Shown: positions 1-64,000 of the stretch, in pieces
Position numbering within the stretch: position 1 is the stretch's first letter
Layout: each line of letters starts with the position of its first letter
Source of the DNA: Liolophura sinensis
Taxonomy: Eukaryota > Mollusca > Polyplacophora > Chitonida > Chitonidae
Direction: 5' to 3'
Length of the DNA: 64,000 nt
Assembly: GCF_032854445.1 (NCBI RefSeq)
Contig: NC_088295.1
Coordinates: forward strand, 94,421,805-94,485,804
Position numbers and translations under genes: made by a program
The notes under the pieces: model-generated
Databases searched by the model: none
Told to the model about the DNA's origin: nothing
What the model saw: only the letters and a program-made list of their open reading frames with translations

Positions 1-639
1 GGTAACCATTGTGAACGGCCACTACAGGCAGAAACCAAGAGTTTCTTGGCAGGAAGACAGCCAGGACCCAATTGCCGGTCATCATTGTGAACGGCCAATA
101 CAGACAGAAATCAAGAGTTTGTTGGCAGGAAGACAACCAGGACCCAATTGCCGGTAATCATTGTGAACGGCCACTACACACAGAAACCAAGAGTTTGTTA
201 GCAGAAAGACAGCCAGGACCCAATTGCCGGTCATCATTGTGAACGGCCACTACAGACAGAAACCAAGAGTTTGTTGGCAGGAAGACAGCTAGGACCCAAT
301 TGCCGGTCATCATTGTGAACGGCCAATACAGACAGAAACCAAGAGTTTGTTGGCAGAAAGACAGCCAGGACCCAATTGCCGGTAATCATTGTGAACGGCC
401 ACTACAGACAGAAACCAAGAGTTTGTTAGCAGAAAGAAAGCCAGGACCCAATTGCCGGTAATCATTGTGAACGGCCACTACACACAGAAACCAAGAGTTT
501 GTTGGCAGGAAGACAGCCAGGACCCAATTGCCGGTAATCATTGTGAACGGCCACTACACACAGAAACCAAGAGTTTGTTGGCAGAAAGACAGCCAGGACC
601 CAATTGCCGGTAATCATTGTGAACGGCCACTACACACAG

Positions 640-1900
640 AAACCAAGAGTTTGTTAGCAGAAAGACAGCCAGGACCCAATTGCTGGTAATCATTGTGAAC
701 GGCCAATACAGACAGATACCAAGAGTTTGTTGGCAGAAAAACAGCCAGGACCCAATTGCCGGTAATCATTGTGAACGGCCACTACAGACAGAAACCAAGA
801 GTTTGTTGGCAGAAAGACAGCCAGGACCCAATTGCCGGTAATCATTGTGAACGGCCACTAAAGACAGAAACCAAGAGTTTGTTGGTAGGAGGACAGCCAG
901 GAACCAATTGCCGGTAATCATTGTGAACGATCAATACACACAGAAACCAAGAGTTTGTCAGCAGAAAGACAGCCAGGACCCAATTGCCGGTAATCATTGT
1001 GAACGGCCAATACACACAGAAACCAAGAGTTTGTTGGCAGAAAGACAGCCAGGACCCAATTGCCGGTCATCATTGTGAACGGCCAATACAGACAGAAACC
1101 AAGAGTTTGTTGGCAGAAAGACAGCCAGGACCCAATTGCCGGTAATCATTGTGAACGGCCACTACAGACAGAAACCAAGAGTTTGTTAGCAGAAAGAAAG
1201 CCAGGACCCAATTGCCGGTAATCATTGTGAACGGCCACTACAGACAGAAACCAAGAGTTTGTTGGCAGAAAGACAGCCAGGACCCAATTGCCGGTCATCA
1301 TTGTGAACGGCCACTACACACAGAAACCAAGAGTTTGTTGGCAGAAAGACAGCCAGGACCCAATTGCCGGTAATCATTGTGAACGGCCACTACACACAGA
1401 AACCAAGACTTTGTTAGCAGAAAGACAGCCAGGACCCAATTGCTGGTAATCATTGTGAACGGCCAATACAGACAGATACCAAGAGTTTGTTGGCAGAAAA
1501 ACAGCCAGGACCCAATTGCCGGTAATCATTGTGAACGGCCACTACAGACAGAAACCAAGAGTTTGTTGGCAGAAAGACAGCCAGGACCCAATTGCCGGTA
1601 ATCATTGTGAACGGCCACTAAAGACAGAAACCAAGAGTTTGTTGGTAGGAGGACAGCCAGGAACCAATTGCCGGTAATCATTGTGAACGATCAATACACA
1701 CAGAAACCAAGAGTTTGTCAGCAGAAAGACATCCAGGACCCAATTGCCGGTAATCATTGTGAACGGCCAATACACACAGAAACCAAGAGTTTGTTGGCAG
1801 AAAGACAGCCAGGACCCAATTGCCGGTCATCATTGTGAACGGCCAATACAGACAGAAACCAAGAGTTTGTTGGCAGAAAGACAGCCAGGACCCAATTGCC
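640..1900. repeat. 760-bp higher-order repeat (10-mer)
   Basis: Marker variants recur 760 bp apart: the monomer with GGCCAATACAGACAGATACC near 700 and 1460, and the one with GTTGGTAGGAGGACAGCCAG near 880 and 1640, the latter followed in both places by GTGAACGATCAATACACAC. This is a different higher-order period from the 2354-bp block to its right. Confidence 0.8.
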
Positions 1901-1997
1901 GGTAATCATTGTGAACGGCCACTACAGACAGAAACCAAGAGTTTGTTAGCAGAAAGACAGCCAGGACCCAATTGCCGGTCATCACTGTGAACGGCCA

Positions 1998-4900
1998 CTA
2001 CACACAGAAACCAAGAGTTTGTTGGCAGGAAGACAGCCAGGACCCAATTGCCGGTAACCATTGTGAACGGCCACTACAGGCAGAAACCAAGAGTTTGTTA
2101 GCAGAAAGACAGCCAGGACCCAATTGCTGGTCATCATTGTGAACGGCCACTACACAAAGAAACCAAGAGTTTGTTGGCAGGAAGACAGCCAGGACCCAAT
2201 TGCCGGTCATCATTGTGAACGGCCAATACAGACAGAAACCAAGAGTTTGTTGGCAGAAAGACAGCCAGGACCCAATTGCCGGTCATCATTGTGAACGGCC
2301 ACTACAGACAGAAACCAAGAGTTTGTTAGCAGAAAGACAGCCAGGACCCAATTGCCGGTCATCATTGTGAACGGCCACGACACACAGAAACCAAGAGTTT
2401 GTTGGCAGGAAGACAGCCAGGACCCAATTGCCGGTAATCATTGTGAACGGCCACTACACACAGAAACCAAGAGTTTGTTGGCAGAAAGACAGCCAGGACC
2501 CAATTGCCGGTAACCATTGTGAACGGCCACTACAGGCAGAAACCAAGAGTTTGTTAGCAGAAAGACAGCCAGGACCCAATTGCTGGTAATCATTGTGAAC
2601 GGCCACTACACAAAGAAACCAAGAGTTTGTTGGCAGGAAGAAAGCTAGGACCCAATTGCCGGTCATCATTGTGAACGGCCAATACACACAGAAACCAAGA
2701 GTTTGTTAGCAGAAAGACAGCCAGGACCCAATTGCCGGTAATCATTGTGAACGGCCACTACAGACAGAAACCAAGAGTTTGTTAGCAGAAAGACAGCCAG
2801 GACCCAATTGCCGGTAATCATTGTGAACGGCCACTACACACAGAAACCAAGAGTTTGTTGGCAGGAAGACAGCCAGGACCCAATTGCCGGTAATCATTGT
2901 GAACGGCCACTACACACAGAAACCAAGAGTTTGTTGGCAGAAAGACAGCCAGGACCCAATTGCCGGTAATCATTGTGAACGGCCACTACACACAGAAACC
3001 AAGAGTTTGTTAGCAGAAAGACAGCCAGGACCCAATTGCTGGTAATCATTGTGAACGGTCAATACAGACAGATACCAAGAGTTTGTTGGCAGAAAGACAG
3101 TCAGGACCCAATTGCCGGTAATCATCGTGAACGGTCACTACACACAGAAACCAAGAGTTTGTTGGCAGGAAGACAGCCAGGACCCAATTGCCGGTAACCA
3201 TTGTGAACGGCCACTACAGGCAGAAACCAAGAGTTTGTTAGCAGAAAGACAGCCAGGACCCAATTGCTGGTAATCATTGTGAACGGCCACTACACAAAGA
3301 AACCAAGAGTTTGTTGGCAGGAAGACAGCTAGGACCCAATTGCCGGTCATCATTGTGAACGGCCAATACAGACAGAAACCAAGAGTTTGTTGGCAGAAAG
3401 ACAGCCAGGACCCAATTGCCGGTAATCATTGTGAACGGCCAATACAGACAGAAACCAAGAGTTTGTTAGCAGAAAGACAGCCAGGACCCAATTGCCGGTC
3501 ATCATTGTGAACGGCCACTACACACAGAAACCAAGAGTTTGTTGGCAGGAAGACAGCCAGGACCCAATTGCCGGTAACCATTGTGAACGGCCACTACAGG
3601 CAGAAACCAAGAGTTTGTTAGCAGAAAGACAGCCAGGACCCAATTGCTGGTAATCATTGTGAACGGCCACTACACAAAGAAACCAAGAGTTTGTTGGCAG
3701 GGAGACAGCTAGGACCCAATTGCCGGTCATCATTGTGAACGGCCAATACAGACAGAAACCAAGAGTTTGTTGGCAGAAAGACAGCCAGGACCCAATTGCC
3801 GGTAATCATTGTGAACGGCCACTACAGACAGAAACCAAGAGTTTGTTAGCAGAAAGACAGCCAGGACGCAATTGCCGGTAATCATTGTGAACGGCCACTA
3901 CACACAGAAACCAAGAGTTTGTTGGCAGGAAGACAGCCAGGACCCAATTGCGGGTAATCATTGTGAACGGCCACTACAGACAGAAACCAAGAGTGTTGGC
4001 AGAAAGACAGCCAGGACCCAATTGCCGGTAATCATTGTGAACGGCCACTACAGACAGAAACCAAGAGTTTGTTGGCAGAAAGACAGCCAGGACCCAATTG
4101 CCGGTAATCATTGTGAACGGCCACTACAGACAGAAACCAAGAGTTTGTTGGTAGGAGGACAGCCAGGACCCAATTGCCGGTAATCAATGTGAACGGCCAC
4201 TACACACAGAAACCAAGAGTTTGTTAGCAGAAAGACAGCCAGGACCCAATTGCCGGTAATCATTGTGAACGGTCAATACAGACAGATACCAAGAGTTTGT
4301 TGGCAGAAAGACAGTCAGGACCCAATTGCCGGTAATCATCGTGAACGGTCACTACACACAGAAACCAAGAGTTTGTTGGCAGGAAGACAGCCAGGACCCA
4401 ATTGCCGGTAACCATTGTGAACGGCCACTACAGGCAGAAACCAAGAGTTTGTTAGCAGAAAGACAGCCAGGACCCAATTGCTGGTAATCATTGTGAACGG
4501 CCACTACACAAAGAAACCAAGAGTTTGTTGGCAGGAAGACAGCCAGGACCCAATTGCCGGTCATCATTGTGAACGGCCAATACAGACAGAAACCAAGAGT
4601 TTGTTGGCAGAAAGACAGCCAGGACCCAATTGCCGGTCATCATTGTGAACGGCCACTACAGACAGAAACCAAGAGTTTGTTAGCAGAAAGACAGCCAGGA
4701 CCCAATTGCCGGTCATCATTGTGAACGGCCACTACACACAGAAACCAAGAGTTTGTTGGCAGGAAGACAGCCAGGACCCAATTGCCGGTAATCATTGTGA
4801 ACGGCCACTACACACAGAAACCAAGAGTTTGTTGGCAGAAAGACAGCCAGGACCCAATTGCCGGTAACCATTGTGAACGGCCACTACAGGCAGAAACCAA

Positions 4901-6705
4901 GAGTTTGTTAGCAGAAAGACAGCCAGGACCCAATTGCTGGTAATCATTGTGAACGGCCACTACACAAAGAAACCAAGAGTTTGTTGGCAGGAAGACAGCT
5001 AGGACCCAATTGCCGGTCATCATTGTGAACGGCCAATACACACAGAAACCAAGAGTTTGTTAGCAGAAAGACAGCCAGGACCCAATTGCCGGTAATCATT
5101 GTGAACGGCCACTACAGACAGAAACCAAGAGTTTGTTAGCAGAAAGACAGCCAGGACCCAATTGCCGGTAATCATTGTGAACGGCCACTACACACAGAAA
5201 CCAAGAGTTTGTTGGCAGGAAGACAGCCAGGACCCAATTGCCGGTAATCATTGTGAACGGCCACTACACACAGAAACCAAGAGTTTGTTGGCAGAAAGAC
5301 AGCCAGGACCCAATTGCCGGTAATCATTGTGAACGGCCACTACACACAGAAACCAAGAGTTTGTTAGCAGAAAGACAGCCAGGACCCAATTGCTGGTAAT
5401 CATTGTGAACGGTCAATACAGACAGATACCAAGAGTTTGTTGGCAGAAAGACAGTCAGGACCCAATTGCCGGTAATCATCGTGAACGGTCACTACACACA
5501 GAAACCAAGAGTTTGTTGGCAGGAAGACAGCCAGGACCCAATTGCCGGTAACCATTGTGAACGGCCACTACAGGCAGAAACCAAGAGTTTGTTAGCAGAA
5601 AGACAGCCAGGACCCAATTGCTGGTAATCATTGTGAACGGCCACTACACAAAGAAACCAAGAGTTTGTTGGCAGGAAGACAGCTAGGACCCAATTGCCGG
5701 TCATCATTGTGAACGGCCAATACAGACAGAAACCAAGAGTTTGTTGGCAGAAAGACAGCCAGGACCCAATTGCCGGTAATCATTGTGAACGGCCAATACA
5801 GACAGAAACCAAGAGTTTGTTAGCAGAAAGACAGCCAGGACCCAATTGCCGGTCATCATTGTGAACGGCCACTACACACAGAAACCAAGAGTTTGTTGGC
5901 AGGAAGACAGCCAGGACCCAATTGCCGGTAACCATTGTGAACGGCCACTACAGGCAGAAACCAAGAGTTTGTTAGCAGAAAGACAGCCAGGACCCAATTG
6001 CTGGTAATCATTGTGAACGGCCACTACACAAAGAAACCAAGAGTTTGTTGGCAGGAAGACAGCTAGGACCCAATTCCCGGTCATCATTGTGAACGGCCAA
6101 TACAGACAGAAACCAAGAGTTTGTTGGCAGAAAGACAGCCAGGACCCAATTGGCGGTAATCATTGTGAACGGCCACTACAGACAGAAACCAAGAGTTTGT
6201 TAGCAGAAAGACAGCCAGGACGCAATTGCCGGTAATCATTGTGAACGGCCACTACACACAGAAACCAAGAGTTTGTTGGCAGGAAGACAGCCAGGACCCA
6301 ATTGCCGGTAATCATTGTGAACGGCCACTACAGACAGAAACCAAGAGTGTTGGCAGAAAGACAGCCAGGACCCAATTGCCGGTAATCATTGTGAACGGCC
6401 ACTACAGACAGAAACCAAGAGTTTGTTGGCAGAAAGACAGCCAGGACCCAATTGCCGGTAATCATTGTGAACGGCCACTACACACAGAAACCAAGAGTTT
6501 GTTGGTAGGAGGACAGCCAGGACCCAATTGCCGGTAATCAATGTGAACGGCCACTACACACAGAAACCAAGAGTTTGTTAGCAGAAAGACAGCCAGGACC
6601 CAATTGCTGGTAATCATTGTGAACGGTCAATACAGACAGATACCAAGAGTTTGTTGGCAGAAAGACAGTCAGGACCCAATTGCCGGTAATCATCGTGAAC
6701 GGTCA
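1998..6705. repeat. 2354-bp higher-order repeat, two full tandem copies
   Basis: Distinctive variant monomers recur exactly 2354 bp apart: 1998/4352/6706, 2454/4808, 3138/5492, 3518/5872 and 3872/6226. A 2-bp deletion (GAGTGTTGGC instead of GAGTTTGTTGGC) marks one monomer in each block, near 3991 and 6345. Thus 2354 equals 31 units of 76 minus 2. A third copy starts at 6706 and decays. Within each block 1140-bp (15-mer) and 380-bp (5-mer) sub-periods are also visible. Confidence 0.9.
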
Positions 6706-8955
6706 CTACACACGGAAACCAAGAGTTTGTTGGCAGGAAGACAGCCAGGACCCAATTGCCGGTAACCATTGTGAACGGCCACTACAGGCAGAAACCATGA
6801 GTTTGTTAGCAGAAAGACAGCCAGGACCCAATTGCTGGTAATCATTGTGAACGGCCACTACACAAAGAAACCAAGAGTTTGTTGGCAGGAAGACAGCTAG
6901 GACCCAATTGCCGGTCATCATTGTGAACGGCCACTACACACAGAAACCAAGAGTTTGTTGGCAGAAAGACAGCCAGGACCCAATTGCCGGTAATCATTGT
7001 AAACGGCCAATACAGGCAGAAATCAAGAGTTTGTTAGCAGGCAGACAGCCAGGACCCAATTGCCGGTAATCATTGTAAACGGCCAATACAGACAGAAACC
7101 AAGAGTGTGTTAGCAGAAAGACAGCCAGGACCCAATTGCCGGTAATCATTGTGAACGGCCACTACAAACAGATACCAAGAGTTTGTTGGCAGAAAGACAG
7201 CCAGGACCCAATTGCCGGTAATCATTGTGAACGGCCACTACAGACAGAAACCAAGAGTTTGTTGACAGAAAGACAGCCAGGACCCAATTGCCGGTAATTA
7301 TTGTGAACGGCCAATACAGGCAGAAACCAAGAGTTTGTTGGTAGGAGGACAGCCAGAAACCCAATTGCCGGTAATCATTGTGAACGGCCAATACAGACAG
7401 AAACCAAGAGTTTGTTAGCAGAAAGACAGCCAGAAACCCAATTGCCGGTAATCATTGTAAACGGCCACTACACACAGAAACCAAGAGTTTGTTGGCAGAA
7501 AGACAGCCAGGACCCAATTACCGGTAATCATCGTGAACGGCCACTACAGGCAGAAACCAAGAGTTTGTTGGCAGGAAGACCGTCAGGACCCAATTGCCAG
7601 TAATCATTGTGAACGGCCAATACAGACAGAAACCAAGAGTTTGTTGGCAGGAAGACAGCCAGGACCCAATTGCCGGTCATCATTGTGAACGGTCACTACA
7701 GGCAGAAACCAAGAGTTTGTTAATAAGAAGACAACCAGGACCCAATTGCCGGCAATCATTGTGAACGGTCACTAAAGGCAGAAACCAAGAATTTGTTAAT
7801 AAGAAGACAACCAGGACCCAATTGCCGGTAATCATTTTGAACGGCCAATACAGACAGAAACCAAGAGTTTGTTAATAAGAAGACAACCAGGACCCAATTG
7901 CCGGTAATCATTGTAAACGGCCAATACAGACAGAAACCAAGAGTTTGTTGGCAGGAAGACCGTCAGGACCCAACTGCCGGTAATCATTGTAAACGGCCAG
8001 TACAGGCAGAAACCAAGGGTTTGTTGGCAGAAAGACAGCCAGGACCCAGTTGCCGGTAATCATTGTGAACGGCCACTACATACAGAAACCAAGAGTTTGT
8101 TGGCAGGAAGACCGTCAGGACCCAATTGCCGGTAATCATTGTAAACGGCCAATACAGACAGAAACCAAGAGTTTGTTAGCAGAAAGACAGCCAGGACCCA
8201 ACTGCCGGTTATCATCGTGAACGGCCACTACAGACAGAAACCAAGAGTTTGTTAGCAGAAAGACAGCCAGGACCTAATTGCCGGTAATCATTGTGAACGG
8301 CCACTACAGACAGAAACCAAGAGTTTGTTGGCAGGAAGACCGTCAGGACCCAATTGCTGGTAATCATTGTGAACGGCCACTACACACAGAAACCAAGAGT
8401 TTGTTAATAAGAAGACAACCAGGACCCAATTGCCGGTAATCATTGTGAACGGCCACTACAGACAGAAACCAAGAGTTTGTTGGCAGGAAGACAGCCAGGA
8501 TCCAATTACCGGTAATCATTGTGAATGGCCAATACAGGCAGAAACCAAGAGTTTGTTAATAAGAAGACAACCAGGACCAGTTGCCGGTAATCATCGTGAA
8601 CGGTCACTACAGGCAGAAACCAAGAGTTTGTTGGCAGGAAGACAACCAGGATCCAATTACTGGTAATCACTGTGAATGGTCACTACAGACAGAAACCACA
8701 AGTTTGTTAATAAGAAGACAACCAGGACCCAATTGCCGATAATCATCGTGAACGGCCACTACAAGTAGAAGCCACGACTTTGTTAACAGGAAGACAACCA
8801 GGACCCAGTTGCCGATAATTATCGTGAACGGCCACTACAAGTAGAAGCCACGACTTTGTTAACAGGAAGACAACCAGGACCCAGTTGCCGATAATCATCG
8901 TGAACAGCCACTACAGACAGAAACCAAGAGTTTGATGGCAGGAATACAACCCAGA

Positions 8956-10914
8956 CCCATTCGCCGTGAACGACAGCTACTTGCAAAATAAGGAGTTCAT
9001 ATGTGTGGTTGAGCCTAAACTATACCAGTAAGACCTAGGTCCGATTTCATGAAAGTTTCTGGTGTTATTGCTTAAGCAAAAATATTTTGCTGAGTAACTC
9101 AACTTCCATGTATATAGTTTGATTTAAGGTTTCTGGATGGGGAAAATAGGACTGCCCGGGACAAATGAACAAACAAAAAAAGACTTGAAATGCATATTGA
9201 TGGAAGACAAGTGGTTACACTGCCCAAACGGATGCTCCTGCTCTGTCGACTTCTTGTTGTCAGCAAAGCCATACTTATGTATTTATTTAGTTGATTGGTG
9301 TTTTACACCATACTCAAGAATATTTCACTAATACGACCGCCGCCGGCATTTTAGTGGGTGGAAACCCACGATTATCCGCAGGTTGCTGGTAGATCTTCCC
9401 ACGTATGACTGGAGAGGCATACAAACATTGAGACGGGAGGGTATCTTGTGTTTCCTAGCTATTGTTAGGAGACCATGACCCACTGTAAGGGGAAGTGATT
9501 ATGCACTGACACAACACATAATGTGTAAGCCGCTAGTCGACGACGTCGCGTGTTCGAATCCAGCTATTGGCGGTTCATGGTATTACCATTTGTGGTTACC
9601 GTTCCTGTGTCTATATATTTATATGGAAATCACTGTCGTATACTTAGCCAGGTGAGGCATTAAGCTAATTAGACGCAGCTAATTAGACGAATATCCAACA
9701 ATTGCAGTTGCGGATGAGAAAGCTGACTGGAGGGCAGCATGGAGCATGGGTTTACCAAGAGTTTAAAGAGTCACTCACTCGCCATGCAGTCCCTATCACT
9801 GGTACAAAGACAGAAAGCCACGGCCAACGGATCTAGACATTCGTGGGGAAAGTATCGATACAAAACACAACCAACCTGATTTACGCCAAACTTAATATCG
9901 CACTTTGCTATAGTCCTTCGCTAAACTGGTGGGAGGTCCAAACATTCCAGAATGCATGGCGTCTATGGATTTTACTTCATGATATTCGTTAAATTATATA
10001 CATTATCGAAGAGAATAAGTTTCAATTTAACAGGTGAAAAGGCTTTTCATCCGGCACTTGTAAACTTGGTCATACTCACACTCTTCCGGCAAACTTTAGG
10101 TCATGTTTCCTGAAATTCTCTCTAATAATTCGAATATTATGTAGAATTCTCAAACGTTGAACCTTCTCTGCGAAGATACCATTCACCGTTTTTGGAACAG
10201 AATAAGTCCATACTTGTTTGTGGAAATATGAATAAAAAATGATGTTTACCACTGGCGACTCATACCATTAGCTTTCGAACTAGATGGAATTTTATGAGTG
10301 TGGTGAACAGTTATAGTTCGTTAGAGGTGTATTCCACTGTGTGTTAACTGATATATCACTAATCTAGACCAAATATACTGAATATCTTCTTGACTGTTTC
10401 AACAACAAAGATGTCTAGATGCCAAGTTTTTGGATCATTGACAAAATAATCAACATTCTATGTCCTACAGGAGTTAATTAAGCCTTACAATTTTAGTGAG
10501 CACATTCAGTCGTATATATTTTGTACCAACTACAAGGAAAAATGGAGACTTATCCCATTTAATATAAGGAGATTAGCTTGTTCGTGGCAAAATGGGGAAG
10601 ATAACAAATGGGACATGGTTGTGGAATTGGTTCTCTGATCATGCAGAAACCTCGTGTTTGTTAAGCGAAGGTGATCAAAAATTAAGAGCGCGAGATCGAC
10701 ATGGTTAAATATAGATGTCTATAGGTCTGTTTGTTAATGTATGAGTATATGTGGCCGTTTGGCAGCAGTTCAGGAAAAACTGCATTCAAGCGTTTTTCAC
10801 CTTTAATTATTAACGCTGCATTAGGCGCGTGTATAGGATGGTTGAATTAGGGGTGATTATCGTCGTGTTAAATTTCGCAATTCACAATCCATTCAGCACT
10901 GTCCACGCCCACCT
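8956..10914. other. Intergenic DNA, no gene recognised
   Basis: Mostly AT-rich unique sequence between two arrays. It contains a SINE fragment (9280-9425) and a short tRNA-like B-box motif near 9550 (GTTCGAATCC). Small ORFs such as 9137-9331 have no splice context or recognisable motif. Confidence 0.6.
9280..9425 (-). mobile_element. SINE family A fragment
   Basis: Carries the diagnostic tail of the family read on the minus strand: TATTTATTT, then TTGATTGGTGTTTTACACC, CTCAAGAATATTTCACT and the GGTTGCTGGTAGATCTTCCC segment. Diverged, with no clear tRNA head attached. Confidence 0.75.
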
Positions 10915-12065
10915 GACCGTCACATGGGTGGTCGTATCTCTTTGCATTTATCAAACTGTCCGTCACATGGGTTGTCGTATCTCAGTCCATTTATCAAACT
11001 GTCCGTCACATGGGTTGTCGTATCTCATTACATTTATCAGAATGTCCATCACATGGGTTGTCGTATCTCAGTCCATTTATCAAACTGTCCGTTACATGGA
11101 TTGTCGTATCTCATTCCATTTATCAAACTGTCCGTCACATGGGTGGTCGTATCTCAGTCCATTTATCAAACTGCCTGTTACATGGGTTGTCGTATCTCAG
11201 TCCATTTATCAAACTGTCCGTCACATTGGTTGTCGTATCTCAGTCCTTTTATCAAACTGTCCATCACATGGGTTGTCGTATCTCTGTCCATTTATCAAAC
11301 TGTCCGTTACATGGGTTGTCGTATCTCATTCCATTTATCAAAATGTCCGTTGCATAGGCTGTTGTATCTAATTTCCTTTATCAGACTGTCCGTTAGATGA
11401 GCTGTTTATATCTCATTGCCCTGAACAAACTGTCCGTTACATCTGCTGTTATATCTTATTCTCCTTTTCCGTTGTATCTCTTTCTCCTTATCAAACTTTC
11501 CGATACATGGGCTTTTGTGTCTGATTCCGTTGATCAAACTGTCCGTTACATGGGCTGTTCTATGTCATTTCACCAATCAACCTGTCCATTACATAGGCTG
11601 CTGTATCTCTTCCCTTATTAAACTGTTCATCACATGGGCTATTGTATCTCATTCTCCTAATCAAACTTTCCATTACATCGGCTGTTGTGTCCCACTCCAT
11701 TGATCAAACTGTCCGTTACATGGGCTGTTCTATCCCATTTCACCAATCAACCTGCCCATTACATCGTCTGTTGTGTCTCATTCCCCTTAATAAACTGTCC
11801 GTTACATAGGCTAGGTAGTTGTATCTCATTCCACTTATCAAACTCTGCGCTACATAGGCTCGTGTGTTTCATTCCCCTTAATAAACTGTCCGTTACATCG
11901 GTAGTTGTATCTCATTTCCCTTATCAAACTCTGCGCTAAATAGGCTGTTGTGTTTCATTCCCCTTAATAAACTGTCCGTTACATCGGTATTTGTATCTCA
12001 TTCCCTTTATCAAACTGTCCATTAAATGGACTGTTGTATCTCATTCCCCTGATCAAACTGTCCAT
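10915..12065. repeat. 43-bp minisatellite
   Basis: About 26 copies of a 43-bp unit with the cores TGTCCGTCACATGGGTTGTC and GTATCTCAGTCCATTTATCA; the first copies are regular (for example 10958 to 11001) and copies past 11350 are increasingly diverged. Because 43 leaves remainder 1 on division by 3, overlapping ORFs of 115-180 codons appear in all three plus frames; these are repeat artefacts. Confidence 0.95.
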
Positions 12066-12820
12066 AAGGTGACAGAGTCATTTATGGACACTTGGGTTTC
12101 TTTTTGTTTATACTCGTTAGTCATATAACTGCTGTCCCTGATCGCCCCCGGTACAGGTTAGCTATCACACACTTTGGATACGTCACGTTATGATGCTGTT
12201 TGTATGACATCACTCCTCGCCACCCCGTCTACAGCTGCCCTGAAAGGAGTGCTTTATATTATTTTACTGCCGAGTTCTAAGCGATATCTCGTAAGTAGAA
12301 AACATATTGTTTACATGATTCTGTCCAAACAATAATAAGCTTTAGTTAGTGTTCGTTAGCGTTTATATACAATCCTAATAAGCTGCATTTGTGGGTTATT
12401 TATAACAGTTAGTGTGACGTTTCGCTTGTACTAGGTAAAGATGGCTGCCACTGAATAACATAGCTACAGCTTGCGGAAAGTTCAAACCGGTGCCTAAGTT
12501 GCACAGGTGATCATCACATGTTCAATGTCCTTTACGTATTTCTGCATCATCACGTTATGTTATTCTGTAGACTTTTCTATTACCACTGTTGCGCATGTAG
12601 TTTTCAATGCAGCTATGTGACGATATGTTTCACTGAATTGTCCTACGATTACACCAGACTTAGATATATCTGTTAATTCAGTTGTCGTGATTCATATCAA
12701 AATTCCCCGATTAGGATTTCTTGTCTCTAGTACCATTTGATGGTCACTTTGCTTTACATAGTTACAGGAGAAGAAAACTTAAAAACATGACACTATAGGC
12801 TGAAGAGACCACACTTTTTT
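12066..12820. other. Intergenic unique sequence
   Basis: No repeat or gene recognised. An AAGATGGCTGCC motif near 12440 resembles a YY1 site but is followed only by a 5-codon ORF. Confidence 0.5.
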
Positions 12821-13177
12821 CTATCTGGTGGTGCCTGCTGCATCATTTTGCGATTTTTCCTCGCCATACTTGTAAAGCCTGAAAACGGCATAGCTGGCAT
12901 ACTTCGCTGAGTCCATCGCGTCCTCCATCTTCATCACTCTGTAATTTATGCTGGGGGTGTGTTGCCTCTCAGCCAATGAGAGTCGGTGAAACTGCCGGCT
13001 TGTTCGTATAAACTCGGTACCTACGTTCAACTTTCCGGTTTCCCGATCGTCAAGCGGGAAAAGAACTGTAGGCCTACTGTTCGCTACCTTCTGAGAAGAA
13101 GAGTTCCACCGGAAATGTACGAACTGCACTTCGGCGGTTTCCGACGGCAATTCTCCTCCTAACACTGAAGACTTCAT
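12821..13177 (-). CDS. Possible small protein of 118 residues, unrecognised
   Basis: A single uninterrupted minus-strand ORF from ATG at 13177 to TAG at 12821. Unlike the repeat ORFs around it, its composition is balanced (W, C-poor, many charged residues) and codon use is even. There is no signal peptide or transmembrane segment. Residues such as FPLDDRETGKLNVGTEF and KYASYAVFRLYKYGEE look like ordinary globular or fibrous protein, but I cannot place the family. A TATAAAG motif lies about 55 bp upstream on the same strand and a CCAAT pentamer lies within the ORF on the opposite strand. It could be a single-exon gene, one exon of a larger gene, or the 5' region of a plus-strand transcript whose ATG at 13197 has a good Kozak context (AAAATGG). 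The surrounding DNA is minisatellite on both sides. Confidence 0.35.
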   Translation of the reverse strand: MKSSVLGGELPSETAEVQFVHFRWNSSSQKVANSRPTVLFPLDDRETGKLNVGTEFIRTSRQFHRLSLAERQHTPSINYRVMKMEDAMDSAKYASYAVFRLYKYGEEKSQNDAAGTTR

Positions 13178-13857
13178 GACTTGTTCTTAGGCAAAATGGA
13201 GTCGCCCACAACGGATTTTGTCGCCGACTTTATAATTTATCAACTTGAGGTACATATTAGAATTTTATTTATGGCATGCACTTGCAAGGAAATGCAAACT
13301 CTTTTCATTTGTATTTCATTGAAATTTAAATTTTCTTCTCCTTTAATGTTTGTGTATGTAAATAGACACAGGTGTCTTGACTGTGTGATGAACCGGTATT
13401 CTGGGCTGGATACGCAGTGTATCTCCTGGTGTGTTCCTGGTCAACAGGGGTAATTAAGTTTATCACCATTTGTCTGATAATTTCTTTATAATATCGTTTG
13501 CAACAATATTGCTGTACTTTGTGAGTTGAGAAAATATATTGGTGCGCACACTTCGCCAAGCGTTTACTGTGTATGATTTTGTATATTAGTAACTGTATAT
13601 ACGATAACAACTAATAACCAGCTCTCGGAGTTAAAAATACTTAAATATGGATTATTCTCTAATCTACACAAATTGTTTATTGTACATTTTTGAAATGAAT
13701 ATATCTGTGTAACATGACGTATGTCACATTCAGTGTTTATATTCATAGGGTTATTCACGGGACCAGTGAATAAAATTATAGGCCTACACATGAAGACCTC
13801 GCCACCACAACTCGTGTGTGAGGGAGTGCATGGGGCTTATTGTCGTACTTAATAATT
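13178..13857. other. Intergenic AT-rich sequence
   Basis: Unique AT-rich DNA. A plus-strand ATG at 13197 opens an 18-codon segment followed by GAG|GTACAT, which could be a first exon with a weak donor, but no downstream exon was found. A fragment of SINE family B tail lies near 13815-13870. Confidence 0.4.
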
Positions 13858-14035
13858 TTTCAGTCATATCGGTTGTTTTATCTCATTCTCTTTATGAAAC
13901 TGTTACATCGGGTGTTGTATCTTCTTCACCTTATCAAACTGTCTGTTTCACAGGCTGTTGTATCTTATTCCCCTAAGCCTGTCCATTACATGGGCTGATG
14001 TATTTCAATCCCCTAATCAAACTGTTCATTACATG
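13858..14035. repeat. Diverged 43-bp repeat copies
   Basis: About four degenerate copies of the 10915-12065 unit (CATCGGGTGTTGTATC, TTATCAAACTGTC, ACATGGGCTGATGTAT) directly abut a SINE family B tail fragment. They lie 1.8 kb from the main array. Confidence 0.75.
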
Positions 14036-14374
14036 AGCAGTATATATTCCAAGTGAACAGATCAACTGTGTAAAACTGAAGGTTACATTCGCAGGAGCGT
14101 TTAAGACGAGACTCCACTCAACTCCATGGAGTTGGTCTCGGGTGACTTTAGACATATCAATTTATGACAGAACTGCGAATTGAGTACAACCAGTACAGAT
14201 TCCATTTGGCTTCAGATCCCACGCCCACACAACACTTGAGTTGAGCGGAGTTCTGTTTTAAGTTATTCTGCACGCCAAGCTTAAGGAAACTAATCTTAAC
14301 ATCTCATTGACTGTCACAACAGATAGTGTGTTTTATTCTTAAAGTCTTAAGTCTTAAAGTTGTCTAAACCAAGA

Positions 14375-14828
14375 CATGCACTTTATCCATATGTTTATCT
14401 GATTGCTGTTTAATAAAATACACAATAATACATGCACTTTATCCATTTGTTTATCTGATTGCTGTTTAATAAAATACACAATAATACATGCACTTTATCC
14501 ATTTGTTTATCTGATTGCTGTTTTACAAAATACACAATAATACATGCACTTTATCCATTTGTTTATCTGATGCTGTTTTATAAAATACAAAATAATACAT
14601 GCACTTTATCCATATGTTTATCTGATTGCTGTTTAATAAAATACACAATAATACATGCACTTTATCCATTTGTTTATCTGATTGCTGTTTTACAAAATAC
14701 ACAATAATACATGCACTTTATCCATTTGTTTATCTGATTGCTGTTTTACAAAATACACAATAATACATGCACTTTATCCATTTGTTTATCTGATTGCTGT
14801 TTTATAAAATACACAATAATATATGCAC
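14375..14828. repeat. 56-bp minisatellite
   Basis: Eight copies of a 56-bp AT-rich unit, with CATGCACTTTATCCATTTGT and the ATACACAATAATA end; starts at 14375, 14431, 14487 and so on. One copy is 55 bp (TGATGCTG for TGATTGCTG). Copies differ by a few substitutions only. The array lies 3' of the RRP1 gene. Confidence 0.95.
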
Positions 14829-14995
14829 TTCACATCTATAACTAACAATCAGGTGTCAAATATCAAAGAAATGCCATCTGCAGAATTCTCTCACAAACAG
14901 ACCATAACCACTGACAGATAATACATAATTTTATATACTCATTCAGCAATGGTATATTTGTATTTATATTTGGTATATTTGTTTAACACCATAAT

Positions 14996-15001
14996 TTTAT
15001 T
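14996..15001 (-). terminator. Candidate polyadenylation signal of RRP1
   Basis: AATAAA on the minus strand, about 350 bp beyond the RRP1 stop codon. It is the nearest canonical hexamer I noticed downstream of the gene; no transcript evidence is available, so assignment is tentative. Confidence 0.35.
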
Positions 15002-15347
15002 CAGTTTGAGATGACAAATCATTTATCATCACTAAAAGTTTGGTGCTTGTTCCTAAACTTTGCAAACAATGAGCAGTTGTTTTAGAAAAGGAGAATTGGA
15101 TGAGAAACTGATGGTCAGAGTACATGTCAAGACGAACAGGTTAGGAACAGCTGTCCTGTCTGCACAGTGCTATCCTTATACTACAAGCATGGCCACACAT
15201 TGTTCTCTGTGTCAGAGTACAGTCCTTGTCTAGCAGCAGACACACCTGTAGCAGGACAGTAAGACAGGAGACAGCAGGGGATGCACACGCTGGGGGGCTA
15301 GCAAACCATATCCAGGTGATTTCTGCCAAGGTAAAGGCCATAAATGA

Positions 15348-15505
15348 TCAGAAGAAATCAGATGCTCTCAGTCGTCTCCCTTTGGTCTTGGAGTTGCTTC
15401 CCTTTAACCTTGGCCTGGTTAGAGGAGACTTGAGAATACTCTGGTCAGGTTTGGTTTCGGGGTTGAATGGTATCTCTGCGCTGACGTTCATGCTGTCATT
15501 AAAAT
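15348..15505 (-). CDS. RRP1: RRP1 exon 11 (stop codon)
   Basis: Acceptor GTGTTTGCAG|ATTTTAATG; residues 586-637 and TGA. Contains DFNDSMN, SILK and the C-terminal RRLRASDFF. The end of the protein matches the family, so no further coding exon is expected. Confidence 0.93.
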
Positions 15506-18500
15506 CTGCAAACACAATGGGATAGAGCAAATATCAGGGAGACCCAGGTGGAGAAGTGGTGCACCATACAATTCATTCCTGGAATACCATATCCCTATAC
15601 TGAATTTATCCTGCAACAACGCTCCCGTAGGGAAATGAGCATTTCTTTGAGTGAAGAGGTTTCGCACGATGCGCATGATTACCAGGGAGAGAGCAGCGCT
15701 GCTGAGTACTCCACTGCTGACTGTACACACAGCAGCTGAATATGAACAGGAATGAAGTGCCTGGGACGCGCAGCGAGAAAACCACAGCCAAACAAATCAG
15801 CTAGAGCTTACCTTGTGAGGTGTTCCTCTTCATATCAAAGCTAACCCGCTTCTTCACAGCTGAGTGCGCTCCATTGCTAACGTGTGTCTGCAAAGTTCAA
15901 CATACCGTTGGGTCAGGCAATTAAAAACCCAGAGCCGTGAGTGTGCCATTCCCACCCAGGCATCACCATAAACACATCACAAATACATAAAAACAGATGT
16001 GGTGGTGAGGGTGGTGAAGAGCTACATGTAAAATCATTGTGCATTACATGAATGCAAAACCTGATTTTTAAACATGCAGTGCCTTTTGTTATATCATTCT
16101 AAACATTTACCTCAATTCTACTACACAAAAGACAGTAATTATGAAATGTTCACATGGGGCATCAAATATGAAACATCCATATCGTGCTTTTGTGCTTTCC
16201 AATGTGTAAAATCTGAGCAAAATGTAGGCAGTATTTTCTGAGATACCACCCTTAACATGCTGACAAGAGCATATTCTTTGTACAGGTGAGCTAAAACTCC
16301 CTGACATGCAGATTTACCTACCATCTTATTGCTCTTTTTGACAGGTTCTGTCTGTGGTGGTCGTAACTTCGTGAATGCCTTCCTGACAAAAGCTGGCGGC
16401 GTTTTCAACCCTTCCTCAAACTGAGCAAAACTGGCAGGAGCGGCCTTGACCTCTGTTTTCCTATGATGCTTCTGACAAGGAAACTTCCCCTGCTGAAGTG
16501 TGGGGTCAAAGCCACTAAACTTGCCCTTGTATTTCTTGTTAGGTATCCAGATGTCCACTTCTTCCCCGGGTGGATCGTCTGGAACTGTTTCTGAACTGTT
16601 TGTGGAGCTAACATTGTCAATGGATTTTCTTTTCTTCTTTGATTTGACATTTTCCTCTGTATTCTCGGAGATAAGCATATTTATGGACTCATTGTTTGTC
16701 ACTTTCTTCTTTTTCTTGTGTTTCTTCTTCTCAGGAGCTTCTTGCTCTCTTGAATCCTCAGAACTAGCCATGTTTATGTTGACATCTACAGTCAATATAT
16801 CTTGTTCCTTTTTATTGCCATTTTTTCGTGCTTTTTTGGGAACAGCTACCTCTTCAATGTCTGCCTCCTCCATCTCTATGGCAAAGGACTGGTCATTTTC
16901 TGAGCTAATCTCCTTTCCAGATTTCCCTTTCTTCTTTATCTCCTTTTCAAGTTTGTGCTCTTCTGCAATGATTCCCACTAGAAAACACATGGTAATTAGC
17001 CATTAATTTTTACATTTATGGCGTGTGTGAAGGAAAAGAAAACTCTGTCATACAGATAGAAGTACATGTACATGTTAGGTTGACACACAAAAACAAGTCA
17101 TGTAGCTGGGCCCAGAGTTCTTCAGTGTCTGGAGGTAATATTGTATTGCCTCCATTCACCTAACATTCTGTGTGCCTATAGGTCACATTGCTGGTAACAA
17201 AAGCTGACTACACAGAGAACACTCTGCCTTTTCGTTTGCTGACCAAACAGATTGAATTATGACATCACAATAAATGTATGGCTTGTTGATAGACAGCCAC
17301 AATTGGAGCCTTGTAGTTTCTAACTTTCAGATGAAAAATATCAAGACATGTTTATACAGACTACATGCGATGGACTTCCATCTCCCCAAAACTGATCCGA
17401 GTGTTTTCATTTAAGACTGACTCACTGAGCTTTTCTCGTTTCCTCCTCTTCCTCTCGCTGAGTCCGCTTTGTTCGTATAAGTGCTTGTCCAGCTTCTCTA
17501 GTCTCCTCACAGCTGAGCTGATGTCAGAGGACTGTATAGGGTCCTGGTGCTCATTCACCCCCTCTGTACCTTCATCAGGCAGAATACCCTTACAGACATT
17601 CTGCAGCCTGCCAACACATTTACACACATAACTATAAAAGCTGATGTCAGAGGACTGTATAGGGTCCTGGTGCTCATTCACCCCCTCTGTACCTTCATCA
17701 GGCAGAATACCCTTACAGACATTCTGCAGCCTGCCAACACATTTACACACATAACTATAAAAGCTGATGTCAGAGGACTGTATAGGGTCCTGGTGCTCAT
17801 TCACCCCCTCTGTACCTTCATCAGGCAGAATACCCTTACAGACATTCTGCAGCCTGCCAACACATTTACACACATAACTATAAAAGCTGATGTCAGAGGA
17901 CTGTATAGGGTCCTGGTGCTCATTCACCCCCTCTGTACCTTCATCAGGCAGAATACCCTTACAGACATTCTGCAGCCTGCCAACACATTTACACACATAA
18001 CTATAAAAGCTGATGTCAGAGGACTGTATAGGGTCCTGGTGCTCATTCACCCCCTCTGTACCTTCATCAGGCAGAATACCCTTACAGACATTCTGCAGCC
18101 TGCCAACACATTTACACACATAACTATAAAAGCTGATGTCAGAGGACTGTATAGGGTCCTGGTGCTCATTCACCCCCTCTGTACCTTCATCAGGCAGAAT
18201 ACCCTTACAGACATTCTGCAGCCTGCCAACACATTTACACACATAACTATAAAAGCTGATGTCAGAGGACTGTATAGGGTCCTGGTGCTCATTCACCCCC
18301 TCTGTACCTTCATCAGGCAGAATACCCTTACAGACATTCTGCAGCCTGCCAACACATTTACACACATAACTATAAAAGCTGATGTCAGAGGACTGTATAG
18401 GGTCCTGGTGCTCATTCACCCCCTCTGTACCTTCATCAGGCAGAATACCCTTAGACATTCTGCAGCCTGCCAACACATTTACACACATAACTATAAAAGC

Positions 18501-21500
18501 TGATGTCAGAGGACTGTATAGGGTCCTGGTGCTCATTCACCCCCTCTGTACCTTCATCAGGCAGAATACCCTTACAGACATTCTGCAGCCTGCCAACACA
18601 TTTACACACATAACTATAAAAGCTGATGTCAGAGGACTGTATAGGGTCCTGGTGCTCATTCACCCCCTCTGTACCTTCATCAGGCAGAATACCCTTACAG
18701 ACATTCTGCAGCCTGCCAACACATTTACACACATAACTATAAAAGCTGATGTCAGAGGACTGTATAGGGTCCTGGTGCTCATTCACCCCCTCTGTACCTT
18801 CATCAGGCAGAATACCCTTACAGACATTCTGCAGCCTGCCAACACATTTACACACACTGACTTTTTTTATCTTTATCTGATATGTATTTCTTTATTAATT
18901 CCTTTATTTAACTAGTGTTTAATGCCATACTTCCGGTACTCTGCATTTATATAATCAGATAGATATATGGGTGAAGGACCCAGTGTGCCTTGGGAATGGT
19001 CATAACTCCAGTTCTGCCTGACTGAAGGATACACCCACTGGCTGCCTGACTGAAGGATACACCCACTGGCTGCCTGACTGAAGGATACACCCACTGGCTG
19101 CCTGACTGAAGGATACACCCACTGGGCACCTGACTGAAGGATACACCCACTGGCTGCCTGACTGAAGGATACACCCACTGGCTGCCTGACTGAAGGATAC
19201 ACCCACTGGCTGCCTGACTGAAGGATACACCCAGTGGCTGCCTGACTGAAGGATACACCCAGTGGCTGCCTGACTGAAGGATACACCCACTGGGCGCCTG
19301 ACTGAAGGATACACCCACTGGCTGCCTGACTGAAGGATACACCCACTGGCTGCCTGACTGAAGGATACACCCACTGGCTGCCTGACTGAAGGATACACCC
19401 ACTGGCTGCCTGACTGAAGGATACACCCACTGGCTGCCTGACTGAAGGATACACCCATTGGGCGCACAGTGTGATATCTTTATCCATTTTCATCTTTATA
19501 TGTGTGTAGATTAGCGGCACAATGTTCACCTGTTGTCAATCAGGTAACGGCCAATAATTACATTTTTTTTCCTATTTCTTCTCATTTTGGGGCCACCTGG
19601 CCTTCTCTTTAAGTTACTTATACATGTAACTGTAGCAGGAGTCTTTAGTTTCTTTTTTCTCACATGGTTTTCTCACCATCTAATGAACATCAAACTCATA
19701 TCTTTACTTATCCAAAAAGCTGGGATAGAAATGTTATATTCTGTTTCTGCACACTAATATCTGTCCCTGCACACTAATATCTGTCCCTGCACACTAATAT
19801 CTGTCCCAATACTACAAAGAACTAGGGTAGCAACCACTCCCCACACACTTCCTGCAAATCTTTCACTTTTAATACAGCAATGCATTACCTATTGACCAGC
19901 TGGTAGATGATTGGTCTATTTCTGGCCAGACAGGACTTGGCCTTGGCTTCTTCAAACAGCTTCTCAGCCAGGTCTTCCAGGTTAACCTGTTAACAAGAAC
20001 AGATTCCTATCACAGCACTTTCTGCCAGATCTCATATGTAAATGCATAGTTTTGTCTTTCATTAAGAATGTTAAACAAGGAGAAGTATAACTGCACTGTA
20101 CAAACATCATTTACTTGTGCCTGCTTATTCAGTTATGCTGAAGTCAATCATAAACCAAGCTACATGTAGACACCTACCTCTAACCTAGGGGCAGTATCTT
20201 CATCTGCGTCATCAACAGTTGTCTCCCCTCTTAATCTTTCTACCTCCTCATCAATGAGCTTACCAAACAGGTGGGTGATAATGTACCGTACCAGAGTTTG
20301 ACTGTAAACAACAGGTGGGTGATAATGAACAGTACCACAGTTTGACTGTTAACAACAGGTGGGCAAAAATGTACAGTACCACAGTTTGACTGCAAACAAC
20401 AGGTCAGTGAAAATGTACAGTATCACAGTCTGAATGTAAACAACAGGTGGGTGATAACGTACAGTACCACAGTTTGACTGTAAACAACAGGTGGGTGATA
20501 ATGTACAGTACCACAGTTTGACTGTAAACAACAGGTGAGTCACACTGTACAGTGCCACAGTTTGAGTGCAAACAACAGGTGGGTGATATTGTACATTACC
20601 ACAGTCTTACTGCAAACAACAGGTGGGTGATACTGTGCAGTACCACAGTCTGACTGCAAACAACAGGTGGGTGATACTGTACAGTACCACAGTCTGACTG
20701 TAAACAACAGGTGGGTGATAATGTACAGTACCACAGTTTGACTGTTAACAACAGGTGGGTGACAATGTACAGTACCACAGTCTGACTGTAAACAATAGTT
20801 CAGTGATAATGTACAGTACCACAGTTTGACTGCAAACAACAGGTAGGTGATACTGTACAGTACCACAGTCTGACTGCAAACAACAGGTGGGTGATAATGT
20901 ACAGTACCACAGTCTGACTGTAAACAACAGGTGGGTGATAATGTACAGTACCACAGTTTGACTGTAAACAACAGGTGGGTGACAATGTACAGTACCACAG
21001 TCTGACTGTAAATAATAGTTCAGTGATAATGTACAGTACCACAGTTTTACTGTAAACAACAGGTGAGTGATAATGTACAGTGCCACAGTTTGACTGCAAA
21101 CAACAGGTGGGTGATAATATACAGTACCACAGTCCGACTGCAAACAACAAGTGGGTGATAATGTACAGTACCACAGTCTGACTGTAAACAACAGACCAGT
21201 GAAAATGTACAGTACCACAGTCTGAATGTAAACAACAGGTGGGTGATAATGTACAGTACCAGAGTTTGACTGTAAACAACAGGCGGGTGATAATGTACAG
21301 TATCAAGTTTGACTGTAAACAACAGGTGGGTGATAATGTACAGTATCACAGTTTGACTGTAAACAGGTGGGTGAGTGACAATGTACCATAGTACAATTTG
21401 ACTGTATTTATTTATTTATTTGATTGGTGTTTAACGCCGTACTCAAGAATATTTCACTTATACGAAATAGACGGCGGCCAGCATTATGGTGGGAGGAAAC

Positions 21501-24500
21501 CGGGAAGAGCCCAGGGGAAATCCACCTTCCTACATACGGCGCAGAGGAAGCCAGCATGAGCTGGACTTGAACTCACAGCGATAGCATTGGTTAAAGGCTC
21601 CTGGGTCATAACGCTGCTCTAGTGCGCTAAGCAACTGAGCCACAGAGGCCTCCCACTCTGACTGTAAAATAACAGGTGGGTGATAATGTACAGTACCACA
21701 GTCTCAGTGTAAACAACAGGTGGGTAACAATGCAGCATAGCCCAGTCTGAGTGTAAACAGGTGGGTGATAATGTACAATGGCAGAGTCTGTGACTGTGAA
21801 CAACAGGTGAGTCATAAGGTACCACACCACAGTTTTTATAAAACAGGTGAGTGAGAATGTACAGTACCAAAGTCTGACTATTTATTTGACTGGTGTTTAA
21901 GCCTTACTCAAGAATATGTCACTTATAAAACAGTGGTCAGTATCAAAGGTGGAAGAAAACTGGAAACCCATGACCCGCCGAAGGTTGGTGGCAGACCTTC
22001 CCATGTATGGCTAGAAAGGAAGCCAGCTTGAGCTTCTTGGTGTAGGGCTCCTGGGTCACTATGCTGCACTACCATGCTAACCACTTGGCCACGGAGGCCC
22101 CCAGGCCTAACTGTAAACAGGATACATAATGTACCACACGCCAGTCTAAAGTGTGAACAGATCCATAACAATTATTTGATTTTGAACACATTACATGGAA
22201 AAAACAAACCTATATGTATAATATACACAGCACTATTGACTGTGAAGCCTCCTACTCAACTAGAAATAACGGAAACACCAAATGAACTTACCTCTTTAAT
22301 GCTGGCAGTTGAGAGTAGAATGGCTTAAGGAAAGACGAGACCTGACTGGCTGTTAGCTGTAAGAAATTCACACCTTCGTATAGAAAACTGTAAAGGCTTA
22401 ACTTTGATCAATCTAATTCTAGGTGTCACTGTACATTCACACCTGTCACCAATCACTCCAGATAAAGCCAGACTAGATGCCGTAAGTTATAGTAGTTTAA
22501 TTCTGACCTAGTTATAAATCCAAGTACACGGAAAAAAACATTACAGCTTCCCTGATCACATCTACACCATTGTTCAATCTAGTCTATTATCAAAAACTCT
22601 TTCAAAAGGGACTATAAAATTTAAAAGTGTCTAATGTACATTAGATAAAGCATAATATGACAGCAGCTTAAGCTTTTCCAATACACTCTGCTTCTCATTG
22701 TTTTGTACCAGGTAATTACTCCAATAGCTAATCTTGCAAACATGTGGAGTTTAAAGAATACCAACAACAAAGCACACCACCTTCAACATGACAGACAGCT
22801 CCGATGACCACAGCTACCCAGACGCTCACCTGAGCAGCCCCGACTTTAGACAGCTCCTCCAGGTAAATGTCTACAATGTGATACTTAAGGCCCTCTGGAA
22901 CGCACCCTTCACCATCAACATCAATGATCTCTGTTGTTATGATGTCTGTGAACTGAGCCAGGTGAGTGTCATCCCAGCCTTTATTCCTCAGGTACACCAG
23001 ACTTTGGTGGTGGAAGCGACGGATCAACTGCAAGGGAGACAACTCAACATAAGACCACTGACACCGGTTCTCACACGTGGATTTATAACCAGGAGACACA
23101 AATCTCGGTCATGTTACAGGTTTTGTATATACATTTGTATATACATTTGTATAACAAAATTTATTCACTTATAATCAGTTTTTTCAGCTTTCTACAACCT
23201 AAGATCGAGTACAAAGTTTCCAGCAACTCACCATCATAAACTTGTCCATTCTCCAACGATCAATGCCGTGCCATTCTCTGGCCTCCGTCCGGAAAAATAT
23301 CCGTATAAAGCTGAACACCAGTGAGGTGTTACCATCAAAACAATGAACCAAGCTGGATATAGTTGTAGCAAGTTCTTCCTGTAGAAATAAAATGTGAAAA
23401 ACTTGGAATAAATATTACGGCTTGCAAAAACAGTGTTATCCAGGATATTGCAGTGTAATTTATCTATTTATTTATTTGATTTGTTTTTTTACGCCGTACT
23501 GAAGAATATTTCCCTCATACGACGGCGGCTAGCATTATGTTGAGAGGAAACTGGACAGAGCCTGGAGGAAACCCATGACCGTTCGAAGGTTACTGGCAGT
23601 GTAATATAAACTGTGTGTTAAAATGGTGTTAAGCTGATACACTATTTAGCAATTACAAAACACGCCATAGCTTATAGAAACCCTTTACAGTAAGGTGAAT
23701 GTGCGTGGGGTTTGCTGACGTTGGTTACCGTCGCTTACTTTCACACGGGCTGAGTTAGCGACAAGATGACAAAAGTGGGTCATTAGTCCCGCGCCTGTTT
23801 CTTTACCCTACATGGCAGCTACTACCCTATGGTCCCTAATCCACACCACGCGGGGTCAAGTAACTGACTCCGTGTGCAGATCTCCCAACCAGCCATCTAT
23901 AACTATACCCATGACTTAAACTAAAGAAAATATCAAGTCTGGTGATGACTATTACAAACCTGTCAATTCCAAACACTGTCTCGATCCATGGTCATGAAAT
24001 ACAAAATACTATAATGTACCCTGCATTCCTCGAAATGGCAAACGATTGTTTCTGTAACGGTAAGTCACGTCTTGTGCAGCCTTGTCTTGTGCAGCCTGAG
24101 CCCTCATTATGTAACTAATATCTGTACATGTTTATTTTACCTACAAATGGATTTCACAGACATATATCGTGAACCTACCATTTAATTTGAGTGAAGTATG
24201 TCATTCTACGCACACATTTTCTTTATTACAATGGGAACTGTCTCCTATTGCAGAAGAGTTACCTTTTCCACAATGTGAAATCAGGAAAACTCCATTAAAC
24301 ACAGAAAACATAATTTCCGAACACTATGACAACCTTTGACCCCTTTTCCGTAGCACTGTGTACAAGTGGCATATCAGGAGCCATACAGGATTTGTCCGTG
24401 TTGTTGACATATTAGAAGTTCACACAACACTAACTGGCTATATATCAAAATGAAGTGCATGTTTTATGATTACTGGAATGCAAATATGCCCAAGTCTCGC

Positions 24501-27500
24501 CAGCAACAGTTAAGACTTTTTTGCCCTCTGTCAGCAAAAATTACACCATGAACAGGTATAACAGAAATGTGGAAATTTTGAGCCCTGTAGTTGTTAGTTG
24601 TCACTATAAACACACTCTGAATCATCATACGCTGGTAATTTGCAAGTAAGCATTTTTCAGGATGCTAAGTACAGGAAGAGCTCTGCATGCATATTAACGG
24701 ATATTTGACATGCCACTGATATTTGACATGCCACTGATATTTGACATGCCACTGATATTTGACATGCCACGGATATTTGACATGCCACTGATATTTGACA
24801 TGCCACTGGGTACTGGGTGATCACGTTCATGCTCATCTATTTCCAGAGAGATTTCTCACGCATTCCCTTTCATCATAAAATGGCCATCATAAAACAATCA
24901 AGGTGTACCTTTTGTGAAGTAAGCCTGTATGTACTAAATTTATTATGATTAAAACTGAGGAAAACATGAACTGTTGGTGGTAGGAGCATAGAGTGAGTGA
25001 GTGAGTGCTTGGGGTTTAACCTTGTACTTAACAATTTCTGTCATATGATGATGAAGGAGTCCTTAGAGTGCATGTAATGTGCCTCCTTGTAGCAGGACGC
25101 ATTTCCACCACTCTATTATCTAGTGCTGCTTCTAGTAAGCCGTCCCACCCGAGCCATTATACTGACATGGGTCAAACCAGTCGTTGCACTATCCCCTTAA
25201 TACTAAACACCAAGTGAGGAAGTTACGACTTCCTCTTTTAAGGTTTTAGGCGTGACTTGACCCATGATTGACCCTGGATCTACTGCTATCGAAGCGGGGT
25301 AATCTGGTTCCACTGAAAAAACACAGCATGGACAACAGAAACCAGTACAGCACCATGAATGTATGTGGGGCAATCTGGCTCCACTGAAAAACCACAGCAT
25401 GGACAACAGAAACCAGTACAGCACCATGAATGTATGTGGGGCAATCTGGCTCCACTGAAAAACCACAGCATGGACAACAGAAACCAGTACAGCACCATGA
25501 ATGTATGTGGGGCAATCTCGTTCCACTGCAAAACCACAGCATGGACAACAGAAACCAGTACAGCACCATGAATGTATGTGGGGCAATCTAGCTCCACTGA
25601 AAAACCACAGCATGGACAACAGAAACCAGTATAGCACCATGAATGTATGTAGGGCAATCTCGTTCCACTGCAAAACCACAGCATGGACAACAGAAAATCA
25701 GTACAGCACCATGAATGTGTGTAAGGAAATTTGGTTCTATTGGCACAGCTAACAGAAAACCGCAGGACACACTAGAATGCTGATCTAGTTTGTTAAAAAA
25801 TGGGAATGATGGCTTGAGTGTTCACCTGGACTAGTGGCTTATCTGACATCCACATACAGTAGTGTAGCCCCTTCCAGATCTTCAGTAAGTCCTCGTCTGA
25901 CAGGTCACCTGTAACACCAAGAATGCAGTGAAGCGAGTTACAAAAACAACAAGCATTAGTATTTACTAACCTGAGGAAACCATTCAGAAACTGGAGGAAA
26001 CCATTTAAAAACCTGAGAGAACCATTTGAAAACTTGTGGAACCATTCAGAAACTGGGTTAAATTATGAAGAATCCAGAGAAGACATCCACAAGTTTGACA
26101 GTTATTAGGTTTGTGGGTAGAGGAGACTATTCAGTAAGGATACCAACTCACCTGATGCACATGCTATTAAATCCGTAAACAAGTGGAAGTTATTCGACCT
26201 GGCATGTGGCCTTTGACTTTGTAACTGATTTCCTACATCACGACTTTTTGGCCAGGTGAAAACCCTTGACTCTCAGTTCATTTAGCTCAGCAATACCAAC
26301 AAAAGCCTTGTGGTAAGTTTCAGCTGCTATCATTTAGGATGGCAGCATTATGAGGAAGTTTCTTATTTAAAGAATTGGTCGTTTCTTTATGCTTTTATCC
26401 AAGCACAGCTTAGTGCCACATGTTCTGCACCACTAAAAGCGAATCGAGAAGATTTGGCAAAGCATAGCTTGAATTTATGGTTAAATAAACGACATTTAGA
26501 GTCAACTGAACTACGACTTACATGGTATGTGTCCAATTCCAGCCAAACAGTTATTAATTTGGTAGGAATTCCAACTTAAATGGTGCACACCCTCCTGCAT
26601 CTGACGCTAGTTCAATGGTAAGCTACCTGGCAGGTAAGTCTCCCTCTCATGTGATCTTTGCCTTTGTAATTGACTGACTACGTCACAGCTGTTTGGCCAG
26701 GTGAAAACCCTTGACCATCGTTCAACTCCCAATTCATTTAGCCCAGCGATAAAGACAAAACCCTGCGGTAAGTTTTGGCTGCTCTTGCTTAGCATTATGA
26801 TTTTCTTATTCAAACAAAGATTGTTTCTGTGTCTTTTTATCCATCCGGAGCCGAGCCCCTTGTGTGACGGTAGCATAGATTTTGCTTGGATATTCGTCCA
26901 GTCTACAACCCAGACGAAATCTCCACCACCTGTGATTTTTCACACATGTGCATTGTGAAAAATAGCAGTGGGGGGAGTCTCACTTTCATTCATGGACTTT
27001 CCAAGAAATGTGGCACACCTCTGATTTCAGAAAGAGCAGATGTGGCAACGTTTTACCTTTATGGTAAAATAATGAACATTTAGAGCGAAATGGACTATGA
27101 ACTATGTGGTAAGTCCCATATTCGACATATCCAGACCATCATTTTTTAATTTGCACCTTATTTTGTTTACAATTTTGTATCCCTCAATTTGGTCCTTGCG
27201 TTGGTCACAACTGGAATGTCTACATTCACTAACTTCAGTGAGAAAACCATTCAAAAACCTGAGAAAATCATTCAGAGAGTGGGTTTAATCATAAGAAAAC
27301 CAGTGGAGATATCCACAACTTCTTTGTACCATCATAAACCTTGTGATGGCCGAACCAGCAAACAACGTGGTCTGTGTTACACGGTGTTCACTTTCCGTAA
27401 TTATCAACAACAACACGGTAATTGGAAATTCCACCAATACACTTTTCCCTTGCCCTCTTACCCCTTGTAGGCACTGCTTTAAGTTGTAACCATTTTCGTA

Positions 27501-27588
27501 GCCTCTTCACTGCCTTGTCACGGGTCTTCTTTTCGTTTCCAGCAAGTCTTTGAGCAAAGTGTACTTCTGCTGCCACTACAGTCGCCAT
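15348..27588 (-). CDS. RRP1: Ribosomal RNA processing protein 1 (RRP1/Nop52 family), 11 exons
   Basis: Nucleolar protein needed for pre-rRNA processing in large-subunit assembly. Joined CDS: 27588-27462, 25908-25826, 23378-23232, 23027-22830, 22356-22292, 20301-20178, 19986-19889, 17607-17426, 16977-16322, 15887-15812, 15505-15348. This gives 1914 bp and 637 residues; every junction is AG/GT and all phases match. Residues ~7-240 form the Nop52 domain, with hallmarks [58 protein letters not shown] and LFEEAKAK. Residues ~330-560 are acidic and lysine-rich with basic clusters ([16 protein letters not shown]) suited to nucleolar targeting. The C-terminus carries RVSF (574-577) and SILK (608-611) PP1-docking motifs and ends RRLRASDFF, as in vertebrate RRP1B (ends AMDFF). 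Family assignment is firm; RRP1 versus RRP1B is not separable because that duplication is probably vertebrate-specific. Two minisatellites cover the acceptors of exons 6 and 8. Confidence 0.95.
15812..15887 (-). CDS. RRP1: RRP1 exon 10 (RVxF PP1-docking motif)
   Basis: Acceptor ACTTTGCAG, donor ACAAG|GTAAGC; residues 561-585. [14 protein letters not shown] corresponds to KVTFGLNRNMT in human RRP1B. RVSF fits the RVxF docking consensus of protein phosphatase 1. Confidence 0.9.
16322..16977 (-). CDS. RRP1: RRP1 exon 9 (acidic/lysine-rich region)
   Basis: Acceptor TTTTCTAG, donor AAGATG|GTAGGT; residues 342-560. A split ATG codon joins it to exon 8. Alternating acidic and lysine blocks suggest disorder and nucleolar localisation. 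[14 protein letters not shown] and [13 protein letters not shown] near its end recall conserved motifs of RRP1B. Confidence 0.92.
17426..17607 (-). CDS. RRP1: RRP1 exon 8 (3'-most copy of a repeated acceptor)
   Basis: Acceptor TGTTGGCAG|GCTGCAG, donor AGCTCA|GTGAGT; residues 281-341. [13 protein letters not shown] aligns with human KLQDLAGGIFPED, and the downstream KRRKREKL stretch is basic. This is the only copy that continues past GACATCAGC into unique coding sequence; ten further copies of the acceptor plus the first ~90 bp lie upstream. I use the 3'-most acceptor as the minimal model, but six more acceptors would also preserve the frame. Confidence 0.85.
17517..18857 (-). repeat. 123-bp minisatellite spanning the exon 8 acceptor of RRP1
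   Basis: Eleven copies of a 123-bp unit, counted by the acceptor motif at about 17600, 17723 and onward to 18830. On the gene strand each copy contains GTGTGTAAATGTGTTGGCAG, then the first ~90 bp of exon 8 to GACATCAGC, then jumps back to intron sequence (TTTTATAGTTATGTGTG). The intron-most copy joins unique intron DNA at AAAGTCAGTGTGTGT. Copies appear identical apart from one near 18454, which lacks 2 bp. The unit is 41 codons and is open on the gene strand, giving a long repeat ORF. Long plus-strand ORFs here are antisense shadows. Confidence 0.97.
18858..19011. other. RRP1 intron 7, unique segment
   Basis: Short AT-rich spacer between two minisatellites within the intron; nothing else seen. 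Confidence 0.6.
19012..19462. repeat. 28-bp minisatellite in RRP1 intron 7
   Basis: About 16 copies of a 28-bp unit, CTGCCTGACTGAAGGATACA followed by CCCACTGG. Variants replace GGCTG with GGGCGC or GGGCAC in some copies, and CCACT with CCAGT in two adjacent copies. Overlapping minus-strand ORFs of ~155-205 codons are repeat artefacts. Confidence 0.96.
19740..19806. repeat. 20-bp repeat, three copies
   Basis: CTGTCCCTGCACACTAATAT in three tandem copies (first with CTGTTT), in RRP1 intron 7. Confidence 0.9.
19889..19986 (-). CDS. RRP1: RRP1 exon 7
   Basis: Acceptor CTTGTTAACAG, donor AATAG|GTAATG; residues 249-280 plus two bases. [20 protein letters not shown] corresponds to ANRLFEMASRQSTPSQNRKR of human RRP1. 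Confidence 0.93.
20178..20301 (-). CDS. RRP1: RRP1 exon 6 (last exon of the Nop52 core)
   Basis: Acceptor TTGTTTACAG|TCAAAC, donor GAG|GTAGGT. Encodes residues 207-248, starting with a split serine codon and running through [20 protein letters not shown] into an acidic DDADEDTAP segment. Its acceptor and first ~30 bp are the source sequence of the 44-bp minisatellite immediately upstream in the gene (20280-21404), so about 25 near-identical acceptors precede the true one. Confidence 0.92.
20280..21404 (-). repeat. 44-bp minisatellite spanning the exon 6 acceptor of RRP1
   Basis: About 25 copies of a 44-bp unit (plus strand: CAGTACCACAGTTTGACTGT, then AAACAACAGGTGGGTGATAATGTA). Read on the gene strand each copy is CACCTGTTGTTTACAG|TCAAACTGTGGTACTGTACATTATCACC, that is, the exon 6 acceptor with the first ~30 bp of exon 6. 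The true exon differs by a few bases (TCAAACTCTGGTACGGTAC). ORFs of ~150-168 codons in all minus frames follow from few stops in the unit. Confidence 0.96.
21405..21654 (-). mobile_element. Full-length tRNA-derived SINE, family A
   Basis: On the minus strand: an A-box-like TGGCTCAGTTG, 50-60 bp later a B-box-like GAGTTCAAGTCC, a central body (GGTTTCCTCCCACCATAATG), and a tail ending GAATATTCTTGAGTACGGCG...ACACCAATCAAATAAATAAA. It is inserted within the 44-bp minisatellite, flanked by imperfect TTTGACTGTA / TCTGACTGTA, which may be the target duplication or simply repeat sequence. I know similar elements from mollusc genomes but cannot assign a named family. Confidence 0.85.
21655..21879 (-). 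repeat. 44-bp minisatellite, continuation beyond the SINE
   Basis: About five more diverged copies of the exon 6 acceptor unit resume immediately after the SINE, showing that the element landed in an existing array. Confidence 0.85.
21880..22104 (-). mobile_element. SINE family A, second copy
   Basis: Diverged copy in the same orientation as the one at 21405, with the tail TTTATTTGACTGGTGTTTAA, CTCAAGAATATGTCACTTAT and a head ending GTGGCCAAGTGGTTAGCATG on the minus strand. A scrap of the 44-bp repeat (AACTGTAAACAGG) follows it. Confidence 0.8.
22292..22356 (-). CDS. RRP1: RRP1 exon 5
   Basis: Acceptor TTTCTTACAG, donor AAAGAG|GTAAGT; residues 186-206 plus two bases. Encodes [20 protein letters not shown], corresponding to LTADQNLKFIDPFCRIAA in human RRP1. 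Confidence 0.9.
22830..23027 (-). CDS. RRP1: RRP1 exon 4
   Basis: Acceptor TCCCTTGCAG, donor GCTCAG|GTGAGC; 66 codons (120-185). Contains the helical repeat segment ending in [14 protein letters not shown], aligned with human IFLEELTKVGAEE. Confidence 0.95.
23232..23378 (-). CDS. RRP1: RRP1 exon 3
   Basis: Acceptor TTTCTACAG, donor ATGATG|GTGAGT; exactly 49 codons (71-119). Contains [20 protein letters not shown], matching the family's REWTGIDRLRLDKF signature. Confidence 0.95.
23455..23600 (-). mobile_element. SINE family A fragment in RRP1 intron 2
   Basis: TTTATTTATTTGATTTGTTTTTTTACGCCGTACTGAAGAATATTTCCC and the GACGGCGGCTAGCATTATG body; head missing. Confidence 0.8.
23601..24692. other. 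RRP1 intron 2, unique sequence
   Basis: No exon, repeat or RNA gene recognised. Confidence 0.5.
24693..24808. repeat. 18-bp repeat, six copies
   Basis: Tandem GATATTTGACATGCCACT in RRP1 intron 2. Confidence 0.92.
24993..25300 (-). mobile_element. SINE family B, near full length
   Basis: On the plus strand it begins GTGAGTGAGTGCTTGGGGTTTAAC, continues ATGATGAAGGAGTCCTTAGAG and TCTAGTGCTGCTTC, and ends in GAGGAAGTTACGACTTCCTC...GGCGTGACTTGACCC. Read on the minus strand this is a SINE ending in AAGTACAAGGTTAAACCCC(A)AGCACTCACTCAC. Its head abuts the 71-bp minisatellite. Confidence 0.8.
25301..25740. repeat. 71-bp minisatellite in RRP1 intron 2
   Basis: About six copies of a 71-bp unit containing ATGTATGTGGGGCAATCT, CCACTGAAAAACCACAGCAT and GGACAACAGAAACCAGTA. 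Two alternating variants (GGCTCCACTGAAAA and CGTTCCACTGCAAA) are interspersed. ORFs on both strands are artefacts. Confidence 0.95.
25826..25908 (-). CDS. RRP1: RRP1 exon 2
   Basis: Acceptor TGTTACAG, donor CCAG|GTGAAC. Residues 43-70 include [16 protein letters not shown], the most conserved stretch of the family. Joins exon 1 through a split glycine codon and ends in phase 0. Confidence 0.95.
25909..27461 (-). other. RRP1 intron 1 with diverged internal duplication
   Basis: Holds two related segments: TTTGGCCAGGTGAAAACCCTTGAC near 26250 and 26690, each followed by similar text down to GTGGTAAGTTT / GCGGTAAGTTTT and later CATTTAGAG...ACTACGAC / GGACTATGAAC. A degenerate ~23-bp repeat built on GAAACCATTCAGAAAC occurs at 25975-26060 and again near 27240-27300. 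No exon recognised. Confidence 0.55.
27462..27588 (-). CDS. RRP1: RRP1 exon 1 (start codon)
   Basis: Encodes residues 1-42 plus one base. The ATG at 27588 is chosen because the family motif AQRLAGNE lies 11 residues downstream, as in the human protein. Ends ACAAGGG|GTAAGA, phase 1. Confidence 0.93.
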
Positions 27589-27867
27589 CTTCTAGATGCA
27601 ACCATGTGCGCGAGGAAGATCTATCACAAGGGGGATTACTCTCAATTACGCTTGAAGATATGGTTCAGGGCACACGTTTCGTCTTTGAGGTTCGTCTTTC
27701 GTGGTTTCAGCCACTATATCACAGGTTTCAGCAAATGAATCCTGCAACACCGTAGGTGTACACGGAGTGGCATATTTTTGCTGCTTTTCGAGGAAAATTC
27801 TTACCTATTTAGAGCTTCATTTATTTCAGTTTATTTATTAATGGTGAGATGTAATTCTAAGATTGCA
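27589..27867. other. Upstream region of RRP1
   Basis: Directly 5' of the RRP1 start. No TATA box or obvious promoter element was recognised; a promoter is expected here only by position. Confidence 0.35.
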
Positions 27868-28090
27868 TAAAAGTGAGTGAGAGTCCTTAGGTTTAAACGT
27901 CGTACTTAATTTTTCATTCACATGACGACGAAGGAGTCCTTAGAGTGCATGTACGTGTAATGCGCCTCCTTGTTGCAGGACGGATTTCCACCGCTCTTTT
28001 ATCTAGTGCTGCTTCACTGAGACGACTTACCGAAGGGAAGTAAGGCGCCCCATCCGAGCCATTATACTGATTCGGATCAACCAGTCATGG
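27868..28090 (-). mobile_element. SINE family B fragment
   Basis: AGTGAGTGAGAGTCCTTAGG, CATGACGACGAAGGAGTCC, GCCTCCTTGTTGCAGGACGG, TCTAGTGCTGCTTCACTGAG and CCGAGCCATTATACTGATTC, as in the 24993 copy but without the tRNA-like head. Confidence 0.8.
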
Positions 28091-28093
28091 CAG

Positions 28094-28395
28094 GTCTTGT
28101 ATTGCTAACATCACTGGGTATTGCTAACATCACAGAGTCTTGCTAAGATCACAGAGTATTGCTAACATCATGTAAAGGTTAATTTGATGCCACAAGTAGG
28201 CCTAAGTTGAATCAATTCTCCGCGTTCTCTATGTGTTCCGGATCATCCACAAAGTATTGTTACAATAAGATGCCCATATGACCGTTTTCCAAAATGCCCG
28301 TGTGCCCATCATCGAACATGCCCTTGTGCCCATTATCCAAAATGCCCGTGTGCCCATTGTCCAAAATGCCCGTGTGCCCGTTTTCCAAATCTGTC
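28094..28395. repeat. Short degenerate repeats (~20 bp and ~24 bp)
   Basis: TATTGCTAACATCAC-type units at 28098-28165, then five ~24-bp units AAAATGCCCGTGTGCCCATT at 28268-28395. Confidence 0.8.
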
Positions 28396-29379
28396 ACGTT
28401 ACTTCAACAGATGCAGGCTACCGGTACGCTCTATAGATCTACTGTGGCGATATAGGCCAGGATGTATTCATGTTATAGCCTACAGTTGACCAGTAACTGT
28501 CGCTAGTACATGCCTTATGTATACCGTCCAGGAATTACTGTGTGGACTAGGTTTGTGTAAATCTAGGTCAAATCCAGCTTCTCTGGGTTCAGCTGGGTCT
28601 TTATGCCACCTTTTTCTTTCTTTCTTTTTTTTGTTTGTTTTTTTTTTTTTTGTTTTTTTTTTTTGTTTTTTGTTTTTTTCCTAATATTTAGCAAGGTTAC
28701 AGGTGCGAGGCGCGGTAACGTCTCTTCCCTCACAAAGAGACTGCCAACACATAAAGTGATATATTTTAAATTATGATGTGAATCCTAATTGTAGCGTATA
28801 TGAAAATACACCCAATTACACCTAATTGTTCGGGCGTATATTACCTTTCACTCGAAATCTTTTATCTCTTAATGAAAGGTCTTTGTCACATGCGTTAAGA
28901 CGATTTCTTTAGTGAACTGTAGATACTGGGCGTTATACTCAGGGTCGCTGCTTTAATCCTCGTAATTTTACAATCCACCCAGTTCCGGTATTTATTACTT
29001 AGGACGAACACAAGTAGTTAACTGGGCCTTCGAACAGCTTAAGGCCAAAGTTATAGCTCAGTGGTCTCGTCACACACCCTTGTCTGCTTACACCGCCTAC
29101 GCCATTAATAAACCATCACATGGCTGCTGAGACGACTAGCCGCCCATTGGGAGCAACATTAGCGCTGTGTGTTTAACGAAGAGGTATCGCCGGAGGCAAC
29201 TAAAGAACCCTTTCCCACAATTTTATTTATATATAACTTTTGATGGAGCGCAAATTGTGCCTGATATGTTTCTTTTATTCAGCAATTTACACCCTCTATT
29301 GACTGTTTCACTTCATGAAACGTCAAGTGGCTTTTAAAAATTGTGATTTACGGGTATTTCTAATTTCACCCACTGGCCT
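28396..29379. other. Intergenic sequence with a long T-rich tract
   Basis: Unique DNA apart from a T/G homopolymer-rich tract at about 28610-28680. TAGCTCAGTGG near 29054 resembles a pol III A box, with no B box downstream. Confidence 0.5.
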
Positions 29380-29640
29380 ACACTACTCATCCATCCGTCT
29401 ATACCATTCACCAACCCATCTATACCAATCACCTACTCGTCTACACCAGTCACCCACCCGTCTACACCATTGACCCACTCATCTACACCAGTCACCCACC
29501 CATTTACACCAATCACCCACTCGTCTACACCAATTAACCACTCGTCTATGTCAATCACCCACTGGTTTACAACAATCACTAACTCGTCTACACCAACCAA
29601 ACACTCGTCTACCCCAACCCAGGCCTCAAAACAGGCATTT
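29380..29640. repeat. 21-bp degenerate minisatellite
   Basis: About 12 copies based on CGTCTACACCAGTCACCCAC. Because 21 is seven codons, ORFs run on both strands; no gene is supported. Confidence 0.85.
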
Positions 29641-31833
29641 GTACAACAACAGTCACCCAAAATGGACGTTGCAGGTCAATAACTAATAAATAACTAATGA
29701 ATTATAAAATAAAGATGGATTCATGCGAAGAGAAGCAGTGAACAGTTTGTAATGATGACGGAAAGACGCAAGGAATGTTCTGTGCGAATGAATGAAATCA
29801 GTATCCAAATCATGTACCATGCCAGTGTATGTTGTCGATAATCCAAATCTCTATCTCATTTGGGCTTTGATGGCAATTTTTCATATATTCAACGTGGCAA
29901 TCTTATTCAGTAGGACGACTATACTACCCCTACCCTTTAGAGGCAAGAGGAATTAGACGCAGTTATGAAGTAGCAGGTATTCTGGACGCTCTGGTCACAT
30001 TTACTTACTACAGAATTATGTTCATTGAAATACATATGTAAACATCATCTGGTGTAATGTTCATTGTTATTTTTTTGTGTTATTAACAGAACATGAGGTA
30101 GGATGTCACACACACTATGAGTCTTCCTCGCGTGTATGTATCCGCGCATGCAACCTGCTTTACATTACGCATGTAGACACACAGGCAAAACAAAACAAAT
30201 TTCAAATTCACACGAAAATGACTCACTTCAAGGTTTGTTAGGTGTTTTTACGTCGTATCGCTTGTACGACTCTGGTATGCAGTCTCTGTATATACCCGCG
30301 TCATTGACTTTGATTTAAGACGCAATTCAGAGAGAGATATACTGAAACAGCTGTTTGTATAAATTTAAATATAAAAAAAAATGAAAAGGCACTAAATCAA
30401 CACACATATAGGAATTCATCATGTAGGCTACACCAAGACACGGTGTTATACACAAATTTGTACATGCAGGTTTTTCCCGTTTCATCTATCCTTTGATATG
30501 TGGCGGCAAATACATTTTTAGACATAAAATGAATAATATAAAACAAATGTAGATATACAAAGAACTATTGTGTAACAATGTCGAGTTGATACCTTATTAT
30601 AATCTGACATATTACTGACGGATGCTCTTCCCTGTCTGCGTTAACATGCGTTATCAACAATCTAACGCTGTTACATTCACATCATGCCAGAATACGAACA
30701 CGCGCGTAATACGTGTGTATGATACATCTCGTTCCATCCGTAGAGCTGTATGCATCACGCCTTCATCCTTCACTGGTTTGTCCCCGTCGGTCATATCGTT
30801 CTCCCGCTGAATGAAGGGTGGGTCTTTCGTGGGAGAGCTTAAGAAGCCCACAGTTCACGTAACAATATGGGGGAAAGGTTAATGTTGCATCTTCACAGGA
30901 AGTCGGTACCCCCCGGGATATGTGCGTATAACCCTCCCGCCGGGCTACATACACCTGGATCTTAAGCGGAAATAAACAACGCAAGTTCCCATTATTGCAC
31001 TGACTTGATACATCTTCACGTCATGCTAAAACAAATAAAACGGGAAAATCCTTTTGTGCTCCATGTGAAGGTGTCGGTCTATCTTACGGCAGTGTCTTCA
31101 GAGTTGTCAGTTGTGATGATATGATATCAACGAGAACACACACACAACTGTAAACAACTATCCCCAGGGCTTCTCTGCACGGCTTCCTCCCACAATAATA
31201 CTAGTAGCTGTCGTTAAAGTGAAATATCCTTGAGTACGACGTGAAACACCCATCAAATAAATAAATAAACAAATAAACAAATAACCGACCCCCTGGGTCG
31301 TATGAATCGACTTGAAAAAGGAACCATCCCGTGCCACTTTTAGAGGTTGAATAAAATGTATATGTTTTATATATTAGCTAGTACTTGCATTTATTTATAT
31401 TTATTATTTATTATTAAGTAATTGATTCGAGGCAAAAGGATGAAAATCTGTTTATTGGTTACAAAATAATATTTTCTGAAAACAGTAGCATGAATGTGTC
31501 CAGAGATAGATATGAAGACATTTTAACATGTGCTTTAACAAATTTTATGTTACCACATCGTTTATCTGACTTCGGCAATAATGTCATTCAGTTAAAAGGT
31601 ATGTTTCAACACTGTTATTACACGTACATCGTTTTTAAAGGTATGGTAAGGTGGGGAATCGGCCACAGTGCACCTGAAGATGTTAAACAAGTACATTGCG
31701 TTTAGCACAAATATATATATATATATATTTATTTGATTAAAGTTTCACCCCTAACTCAACAATTTAATGCAACTCTCAGCTATATTTATATATATTCCGG
31801 CTAAGAACAGGTTTATACTCCCGCTACTTATAG
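29641..31833. other. Intergenic AT-rich sequence
   Basis: No gene recognised in about 2.2 kb. Contains a SINE family A tail on the plus strand (31163-31285) and an (AT)n microsatellite near 31710. Confidence 0.5.
31163..31285 (+). mobile_element. SINE family A tail fragment
   Basis: GGCTTCCTCCCACAATAATA, then GTGAAATATCCTTGAGTACGACGTGAAACACCC and an (AAATAA/AAACAA)n end, in plus orientation. Confidence 0.8.
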
Positions 31834-32145
31834 TCCCGCTACATACAGCCTTAAAATCCAGCTACATACAGGGGGATGATTCCACTACATACAGCCTTAA
31901 AATCCAGCTACATACAGGGTGATGATTCCACTACATACAGCCTTAAAATCCAGCTACATACAGGGTGATGATTCCACTACATACAGCCTTAAAATCCAGC
32001 TACATACAGGGTGATGATTCCACTACATACAGCCTTAAAATCCAGCTACATACAGAGTGATGATTCCACTACATACAGCCTTAAAATCCAGCTACATACA
32101 GAGTGATGATTCCACTACATACAGCCTTAAAATCCAGCTACATGT
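31834..32145. repeat. 46-bp minisatellite
   Basis: About six and a half copies of CACTACATACAGCCTTAAAA TCCAGCTACATACAGGGTGATGATTC, with GAGTG for GGGTG in the later copies. Confidence 0.95.
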
Positions 32146-32645
32146 TACACATAGCGTGACAAGTTAATGATAAACGCACACGTGTTCACAAGCAGGATTC
32201 ACGTGTGATTTCGGTGTAGTTACCACTTGTTACGTATTACCATACCTTAGCAATTTTCGATTCTTATTCATGATAACGCTTATTTAATGCAAGATGGCCT
32301 ATAACTTAACTCACACAAAAGCATGCAGAAAAAAACCCTCAAAATAACACTAAGATTCGAAATCTTTTAAAAGGTACCACCTATTCTCCACAGTGATTTC
32401 CTAAGTTCACTGTACTATGGAATTTGCATTTTTGACAGAGAGTGCATTTCTGGCGGGTTATCGCTATAATCAACCATTTCTTTTCTGGCCGTGTAACTTT
32501 TATGGGCTTTTCCACATGTAAGTTTTATACTTCTGCGTCACATATTTACATAACCCAGCTGGAATTTTGAAAATTGCACTTTCTTATACACCCTACCGTA
32601 CTAGGTCCTTTAACCCTATCACTGCTGTATTTAGGAATACCGTAG
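32146..32645. other. Intergenic unique sequence
   Basis: Nothing recognised. Confidence 0.5.
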
Positions 32646-32647
32646 AC

Positions 32648-32769
32648 ATTAGTATAAATTGAATGCAGACATTCGTATAAACTGAATGCAGACATTAGTG
32701 TAAAATGAATGCAAACATTCATATAAACTGACATTTTGTGTACTTTAACAATAGTAAAAAATAGTTTTC
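32648..32769. repeat. 122-bp direct repeat, left copy
   Basis: ATTAGTATAAATTGAATGCA to AATAGTTTTC; recurs at 33302-33423 with one mismatch seen. The copies flank the 54-bp minisatellite. Confidence 0.92.
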
Positions 32770-32814
32770 CGGTGTCAGAGTACACAGTGTTATCTGCTTA
32801 ACAGTGTTATAACA

Positions 32815-33300
32815 AGCACCACAATTCTACATCAGATGTGTGGGTAGAGCGGAGCTCAAAGACGGGTTGGCACCAGAATTCTACATCAGATGTGTGGGTA
32901 GAGCGGAGCTCAAAGACGGGTTGGCACCACAATTCTACATCAGATGTGTGGGTAGGGCGGAGCTCAAAGACGGGTTGGCACCACAATTCTACATCAGATG
33001 TGTGGGTAGAGCGGAGCTCAAAGACGGGTTGGCACCACAATTCTACATCAGATGTGTGGGTAGAGCGGAGCTCAAAGACGGGTTGGCACCACAATTCTAC
33101 ATCAGATGTGTGGGTAGGGCGGAGCTCAAAGACGGGTTGGCACCACAATTCTACATCAGATGTGTGGGTAGAGCGGAGCTCAAAGACGGGTTGGCACCAC
33201 AATTCTACATCAGATGTGTGGGTAGAGCGGAGCTCAAAGACGGGTTGGCACCACAATCCTACATCAGATGTGTGGGTAGAGCGGAGCTCAAAGACGGGTA
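32815..33300. repeat. 54-bp minisatellite
   Basis: Nine copies of a 54-bp unit containing GATGTGTGGGTAGAGCGGAG, CTCAAAGACGGGTTGGCACC and ACAATTCTACATCA; variants GGTAGGG in two copies. As 54 is 18 codons and the unit lacks stops, ORFs of 157-193 codons exist in several frames. Confidence 0.96.
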
Positions 33301-33301
33301 T

Positions 33302-33423
33302 ATTAGTATAAATTGAATGCAGACATTCGTATAAACTGAATGCAGACATTAGTGTAAAATGAATGCAAACATTCATATAAACTGACATTTTGTGTACTTT
33401 AACAATAGTACAAAATAGTTTTC
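33302..33423. repeat. 122-bp direct repeat, right copy
   Basis: Matches 32648-32769. It is followed directly by a single 54-bp-type monomer (GATGTGTGGGTAGAGCGGAG) that runs into a SINE. Confidence 0.92.
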
Positions 33424-33456
33424 AGATGTGTGGGTAGAGCGGAGCTCAAAGACGGG

Positions 33457-33695
33457 TTGGCTCATACAAAAAAAAACTTTTAAAATGGTACTAGTTGCTG
33501 CCTCGCCTGGTGCTCAACACTAAGAGGCTAGAGCAATTATACAGGACTGGTTGGCGCGGTGTGAACACAAGGTGATTGGGAGGAGTGTAATATCTTCAGT
33601 ATATAAGACACAGTATATGTACACACACCTAATTACTTCTCGTCGTCATATAACTGAATAATTGTTAAGTAGGACGTAAAATCCACAGCGTTCAT
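33457..33695 (+). mobile_element. SINE family B fragment (plus orientation)
   Basis: GGCTCATACAAA, AAAATGGTACTAGTTGCTGC, CTGGTGCTCAACACTAAGAG and the tail CTCGTCGTCATATAACTGAA...TTGTTAAGTAGGACGTAAAA. Confidence 0.75.
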
Positions 33696-34269
33696 TGATT
33701 TATTCATTCATTCATTTACATGTGTGGTTCCATGTTAATAAGGATCAGATACTGAGCTCTCTCGCATGACAATTTCCCAATGTTTCGTGTGATACAATCT
33801 CAGGGTGCCTTATCCATGTCCTATAAGACCCAATTTAACCACTGAATCACAGTATTACAACCAGCAGTGAGTTGGAGTAATGCCCAGATGCCGTGCCTAG
33901 TTGTAATCGACAAGAGCAGTTTTGTCAAACAAGAAATGACTTTGACATGGAGGGTGGACTGAGGTTGATTACTTATGACAGAAGGTCTGACACTCAGAGA
34001 CATCAGATTTGTGGTTCTCATCGTCCAGACAGCTTGGGGATGTCCTAATTTGCCCGGTTATTAGCCTCGCCTTACACCACCATTTACAGCCGTATATAGG
34101 CTAATACAATTGGTGACCGCAGGGATTTTAACATATTTCCTATATCGTTGTTCTCTGTTGATTTCTAGATTCGTGTATCCCAGACTAAATCAGCTCGTAT
34201 ACGTCATGAGGTTCTGTGGACTATGAATCATTCCGTCAGACACCATAAACCGTTAGAGTCTCTACAAGC
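33696..34269. other. Intergenic unique sequence
   Basis: Nothing recognised. Confidence 0.5.
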
Positions 34270-35085
34270 CATCAGACGATATCACTAACACACCACAGTG
34301 TAAGAGCTCTCCGTAAACCGTGGTACTGATCAGACGATATCACTAACACATCACAGTGTAAGAGCTCTCCATAAGCCGTGGTGCTGTTCAGACGATATCA
34401 CTAACACATCACAGTGTAAGAGCTCTCCGTAAACCGTGGTACTGATCAGACGATATCACTAACACATCACAGTGTAAGAGCTCCCCGTAAGCCGTGGTGC
34501 TGTTCAGACGATATCACTAACACATCACAGTGTAAGAGCTCTCCGTAAGCCGTGGTACTGATCAGACGATATCACTAACATATCACAGTGTAAGAGCCCT
34601 CCGTAAGCCGTGATACTGATCAGACGATATCACTAACACATCACAGTGTAAGAGCTCTCCGTAAGCCGTGGTACTGATCAGACGATATCACTAGCGTCTC
34701 AGTGTAAGAGCTCTCCGTAAACCGTGGTACTGATCAGACGATATCACTAACACATCACAGTGTAAGAGCTCTCCGTAAGCTGTGATACTGATCAGACGAT
34801 ATCACTAACACATCACAGTGTAAGAGCTCTTCGTAAGCCGTGCTACTGATCAAACGATATCACTAACACATCACAGTGTAAGAGTTCTCCGTAAGCCATG
34901 GTGCTGATCAGACGATATCACTAACACATCACAGTGTAAGAGCTCTTCGTAAGCCGTGGTGCTGATCAGGCGAAACCACTAACACATTTCAGAGTAAGAG
35001 CTCTCCGTAAGCCGTGGTCCTGATCAGGCGATACCACTAAAACATTTCAGAGTAAGAGGCCTCCGTAAGCAGCGGTAACAAACTA
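34270..35085. repeat. 58-bp minisatellite
   Basis: About 14 copies of a 58-bp unit with CAGACGATATCACTAACACA, TCACAGTGTAAGAGCTCTCC and GTAAGCCGTGGTACTGAT. Copies decay at the right edge and abut a 78-bp array. Confidence 0.95.
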
Positions 35086-35089
35086 CATT

Positions 35090-36405
35090 GTAAGGGCACA
35101 TGCCGTAGTAATGATCACACGATAAAATATTGTGATATATTGATGCATTTATGTCTTGCTTGATTGCTTCACCCACATGCCGTTATAATGATCACACGAT
35201 AAAACATTGTGATATATTGATGCATTTATGTCTTGCTTGATTCCTTCACCCACATGCCGTTATAATGATCACACGATAAAACATTGTGATATATTGATGC
35301 GTTTATGTCTTACTTGATTCCTTCACCCACATGCCGTTGTAATAATCACACGATAAAACATTGTGATATATTGATGCATTTATGTCTTGTTTGATTCCTT
35401 CACCCACATGCCGTTGTAATGATCACACGATAAAACATTGTGATATATTGATGCATTTATGTCTTGTTTGATTCCTTCACCCACATGCCGTTGTAATGAT
35501 CACACGATAAAACATTGTGATATATTGATGCATTTATGTCTTGTTTGATTGCTTCACCCACATGCCGTTGTAATAATCACACGATAAAACATTGTGATAT
35601 ATTGATGCATTTATGTCTTGCTTGATTGCTTCACCCACATGCCGTTGTAATAATCACACGATAAAAACATTGTGATATATTGATGCATTTATGTCTTGCT
35701 TGATTGCTTCACCCACATGCCGTTGTAATGATCACACGATAAAACATTGTGATATATTGATGCATTTATGTCTTGCTTGATTGCTTCACCCACATGCCGT
35801 TGTAATGATCACACGATAAAACATTGTGATATATTGATACATTTATGTCTTGTTTGATTCCTTCACCCACATGCCGTTGTAATGATCACACGATAAAACA
35901 TTGTGATATATTGATGCATTTATGTCTTGTTTGATTGCTTCACCCACATGCCGTTGTAATAATCACACGATAAAATATTGTGATATATTGATGCATTTAT
36001 GTCTTGCTTGATTGCTTCACCCACATGCCGTTGTAATGATCACACGATAAAACATTGTGATATATTGATGCATTTATGTCTTGCTTGATTCCTTCACCCA
36101 CATGCCGTTGTAATGATCAAACGATAAAACATTGTGATATTTTGATGCATTTATGTCTTGTTTGATTCCTTCACCCACATGCCGTTGTAATGATCACACG
36201 ATAAAACATTGTGATATATTGATACATTTATGTCTTACTTGATTCCTTCACCCACATGCCGTTGTAATGATCACACGATAAAACATTGTGATATATTGAT
36301 GCATTTATGTCTTACTTGATTGCTTCACCCACATGCCGTTATAATGATCACACGATAAAACATTGTGATACATTGATGCATTTATGTCTTGCTTGATTGC
36401 TTCAT
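35090..36405. repeat. 78-bp minisatellite
   Basis: About 17 copies of a 78-bp unit with CACATGCCGTTGTAATGATC, ACACGATAAAACATTGTGAT and GATGCATTTATGTCTTGCTT. Binary variants (ATGATC/ATAATC, TTGATTGC/TTGATTCC, CTTG/GTTTG) alternate among copies. Confidence 0.96.
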
Positions 36406-36519
36406 TTATAAATGGGTTGATAGACTGCAGACCCCCATAATGAAATAAAACCCTCTTGCAACAATAATTACACTATTTCTACCACTTGCTACCCGTAATG
36501 CTACCTACAGAGTCATGAT

Positions 36520-36860
36520 GTTGAGACCGCTTCGGCGACCTAATAGCTAGAACGTCCGCCTTGAAGTCGGGAGAGCCTGGATCAAACTTCAAGTCGGATC
36601 ATACCAAAGACTATAAAAATGGTACTTTTTGCTGACTCGCTTGGTGCTCAGCACTGAGAAGTTAGAGCAAGAAAACATGAATGGTTGATGCTCTGTCAGT
36701 GTAATGTGAATGGGTGGGTTGTCATATCTGGTGTTTTCGACATGATACTTCAGTGGCGACAGGGCCTTGGCGGCATGGGCTCGCCCTGTCACAAGAAAGA
36801 ACATTATATGTATACATGCCTAAAGACTCTTCGTCGTCATATGACTGAATAGCTGTTATT
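36520..36860 (+). mobile_element. Near-complete tRNA-related SINE, family B
   Basis: Head: CGACCTAATAGCTAGAACGTCCGCCTTGAAGTCGGGAG resembles a tRNA with anticodon arm; then GGATCATACCAAAGACTATAAAAATGGTAC, GTGCTCAGCACTGAG, a middle with GATACTTCAGTGGCGACAGG, and the tail CTTCGTCGTCATATGACTGAATAGCTGTTA. Tail shared with the 24993 element in opposite orientation. Confidence 0.75.
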
Positions 36861-36861
36861 T

Positions 36862-36930
36862 ATTGACTTGTTTATTTGATTGGTGTTTTACGCCATACTC
36901 GAAATTTCGAAATAGTCACGTTATGGTTGG
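36862..36930 (-). mobile_element. SINE family A tail fragment
   Basis: TGTTTATTTGATTGGTGTTT TACGCCATACTCGAAATTTC, abutting the family B element. Confidence 0.65.
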
Positions 36931-36977
36931 AATATTGCCGATGTGACGTTAAGCCATAATCATTCATTTATTCCAAA

Positions 36978-37180
36978 TCGGGAGACCACGTTATCGAACC
37001 AGGATCGGATCTTAACAAAAACTTGTTGGTAATTGCCTCATTTGGTGCTCAGCACTGATAGGATAGAGCCATGAAGCAAGACTCGTTGGCCTGGTGTCAG
37101 TATAACGTGGCATGGTGGAGTGTCATGTCTGGTGTCTTCGGGATGATACTTCAGTGGGGCAGCACTTTGGCGGCTGATTT
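36978..37180 (+). mobile_element. SINE family B, truncated copy
   Basis: GATCTTAACAAAAACTTGTTGG, TGGTGCTCAGCACTGATAGG, GTGTCATGTCTGGTGTCTTC and GATACTTCAGTGGGGCAGC, matching the 36520 element without its tail. Confidence 0.7.
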
Positions 37181-39089
37181 TTATACAATAGAGGATTCCT
37201 GTATTCCGGGAGTCTGTCCCTGAATTGTTAATCCATAAGGTTTTGAATTTGAAAATTGCTCAAACGTAAACGTGTATAGTGTAGATTGTTTTATTTTAGT
37301 AAACCTTTCCATTTGCAAAGTTTGAAAAGTTACATTCTCATTTTAACATATATGAAATGAGAATAAACCCTTATCGTGGATAAAAATGCCACTTGTTTTT
37401 AATTTTGAAAAAGGCCATCCCTGGTATGACTGGGGGAAAGGGGCAAATAACAGACCTAAGAAACGCCCCAGTTGATTGCTATTACATTATGAGCACCCCT
37501 ACCGATGCCATAGCAAATAATGCGTAGAGTGCAACTGTTATCCGTAATACAGTATTGTTACACTTGCTACCCAAAATGTAATATTGTTATACTGGCCACC
37601 AATAGTGCAATAATGTCACATTGCGTCACACTGGGTAGGTGTCTCCTTTTTGCGGCGGTGGGAAGGGGCCGCATGGGATGGTGCATTGCCGAATTGGATA
37701 TGTGTAAGCCTGTGATTACGCAACATTGGGAGTAGTTGTCACACTGTGTCACACAGTTTAACCTCAGCACTAGCCCCCCCCCCCCCCCCCCCCCCACCCT
37801 CCTCCAACACTCGCCGCTGTAATTGTCCTCCTGTAGGCCTACAGGTTTCAGGTTACAGGAGGCCGGAGCTGCTATGATCAGGGTGTCCGGAGAAAGGTCA
37901 GTTGTGCCGGGCGACCCGCCTTCCCCAGGCTAACCGGGCCTTCCCATGACTATCCCGACCGTGTGAGCCCACCATCTGGCTGCCACAACTGCTCACTAAG
38001 GCTGATTAAGGCCCCCTCTCCCAAACCTCAAGCCCTCATGCACTGTCCCTCATAACGACGGAGTTACGGCAGAGCCTGGGGCGCCCGGCAGATACGGTGT
38101 TATAGGGAGAGGTGTACGGCGGGTCAAATAAGGAAAAGTTGTCAGCGTAAACAGTCCGGGCCTGGTCAGTTAGGCCAGTGGCCACACGACAAACAAACAG
38201 CCGGACGATCGGCAAAACGTTCTGCGGGTACACCCTAACGTCATCTACACACGGCACACCGCTGAAGACAATGGTTTGCACTTTGAACTTGTTCGTGTCG
38301 CTTTTTTTAACCTTCTACTGACAGATTTAATGCAGATCAACTTCGTGTCTTAATGTGAGCTGTGGTTTATGAAAGCAGGGAATACTTCGTCACAGTACTG
38401 TTTTTTACAGGTACGTATGTATACAGACATATTCATACGCTGAACTGGGCTACAGGTTATTGCCGAACCTGTCAGTTAGGTAGCAATATACGGCGGTATT
38501 GTTTAAAGATCAGTGCTCCCTTGTTTGTTATGTTCTTTATGTGCCTCGTTCACAAGCGTAACTTTCCTACCTCGGCTCTGGCTTAGTAGTGTGTGCTATT
38601 TCCTGTCCCAAGGATTTCAAGGACACTTTTTCTACTTATATACTCTTTTGGTTATCTTCTTTCATATGGTATGAAGACTGCGTCCGTTCCTACCTTGCCA
38701 CCATCTGACGGCGCTATACTTACGAGTGACTTTATAAGCCGCAGTCAGTCCATTCATTCCCGTTGTAAGTTACTCATACAGCTAATGGGGACATTACATC
38801 GCCTTTATCATGGACAGAACATTGACATCGGACACACTTTACTTGTATCACACCGCGACTCACACCAGCTAGTTAACATATCTGCAATTAACTTTTCTTA
38901 ATTACTGTTTTTATATTCAGAAGATGGTATAAACGGTTGTTTGCTATCCTGTATATTTACCGATGTGACAGCAGCTCAATTAAACTGGCGTGACGGGACA
39001 ATTATCCTGCTGTCCACCAGGGCACATTCCTCTGTATATTACTCCATTGTTCTATTTGATATAATGTTGTCTAGTGAATACTGGGACAG
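37181..39089. other. Intergenic unique sequence
   Basis: No gene recognised. Includes a poly-C run (about 25 bases, 37774-37798) and a GC-richer segment, 37800-38300, with a weak 81-codon minus ORF (38036-38281) lacking support. Confidence 0.5.
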
Positions 39090-41450
39090 TTGTCAGGTAA
39101 ATCTCAGGTAAATGCTCACAGATACGACTGGTCATAGAAATAAGTCAGGTAAGTGCTCAAAGGTACGCCGGATCACAGACATATGTCGGGTAAATGCTCA
39201 CAGGTACGCCTGGTCACAGACATAAATCAGGTTCGGGGTAATTGTACACACAGAGTTTTCGCTCGTGGTACTTGTGGTCACAGACAAAGATTACGCTCGG
39301 GTAATTGTACGTGGGGTCACAGACAGAGGATACGTTTTTGGTAATTGTACGCGTGCTGGTCACAGACAGAGGTTAGGATCGTGGTAAATGTACGTGTGGT
39401 CACAAACATAGGTTAGGATCGTTGTAATTGTACGTGGGGTCACAGACAGAGGTTACGTTTTTGGTAATTGTACGCGTGCTGGTCACAGACAGAGGTTAGG
39501 ATCGTGGTAATTGTACGTGGGGTCACAGACAGAGGATACGTTTTTGGTAATTGTACGCGTGCTGGTCACAGACAGAAGTTAGGATCGTGGTAATTGTACG
39601 TGTGGTCACAGGCAGAAGTTAGGATCGTGGTAATAGTACGTGTGGTTGTCACAGACAGAGGTTAGGATCGTGGTAATTGTGTGTGTGGTCACAAACATAG
39701 GTTAGGATCGTGGTAATTGTACGTGTGGTCACAGACAGAGGTTAGGATCGTGGTAATTATACGTGTGGTCACAGACAGAAGTTAGGATCGTGGTAAATGT
39801 ACGTGCGATTGTCACAGACAGAGGTTAGGATCGTGGTAATAGTACGTGTGGTTGTCACAGACAGAGGTTAGGATCGTGGTAATTGTACGCGTGCTGGTCA
39901 CAGACAGAGATTAGGATCGTGGTAATTGTACGTGTGGTCACAGACAGAGGTGAGGATCGTGGTAATTGTACGTGTGGTCACAGACAGAGGTTAGGATCGT
40001 GGTAATTATACGTGTGGTCACAGACAGAAGTTAGGATCGTGGTAATAGTACGTGCGATTGTCACAGACAGAGGTTAGAATCGTGGTTATAGTACGTGTGG
40101 TTGTCACTGACAGAGGTTAGGATCGTGGTAATTGTATGTGGGGTCACAGACAGAGGTAAGGATTGTGGTGATTGTACGTGTGGTCAAAGAGAGAGGTTAG
40201 GCTCATGGTAATTGTACGTGTGGTCGCAGGCAGGGGTTAGGATCGTGGTAATTGTGGGTGTGGTCTCAGACAGAGGTTACATTCTTGGTAATTGTACGTG
40301 TGGTCACAGACAGAGGTTAGGCTCGTGGTAATTGTACGTGTGGTCAAAGACAGAGGTTAGGCTCGTGGTAAGTGTACGTGTGGTCGCAGGCAGGGGTTAG
40401 GATCGTGGTAATTGTGGGTGTTGTCACAGACAGAGGTTACATTCTTGGTAAATGTACGTGTGGTCACAGACAAAGGTTAGGATCGTGGTAAGTGTGCGTG
40501 TGGTCACACGGAGAGGTAAGGATCGTGGTAATTGTACGTGTGGTCACAGACAGAGGTTAGGATCGTGATCATTGTACGTGTGGTCACAGACAGAGGTTAA
40601 GATCGTGGTAATTGTACGTGTGATTGTCACAGACAGGGGTTACGTTCTTGGTAATTGTACGTGTGGTCGCAGAAAGAGGTTACGTTCTTGATAATTGTAC
40701 GTGTGGTCACAGACAGAGGTTAGGATCGTGGTAATTGTACGTGTGGTCGCAGGCAGGGGTTAGGATCGTGGTAATTATACGTGTGGTCACAGACAGAGGT
40801 TAGGGTCGTGGTAATTATACATGTGGTCGCAGGCAGGGGTTAGGATCGTGGTAATTGTACGTGTGATTGTCACAGACAGAGGTTACGTTCTTGGTAATTG
40901 TACGTGTGGTCACAGAAAGAGGTTACGTTCTTGGTAACTGTACGTGTGGTCACAGACAGAGGTTAGGATCGTGGTAATTGTAAGTGTGGTCGCAGGCAGG
41001 GGTTAGGATCGTGGTAATTGTAAGTGTGGTCGCAGGCAGGGGTTAGGATCGTGGTAATAGTACGTGTGATCATAGATAGAGGTTACATTCTTGGTAATTG
41101 TACGTGTGGTCACAGACAGAGGTTACGCTTATGGGAATTGTACGTGTGGTCACAGACAGAGGTTACGCTCGCGGTAATTGCACGTGTGATTGTCACAGAC
41201 AAAGGGTAGGCTTGTGGTAATTGCACGTGTGATTGTCACAGACAAAGGGTAGGCTTGTGGTAATTGCACGTGTGATCGTCACAGACAAAGGGTAGGCTTG
41301 TGGTAATTGCCCGTGTGATTGTCACAGACAAAGGGTAGGCTTGTGGTAATTGCACGTGTGATTGTCACAGACAAAGGGTAGGCTTGTGGTAATTGCACGT
41401 GTGATTGTCACAGACAAAGGGTAGGCTCATGGTACTTGTACGTGCGCACA
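39090..41450. repeat. 40-bp minisatellite with 43-bp edge variant
   Basis: Nearly 60 copies of GTGGTCACAGACAGAGGTTA GGATCGTGGTAATTGTACGT. Variant monomers (ACGTTTTTGG, ACGTTCTTGG, GCAGGCAGGG) recur in small clusters. The last six units (about 41190-41440) are 43 bp, with TGTGATTGTCACAGACAAAG GGTAGGCTTG. Confidence 0.95.
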
Positions 41451-42011
41451 GATAGTTTATCTCTTGCCACAGGCCAAGGCGATAATAGGATAAGTTCTGA
41501 CAACACCAATATGACGATACTGCGGTATAGTGAGATACATGGGTGAGAAATTGGATGAGGATCATTTAGTGTAGGGCCGGGCGCACGTGTGCCCTTGACA
41601 CGGACATCTCTACCCAGTTCCTCAGTTACCCACTCAGCTTGTGACGCGATTGGCGTTGTTTGTGTACAATACAACCCTGTCACGGTTGTTGATATATGTG
41701 GGCATCTCCCTTGGCGTCCTGTGTCCAGCATGCTGGGCAAGCATTGTCCGCACAGTAAGCTAAGCGTATCTGCTGACGACGAAATCTATGGCCCCCATCC
41801 TGTAGTTCAGCTCAGTGCTGTGCACCAGTGAATGGGGTTTCATACCAGTTGTCAGCATACATACCTCAAGGCGTGTATGATGAATTCATGCAGACTGACT
41901 GGATACACTGGAATTCTGTTTGTTTTACAAACTTGTGAGCGGTATTTGAGTGTGGTATACAAAACTGTATAGGGATATTTGAAGATGGAGAATTTCACTG
42001 AGGTCCATAGG
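41451..42011. other. Intergenic unique sequence
   Basis: Nothing recognised between two arrays. Confidence 0.5.
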
Positions 42012-42395
42012 ATGTGTATGTGTGAATAACGATATACAAACTGTGTATGTGTGAATAACGATATACAAACTGTGTATGTGTGAATAACGATATACAAACT
42101 GTGTATACGTGAATAACGATATACAAACTGTGTATACGTGAATAACGATATACAAACTGTGTATGTGTGAATAACGATATACAAACTGTGTATACGTGAA
42201 TAACGATATACAAACTGTGTATACGTGGATAACGATATACAAACTGTGTATGCGTGAATAACGATATACAAACTGTGTATACGTGAATAACGATATACAA
42301 ACTGTGTATACGTGAATAACGATATACAAACTGTGTATACGTGAATAACGATATACAAACTGTGTATACGTGAATAACGATATACAAACTGTGTA
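42012..42395. repeat. 29-bp minisatellite
   Basis: About 13 copies of GTGAATAACGATATACAAAC TGTGTATAC, with GTATGTGTG in the first copies and GTATACGTG later. The minus-strand ORFs of 130-198 codons are repeat artefacts. Confidence 0.96.
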
Positions 42396-43042
42396 TACCT
42401 TGAAATGTACAGAAGTAATGGGGTGTTGATTATCGCACCTGTGTGAGAACTGCCTCATGTATTCATGCTTGTTTCTAACAGGTACAGCGTGGAGACCGCT
42501 GAACACGTCACACGTATGCATAGTCCCACAGCCTTCTACCTAGATCGCATGGTCCCCCAGGGGTGCTGTCAACAGGTGGATAACAGACTACAGTTTGATG
42601 AACCTCTTAATATTGTCATTTAAAGTAGCGGGTGGACGAGTAACAACACGACAGTTCGAGCGCTATCTCTGAAGACAGGCGTTTTGTTCTGACCGTATAC
42701 AGGAGCTTTCATCATCGCTTAAATAGATACATCTTTATCAGTGAGCAAGGAAAAATCTACGGTGCATGGCCTGAAACCATGTAAAAATACGCAGTAAATA
42801 GACCTAAACGCACACTGCAGCGAGCCGGTCTTTGAAGAACATTTTTTTCTTTGGTACCGGCAAAACGTTACCACACAGTGGCAAACGACGCGTTTCACCA
42901 GAAACTACCTGGAATGTGTTTTATGTCATTTGTTAGTCGCAGCAGGATTAAACAGATCTGTGTGCCGGCGTCTCGTGCTTGGACTGCGTAACTCAGACAT
43001 CCCAGGTTAAATTAGACGACTGGAGTTTGCTGAGAGACAGCG
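42396..43042. other. Upstream region of the Ig-domain gene
   Basis: Unique sequence that should hold the promoter and 5' UTR of the plus-strand gene starting at 43043. No TATA box near the start is convincing. Confidence 0.4.
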
Positions 43043-43124
43043 ATGGGGGTTAACTCCTCACCATGTACAGCAGGAGCTGTCAGTGCTGACCGGACACTCA
43101 TCACGGCCCTAATCCTCATTACCT
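43043..43124 (+). CDS. Ig-gene exon 1 (signal peptide)
   Basis: ATG to ATTACCT|GTGAGT; 27 codons plus one base. Hydrophobic stretch TLITALILIT follows an arginine, as expected for a signal peptide. Assignment to the Ig gene is inferred from phase 1 and orientation; no competing signal exon was seen nearer. Confidence 0.6.
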
Positions 43125-46100
43125 GTGAGTGCCAATTTGTACGCTTATTCGTGTTACTTTGACGATGTTGTTAATAATTGAACTGTAACTCACAATAGAG
43201 TAATATATCGGGTGCATGTCGAAATGTTTATTTCATGTGGAAGCAGGCATTTCCATCAGTGGATCTATTAGCCATATCTGATGGATGTCTCATGTCTTCT
43301 GTGACAGAGACGTCAGTGGTATTGCGATTATGCGCACGTGTAGTTCAGCCAGTTGAGATGCCCTCACCCACCTGACGACCTAATACAGGTAGAAAGACAC
43401 ATGAGTAAAATGGCTAGGGGTAAGCGATCAGAGATAACGGATCAAAATCAAGGGCCGTGTTTCTTCACGTGTCAATATAGTAATGAAACACACTATATTC
43501 ATATAATACATAGCGGAGGGGGGGAATTAAATCGTTTAGACGTCGTACACAGACAGTGGGTGATCTGGCGGCATTTTAACACAATATCTTTTATATATAA
43601 ATATCCCATCAGTTACAGGTTCGCGGGGTGGATCTGGTTATGTATATTTAGCTTGATTATAATAATAAGCCATGTCGTGCTGACTTTAGTTTTTGAAGTT
43701 TTCACACGTTGTTAAGCGATGCAGACATTTCCTTAGTGGCCTGAGGGGAGCCTCCGATGCGTGCTTGCAGGCATGTTAATACCGCGGACTTTGTATCGCC
43801 ATGTCCTCATGTTGTCCTGTGATACCACCATCCCCTCATGTTGCTCTGTGATACCACCATCCCCTCAAGTTGTCCTGTGATATCGTCATTCCCTCATGTT
43901 GTTCTGTAATACCACCACCCACTCAAGTTGTCCTGTGATATCGCCATGTCCTCATGTTGTTCTGTGATACCACCATCCCCTCAAGTTTTCCTGTGATATC
44001 GCCATGTCCTCATGTTGTTCTGTGATACCACCATTCCCTCAAGTTGTCCTGTGATGTCGTCATTCCCTCATGTTGTTCTGTAATACCACCATCCCCTCAA
44101 GTTGTCCTGTGATATCGCCATGTCCTCATGTTGTTCTATGATACCACCATCCCCTCAAGTTGTCCTGTTATATCGTCATTCCCTCATGTTGTTCTGTGAT
44201 ACCACCATCCCCTCAAGTTGCCCTTTGATATCGCCATGTGCTCATGTTGTTCTGTGATACCACCATTCCCTCAAGTTGTCCTGTGATATCGCCAGGTGCT
44301 CGTGTTGTTCTGTGATACCACCATCCCCTCAAGTTGTCCTGTGATATCGCCATGTCCTCACGTTGTCCTGTGATATCGCCATCCCCTCAAGTTTTCCTGT
44401 GATGTCGCCATGTGGTCATGTTATTCTGTGATACCACCATCCCCTCACGTTGTCCTGTGATATCACCATGCCTTGATGTAGTCCTGTTACATCGCCATAC
44501 CTTGATGTAGTCCTCTGCTATCGCCATGCCCTGATGTTGTCCTGTTATATGACCATGTCGTCATGTAGTCCCGTGATATCATTATGCCCTCATGCAGTAC
44601 TGTTTTATGACCATATCCTTATATAGCCCTGTGATGTTGTCCTGTGATGTAGCGGAATGTCGATCGCCCTGTCATTTATGACGTGAGGGAACTTTCCCAC
44701 ACAGATCACGAGTGCGTCCTGGTCTCCGGCTATGTTCTCATATGGTTTTAATGATCGGTTTCTCTAGCTCGTACAGGGACATATAGGAGGGGCGGTGAAC
44801 TAAACCCCATGCGGAATGTCAATATTATTACAGGTTACATTGATATTGCTTGTAACAAAGGCCTCTTTCACTCCTAACCCCTATAGATGAAGTACTCGGG
44901 AGTGACACTTGCTCCTTGTGGTAATCTTATTTTGTTTTTGTAGCAACATCGATGTTCACAAATACTGACTTGCTACTGTGCTGTCAGGTAGAGAAACAGG
45001 GTTATAAAGCTCCAAGGAAGAGATCCAGAGCAGTCAGGTAGAGAGACAAGCTTATAAAGCTCCATTGAAGCGACCCGGAGTAGTCAGGTAGACAGGTCTA
45101 TAAAGCTTCAAGGAAGCGATCCGGAGCATTAGTAACATGTGGAGTTTTCAGAAAGACATCATTGTCAGTGTACACTCGATCACTGCTTCTAAACGTCTGT
45201 TAAAGAAAAAAAAATGTGCATGATGGAGGTACAATATAGGCGTAGGATGGAGGTACAGTATAGGCGCATGATGGAGGTACAATATAGGCCTATAGCATGA
45301 TGAAGGTACAGTATAGGCGCATGATGGAGATACAGTATAGGTGCACGATGAAGGTACAGTATAGGTGCATAGTGGCAGTACAGTATAGGTGCATGATTAA
45401 GGTACAATATAAGCGCATGATAGAGGTACAATATAGGTGCATAATGGATGTACAATATAGGTGCATGATGGAGGTACAGTATAGGTGCATGATGGAGGTA
45501 CAATATAGGCGCATGATGGAGGTACAGTATATGCGCATGATGGAGATACAATATAGACGCATGGTGGAGGCACAGTATATGCGCATGATGGAGGTACAAT
45601 ATAGGCGCATGATGGAGGTACAGCATATACGCATGATGGAGGTACAATATAGCCGCATGGTGGAAGTACATTATATGCGCATGATGGAGGTACAGTATAG
45701 CCGCATGATGGAGGTGCAGCATAGGCGCATGGTGGAGGTACAGTATACCCGCATGGTGGAGGTACAGCATAGGCGCATGGTGGAGGTACAGTATATACGC
45801 ATGATGGAGGTACAATATAGGCGCATGATGGAGGTACAATATAAGCGCATAATGGAGGTACAGTATATGCGCATGATGGAGATACAATATAGGCGCATGG
45901 TGGAGGTACAGTATATGCGCATGATGGAGGTACAATATAGGCACATGATGGAGGTACAGTATATACGCATGACGGAGGTACAATATAGCCGCATGGTGGA
46001 AGTACAGTATATGCGCATGATGGAGGTACAATATAGCCGCATGGTGAAGGTACAGCATAGGCGCATGATGGAGGTACAGTATATGCGCATGATGGAGGTA

Positions 46101-49100
46101 CAGCATAGGCGCATGGTGGAGGTACAGTATATGCGCATGATGGAGGTACAATATAGCCGCATGATGGAGGTACAGCATAGGCGCATGATGGAGGTACAGT
46201 ATATAGGCATGATGGAGGTACAGCATAGGCGCATGGTGGAGGTACAGTATATGCGCATGATGGAGGTACAGCATAGGCGCATGATGGAGGTACAGTATAT
46301 GCGCATGATGGAGGTACAATATAGCCGCATGATGGAGGTACAATATAGCCGCATGATGGAGGTACAGCATAGGCGCATGATGGAGGTACAGTATATGCGC
46401 ATGATGGAGGTACAGCATAGGCGCATGATGGAGGTACAGTATATGCGCATGATGGAGGTACAATATATCCGCATGATGGAGGTACAATATAGCCGCATGA
46501 TGGAGGTACAGCATAGGCGCATGATGGAGGTACAGTATATGCGCATGATGGAGGTACAGCATAGGCGCATGGTGGAGGTACTGTATAGGCCTGTATGAGA
46601 TAGCTTCACGCCTGTAGTCGGTCCAAACATAGCTCAGAGTGTATTTTTTCCCTCTACATGTTACACGATTTCTATCAACAAATCGTCTCTTTCATTAGCT
46701 GTCCTTCATCTCAGCGGAAACAGAAAAAAACAGCATAACTGAGGGTTTGTGTGATGACAGGTGATCTGTGCTATGTACGGTTATACACAGGTGAATGTAT
46801 CCTCTCCTCTGCATTTGGTGCCCTCCTCCTGCTGCATTGTACTGTCCATAGTATTTATGAACGTGTTTAAATGCTGGGCACGTAGCTATTTACCTATATC
46901 TACAGATAACACATAACGAGCCAGTGAAGCACAGTTTATAATGCGCAGGTTCGCTACACTGTAGCAACCTACAAAATTAGGCATATATGATGGATGTGTG
47001 TACACAGTTATGTGTTTAAGAGCCAAGGTTACACAGACTGTGACGAGCATTAATCCCTTGACGTAATACGGACGTTCGGACAGCGTGTGATGTAATCTGT
47101 CCGTGACGTCATATTAAACCCCAGCTGGTTTGGTGCAGTTTCATGTTACTAAGTTTCATCAGGTGTTCTTGGCTCTACTTTTAAGCGGTTGGCCTAACTG
47201 GTTTCCTTGTAACTGCGTAAAATATATATATAAATTTCCGCTAGGAGACGCCTGTCGTGTTGTATTCATGTAGGGTTTATTTGTTCGCGCGGACCGCACA
47301 GAGCGCTAACGAGCTGGGCGCATCCAGTGTGGCCGAAGATAACACTGTAGTGTCGGGATAAAAGTTCGATTTGTTCAGTGTTCTGCCAGGTACACAAATC
47401 CTGCTGAAGGTACACACTCAGCTCAGTTGACCTCACCTGGATTGTCTTACATCGGATCCCCCAAAAAACTATGTGGGTCACAACACAGCCTGTACCGGTC
47501 AATTAACAAAGTGAAATAGGTTATGAAGCGAGGCATAATAAACAGCCCGGAAGTGAATGGAAGCTAGAAGCTAGTGAAAACCGGTTAAGTGATCCACAGG
47601 TGAGAGTGCTGGGCCGTGAGAATGAGGGTAGGGGGACCCTATCCTACCTGAGAAATGTCACCGCTAATCCAGTTACAAATACCTACATGTACATAATACG
47701 ACACCCTAAGGCAGGGCCAAAGTATGTGTCTCTGGTTTGAAGATTTCAGGTTTTAACCTACCGTACTGTACACATTTTGAGCTTAAGGTCCCTCTCACTT
47801 CTCTGACAGACACTGTACAGCTCTTCTATAACCAATATAACAAGACAGCGAAAGTTTAAATCGATCTTATCATTTACTATTTTGTTTTTATCGGTGTTTA
47901 ACGTGAATCTCTGGAGTTTTCTTTTTGTACGATTGTAGTTAGTGTACGGAAGAAGTCGGAATCCACCATTCGTCTATCAATGTAATCTGATTTGACATAT
48001 TTCCACCATTAGTACATCAGTGATACATTAGACTGTTCCGTTCACACGCCGATGTCTATACTGATATGTCAGACTGTTCCGTTCATACGCCAATGTCTAT
48101 ACTGATATGTCATACTGTTCCGTTCATACGCCTATGTCTATACTGACAAGTCAGACTGTTCCGTTCATACGCCTATGTCTATACTGATATGCCAGACTAT
48201 TCCGTTCATACGCCAGTGTCTACACTGATATGTTAGACAGTTCCGTTCATACGCCTCTGTCTATACTGATATGTCAGACTGTTCAGTTCATACGCCGATG
48301 TATATTCTGACATATCAGACTGTTCCGTTCATACATCGATGTATATATTGACATGTCAGAATGTTCCGTTCATACGCCGATATCTATACTGATATATTAG
48401 ACTGTTCAGTTCATACGCCTATGTCTATACTGATATGTCAGATTGTTCCGTTCATACGCCGATGTCTATACTGATATGTCAGATTGTTCCGTTCATACTG
48501 TTTCTGCACCGATGTATGTATTGTCATACTGTTCCGTTCATACGCCAATGTCTATACTGATATGTCGGACTGTTCCGTTCATACGCCGATGTCTGTACTC
48601 ACAAGTACAGCTCACATGTGAAACTATCCGTCCACATGCCAATGTGTTCACTGATATATCAAACTGTTCTGCTCTGATGTAGGCCAATATACCGATATGT
48701 CAGAATGTTCCGTTCATACGCTGATGTAGGCCCATATACTTATTTGTCAGAATCTTCCGTTCATACGCCGATGTTTTTACTCATATGTCAGACTGTTCTG
48801 TTCATACGAGGACGTAGGCCTATATACTGATTTGTCAGACTCTTCCGTCCATACACCGGCGTGCTTACTGATATGTCAGATTGTTCGTTCATACGCCGAT
48901 GTAGGCCCATATACTGATTTGTCAGACCCTTTCATTCATACGCCGATGTTTTCACTGATATGTCAGTTTGTTCCATTCATACGCTGATGTAGGCCCATAT
49001 ACTGATTTGTCAAACTCTTCCGTTCATACGTCGATGTCTATACTGATATGTCAGACACTTTCCGTTCATACGCCGATCTAGGCCTATGTACTGATATTTT

Positions 49101-52100
49101 TAGACTCTTCCGTTCATACGCTGATGTGTTTACGGATATGTCAGACTGTTCCGTTCATACGCCGGTGTAGGCCTATATACTGATTTGTCAGACTCTTCCG
49201 TTCATACGCCGATGTTTTTACTCATATGTCAGACAGTTCTGTTCATAAGCCGATATAGGCCCATATACTGATATGTCAGAATGTTCCGTTCATACGCCGA
49301 TATAGGCCCATATACTGATTTGTCATACTCTTACATTCATACGCCGATGTTTTCACCGATATGTCGGACTTATCTGTTCATACGCCGCATTAGGCCCATA
49401 TACTGATTTGTCAGACTTTTCCGTTCATACGTCGATGTCTATACTGATATGTGAGACACATTCCGTTCATACGTCGATGTAGGCCTATGTACTGATACTT
49501 TTAAACTCTTCCGTTCATACGCTGATGTGTTTACGGATATGTCAGACTGTTCCGTTCATACGCCGATGTAGGCCTATATACCGATATGTCAGACTATTTC
49601 GACAAGTCTGACACAAAGTAAATGTGCAGATAGTTGCACTCAAGCATCGCATCGCAGCAAATTGCAGCATTTTTTTCGTTAGACTCATAACTAGTTTTTA
49701 TGTGGAGTGGTGGAACAGTTGTGTATGAAGATTTGCCTAACACAGATTGGTTACATGCGTAATGAGGCTCGAATAGTTTATAGGTCTGTCCAATCTCTCT
49801 CCGCCTCTGCGGTGCCGGTACATATGGTTTTCTTCGAGATAAGCCTACATATTGTTTCCTCCGAGATAGGTCTACATATGGTTTCCTCAGAGATAGGCCT
49901 ACATATGGTTTCCTCAGAGATAGGCCTACATATGGTTTCCTCCAAGATAGGCCTACATGTGGTAGATTCTTGTCAAGTAGGCAGTATGGTGAGGATGGTG
50001 CTGTGGCATTAGGGACCGTCTGCCCTGGGGATGTGGTCTTCAGGTCGGACTCACTGTCTCCCACTCTCACACTCTCACCCTCAGACTCTCCCGTATTGGC
50101 TGGCGTGTGTATTTGCATTTGGTTTGATCAACGATATATCGTATGTTTATTCGAAAAATCATGATCGTGTTTATACACGCGGGAAGGCTGAGGACTAGGA
50201 GAAAAATCTCAGTCTCCTCCCGTTATCATTGCTCAGATTCTAAGGACTCTCATTGATCGCATATCAACTGGAGATTCCCTTGAGCAAATATTGACATATT
50301 CTGATTGTCCACTTCATGCGTGTTTGCATTTCGTAATAATTTAATAAGCCGGTAAGGGTCGCTGACGTCACAGGCTGACGTCACAGGCTAAGCCACTTGT
50401 CTTGCGTAAGCTTTTGCACATTTCGGCATGTTCCTTCCTGCTATACTTCAGGTTATCTGCATATCTGTAAAGGTCATGACAATCAGCTGGATTTGTGGAT
50501 GTCTTTTATCATGACATTCTCATGTGTATCTCTGCCTGCTATCCTTCATCATGTCTGCATATCTATAGAGGTCGTGACAATCATCTGGGTTTGTGGATGT
50601 CTGTTATCGTGACATTCCCATGTGTATCCCTGCCTGCTATCCTTCATCATGTCTGCATATCTACAGAGGCCGTGATAATCATCTGGGTTTGTGGATGTCT
50701 GTTATCGTGACATTCTCATGTGTATCCCTGCCTGCTATCCTTCATCATGTCTGCATATCTACAGAGGTCGTGATAATGAGCTGGGTTAGTGTATGTCTGT
50801 TATCATGACATTCCCATGTGTATCCCTGCCTGCTATCCTTCATCATGTCTGCATATCTTTAGAGGTTGTGATAATCCGCTGGGTTAGTGTATGTCTGTTA
50901 TCATGATATTCCCATGTGTATCTCTGCCTGCTATCCTTCATCATGTCTGCATATCTATAGAGGTCATGATAATCAGCTGGGTTTGTGGATGTCTGTTATT
51001 GTGACATTCCCATGTGTATCTCTGCCTGCTATCCTTCATCATGTCTGCATGTCTACAGAGGCCGTGACAATCATCTGGGTTTGTGGATGTCTGTTATCGT
51101 GACATTCCCATGTGTATCCCTGCCTGCTATCCTTCATCATGTCTGCATGTCTACAGAGTTTGTGATAATCAACTGGGTTTGCGGATGTATGTTATCGTGA
51201 CATTCCCATGTGTATCCCTGCCTGCTATCCTTCATCATGTCTGCATATCTACAGAGGTCGTGATAATCAGCTGGGTTTGCGGATGTATGTTATCGTGACA
51301 TTTGCATGTGTATCTCTGCTTGCTATCCTTCATCATGTCTGCATATCTACAGAGGTCGTGATAATCAGCTGGGTTTGCGGATGTCTGTTATCGTGACATT
51401 CCCATGTGTATCCCTGCCTGCTATCCTTCATCATGTCTGCATATCTATAGAGGTCATGATAATCAACTGGGTTTCTGGATGTCTGTTATCATGACATTCC
51501 CATGTGTATCTCTGCCTGCTATCCTTCATGATGTCTGCATATCTACAGAGGTCGTGATAATCATCTGGGTTTGTGGATGTCTGTTATCGTGACATTCCCA
51601 TGTGTATCTCTGCTTGCTATCCTTCATGATGTCTGCATATTTACAGAGGTCGTGATAATCAACTGGGTTTGTGGATGTCTGTTATCGTTACATTCCCATG
51701 TGTATCCCTGCCTGCTATCCTTCCGGATGTCTGTATATTTATAAGACAATCAACTGACTTGGTTTTTATCTGTTATGAGATCCCATGTATATCTTTTCTT
51801 ATCTATCAGGTTGTCTAAATTTATAGGATAATCAGCTGGGTTTGTGCCTGTGTGTAATATCCCTTGTGTATCCTGTCTTGATATCCTGTATGTATGTGTA
51901 GATTATAATGAACTTGTGCGGATGTGTTATCACCATATCCCATGTATATCCCTTCATGTTATCCTTAATTCAAATTGCTGGGTGCGGGTTTACCTTTTTT
52001 AACTACATCCCTAGTATATTCCTTACTCTTGGTATTGTGCAGGGTTTTGGGAACCAGGAGCGATAAGTCTGGCATTATGAAGGTCCAGTATATCCTCTTG

Positions 52101-55100
52101 TGGTATCCATCAGACTGTTGAGTGTGGGTTTGTCTGTTAACAAGATATCCTATCTAGCATTCAACGTGTAATTGGACGCTGAGTACTTACAGGGGATATC
52201 GTCCTCTTTAAGAGAGGGCACCTAGAACAGAAATCACTTTGCTAAGACTGCGGTACTAAAAGTCTCATACATGTGCCACGAAGAAATACTCAAGCTCTTC
52301 CTCTTACCGTACTCTTCTCATTATAGTCGGCTATCGTTAAACGTGAATCAAACGAATCTATCTTGATGTTGAAAAAAAGTAAACTGAAATAGCGTGAGGG
52401 ATGTCCTTTTTTATGCTCGCTCAATCAGTGCAGTAAATCAGAAAGCTTTAACCGAATCCACTGAGATAAACTGCTTTGCCAGCGTCCCAGATAAACCCTG
52501 TCGATAACCTTCCGTCACGGGAGATTCCAGCGGTATGTCTCTGCCTCCTCTACCGTTAAAGCTGGCGGCTAAACAGCTCTTGGTGGTCGTCTTATTTAAT
52601 TTCCCAATTTTAACATAACGGTATTATTATGTGACAGTGAGATAATTTGGCGTGACCTGTTAATTTAACGGTTACCGTGAATTCGATGAAGTTTGAGCTG
52701 AGCTTTGATTGGGAACCGGAGGAAAACTTCCCTCCGATCGATGCGAATTGCTGCCTTGATTTTACAAACCTTAATGTCTCCTGATAAAATCTTTCCAGCT
52801 GCCTTTTCGCGACCGGTGCGTCCAGACATTTTGGTGTATTTCCAGAATTTCCAATACTCAAAGGTCAGGCTGTTGGGACAAATTACTATGGATTGAAGAT
52901 GGGAGGTGCTCTGCTGCCATAGGTCTGTGTTAAAGGTCTAGTGTTGAAGATCAGTTAGGGTAGATCGGAACCGGGAGTGATGGGTCTGAGCGCCACCCCA
53001 GGGTGACAGTTTACACTCCCTGTTAGATTGTTAGCTTTGATACGGCCACATCCAATATTCCCACTCGATTGTTATCCTCCCCAAACTCATCTGGACCATA
53101 ATGGTCATGGATGAACCGCAGCTATCAGGAAGTGTCAGCTCAGTTTGTAGTCTTGCCAAGACCATCGGCTATCCGCAAGCCGTTTTTATTTGACTTGTCG
53201 ACATGACAGATTTATTTGGTGGACATGTTGGTGTGTATACCTTCATGTTCACTGGCGTAACCAGCTTGCCTTCTCAACATTTACATACGTCTTTCTTTCG
53301 TATTCAAACATGCTTTTGAACAATCATCGTTTTTGTGTGCTACAACAAGTACCCAGTCCCTGGGTATATGATAATTCATATGTTTCATTTCCTGGCTCCT
53401 AAGGGTCTGATAGCAATCTAATAAATCTGTCGATTTGCATAGCCTGGTGATCTTTGGCAGATGAGGATGGCAATTCAGCAGTGGCAGTCATAAGGGCGAA
53501 GCCAGCCTGTCTCCGACCCCCTGACAAACATCGGGGTTGGTCAGACCCGTATCTCCAGGGGTCGGTACTTGACCCACGGGCCACAGGCAAATATGACAGG
53601 CAGCAACTACCCGATCAATCGAAACATTTCCTATCTGATTGCTGCCATTTTTTCACAAGGCAGGAAATCAAGTTGTAATAGGAAGTGGATCTTGTCTGTT
53701 TGCGGATTGAGTTTTTACTGCGACAGGTTTGCAGCTTCTTCATCAATATTCAGCTCTTTATTGGATAGTGACAGGAAGGTGAGATGTGTGGCGCTTTCAT
53801 GACAGGATGCGTACCGTGTGAGGATATGACGTAAGCAGTGAAGACGGGCAGCACGGTATAAGGTGTTCTGTGTGGAAGATGGGTCGAGGTATAGCTTAGT
53901 GTGAGAATAAAGTGTAAAGACAAAGTCCACTCGTCGGTCTTGTCACGTGTAGATATGTAGAATACAAGCTCGTAAAGACAAAGTCCACTCTTCGGTCTTG
54001 TCACGTGTAGATATGTAGAATACAAGCTCGTAGAGACAAAGTCCACTCTTCGGTCTTGTCACGTGTAGATATGTAGAATACAAGCTGGTAAATACAACGT
54101 CCACTCCGCATATCGCCTTCAGTTAGGATCTGGAGACTTCCAGATCTGAGACCTGTAAGGTGACCTCTGAAGGTTAACCAGTCACACGGATGTGGGTCTC
54201 GCTTAAAGAGGTCAATGAACAAACCTTGGACATTGATGATGTCAGATCTACATGGAGCGAGGGCGGGTTCTCTGTGCTTGTCAGGAGGCGACATGCTATG
54301 TGAGGTGACGTGGTACTATGTAGAGGAGACAATGATGGAGAGTCTACCAGACTTATCCTGAACAAGAGTTCCAGCCACATAGATGGCTGTAATGACCTCA
54401 CCAAGTGGATCAAATCAAACGGCTTTGATGTTGTCCATTTTCAGGCAAAAAAAATTCCACTGCGGCTTGTAAATAGGAAATCGGAGAATTTCCTGGCTGG
54501 ACGATAAGAGAATTACTTTTGGTAAATCAATGATAACCCGCCTTAGATCTGCGGAGGGAACAAATTGAGCTTGAGAATAAGATGACGGCAAGAGGCCAAA
54601 ATAAAGACGGAGAAAACTGAAATGTGTTTACTGGCTGATCTGGCGGATTTGCTTAGAATTGACTTTTTCCTCGGCTCTCAGTTCTGAAGATAAACAAACA
54701 CAGTTTTTGATGAAGCCGTCATAGTGGTATGTGTCAGATGGAGTACAGATTGGGCTGTTTTACCCACGGATTGTCCCGTATAAGCCGCTCAAGGAACCCC
54801 AGCGTATTCCGCCCAGCCTGTAATCTAGTCCCCGGCAAATTGGTCGGTCATAAATGGTTTATAGATATTACACGGACGATTCTGGTTTGCAGGGAATACA
54901 CGAATCAAACGTTAGTCCGCTCCACAGAGGCTCAACCGTAGTTATAAGCTTGTAGTAATACGTATTAGGTAAATTAAATATCAACGTCATAATTCCCATC
55001 GACAGCAATGGATTTTTGGTAGACAAAAGTCATATTTCCTCACAAGCTGAGGGTATGGTGGTGCTGGGTCACGAATTACATGTAGATCTAGTCCAACTGG

Positions 55101-58100
55101 TTACAGCGTTTAGCCCGGAGGCCATAACATTTCAAATAATAAGAAACATGGTTGGTGTTCAACCATACATTTAGTTTTGTATTTGTGTGTAATATTTTTC
55201 TCACGCCTGTTAATTAGTCGTTATACTCTCCTAATTATTCCTCTTCCTAATTATCTCCTAATATGCGTGTGTGTATTACGCACGGCAGCATGAGCACGGA
55301 AACAAATGCGAGAACCGATTTCATAACATAGCCTACTATTAAACATGCGTCTGTCACATAGACCTAGTTGTGAGTCAGGAACTGAATTGTATACACAGCC
55401 GCGTATATTCTTCTGAGATGTACAGTACTGTGTATTACTTACTGGAGAATGTCGTGGCTCGGCACACGATCAGCATTCAGACACGGTAACCTTGTGTACA
55501 TCTGTAGTTATAAGCGTTCTCACTTAGACGGTTTTACCACAGAACACGTTCAACATAATCTTTGACACGGGAACCTTGTACACATCTGCAGTTATAAGAG
55601 TCCTCACTAAATTTGTTACATGTTTTCTCAGTGACAAGATACGATAATATATGGTGTCAGTAAAATTCATACTGGGCTCGGATAATATGAGGATTACTGA
55701 CACCATATATTTCCATATCCTATCCCTGAGTAACCATGTACCGTAACTACTTATGTCCCAGCAGATATGTCACACACAGCTGTGCTTGAATATCTTAATG
55801 TTACAACAGACATGTCACACACAAATGTGCTTGGGTATCGTATAGTCAAAACAGGCATGTCACTCACAGTTGAACTGGAATATCTTGATGTCACGCATAA
55901 TTGTGCTGAGTATCTTCATCTCACAGCAGACATGTCACACACAATTGTGCTTGAATATCTTCATGCCAGAGATATGTCGCACACAACTGACCACATCACG
56001 TGACAACCTCACCTGACCCTCTATCCTCCTCTGTTGTAGTGTCCCATTGTGAGGGCGCAGTCCTGGTGCGCGCACCATCTCCCCAGGCGGCCATGGTGGG
56101 TAAAGAGCCGATAGTCGTGGAGTGCCTGTACCGATCCACTGGCAAAGAGATCATCTTAGGTGTCAATGTACACCGCCAACGGTCCTACGAGGCCACCTCC
56201 ACCCTTATAGCTCAAATCCCTAACAAGGATTTTGTTAGTTTACCCCCTACCCTCGTGGACAAGTACCTAATGAACAAGGCTAACGTTAGCATCGAGAGCA
56301 AGGGAGACTTCATATCCGTCCAGATGTCCATCTTCCCGGCTGAGTGTGACGATGAGGGCACGTATGAGTGTGAGGTACAGGTGTATGGGGGACTCACCCC
56401 AAAGAGGCCAAAGATCAAGGTTCACCTGAATGGTAAGATAGCGTGCCGACGTGTATGAGTGTGAGGTACTGGTGTATGGGGGACTCACCCCAAAGAGGCT
56501 AAAGATCAAGGTTCACCTGAACGGTAAGATAGCGTGCCAACGTGTATGAGTGTGAGGTATAGGTGTATGGGGGACTCACCCCAAAGAGGCCAAAGATCAA
56601 GGTTCACCTGAACAGTAAGATAGCGTGCCAACGTGTATGAGTGTGAGGTACAGGTGTATGGTGTGGTGTGGAGGGAGGAGGACTCACCCCCATGAGACTT
56701 AAGATGAAGGTTCATCTGAATAGTGAGGCAGGTAATTCTTTCATGGAGGGAGCATATTGCTCTTTCTCGCACCAATACCAGTGTATACATTTAAAGGCAG
56801 TTAACGGTGGTTTAAGGGAATGGTTTGTTTAAGAGAACTGTTTAGGGGAAGGATTATTTAAGAGAATAGTTGTTTAGCGGAAGGTTTGTTTAAGAGAACG
56901 GTTAATTAGGAGACGGTTTGTGTAAGGGAGCGTTTTTTTTTTATTTTTTTTTTTTAGGGAGGTTTGTTTAAGGGAACGGTTTTTTAAGGGGAGGTTTATT
57001 TAAGGGAGCTGTTGTTTTGGGGGGGAAGGTTTGTGTAAGGGAACGGTTGTATAGGGGAAGGTTAATTTAAGGGAATTGTTGTTTGGAAAGACTTGTTTGA
57101 GGGAACGGTTGTTTAGGGGAAGATATGTTTAAGGGAACGGTTGTTTAGAGGAAAATTTGTTTAAGGGAACGGTTGTTGAGGGAAAGGTTTGCTTAAGGGA
57201 ACTGTTGTTTGGGGAAGGTTTATTTAAGGGAGCTGTTGTAAAGATGAAGATTTGGTTTAGGGGACGATTTTAGGGGAAGATTTGTTTAAGGGAACGGTTG
57301 TTTATGAAAGGTTTTTTTAAGGAAGCGGTTGTTGGGGGAAGGTTTGTTTCAGGGAACAAGTGTTTGGGTGAAGATCTGTTTAAGGGAACGCTTGTTTAGG
57401 CGAAGGCTTGTTTAAGGGAACGCTTGTTTAGGGGAATTTTTGCTTAAGAAAACGGTTGTTTAGGGGAAGGTTTGTTTAAGGAAACGGCTGTTTAGGGGAA
57501 GGTTTGTTTAAGGAAACGGTTGTTAGGGGAAGGTTTGTTGAAGGGAACAGCTGTTTGACACAGCTGCAAAGGGAAGTCTCTGGCCAGCGATATGGATTTT
57601 AATGTTGCGCCGCTGTGCGGTTCTCACACAAATGCCGGACCAACCATAAACAACAATAAACATACCATTCACAGCGCGCTGAACAACGCCGAGGTCACTG
57701 GGGTCACAGTGATGTCAGAACATAAATACTCTGTCCCAACCTTTGTTGCTAAGGATATTTAATACACATGCATTCTTTTCATCTAAAGTGTGTACCAACA
57801 TTATTCTAACCAATACCTGAAACAATTTTATTGATGAATGTTGATTAAATAGTTGAGCGCGAGGACCCTAGTGATGGGGCGAAGTGGCAAGAAGACTACG
57901 AGCGCCGCACAGGCTCAATGGCTAAGCATGCCTGGTGGTGGCAGTGATGTAAAGCGAGCGATTGAGACCGGCACATGGACTGCAAGGAGTACACCAGATA
58001 TGTTCTATAGTAAATTGATTTGCACCTGATGTCTGGTATTATTTATTTGTCAACAAGTGAAAGAAAACTCCGAGTTGTTCAGAAGCCAGTCACATATAGT

Positions 58101-61100
58101 TATAGCTTGGTTTGACGTTAACTTTTGAAAGTAATGAATAAGGGGATAAAACTAGTGTGAATAGTATTATCACATAGTCACAAGCTTTCGGAGAGAACTT
58201 CATTGGGTAAAGTGACAAATGACGTGTGCACGAGATCAGTTGTATGCAGTTTATCACATTAGGTTCTCTCCGTAAACCTGTGCAATGGCCGATGTTGTTC
58301 AAAGTGCTTGTGTATTGCTCATACCACCGCTCATCACTGTCCTCTCTAGAGGAGCCGTCGTCCCCGTCCCTGGAGCAGAGTCCGTACATCCTGGTGGAGA
58401 ACTACCCCGTCACATTCACCTGCACAGGTGGCATGGGCAGGCCAGAGAGCAGCTTCAAGTGGTTCGTGTACAAGTCCACCCACCGGGATTTCGTCGAGGA
58501 GGTGGAAATGTCGGGCATCTCTAGTCTGGATCGGAGCACGGGTAGCTGTTCTCCTCGGGGACACAGCACCCTGGCTATCATGATCACCCGAGCGGACCAG
58601 AGAGTGAAATGTGTGGTCCAGCAGCAGACGGGCAAGGAGACGGTGGAGGTGTCCGATGAGCGGGTGCTCGATGTCCAGTGTAAGTAGTCCACCAGTACCA
58701 GCCCTGTACTTGACCACATGGTGTGTTAAAATATGGAGTCTTGTCTGCATGAAGTGATGGCCTTTTAATCTAGTTGGCATAACCTGGACAGTCAATATTA
58801 CACATTACAGAAAAAATCTTCATAGTCTTCCCGCTGTAGTTCAGACTACGTAAACACCGGGTTTCACTTTTCATGCAGTTTTGCTCACTTGCTCATAGGA
58901 CACTGCACGTAGACCTTCTTAGAAATCTGGCATTATCTGTTTTTGTCACGCCACATCTTGGGTACCCTAATTACATGTATACAGTAGTTTACTCGCATTG
59001 ACTATTTCCATCACATGGCTTCTTGCGCTGGTGTAGGCCCTTTTTATAAATATTTTACGGAATGTGGAAGTTATGCTATAACTAAGTTTCGGACGGACAA
59101 TTTGAAGAAGTTATAAGACCACGTCACTCTGTGCCAAATATTAAGACATAAACATGGTGTATTGTATCTTCCCTGTCATGACTGCCTTAACAATGGTCCC
59201 TTCCGCAGACTCCGTGACAGACACCGAGGTAGGTGTGAAGGTAAATGAGAAGTTCAAAGAAACAGCCGAGGAGATTCTTGTTCGGCAAGGTGACTCTGTT
59301 CGGCTCACATGCCAGTCACGCGGGAACCCCGAGCCCATATTCAGCTGGAGTTACCTCCCGTTACAAGGTCACACCAAAGGCAGCGGCCTGAATGTCCTAG
59401 CAGAACAACCCGACTTACTCCTGACAAACGTAACCAGCAACCACAGTGCCTCTTACGTGTGTGTGGCAACAAACTTCATTCGGGGGAAAAAACAAACAGA
59501 AACAAAAACTGTGCGCATAATTGTAAAAGGTGAGACCATATTTCATTTGATTATTTTAATGACATAAACCAAAATTTCTGGACCAGTACAGGCAAATCAC
59601 TTTAAAAATTCCTTTAAGGAATCCCTGTATAACTGTTACCGCCAAACAATGTTCCTTCTCTTGAGAGAATGTCTTTAGTTTAGCAAAAAAAGTAATAAAT
59701 AAATAAAATGGATATGCGTTTGTAAGCCCATTTCTCTTCAAAATTTCTTTTCGACAAAAACATATCTCGCTTGAAATGTTAGGCCCTATACATGCATATA
59801 TGTATGTATGTATACATGTATGCATGTATGCATGTATGTATGCATGCCTGGGGTTTAACGTCGCACTACTTAGCAATTGTTCAGTCATATAACGACGATA
59901 TATGTGTATGAAAATATATAATGTATATATGTGTGTATATGTAATATATAATGACATTCACTTTTCTTGCAGAGAAAATGTTTTCCAACACGAGGAGACT
60001 GGAAAATGAATCTGGATTCACTAATCCGGGTGAGTGTGGTGTGTTGAATGATGAATGGTCCTATCATTTTGTTGTCGGCATCCCGTAACCTTGACCAGTG
60101 ACCTTGGCCGGTGTTTACCCAGCATGGACTGAGATGTTACACAGACAGTGAACGTCTGCATTCTCAGCTCCAAGGCAAAAATACACTGGACAGTTCTAGA
60201 TAACCATAATATGAAGTTGTCTTCGCCAAGATGATAATCTACCAAATGTCTCAACAGTCTTGCTGACAATATAGCCTAATGTTTACATTCTGAAAAATGT
60301 TATCTCAACGAAGATCTGATAGCATATGCTCATTATTGTGCATGGATGCCCAGTCAAACCACTGATGCTTCATGTGCTTATGCGTTAACATGAATAGGCT
60401 TATTTATAGGCCTCTTTTTACAACAGGAGCATGGAATATCCAGGTGTTTCACTAAAGTGCGGCTACCACAGAAGTGTCATCTTTGATTGCTGACGTAAAA
60501 GATGGCAGCTATGTTTTGTACCCTGTAGCTGACAGCTATGTCTTGTCCCCTGTAGCTGACAGCTATGTCTTGTCCCCTGTAGCTGACAGCTATGTCTTGT
60601 CCCCTGTAGCTGACAGCTATGTCTTGTCTTCTGTAGCTGACATTTATGTCTTGCCTTCTGTAGCTAACAGCTATGTCTTGTCCTTCGCTGTAGTTGACAG
60701 ACCTGTCTTGTTTGTTACCAGCTCTTCGTTACGGGATGATCGTGGGCACCGTACTGGGTTCCATGATCCTGGTACTACTCATCTCATTACTGTCTGTGAT
60801 AATCTACAGAAGATGTACTCGCATGGAGGACAGGAAGTACTTGGTGCAATACCAAGGTTAGTTATCAGGCAGTGGTATTTGACACTCAGGAGTAAAATTG
60901 AGTAGTATTCTTGGTAAAATGTTCTACTTTTACTGTATTAACGTGACAACTGGCAGTATATTATTATTATTCCTAAAAATATTTCGGCAGTGCATATAGT
61001 CGCTGGTTTGACCGTTGGTGTGATCGCGTACCCAATGGTTCGTCAGCCAATCCAAACTTTGTCCAGGGTGTATCTCCAAGGGCTTTGGAGCCACAGATTA

Positions 61101-61773
61101 TAAATAATATTGCTGTAGATTGGTGCATATTGATGGAAGAGTTTGCTATGACGTGTCCACTTTGCACGTTGCATTTATCTATAATTTATGTTCTTGTTGG
61201 CTTATAAGGTGAAGAATTTGGATTGTAAAACGTTGAGCGCCACGTTCGTCCACTTCTCATGTTAGCCATGGTAACTCAGATGTTAGCCGTGGTGAATAAC
61301 ATGTCCCGTACAGTGTTAGTAATTGTCATTGTGTGGATTTAGTCAGCTTAATTTAATTCTCGTGGGACTTTTATTCTCTCTAAGAAGATGTCCTCGTGAA
61401 GCGCTTTTTTCAGCATGCGGTTTTACAGCAAACCTGTGGTGTGACGACATCACATCCTGCTTGTCTTCTGTGACCATGTCGTACACTGCTGCCAAACTGT
61501 ATAATTGTTGTAATGATTAGCACTCTTCTTCTCAAAATAAACTGGGGGTCTACGTGACCGGTTGGTCACATGCGCCACTGCGATCGCTGTGAGTTCAGTG
61601 AGTTCAAGTCCAGCTCATGGTGGTATATGTACGTGCATGGGAAAGGTTTTCCAGCATCCAGAGGATGGTCGTGGGTTTCTCCAAATAAAACAGTAAATAA
61701 ATTCATTATGCAGTTCTTTCAGTTTCAATCGTAGATTCAAAAACTTTTGTTTGTTTCAGGAGTGAAGGCGTGA
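43043..61773 (+). CDS. Single-pass membrane protein with three Ig domains, 7 exons
   Basis: Predicted cell-surface adhesion or recognition receptor. Joined CDS: 43043-43124, 56040-56432, 58350-58679, 59209-59529, 59973-60029, 60722-60856, 61760-61773; 1332 bp, 443 residues. All six introns are phase 1, the usual arrangement for exchangeable extracellular modules. Residues ~18-28 are the hydrophobic core of a signal peptide. Ig1 (~29-158) is V-like with C56 and C138 in DEGTYEC; the usual strand-C tryptophan is absent. Ig2 (~159-268) has C183, W196, C246 and an extra C225. Ig3 (~269-375) is I-set-like with C303, W315, C353. A stalk exon leads to a transmembrane helix (~399-423) with a GxxxG pair (G403, G407), then RRC and a 20-residue tail with YLVQ. 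N-glycosylation sequons: NVS 109, NVT 342, NHS 346, NES in the stalk. The V-C-I layout recalls nectin-like proteins, but no orthologue is assigned. The link of exon 1 over a 12.9-kb intron rests on phase and signal peptide only. Confidence 0.82.
43125..43794 (+). other. Ig-gene intron 1, first unique segment
   Basis: No further exon recognised. An ORF at 43353-43715 has no domain or splice signals that support it. Confidence 0.45.
43795..44640. repeat. 29-bp minisatellite organised as 58-bp dimers
   Basis: Two monomer types alternate: CTCATGTTGTTCTGTGATAC CACCATCCC and CTCAAGTTGTCCTGTGATAT CGCCATGTC. About 28 monomers; order becomes irregular at both ends. Confidence 0.93.
44641..44982. other. 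Ig-gene intron 1, unique segment
   Basis: Nothing recognised. Confidence 0.5.
44983..45132. repeat. 50-bp repeat, three copies
   Basis: GTCAGGTAGAGAAACAGGGT TATAAAGCTCCAAGGAAGAG ATCCAGAGCA starting at 44983, 45033 and 45083. Confidence 0.92.
45205..46590. repeat. 24-bp minisatellite, about 57 copies
   Basis: Unit GCGCATGATGGAGGTACAAT ATAG. Three end variants (CATAGGC, TATATGC, AATAGCC) follow recurring orders, giving a higher-order pattern of roughly 48-120 bp. Because 24 is eight codons and the unit lacks stops in several frames, ORFs of 319-457 codons arise on both strands; the peptides are pure 8-residue repeats and I do not call a gene. Confidence 0.97.
46591..48014. other. Ig-gene intron 1, unique segment
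   Basis: About 1.4 kb with no exon, repeat or mobile element recognised. Confidence 0.5.
48015..49600. repeat. 41-bp minisatellite, turning dimeric
   Basis: About 37 units of TTCCGTTCATACGCCGATGT CTATACTGATATGTCAGACT G. From about 48690 two types alternate: one with GTAGGCCCATATACTGATTT GTC and one with TGTTTTCACTGATATGTC, forming dimers and larger blocks. Confidence 0.94.
49835..49965. repeat. 27-bp repeat, five copies
   Basis: GAGATAGGCCTACATATGGT TTCCTCA; 27 is nine codons, so both strands stay open. Confidence 0.92.
49966..50424. other. Ig-gene intron 1, unique segment
   Basis: Nothing recognised apart from a doubled CTGACGTCACAGG near 50370, which contains a CRE-like TGACGTCA twice. 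Confidence 0.5.
50425..51745. repeat. 98-bp minisatellite
   Basis: About 13 copies of a 98-bp unit with CATGTCTGCATATCTACAGA, GGTCGTGATAATCAGCTGGG, TTTGTGGATGTCTGTTATCG and GTGTATCCCTGCCTGCTATC. Diverged traces continue to about 52140. Confidence 0.96.
52141..53915. other. Repeat-free island in Ig-gene intron 1
   Basis: About 1.8 kb of moderately GC-balanced unique sequence in an intron otherwise made of arrays. Many TTAAT/ATTA, AGATAA/TTATCT and AGGAAAT-type motifs occur, for instance around 52600-52880 and 53600-53680. It could be an intronic enhancer; no exon with plausible splice sites was found. Confidence 0.35.
53916..54100. repeat. 58-bp repeat, about three copies
   Basis: GACAAAGTCCACTCTTCGGT CTTGTCACGTGTAGATATGT AGAATACAAGCTCGTAGA. 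Confidence 0.93.
54101..55758. other. Ig-gene intron 1, unique segment
   Basis: No exon or known element recognised; AT-rich, continuing the character of the 52-54 kb island. Confidence 0.45.
55759..55990. repeat. Degenerate ~49-bp repeat
   Basis: Four to five copies with GACATGTCACACACAATTGT GCTTGAATATCTTCATG, ending about 50 bp before the exon 2 acceptor. Confidence 0.8.
56040..56432 (+). CDS. Ig-gene exon 2 (Ig domain 1)
   Basis: Acceptor CTCTGTTGTAG, donor CTGAATG|GTAAGA. One complete V-like domain, with VVEC and the strand-F signature DDEGTYECEVQVYG. The end of this exon and its donor are tandemly repeated just downstream. Confidence 0.9.
56363..56690 (+). repeat. 91-bp minisatellite spanning the exon 2 donor of the Ig gene
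   Basis: Copies start at 56363, 56454, 56545 and 56636 (TATGAGTGTGAGGTAC). Each holds the last ~70 bp of exon 2, the donor (ATG|GTAAGA, ACG|GTAAGA, ACA|GTAAGA; GTGAGG in the fourth) and the first ~20 bp of the intron. The first copy is the true exon end; the fourth is diverged. Confidence 0.96.
56800..57560. repeat. ~32-bp degenerate G-rich repeat
   Basis: About 23 copies based on TTTAAGGGAACGGTTGTTTA GGGGAAGGTTTG in Ig-gene intron 2. Strong strand asymmetry: almost no C on the plus strand. Confidence 0.88.
57561..58349 (+). other. Ig-gene intron 2, 3' part
   Basis: Unique sequence up to the exon 3 acceptor; nothing recognised. Confidence 0.5.
58350..58679 (+). CDS. Ig-gene exon 3 (Ig domain 2)
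   Basis: Acceptor TCCTCTCTAG, donor GTCCAGT|GTAAGT. NYPVTFTCTGG...SFKWFVYK and RADQRVKCVVQQ mark strands B, C and F; GC-rich and free of repeats, unlike its surroundings. Confidence 0.92.
58680..59208 (+). other. Ig-gene intron 3
   Basis: About 530 bp, no repeats seen. Confidence 0.7.
59209..59529 (+). CDS. Ig-gene exon 4 (Ig domain 3)
   Basis: Acceptor CCTTCCGCAG, donor GTAAAAG|GTGAGA. QGDSVRLTCQSRGNPEPIFS, W, and SASYVCVATN are typical of I-set domains. Confidence 0.94.
59770..59930. repeat. (ATGT)n microsatellite and SINE B tail fragment
   Basis: TATGTATGTATG-type tract at about 59795-59845 followed by CTGGGGTTTAACGTCGCACT...CAGTCATATAACGACGAT, the family B tail. In Ig-gene intron 4. 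Confidence 0.75.
59973..60029 (+). CDS. Ig-gene exon 5 (stalk)
   Basis: Acceptor TTTTCTTGCAG, donor AATCCGG|GTGAGT; 57 bp. Encodes a short polar juxtamembrane stalk with a NES glycosylation sequon. Its length is divisible by three and both introns are phase 1, so it could be skipped without frame loss. Confidence 0.82.
60505..60705 (+). repeat. 27-bp minisatellite just before the transmembrane exon
   Basis: About seven copies of CTGACAGCTATGTCTTGTCC CCTGTAG, ending ~20 bp before the exon 6 acceptor. On the gene strand each unit supplies a short pyrimidine stretch followed by CTGTAG and GACAG, so each is a weak acceptor-like site. Confidence 0.93.
60722..60856 (+). CDS. Ig-gene exon 6 (transmembrane helix)
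   Basis: Acceptor GTTTGTTACCAG, donor ACCAAG|GTTAGT. GMIVGTVLGSMILVLLISLL and SVIIY form one helix, followed by the stop-transfer RRCTR. 135 bp, also skippable in frame, which would give a soluble form. Confidence 0.88.
60857..61759 (+). other. Ig-gene last intron
   Basis: Unique AT-rich sequence plus one SINE family A copy near its end; no other exon recognised. Confidence 0.5.
61540..61710 (+). mobile_element. SINE family A, internally deleted
   Basis: Plus orientation: GACCGGTTGGTCACATGCGC head, GTGAGTTCAAGTCCAGCTCA (B box), GATGGTCGTGGGTTTCTCC and an A/T-rich end (AAATAAAACAGTAAATAAAT). Confidence 0.8.
61760..61773 (+). CDS. Ig-gene exon 7 (last codons), preferred model
   Basis: Acceptor TTTGTTTGTTTCAG|GAGTGAAGGCGTGA adds GVKA and a stop after the transmembrane exon. 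A stronger-looking acceptor at 62764 offers an alternative last exon; reading through the exon 6 donor also stops at once. The short-tail conclusion holds for the first and third options. Confidence 0.5.
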
Positions 61774-62084
61774 CACGCCATCAAGCCATCAATCTTGTCA
61801 TCCTAGAGTCTCATCACGTGCCAAATCTCACAGCATTATGTGTTTCCATGGGAACTTCAGCATCTATATTCTATTTTAAAAAAGACATATGTACAGACCC
61901 ATTATCATTGGTCTTTTTGTATATTTCTATGATGGACTGTCATTGGCTTCAGTATTATAAAAGAATCCATGCATTTAATATAAATTTCCCGCCAGCTGAC
62001 AAAGATCAAAGAAGAGTGCGCTGAGAAATAATCGAGGTGAGTGTATCTTATGAGCCTTTGTGACTTCTGGTATCTAAGTTGTAT
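61774..62084 (+). other. Possible 3' UTR of the Ig gene
   Basis: Sequence after the preferred stop codon. No AATAAA was found here, which weakens the choice of last exon. Confidence 0.3.
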
Positions 62085-62577
62085 GCATGTTGGCTAATTA
62101 TGTCGTGTTGGTTAATTATGTCGTGTGGGCTAATTATGTCGTGTTGGTTAATTATGTCATGTGGGCTAATTATGTCGTGTTGGTTAATTATGTCGTGTTG
62201 GCTAATTATGTCGTGTGGGCTAATTATGTCGTGTTGGCTAATTATGTCGTGTGGGCTAATTATGTCGTGTTGGCTAATTATGTCGTGTGGGTTAATTATG
62301 TCGTGTGGGTTAATTATGTCGTATTGGCTAATTATGTCGTGTTGGTTAATTATGTCATGTTGGCTAATTATGTCGTGTTGGTTAATTATGTCGTGTTGGT
62401 TAATTATGTCGTGTTGGTTGACTATGTCGTGTTGGTTTATTATGTCTTGTTGGCTAATTATGTCGTGTTGGCTAATTATGTCGTGTTGGTTAATTATGTC
62501 GTGTTGGCTAACTATGCCGTGTTGGTTAATTATGTCGTGTGGGCTAATTATGTCGTGTGGGCTAATTATGTCGTGTG
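62085..62577. repeat. 18-bp minisatellite, about 27 copies
   Basis: TTGGCTAATTATGTCGTG with GG/TG and GCTA/GTTA alternatives. As 18 is six codons, ORFs of 165-200 codons arise on both strands and are not genes. Confidence 0.97.
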
Positions 62578-62763
62578 TTTGTAACATTCATACAAACCAT
62601 CCTTACCCGAAGGTAATGATTATACAGTTGTCGAAAATACCGCTTACATCTATACACCGTCCTAGAATTAATTCATCATAAACAAAGGCTAAAAATGTTT
62701 CTCTGCGAGGTTCAGTATTTGTCAGTTTCATTTTCATGTGTGGTTTATCTCTCTGCTTTCCAG

Positions 62764-62837
62764 ATTTGGAGAGAAGGGAGCGTGGTGCATGCATTTACAG
62801 TTACGGATGCGAGTTACGACGGACTACCTGTGATTAA
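62764..62837 (+). CDS. Alternative last exon of the Ig gene (candidate)
   Basis: Acceptor TTATCTCTCTGCTTTCCAG has a good pyrimidine tract. Joined to exon 6 in phase 1 it encodes 24 further residues (DLERRERGACIYSYGC...) and TAA. The end of this exon lies within the first unit of the 83-bp array. Confidence 0.3.
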
Positions 62838-64000
62838 GGTGCGCCTAAATTTGTGTAACGATCACCCGGCATACAGAAACAGGCGCCTGGCATGAATGAC
62901 GGCGGGCTACCTGTGATTAACGTAGGCCTAAATTTGTGTTAAGATGGATTGGCACACAGAACTGCAGGTGCCCGGCGTCATTGATGGCGGACTGTTACTG
63001 TGATTAACGCTGGCCTAAGTCTGGGTAACAATCACCCGGCATACAGTAACAGGTGCCCGGCATGAATGACGGTGGACTGTCTGTGATTAACGCTGGCTTA
63101 AGTTTGTGTGACGATCACCCGGCAGACAGTAAGAGGTGCCTGGCGTGAATGCCGGTGGACTGTCTGTGATTAACGCTGGTCTAAGTCTGTGTGGCGATCA
63201 CCCGGCATACAGTAAGAGGTGCCTGGCGTGAATGCCGGTGGACTGTCTGTGATTAACGCTGGCCTAAGTCTGTGTGACGTTCACCCGGCATACAGTAAGA
63301 GGTGCCTGGCGTATGCCCGTGGACTGTCTGTGATTAACGCTGGCCTAAGTCTGTGTGACGATCACCCGGCATACAGCAAGAGGTGCCTGGCGTGAATGCC
63401 GGTGGACTGTCTGTGATTAACGCTGGCCTAAGTCTGTGTGACGATCACCCGGCATACAGCAAGAGGTGCCTGGCGTATGCCGGTGGACTGTCTGTGATTA
63501 ACGCTGGCCTAAGTTTGTGTGACGATCACCCGGCATACAGTAAGAGGTGCCTGGCGTGAATGCCGGTGGACTGTCTGTGATTAACGCTGGCCTAAGTCTG
63601 TGTGACGATCACCCGGCATACAGTAAGAGGTGCCTGGCGTGAATGCCGGTGGACTGTCTGTGATTAACGCTGGCCTAAGTCTGTGTGACGGTCACCCGGC
63701 ATACATTAACAGGTGCCTGGTGTGAATGCCGGTGGACTGTCTGTGATTAACGCTGGCCTAAGTCTGTGTGACGATCACCCGGCATACAGTAAGAGGTGCC
63801 TGGCGTGAATGCCGGTGGACTGTCTGTGATTAACGCTGGCCTAAGTCTGTGTGACGGTCACCCGGCATACATTAACAGGTGCCTGGTGTGAATGCCGGTG
63901 GACTGTCTGTGATTAACGCTGGCCTAAGTCTGTGTGACGGTCACCCGGCATACATTAACAGGTGCCTGGTGTGAATGCCGGTGGACTGTCTGTGATTAAC
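62815..64000. repeat. 83-bp minisatellite, running off the window
   Basis: About 14 copies with GTGAATGCCGGTGGACTGTC, TGTGATTAACGCTGGCCTAA, GTCTGTGTGACGATCACCCG and GCATACAGTAAGAGGTGCCT. The first two units (62815-62990) are the most diverged and overlap the candidate alternative last exon. Confidence 0.95.

Follow-up and report, generated by a model that had tools for sequence, protein, structure and literature searches.

Which acceptor does an exon use when the same acceptor is set before it eleven times over? The question is raised by the gene for RRP1 (Nop52), a ribosome-building protein, in a window of 64,000 nucleotides (64 kb; contig C1, 94421805-94485804) of the genome of the chiton Liolophura sinensis. 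In this gene a minisatellite copies the end of an intron together with the start of the exon that follows it, and the original prediction held that splicing to different copies would lengthen the protein by blocks of 41 residues. The assembly, GCA_032854445.1, was published as Liolophura japonica with 609,495,693 bases (PMC11068029), and the species name was corrected to L. sinensis in PMC12441733. Arrays of this kind place near-identical splice sites, in some cases dozens of them, next to a single exon. They amount to natural experiments in how the spliceosome chooses, since they set the first site reached against the site nearest across the exon.

The RRP1 Gene and the Exon 8 Acceptor Array

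The gene had been named RRP1 from its sequence, and this identity holds. The predicted model, whose 11 coding exons give the exon numbers used here, reads open for 637 amino acids when the last acceptors are taken, and its product contains the Nop52 domain (PF05997, E 3.9e-70). The best solved relative is human RRP1A (8fkp, E 1.1e-61). The alignment with this protein covers the join of exons 5 and 6 and, through a second segment that is weaker (i-Evalue 0.0015), also that of exons 7 and 8, where one side of the alignment reads EAVANRLFEMAS...LYKVIRKLQDLAGGIFPEDE. The last acceptor of each of the two RRP1 arrays, the one next to the exon body, therefore fits as the authentic site. The model also puts the exon 7 donor where it had been predicted (Table 1).

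Table 1. Positions of the features discussed, numbered from the first nucleotide of the window
Feature	Position	Strand	Evidence and remarks
RRP1 (Nop52) gene	15348..27588	minus	predicted model, 11 coding exons, 637 aa
RRP1 exon 8, last (exon-body-proximal) acceptor, 182 nt	17426..17607	minus	gene model, RRP1A alignment
123-bp minisatellite, 10.9 copies, exon 8 acceptor	17516..18856	minus	TRF, acceptors read out, genome matches
Start of variant copy, 2 bp missing from exonic part	18450..18466	minus	sequence; frame broken for acceptors 8-11
Intron flank of outermost exon 8 copy	18857..18885	minus	without TTTTATAGTTA, unlike the sequence between inner copies
28-bp minisatellite, 16 copies, within intron 7 of RRP1	19014..19461	minus	TRF
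RRP1 exon 7	19889..19986	minus	gene model; donor after 19889
RRP1 exon 6, authentic (last) acceptor	20178..20301	minus	gene model, RRP1A alignment
44-bp minisatellite, 25.9 copies, exon 6 acceptor	20266..21406	minus	TRF, decoy counts
91-bp minisatellite, exon end and donor, gene with Ig-type domains	56362..56661	plus	TRF, unit reading

The array itself is as it had been described, with eleven copies of a unit that holds the intron end, its AG and about 90 bp of exon 8. TRF gives a period of 123 with 99% matches, and the unit consists of the last 32 nt of the intron, including the AG, and the first 91 nt of the exon. Each of the eleven acceptors reads GGCAG|GCTGCAG. Counted from the exon body, the first exon bases lie at 17607, 17730, 17853, 17976, 18099 and 18222 (acceptors 1 to 6) and at 18345, 18466, 18589, 18712 and 18835 (acceptors 7 to 11). 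As read from the sequence alone, the inner copies are identical except for one deletion, found in the eighth copy from the exon body, and the flank upstream of the outermost copy is different. Ten of the eleven acceptors are identical from -22 to +12, so the local sequence gives the last one no advantage. When the unit was used as a DNA query against the whole assembly (609,464,459 bases in 632 contigs), in a search whose initial pass ignores very common words, it gave 11 matches, all within the array.

The unit amounts to exactly 41 codons. On the sense strand a single frame out of three is open, namely that of RRP1, as had been claimed. Upstream of the authentic acceptor the frame stays open for 929 nt, or 7.55 copies, the next longest value among the 12 arrays compared below being 1.34 copies. 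Acceptors 1 to 7 are thus in frame and would add from zero to six blocks of 41 residues, with predicted proteins of 637, 678, 719, 760, 801, 842 and 883 residues; acceptors 8 to 11 lead to early stops owing to the copy without the 2 bp, which agrees with the split that had been foreseen. The would-be block comes after a segment, LQ..GI.P, common to human RRP1A and the chiton protein. The authentic exon is intact at the array edge, as the open reading of 637 residues via the last acceptors attests.

Two Further Arrays in the Window

The acceptor of exon 6 of the same gene is copied as well, by a shorter unit made of 8 nt of intron end and the first 36 nt of the exon. Relics of this array reach about position 21877, past an inserted element that we take to be SINE-like. 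A local-alignment count gives 29 copied sites beside the authentic one (decoys); 28 of them extend over the splice site, and 24 of these keep the AG. The array is old, its decoys diverging by 7.7% from their consensus. In the last 1.6 kb of the intron, 19 upstream AGs score at least as high, to one decimal, as the authentic AG. All 21 upstream acceptors tested, which match one pattern, give an early stop. If RRP1 is made as modeled, then, the last exon 6 acceptor must be the one used.

The third array concerns a donor, in a gene with Ig-type domains. Its authentic GT is at 56433; the exon that bears the array has a V-set match under the Pfam cut-off, and a downstream exon of the gene has an Ig_3 match above it. 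In all three cases of the window, as in the sampled genes described next, the tandemly repeated unit spans an exon-intron boundary.

Frequency of Boundary-Spanning Arrays in the Genome

The frequency of such arrays was estimated from exons matching the myosin-head, Adaptin_N and Cullin families (81, 37 and 33 rows, respectively). Where these matches were dense, 31 stretches were fetched, picked before any repeat search in them. They hold 47 myosin, 32 adaptin and 30 cullin exon matches; the matches outside the fetched stretches were dropped (34/81 myosin, 5/37 adaptin and 3/33 cullin). Exon boundaries were refined by a splice-site heuristic with general splice weights, which failed for 10 of the 218 possible boundaries and left 208. 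An array spans nine of these 208 boundaries (95% CI 2.0-8.1%), made up of 6 of 101 donors and 3 of 107 acceptors. In raw overlaps of at least 6 nt, an array touches 8 of 109 exon matches (3 myosin, 2 adaptin and 3 cullin). When the sampled arrays were read, the splice signal was found inside the repeated unit. At one acceptor, for instance, a 32-bp unit is present about 43 times, and at one donor a 31-bp unit is present 18 times; one cullin gene has two boundaries affected. A further array at a cullin exon (C11:28511793, period 39), which extends a few bases into the exon and in which most printed units are without an AG, was left uncounted.

TRF arrays with a period of at least 9 make up 15.8% of the sampled DNA, as opposed to 46.5% of the window, which is thus unusually rich in tandem arrays. 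The share of boundaries inside arrays, 4.3%, is below the 15.8% of the sampled DNA overall. The array edges that face exons were counted in bins of 50 nt. On the exon side there is one such edge 150 to 100 nt inside the exon, none at 100 to 50 nt and eight in the last 50 nt; the first two intron bins hold 6 and 11, and deeper in the intron there are 1 to 6 per 50 nt out to 600 nt (208 boundaries, fewer past 400 nt). Arrays look somewhat commoner near exons. The idea that they are born preferentially at the splice junction itself was dropped, the boundary showing no peak over the adjacent intron.

We regard the frequent occurrence of boundary-copying minisatellites in a chiton genome as the wider finding and as more interesting than the isoform question from which it arose. 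With 9 of 208 boundaries affected, the choice between the first site reached and the nearest one can be tested on many genes with existing RNA-seq. Such arrays are suggested to be a by-product of minisatellite-rich genomes, and they could feed intron gain, shifts of exon boundaries and misannotation.

Selection on the Copied Sites and the Meaning of the Frame

Twelve arrays were compared, the nine of the sample and the three of the window, so that not all of them are blind picks. Their periods are 44, 123, 91, 31, 32, 124, 66, 31, 47, 47, 38 and 37 bp. Of 161 decoys, 147 have an unchanged AG or GT. Differences from the consensus number 13 of 322 at the dinucleotide and 298 of 7043 elsewhere (Fisher p = 1), so that, pooled over the 12 arrays, the decoys as a whole look neither favored nor disfavored by selection. 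Two arrays may depart from this. In the 37-bp cullin array the decoys are intact in only 5 of 11 cases, and in a 47-bp adaptin array 5 of the 8 printed decoy rows have GAG, the authentic site being CAG, a difference that would make these decoys weaker. The decoys thus look neutral overall, with possible exceptions, and some of them may be selected against. The neutral look of the decoys could also come in part from the homogenization of young arrays.

A period that preserves the reading frame might be taken as a sign of function. We rejected this for the arrays at hand, since the period is divisible by three in 2 of the 12 and the unit is both in frame and open in 1, as against 2.58 expected by chance. 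For the exon 8 array alone the chance of being in frame and open is 0.16. It is the only one of the 12 that allows long isoforms, and across the 12 arrays compared no sign of selection on these isoforms was seen.

Which Acceptor Is Used?

We think it likely that the arrays are boundary-spanning minisatellites like the 'mirages' of amphioxus, tolerated by their genes, with the site nearest the exon body as the one that would mainly be used. The exon 8 array would have begun when a short segment, by chance holding the junction of intron 7 and exon 8, was duplicated in tandem. The additional acceptors would thereby come to lie toward the intron, and the authentic exon body would remain unharmed at the array edge. 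With flanking introns of 2281 and 448 nt, exon 8 is likely to be recognized by exon definition, in which the sites closest across the exon would tend to pair; splicing would then take place mainly at 17607 and give the 182-nt exon. The remaining copies would leave with the intron and would therefore evolve neutrally, with copy number free to change. In this genome such repeats are probably passed over by the spliceosome for the most part.

Leaky use of neighboring exon 8 acceptors is nevertheless quite possible, because both sites of the exon are weak by a small matrix (not a published predictor) built from the sites that the boundary refinement placed, 104 acceptors and 95 donors: the acceptor falls at the 7th percentile of the sampled acceptors, and none of the sampled donors scores lower than the exon 8 donor.

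The published preferences do not all point the same way. PMC9225289 describes, under exon definition, a preference for the sites closest across the exon. Its results section is weaker than its abstract: when 3' sites lie between two long introns, the preference for the upstream site is described as significantly reduced. Classical work by Reed and Maniatis, which the paper cites, has the upstream site favored when two 3' sites compete. The preference across the exon speaks for the last acceptor, and the upstream preference and the weaker wording of the results section speak against it; on balance the last acceptor is taken to be the main one.

The original prediction had gone further and proposed a series of proteins. 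Here the frame arithmetic stands, and a series of zero to six blocks is possible; that the isoforms are made, or that the in-frame unit has a meaning, is not supported, arrays that copy splice sites being common at the sampled boundaries (9 of 208). As a reading of the locus, an acceptor VNTR, with several of acceptors 1 to 7 in use, zero to six 41-residue blocks in the RRP1 linker and a supply of blocks that differs from allele to allele, is unlikely. In its favor, the 41-codon unit reads open in frame with RRP1 from seven of the acceptors, and near-identical, weak acceptors would favor a leaky choice. Being in frame and open does not exceed chance among the arrays, however, and the one change that sets an exon 8 copy apart from the others disrupts the frame. 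Moreover, the exon 6 array of the same gene has to be passed over for the protein to be made, and normal splicing is reported for the precedents in amphioxus (PMC3087553, PMC3902484). That individual chitons have different sets of RRP1 proteins in 41-residue steps, with weak acceptors picked by chance or by regulation, is correspondingly doubtful, and the inference of protein isoforms is possible but not favored.

There are two further readings. Single copies might become small exons with an acceptor and a donor of their own, since each unit contains, besides its acceptor, a donor whose score ranks in the 17th percentile among the sampled sites; one such donor, GAGGGG|GTGAAT, would give a 49-nt exon. 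A model of this kind was proposed in PMC3087553 as an intermediate of intron birth for the amphioxus globins, but both sites are weak and an exon of 49 nt shifts the frame unless included in threes, which makes this very improbable for RRP1. Equally hard to credit is an exon 8 array inflated or collapsed in assembly: the near-identity of the copies and a HiFi coverage of only 14x would allow it, but the mean HiFi read of 8,347 bp is longer than the 1.34-kb array (PMC11068029) and the same kind of array occurs elsewhere with diverged copies.

Comparison With Known Systems

We return to the preferred reading, that of tolerated minisatellites across exon boundaries. The closest precedents are the mirage minisatellites of amphioxus, described for Adh3, the globins BflGb6 and BflGb9 and troponin C, with similar repeats in PGBD5; their units measure 10-72, 150-160 and 157 bp, the reports on them include length variation between haplotypes and RT-PCR, and they are said not to disturb regular splicing (PMC3087553, PMC3902484). 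Judged from the genome sequence, the chiton arrays match these in structural features: tandem units lie over the junction of exon and intron, whether at a donor or at an acceptor, the amphioxus unit lengths bracket those of the chiton, and the AG or GT is kept in many but not all copies. The chiton case differs in that it comes from a mollusc and from a small systematic sample with 9 of 208 boundaries affected, in that two arrays lie in one gene, and in that one unit is a whole number of codons and open. An origin of the DNA itself from amphioxus was rejected, one reason being a homeodomain followed by KLTGP, a motif that characterizes the Lox5 proteins of spiralians.

Among the matches listed from the open-access literature, there was no report of arrays that copy splice sites outside amphioxus, and the main text of a chiton genome comparison (PMC12005716) contains neither 'minisatellite' nor 'tandem repeat'. 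Minisatellites of C. elegans have been linked to multiple splicing decisions (PMC4039745), and the association with splicing choices is the point of likeness; copied exon boundaries are absent from the title and the start of the abstract of that paper. The chiton arrays thus add another phylum to a known kind of array, with a frequency that has no earlier report among the open-access matches listed.

Two other comparisons place the exon 8 array in a broader setting. Coding VNTRs are in-frame tandem repeats able to vary the length of a protein. The exon 8 array resembles them as an in-frame tandem repeat, but its extra units are on the intron side and would enter the protein only through an upstream acceptor. 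In the model of Rogers (cited in PMC3087553), introns are born by the tandem duplication of segments that contain AG/GT. The chiton copies differ in lying within one existing intron; as in the model, splice signals are part of the duplicated segments, which could turn into introns.

Splice-site arrays in RRP1 and in sampled genes

Tandem repeats make up 46.5% of the window, against 15.8% of the sampled gene regions. Among the donors of the predicted RRP1 (Nop52) model, that of exon 8 is the lowest-scoring with our small matrix, and none of the 95 donors placed by a splice-site heuristic in sampled myosin, adaptin and cullin genes scored below it. At this position, the model is based on the reading frame and the next acceptor.

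The second acceptor-copying minisatellite of RRP1, at exon 6, carries among its copies an inserted element (about 21406-21660) which we take to be SINE-like. Within intron 2, the units of the 71-bp array are acceptor-like, with a run rich in T that terminates in TTTTCAG or TTTTGCAG; compared by eye with the start of the next exon, they show no resemblance to it. An acceptor-like CCTTCAG also lies within the units of the 28-bp array.

Decoys, the extra splice-site copies beside an authentic site, were also read in the sampled genes. The AG is kept in 5 of the 11 decoys of a 37-bp acceptor array in the cullin gene. At the adaptin exon, GAG stands in place of CAG in five of eight printed decoy rows, a substitution which is possibly a sign of weakened decoys.

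Positions of the arrays and of the exon 8 donor (window coordinates unless a contig is named)
Feature	Position	Location or remark
76-bp array, 118 copies	1-8966	fills first 9 kb of window
Predicted exon 8 donor, CTCA/GTGAGT (/, splice junction)	17425-17427	RRP1
28-bp array	19014-19461	RRP1 intron 7, upstream of 123-bp array
Acceptor-copying minisatellite	20266-21406, relics to 21877	second within RRP1
71-bp array	25296-25722	RRP1 intron 2
91-bp donor-copying minisatellite	56362-56661	gene with Ig-type domains
47-bp acceptor array	within C7:4461000-4466100	adaptin exon, genome stretch L025
Two boundary arrays (spanning exon-intron junctions), plus a third that touches an exon	within C11:28508300-28513900	cullin gene, genome stretch L034
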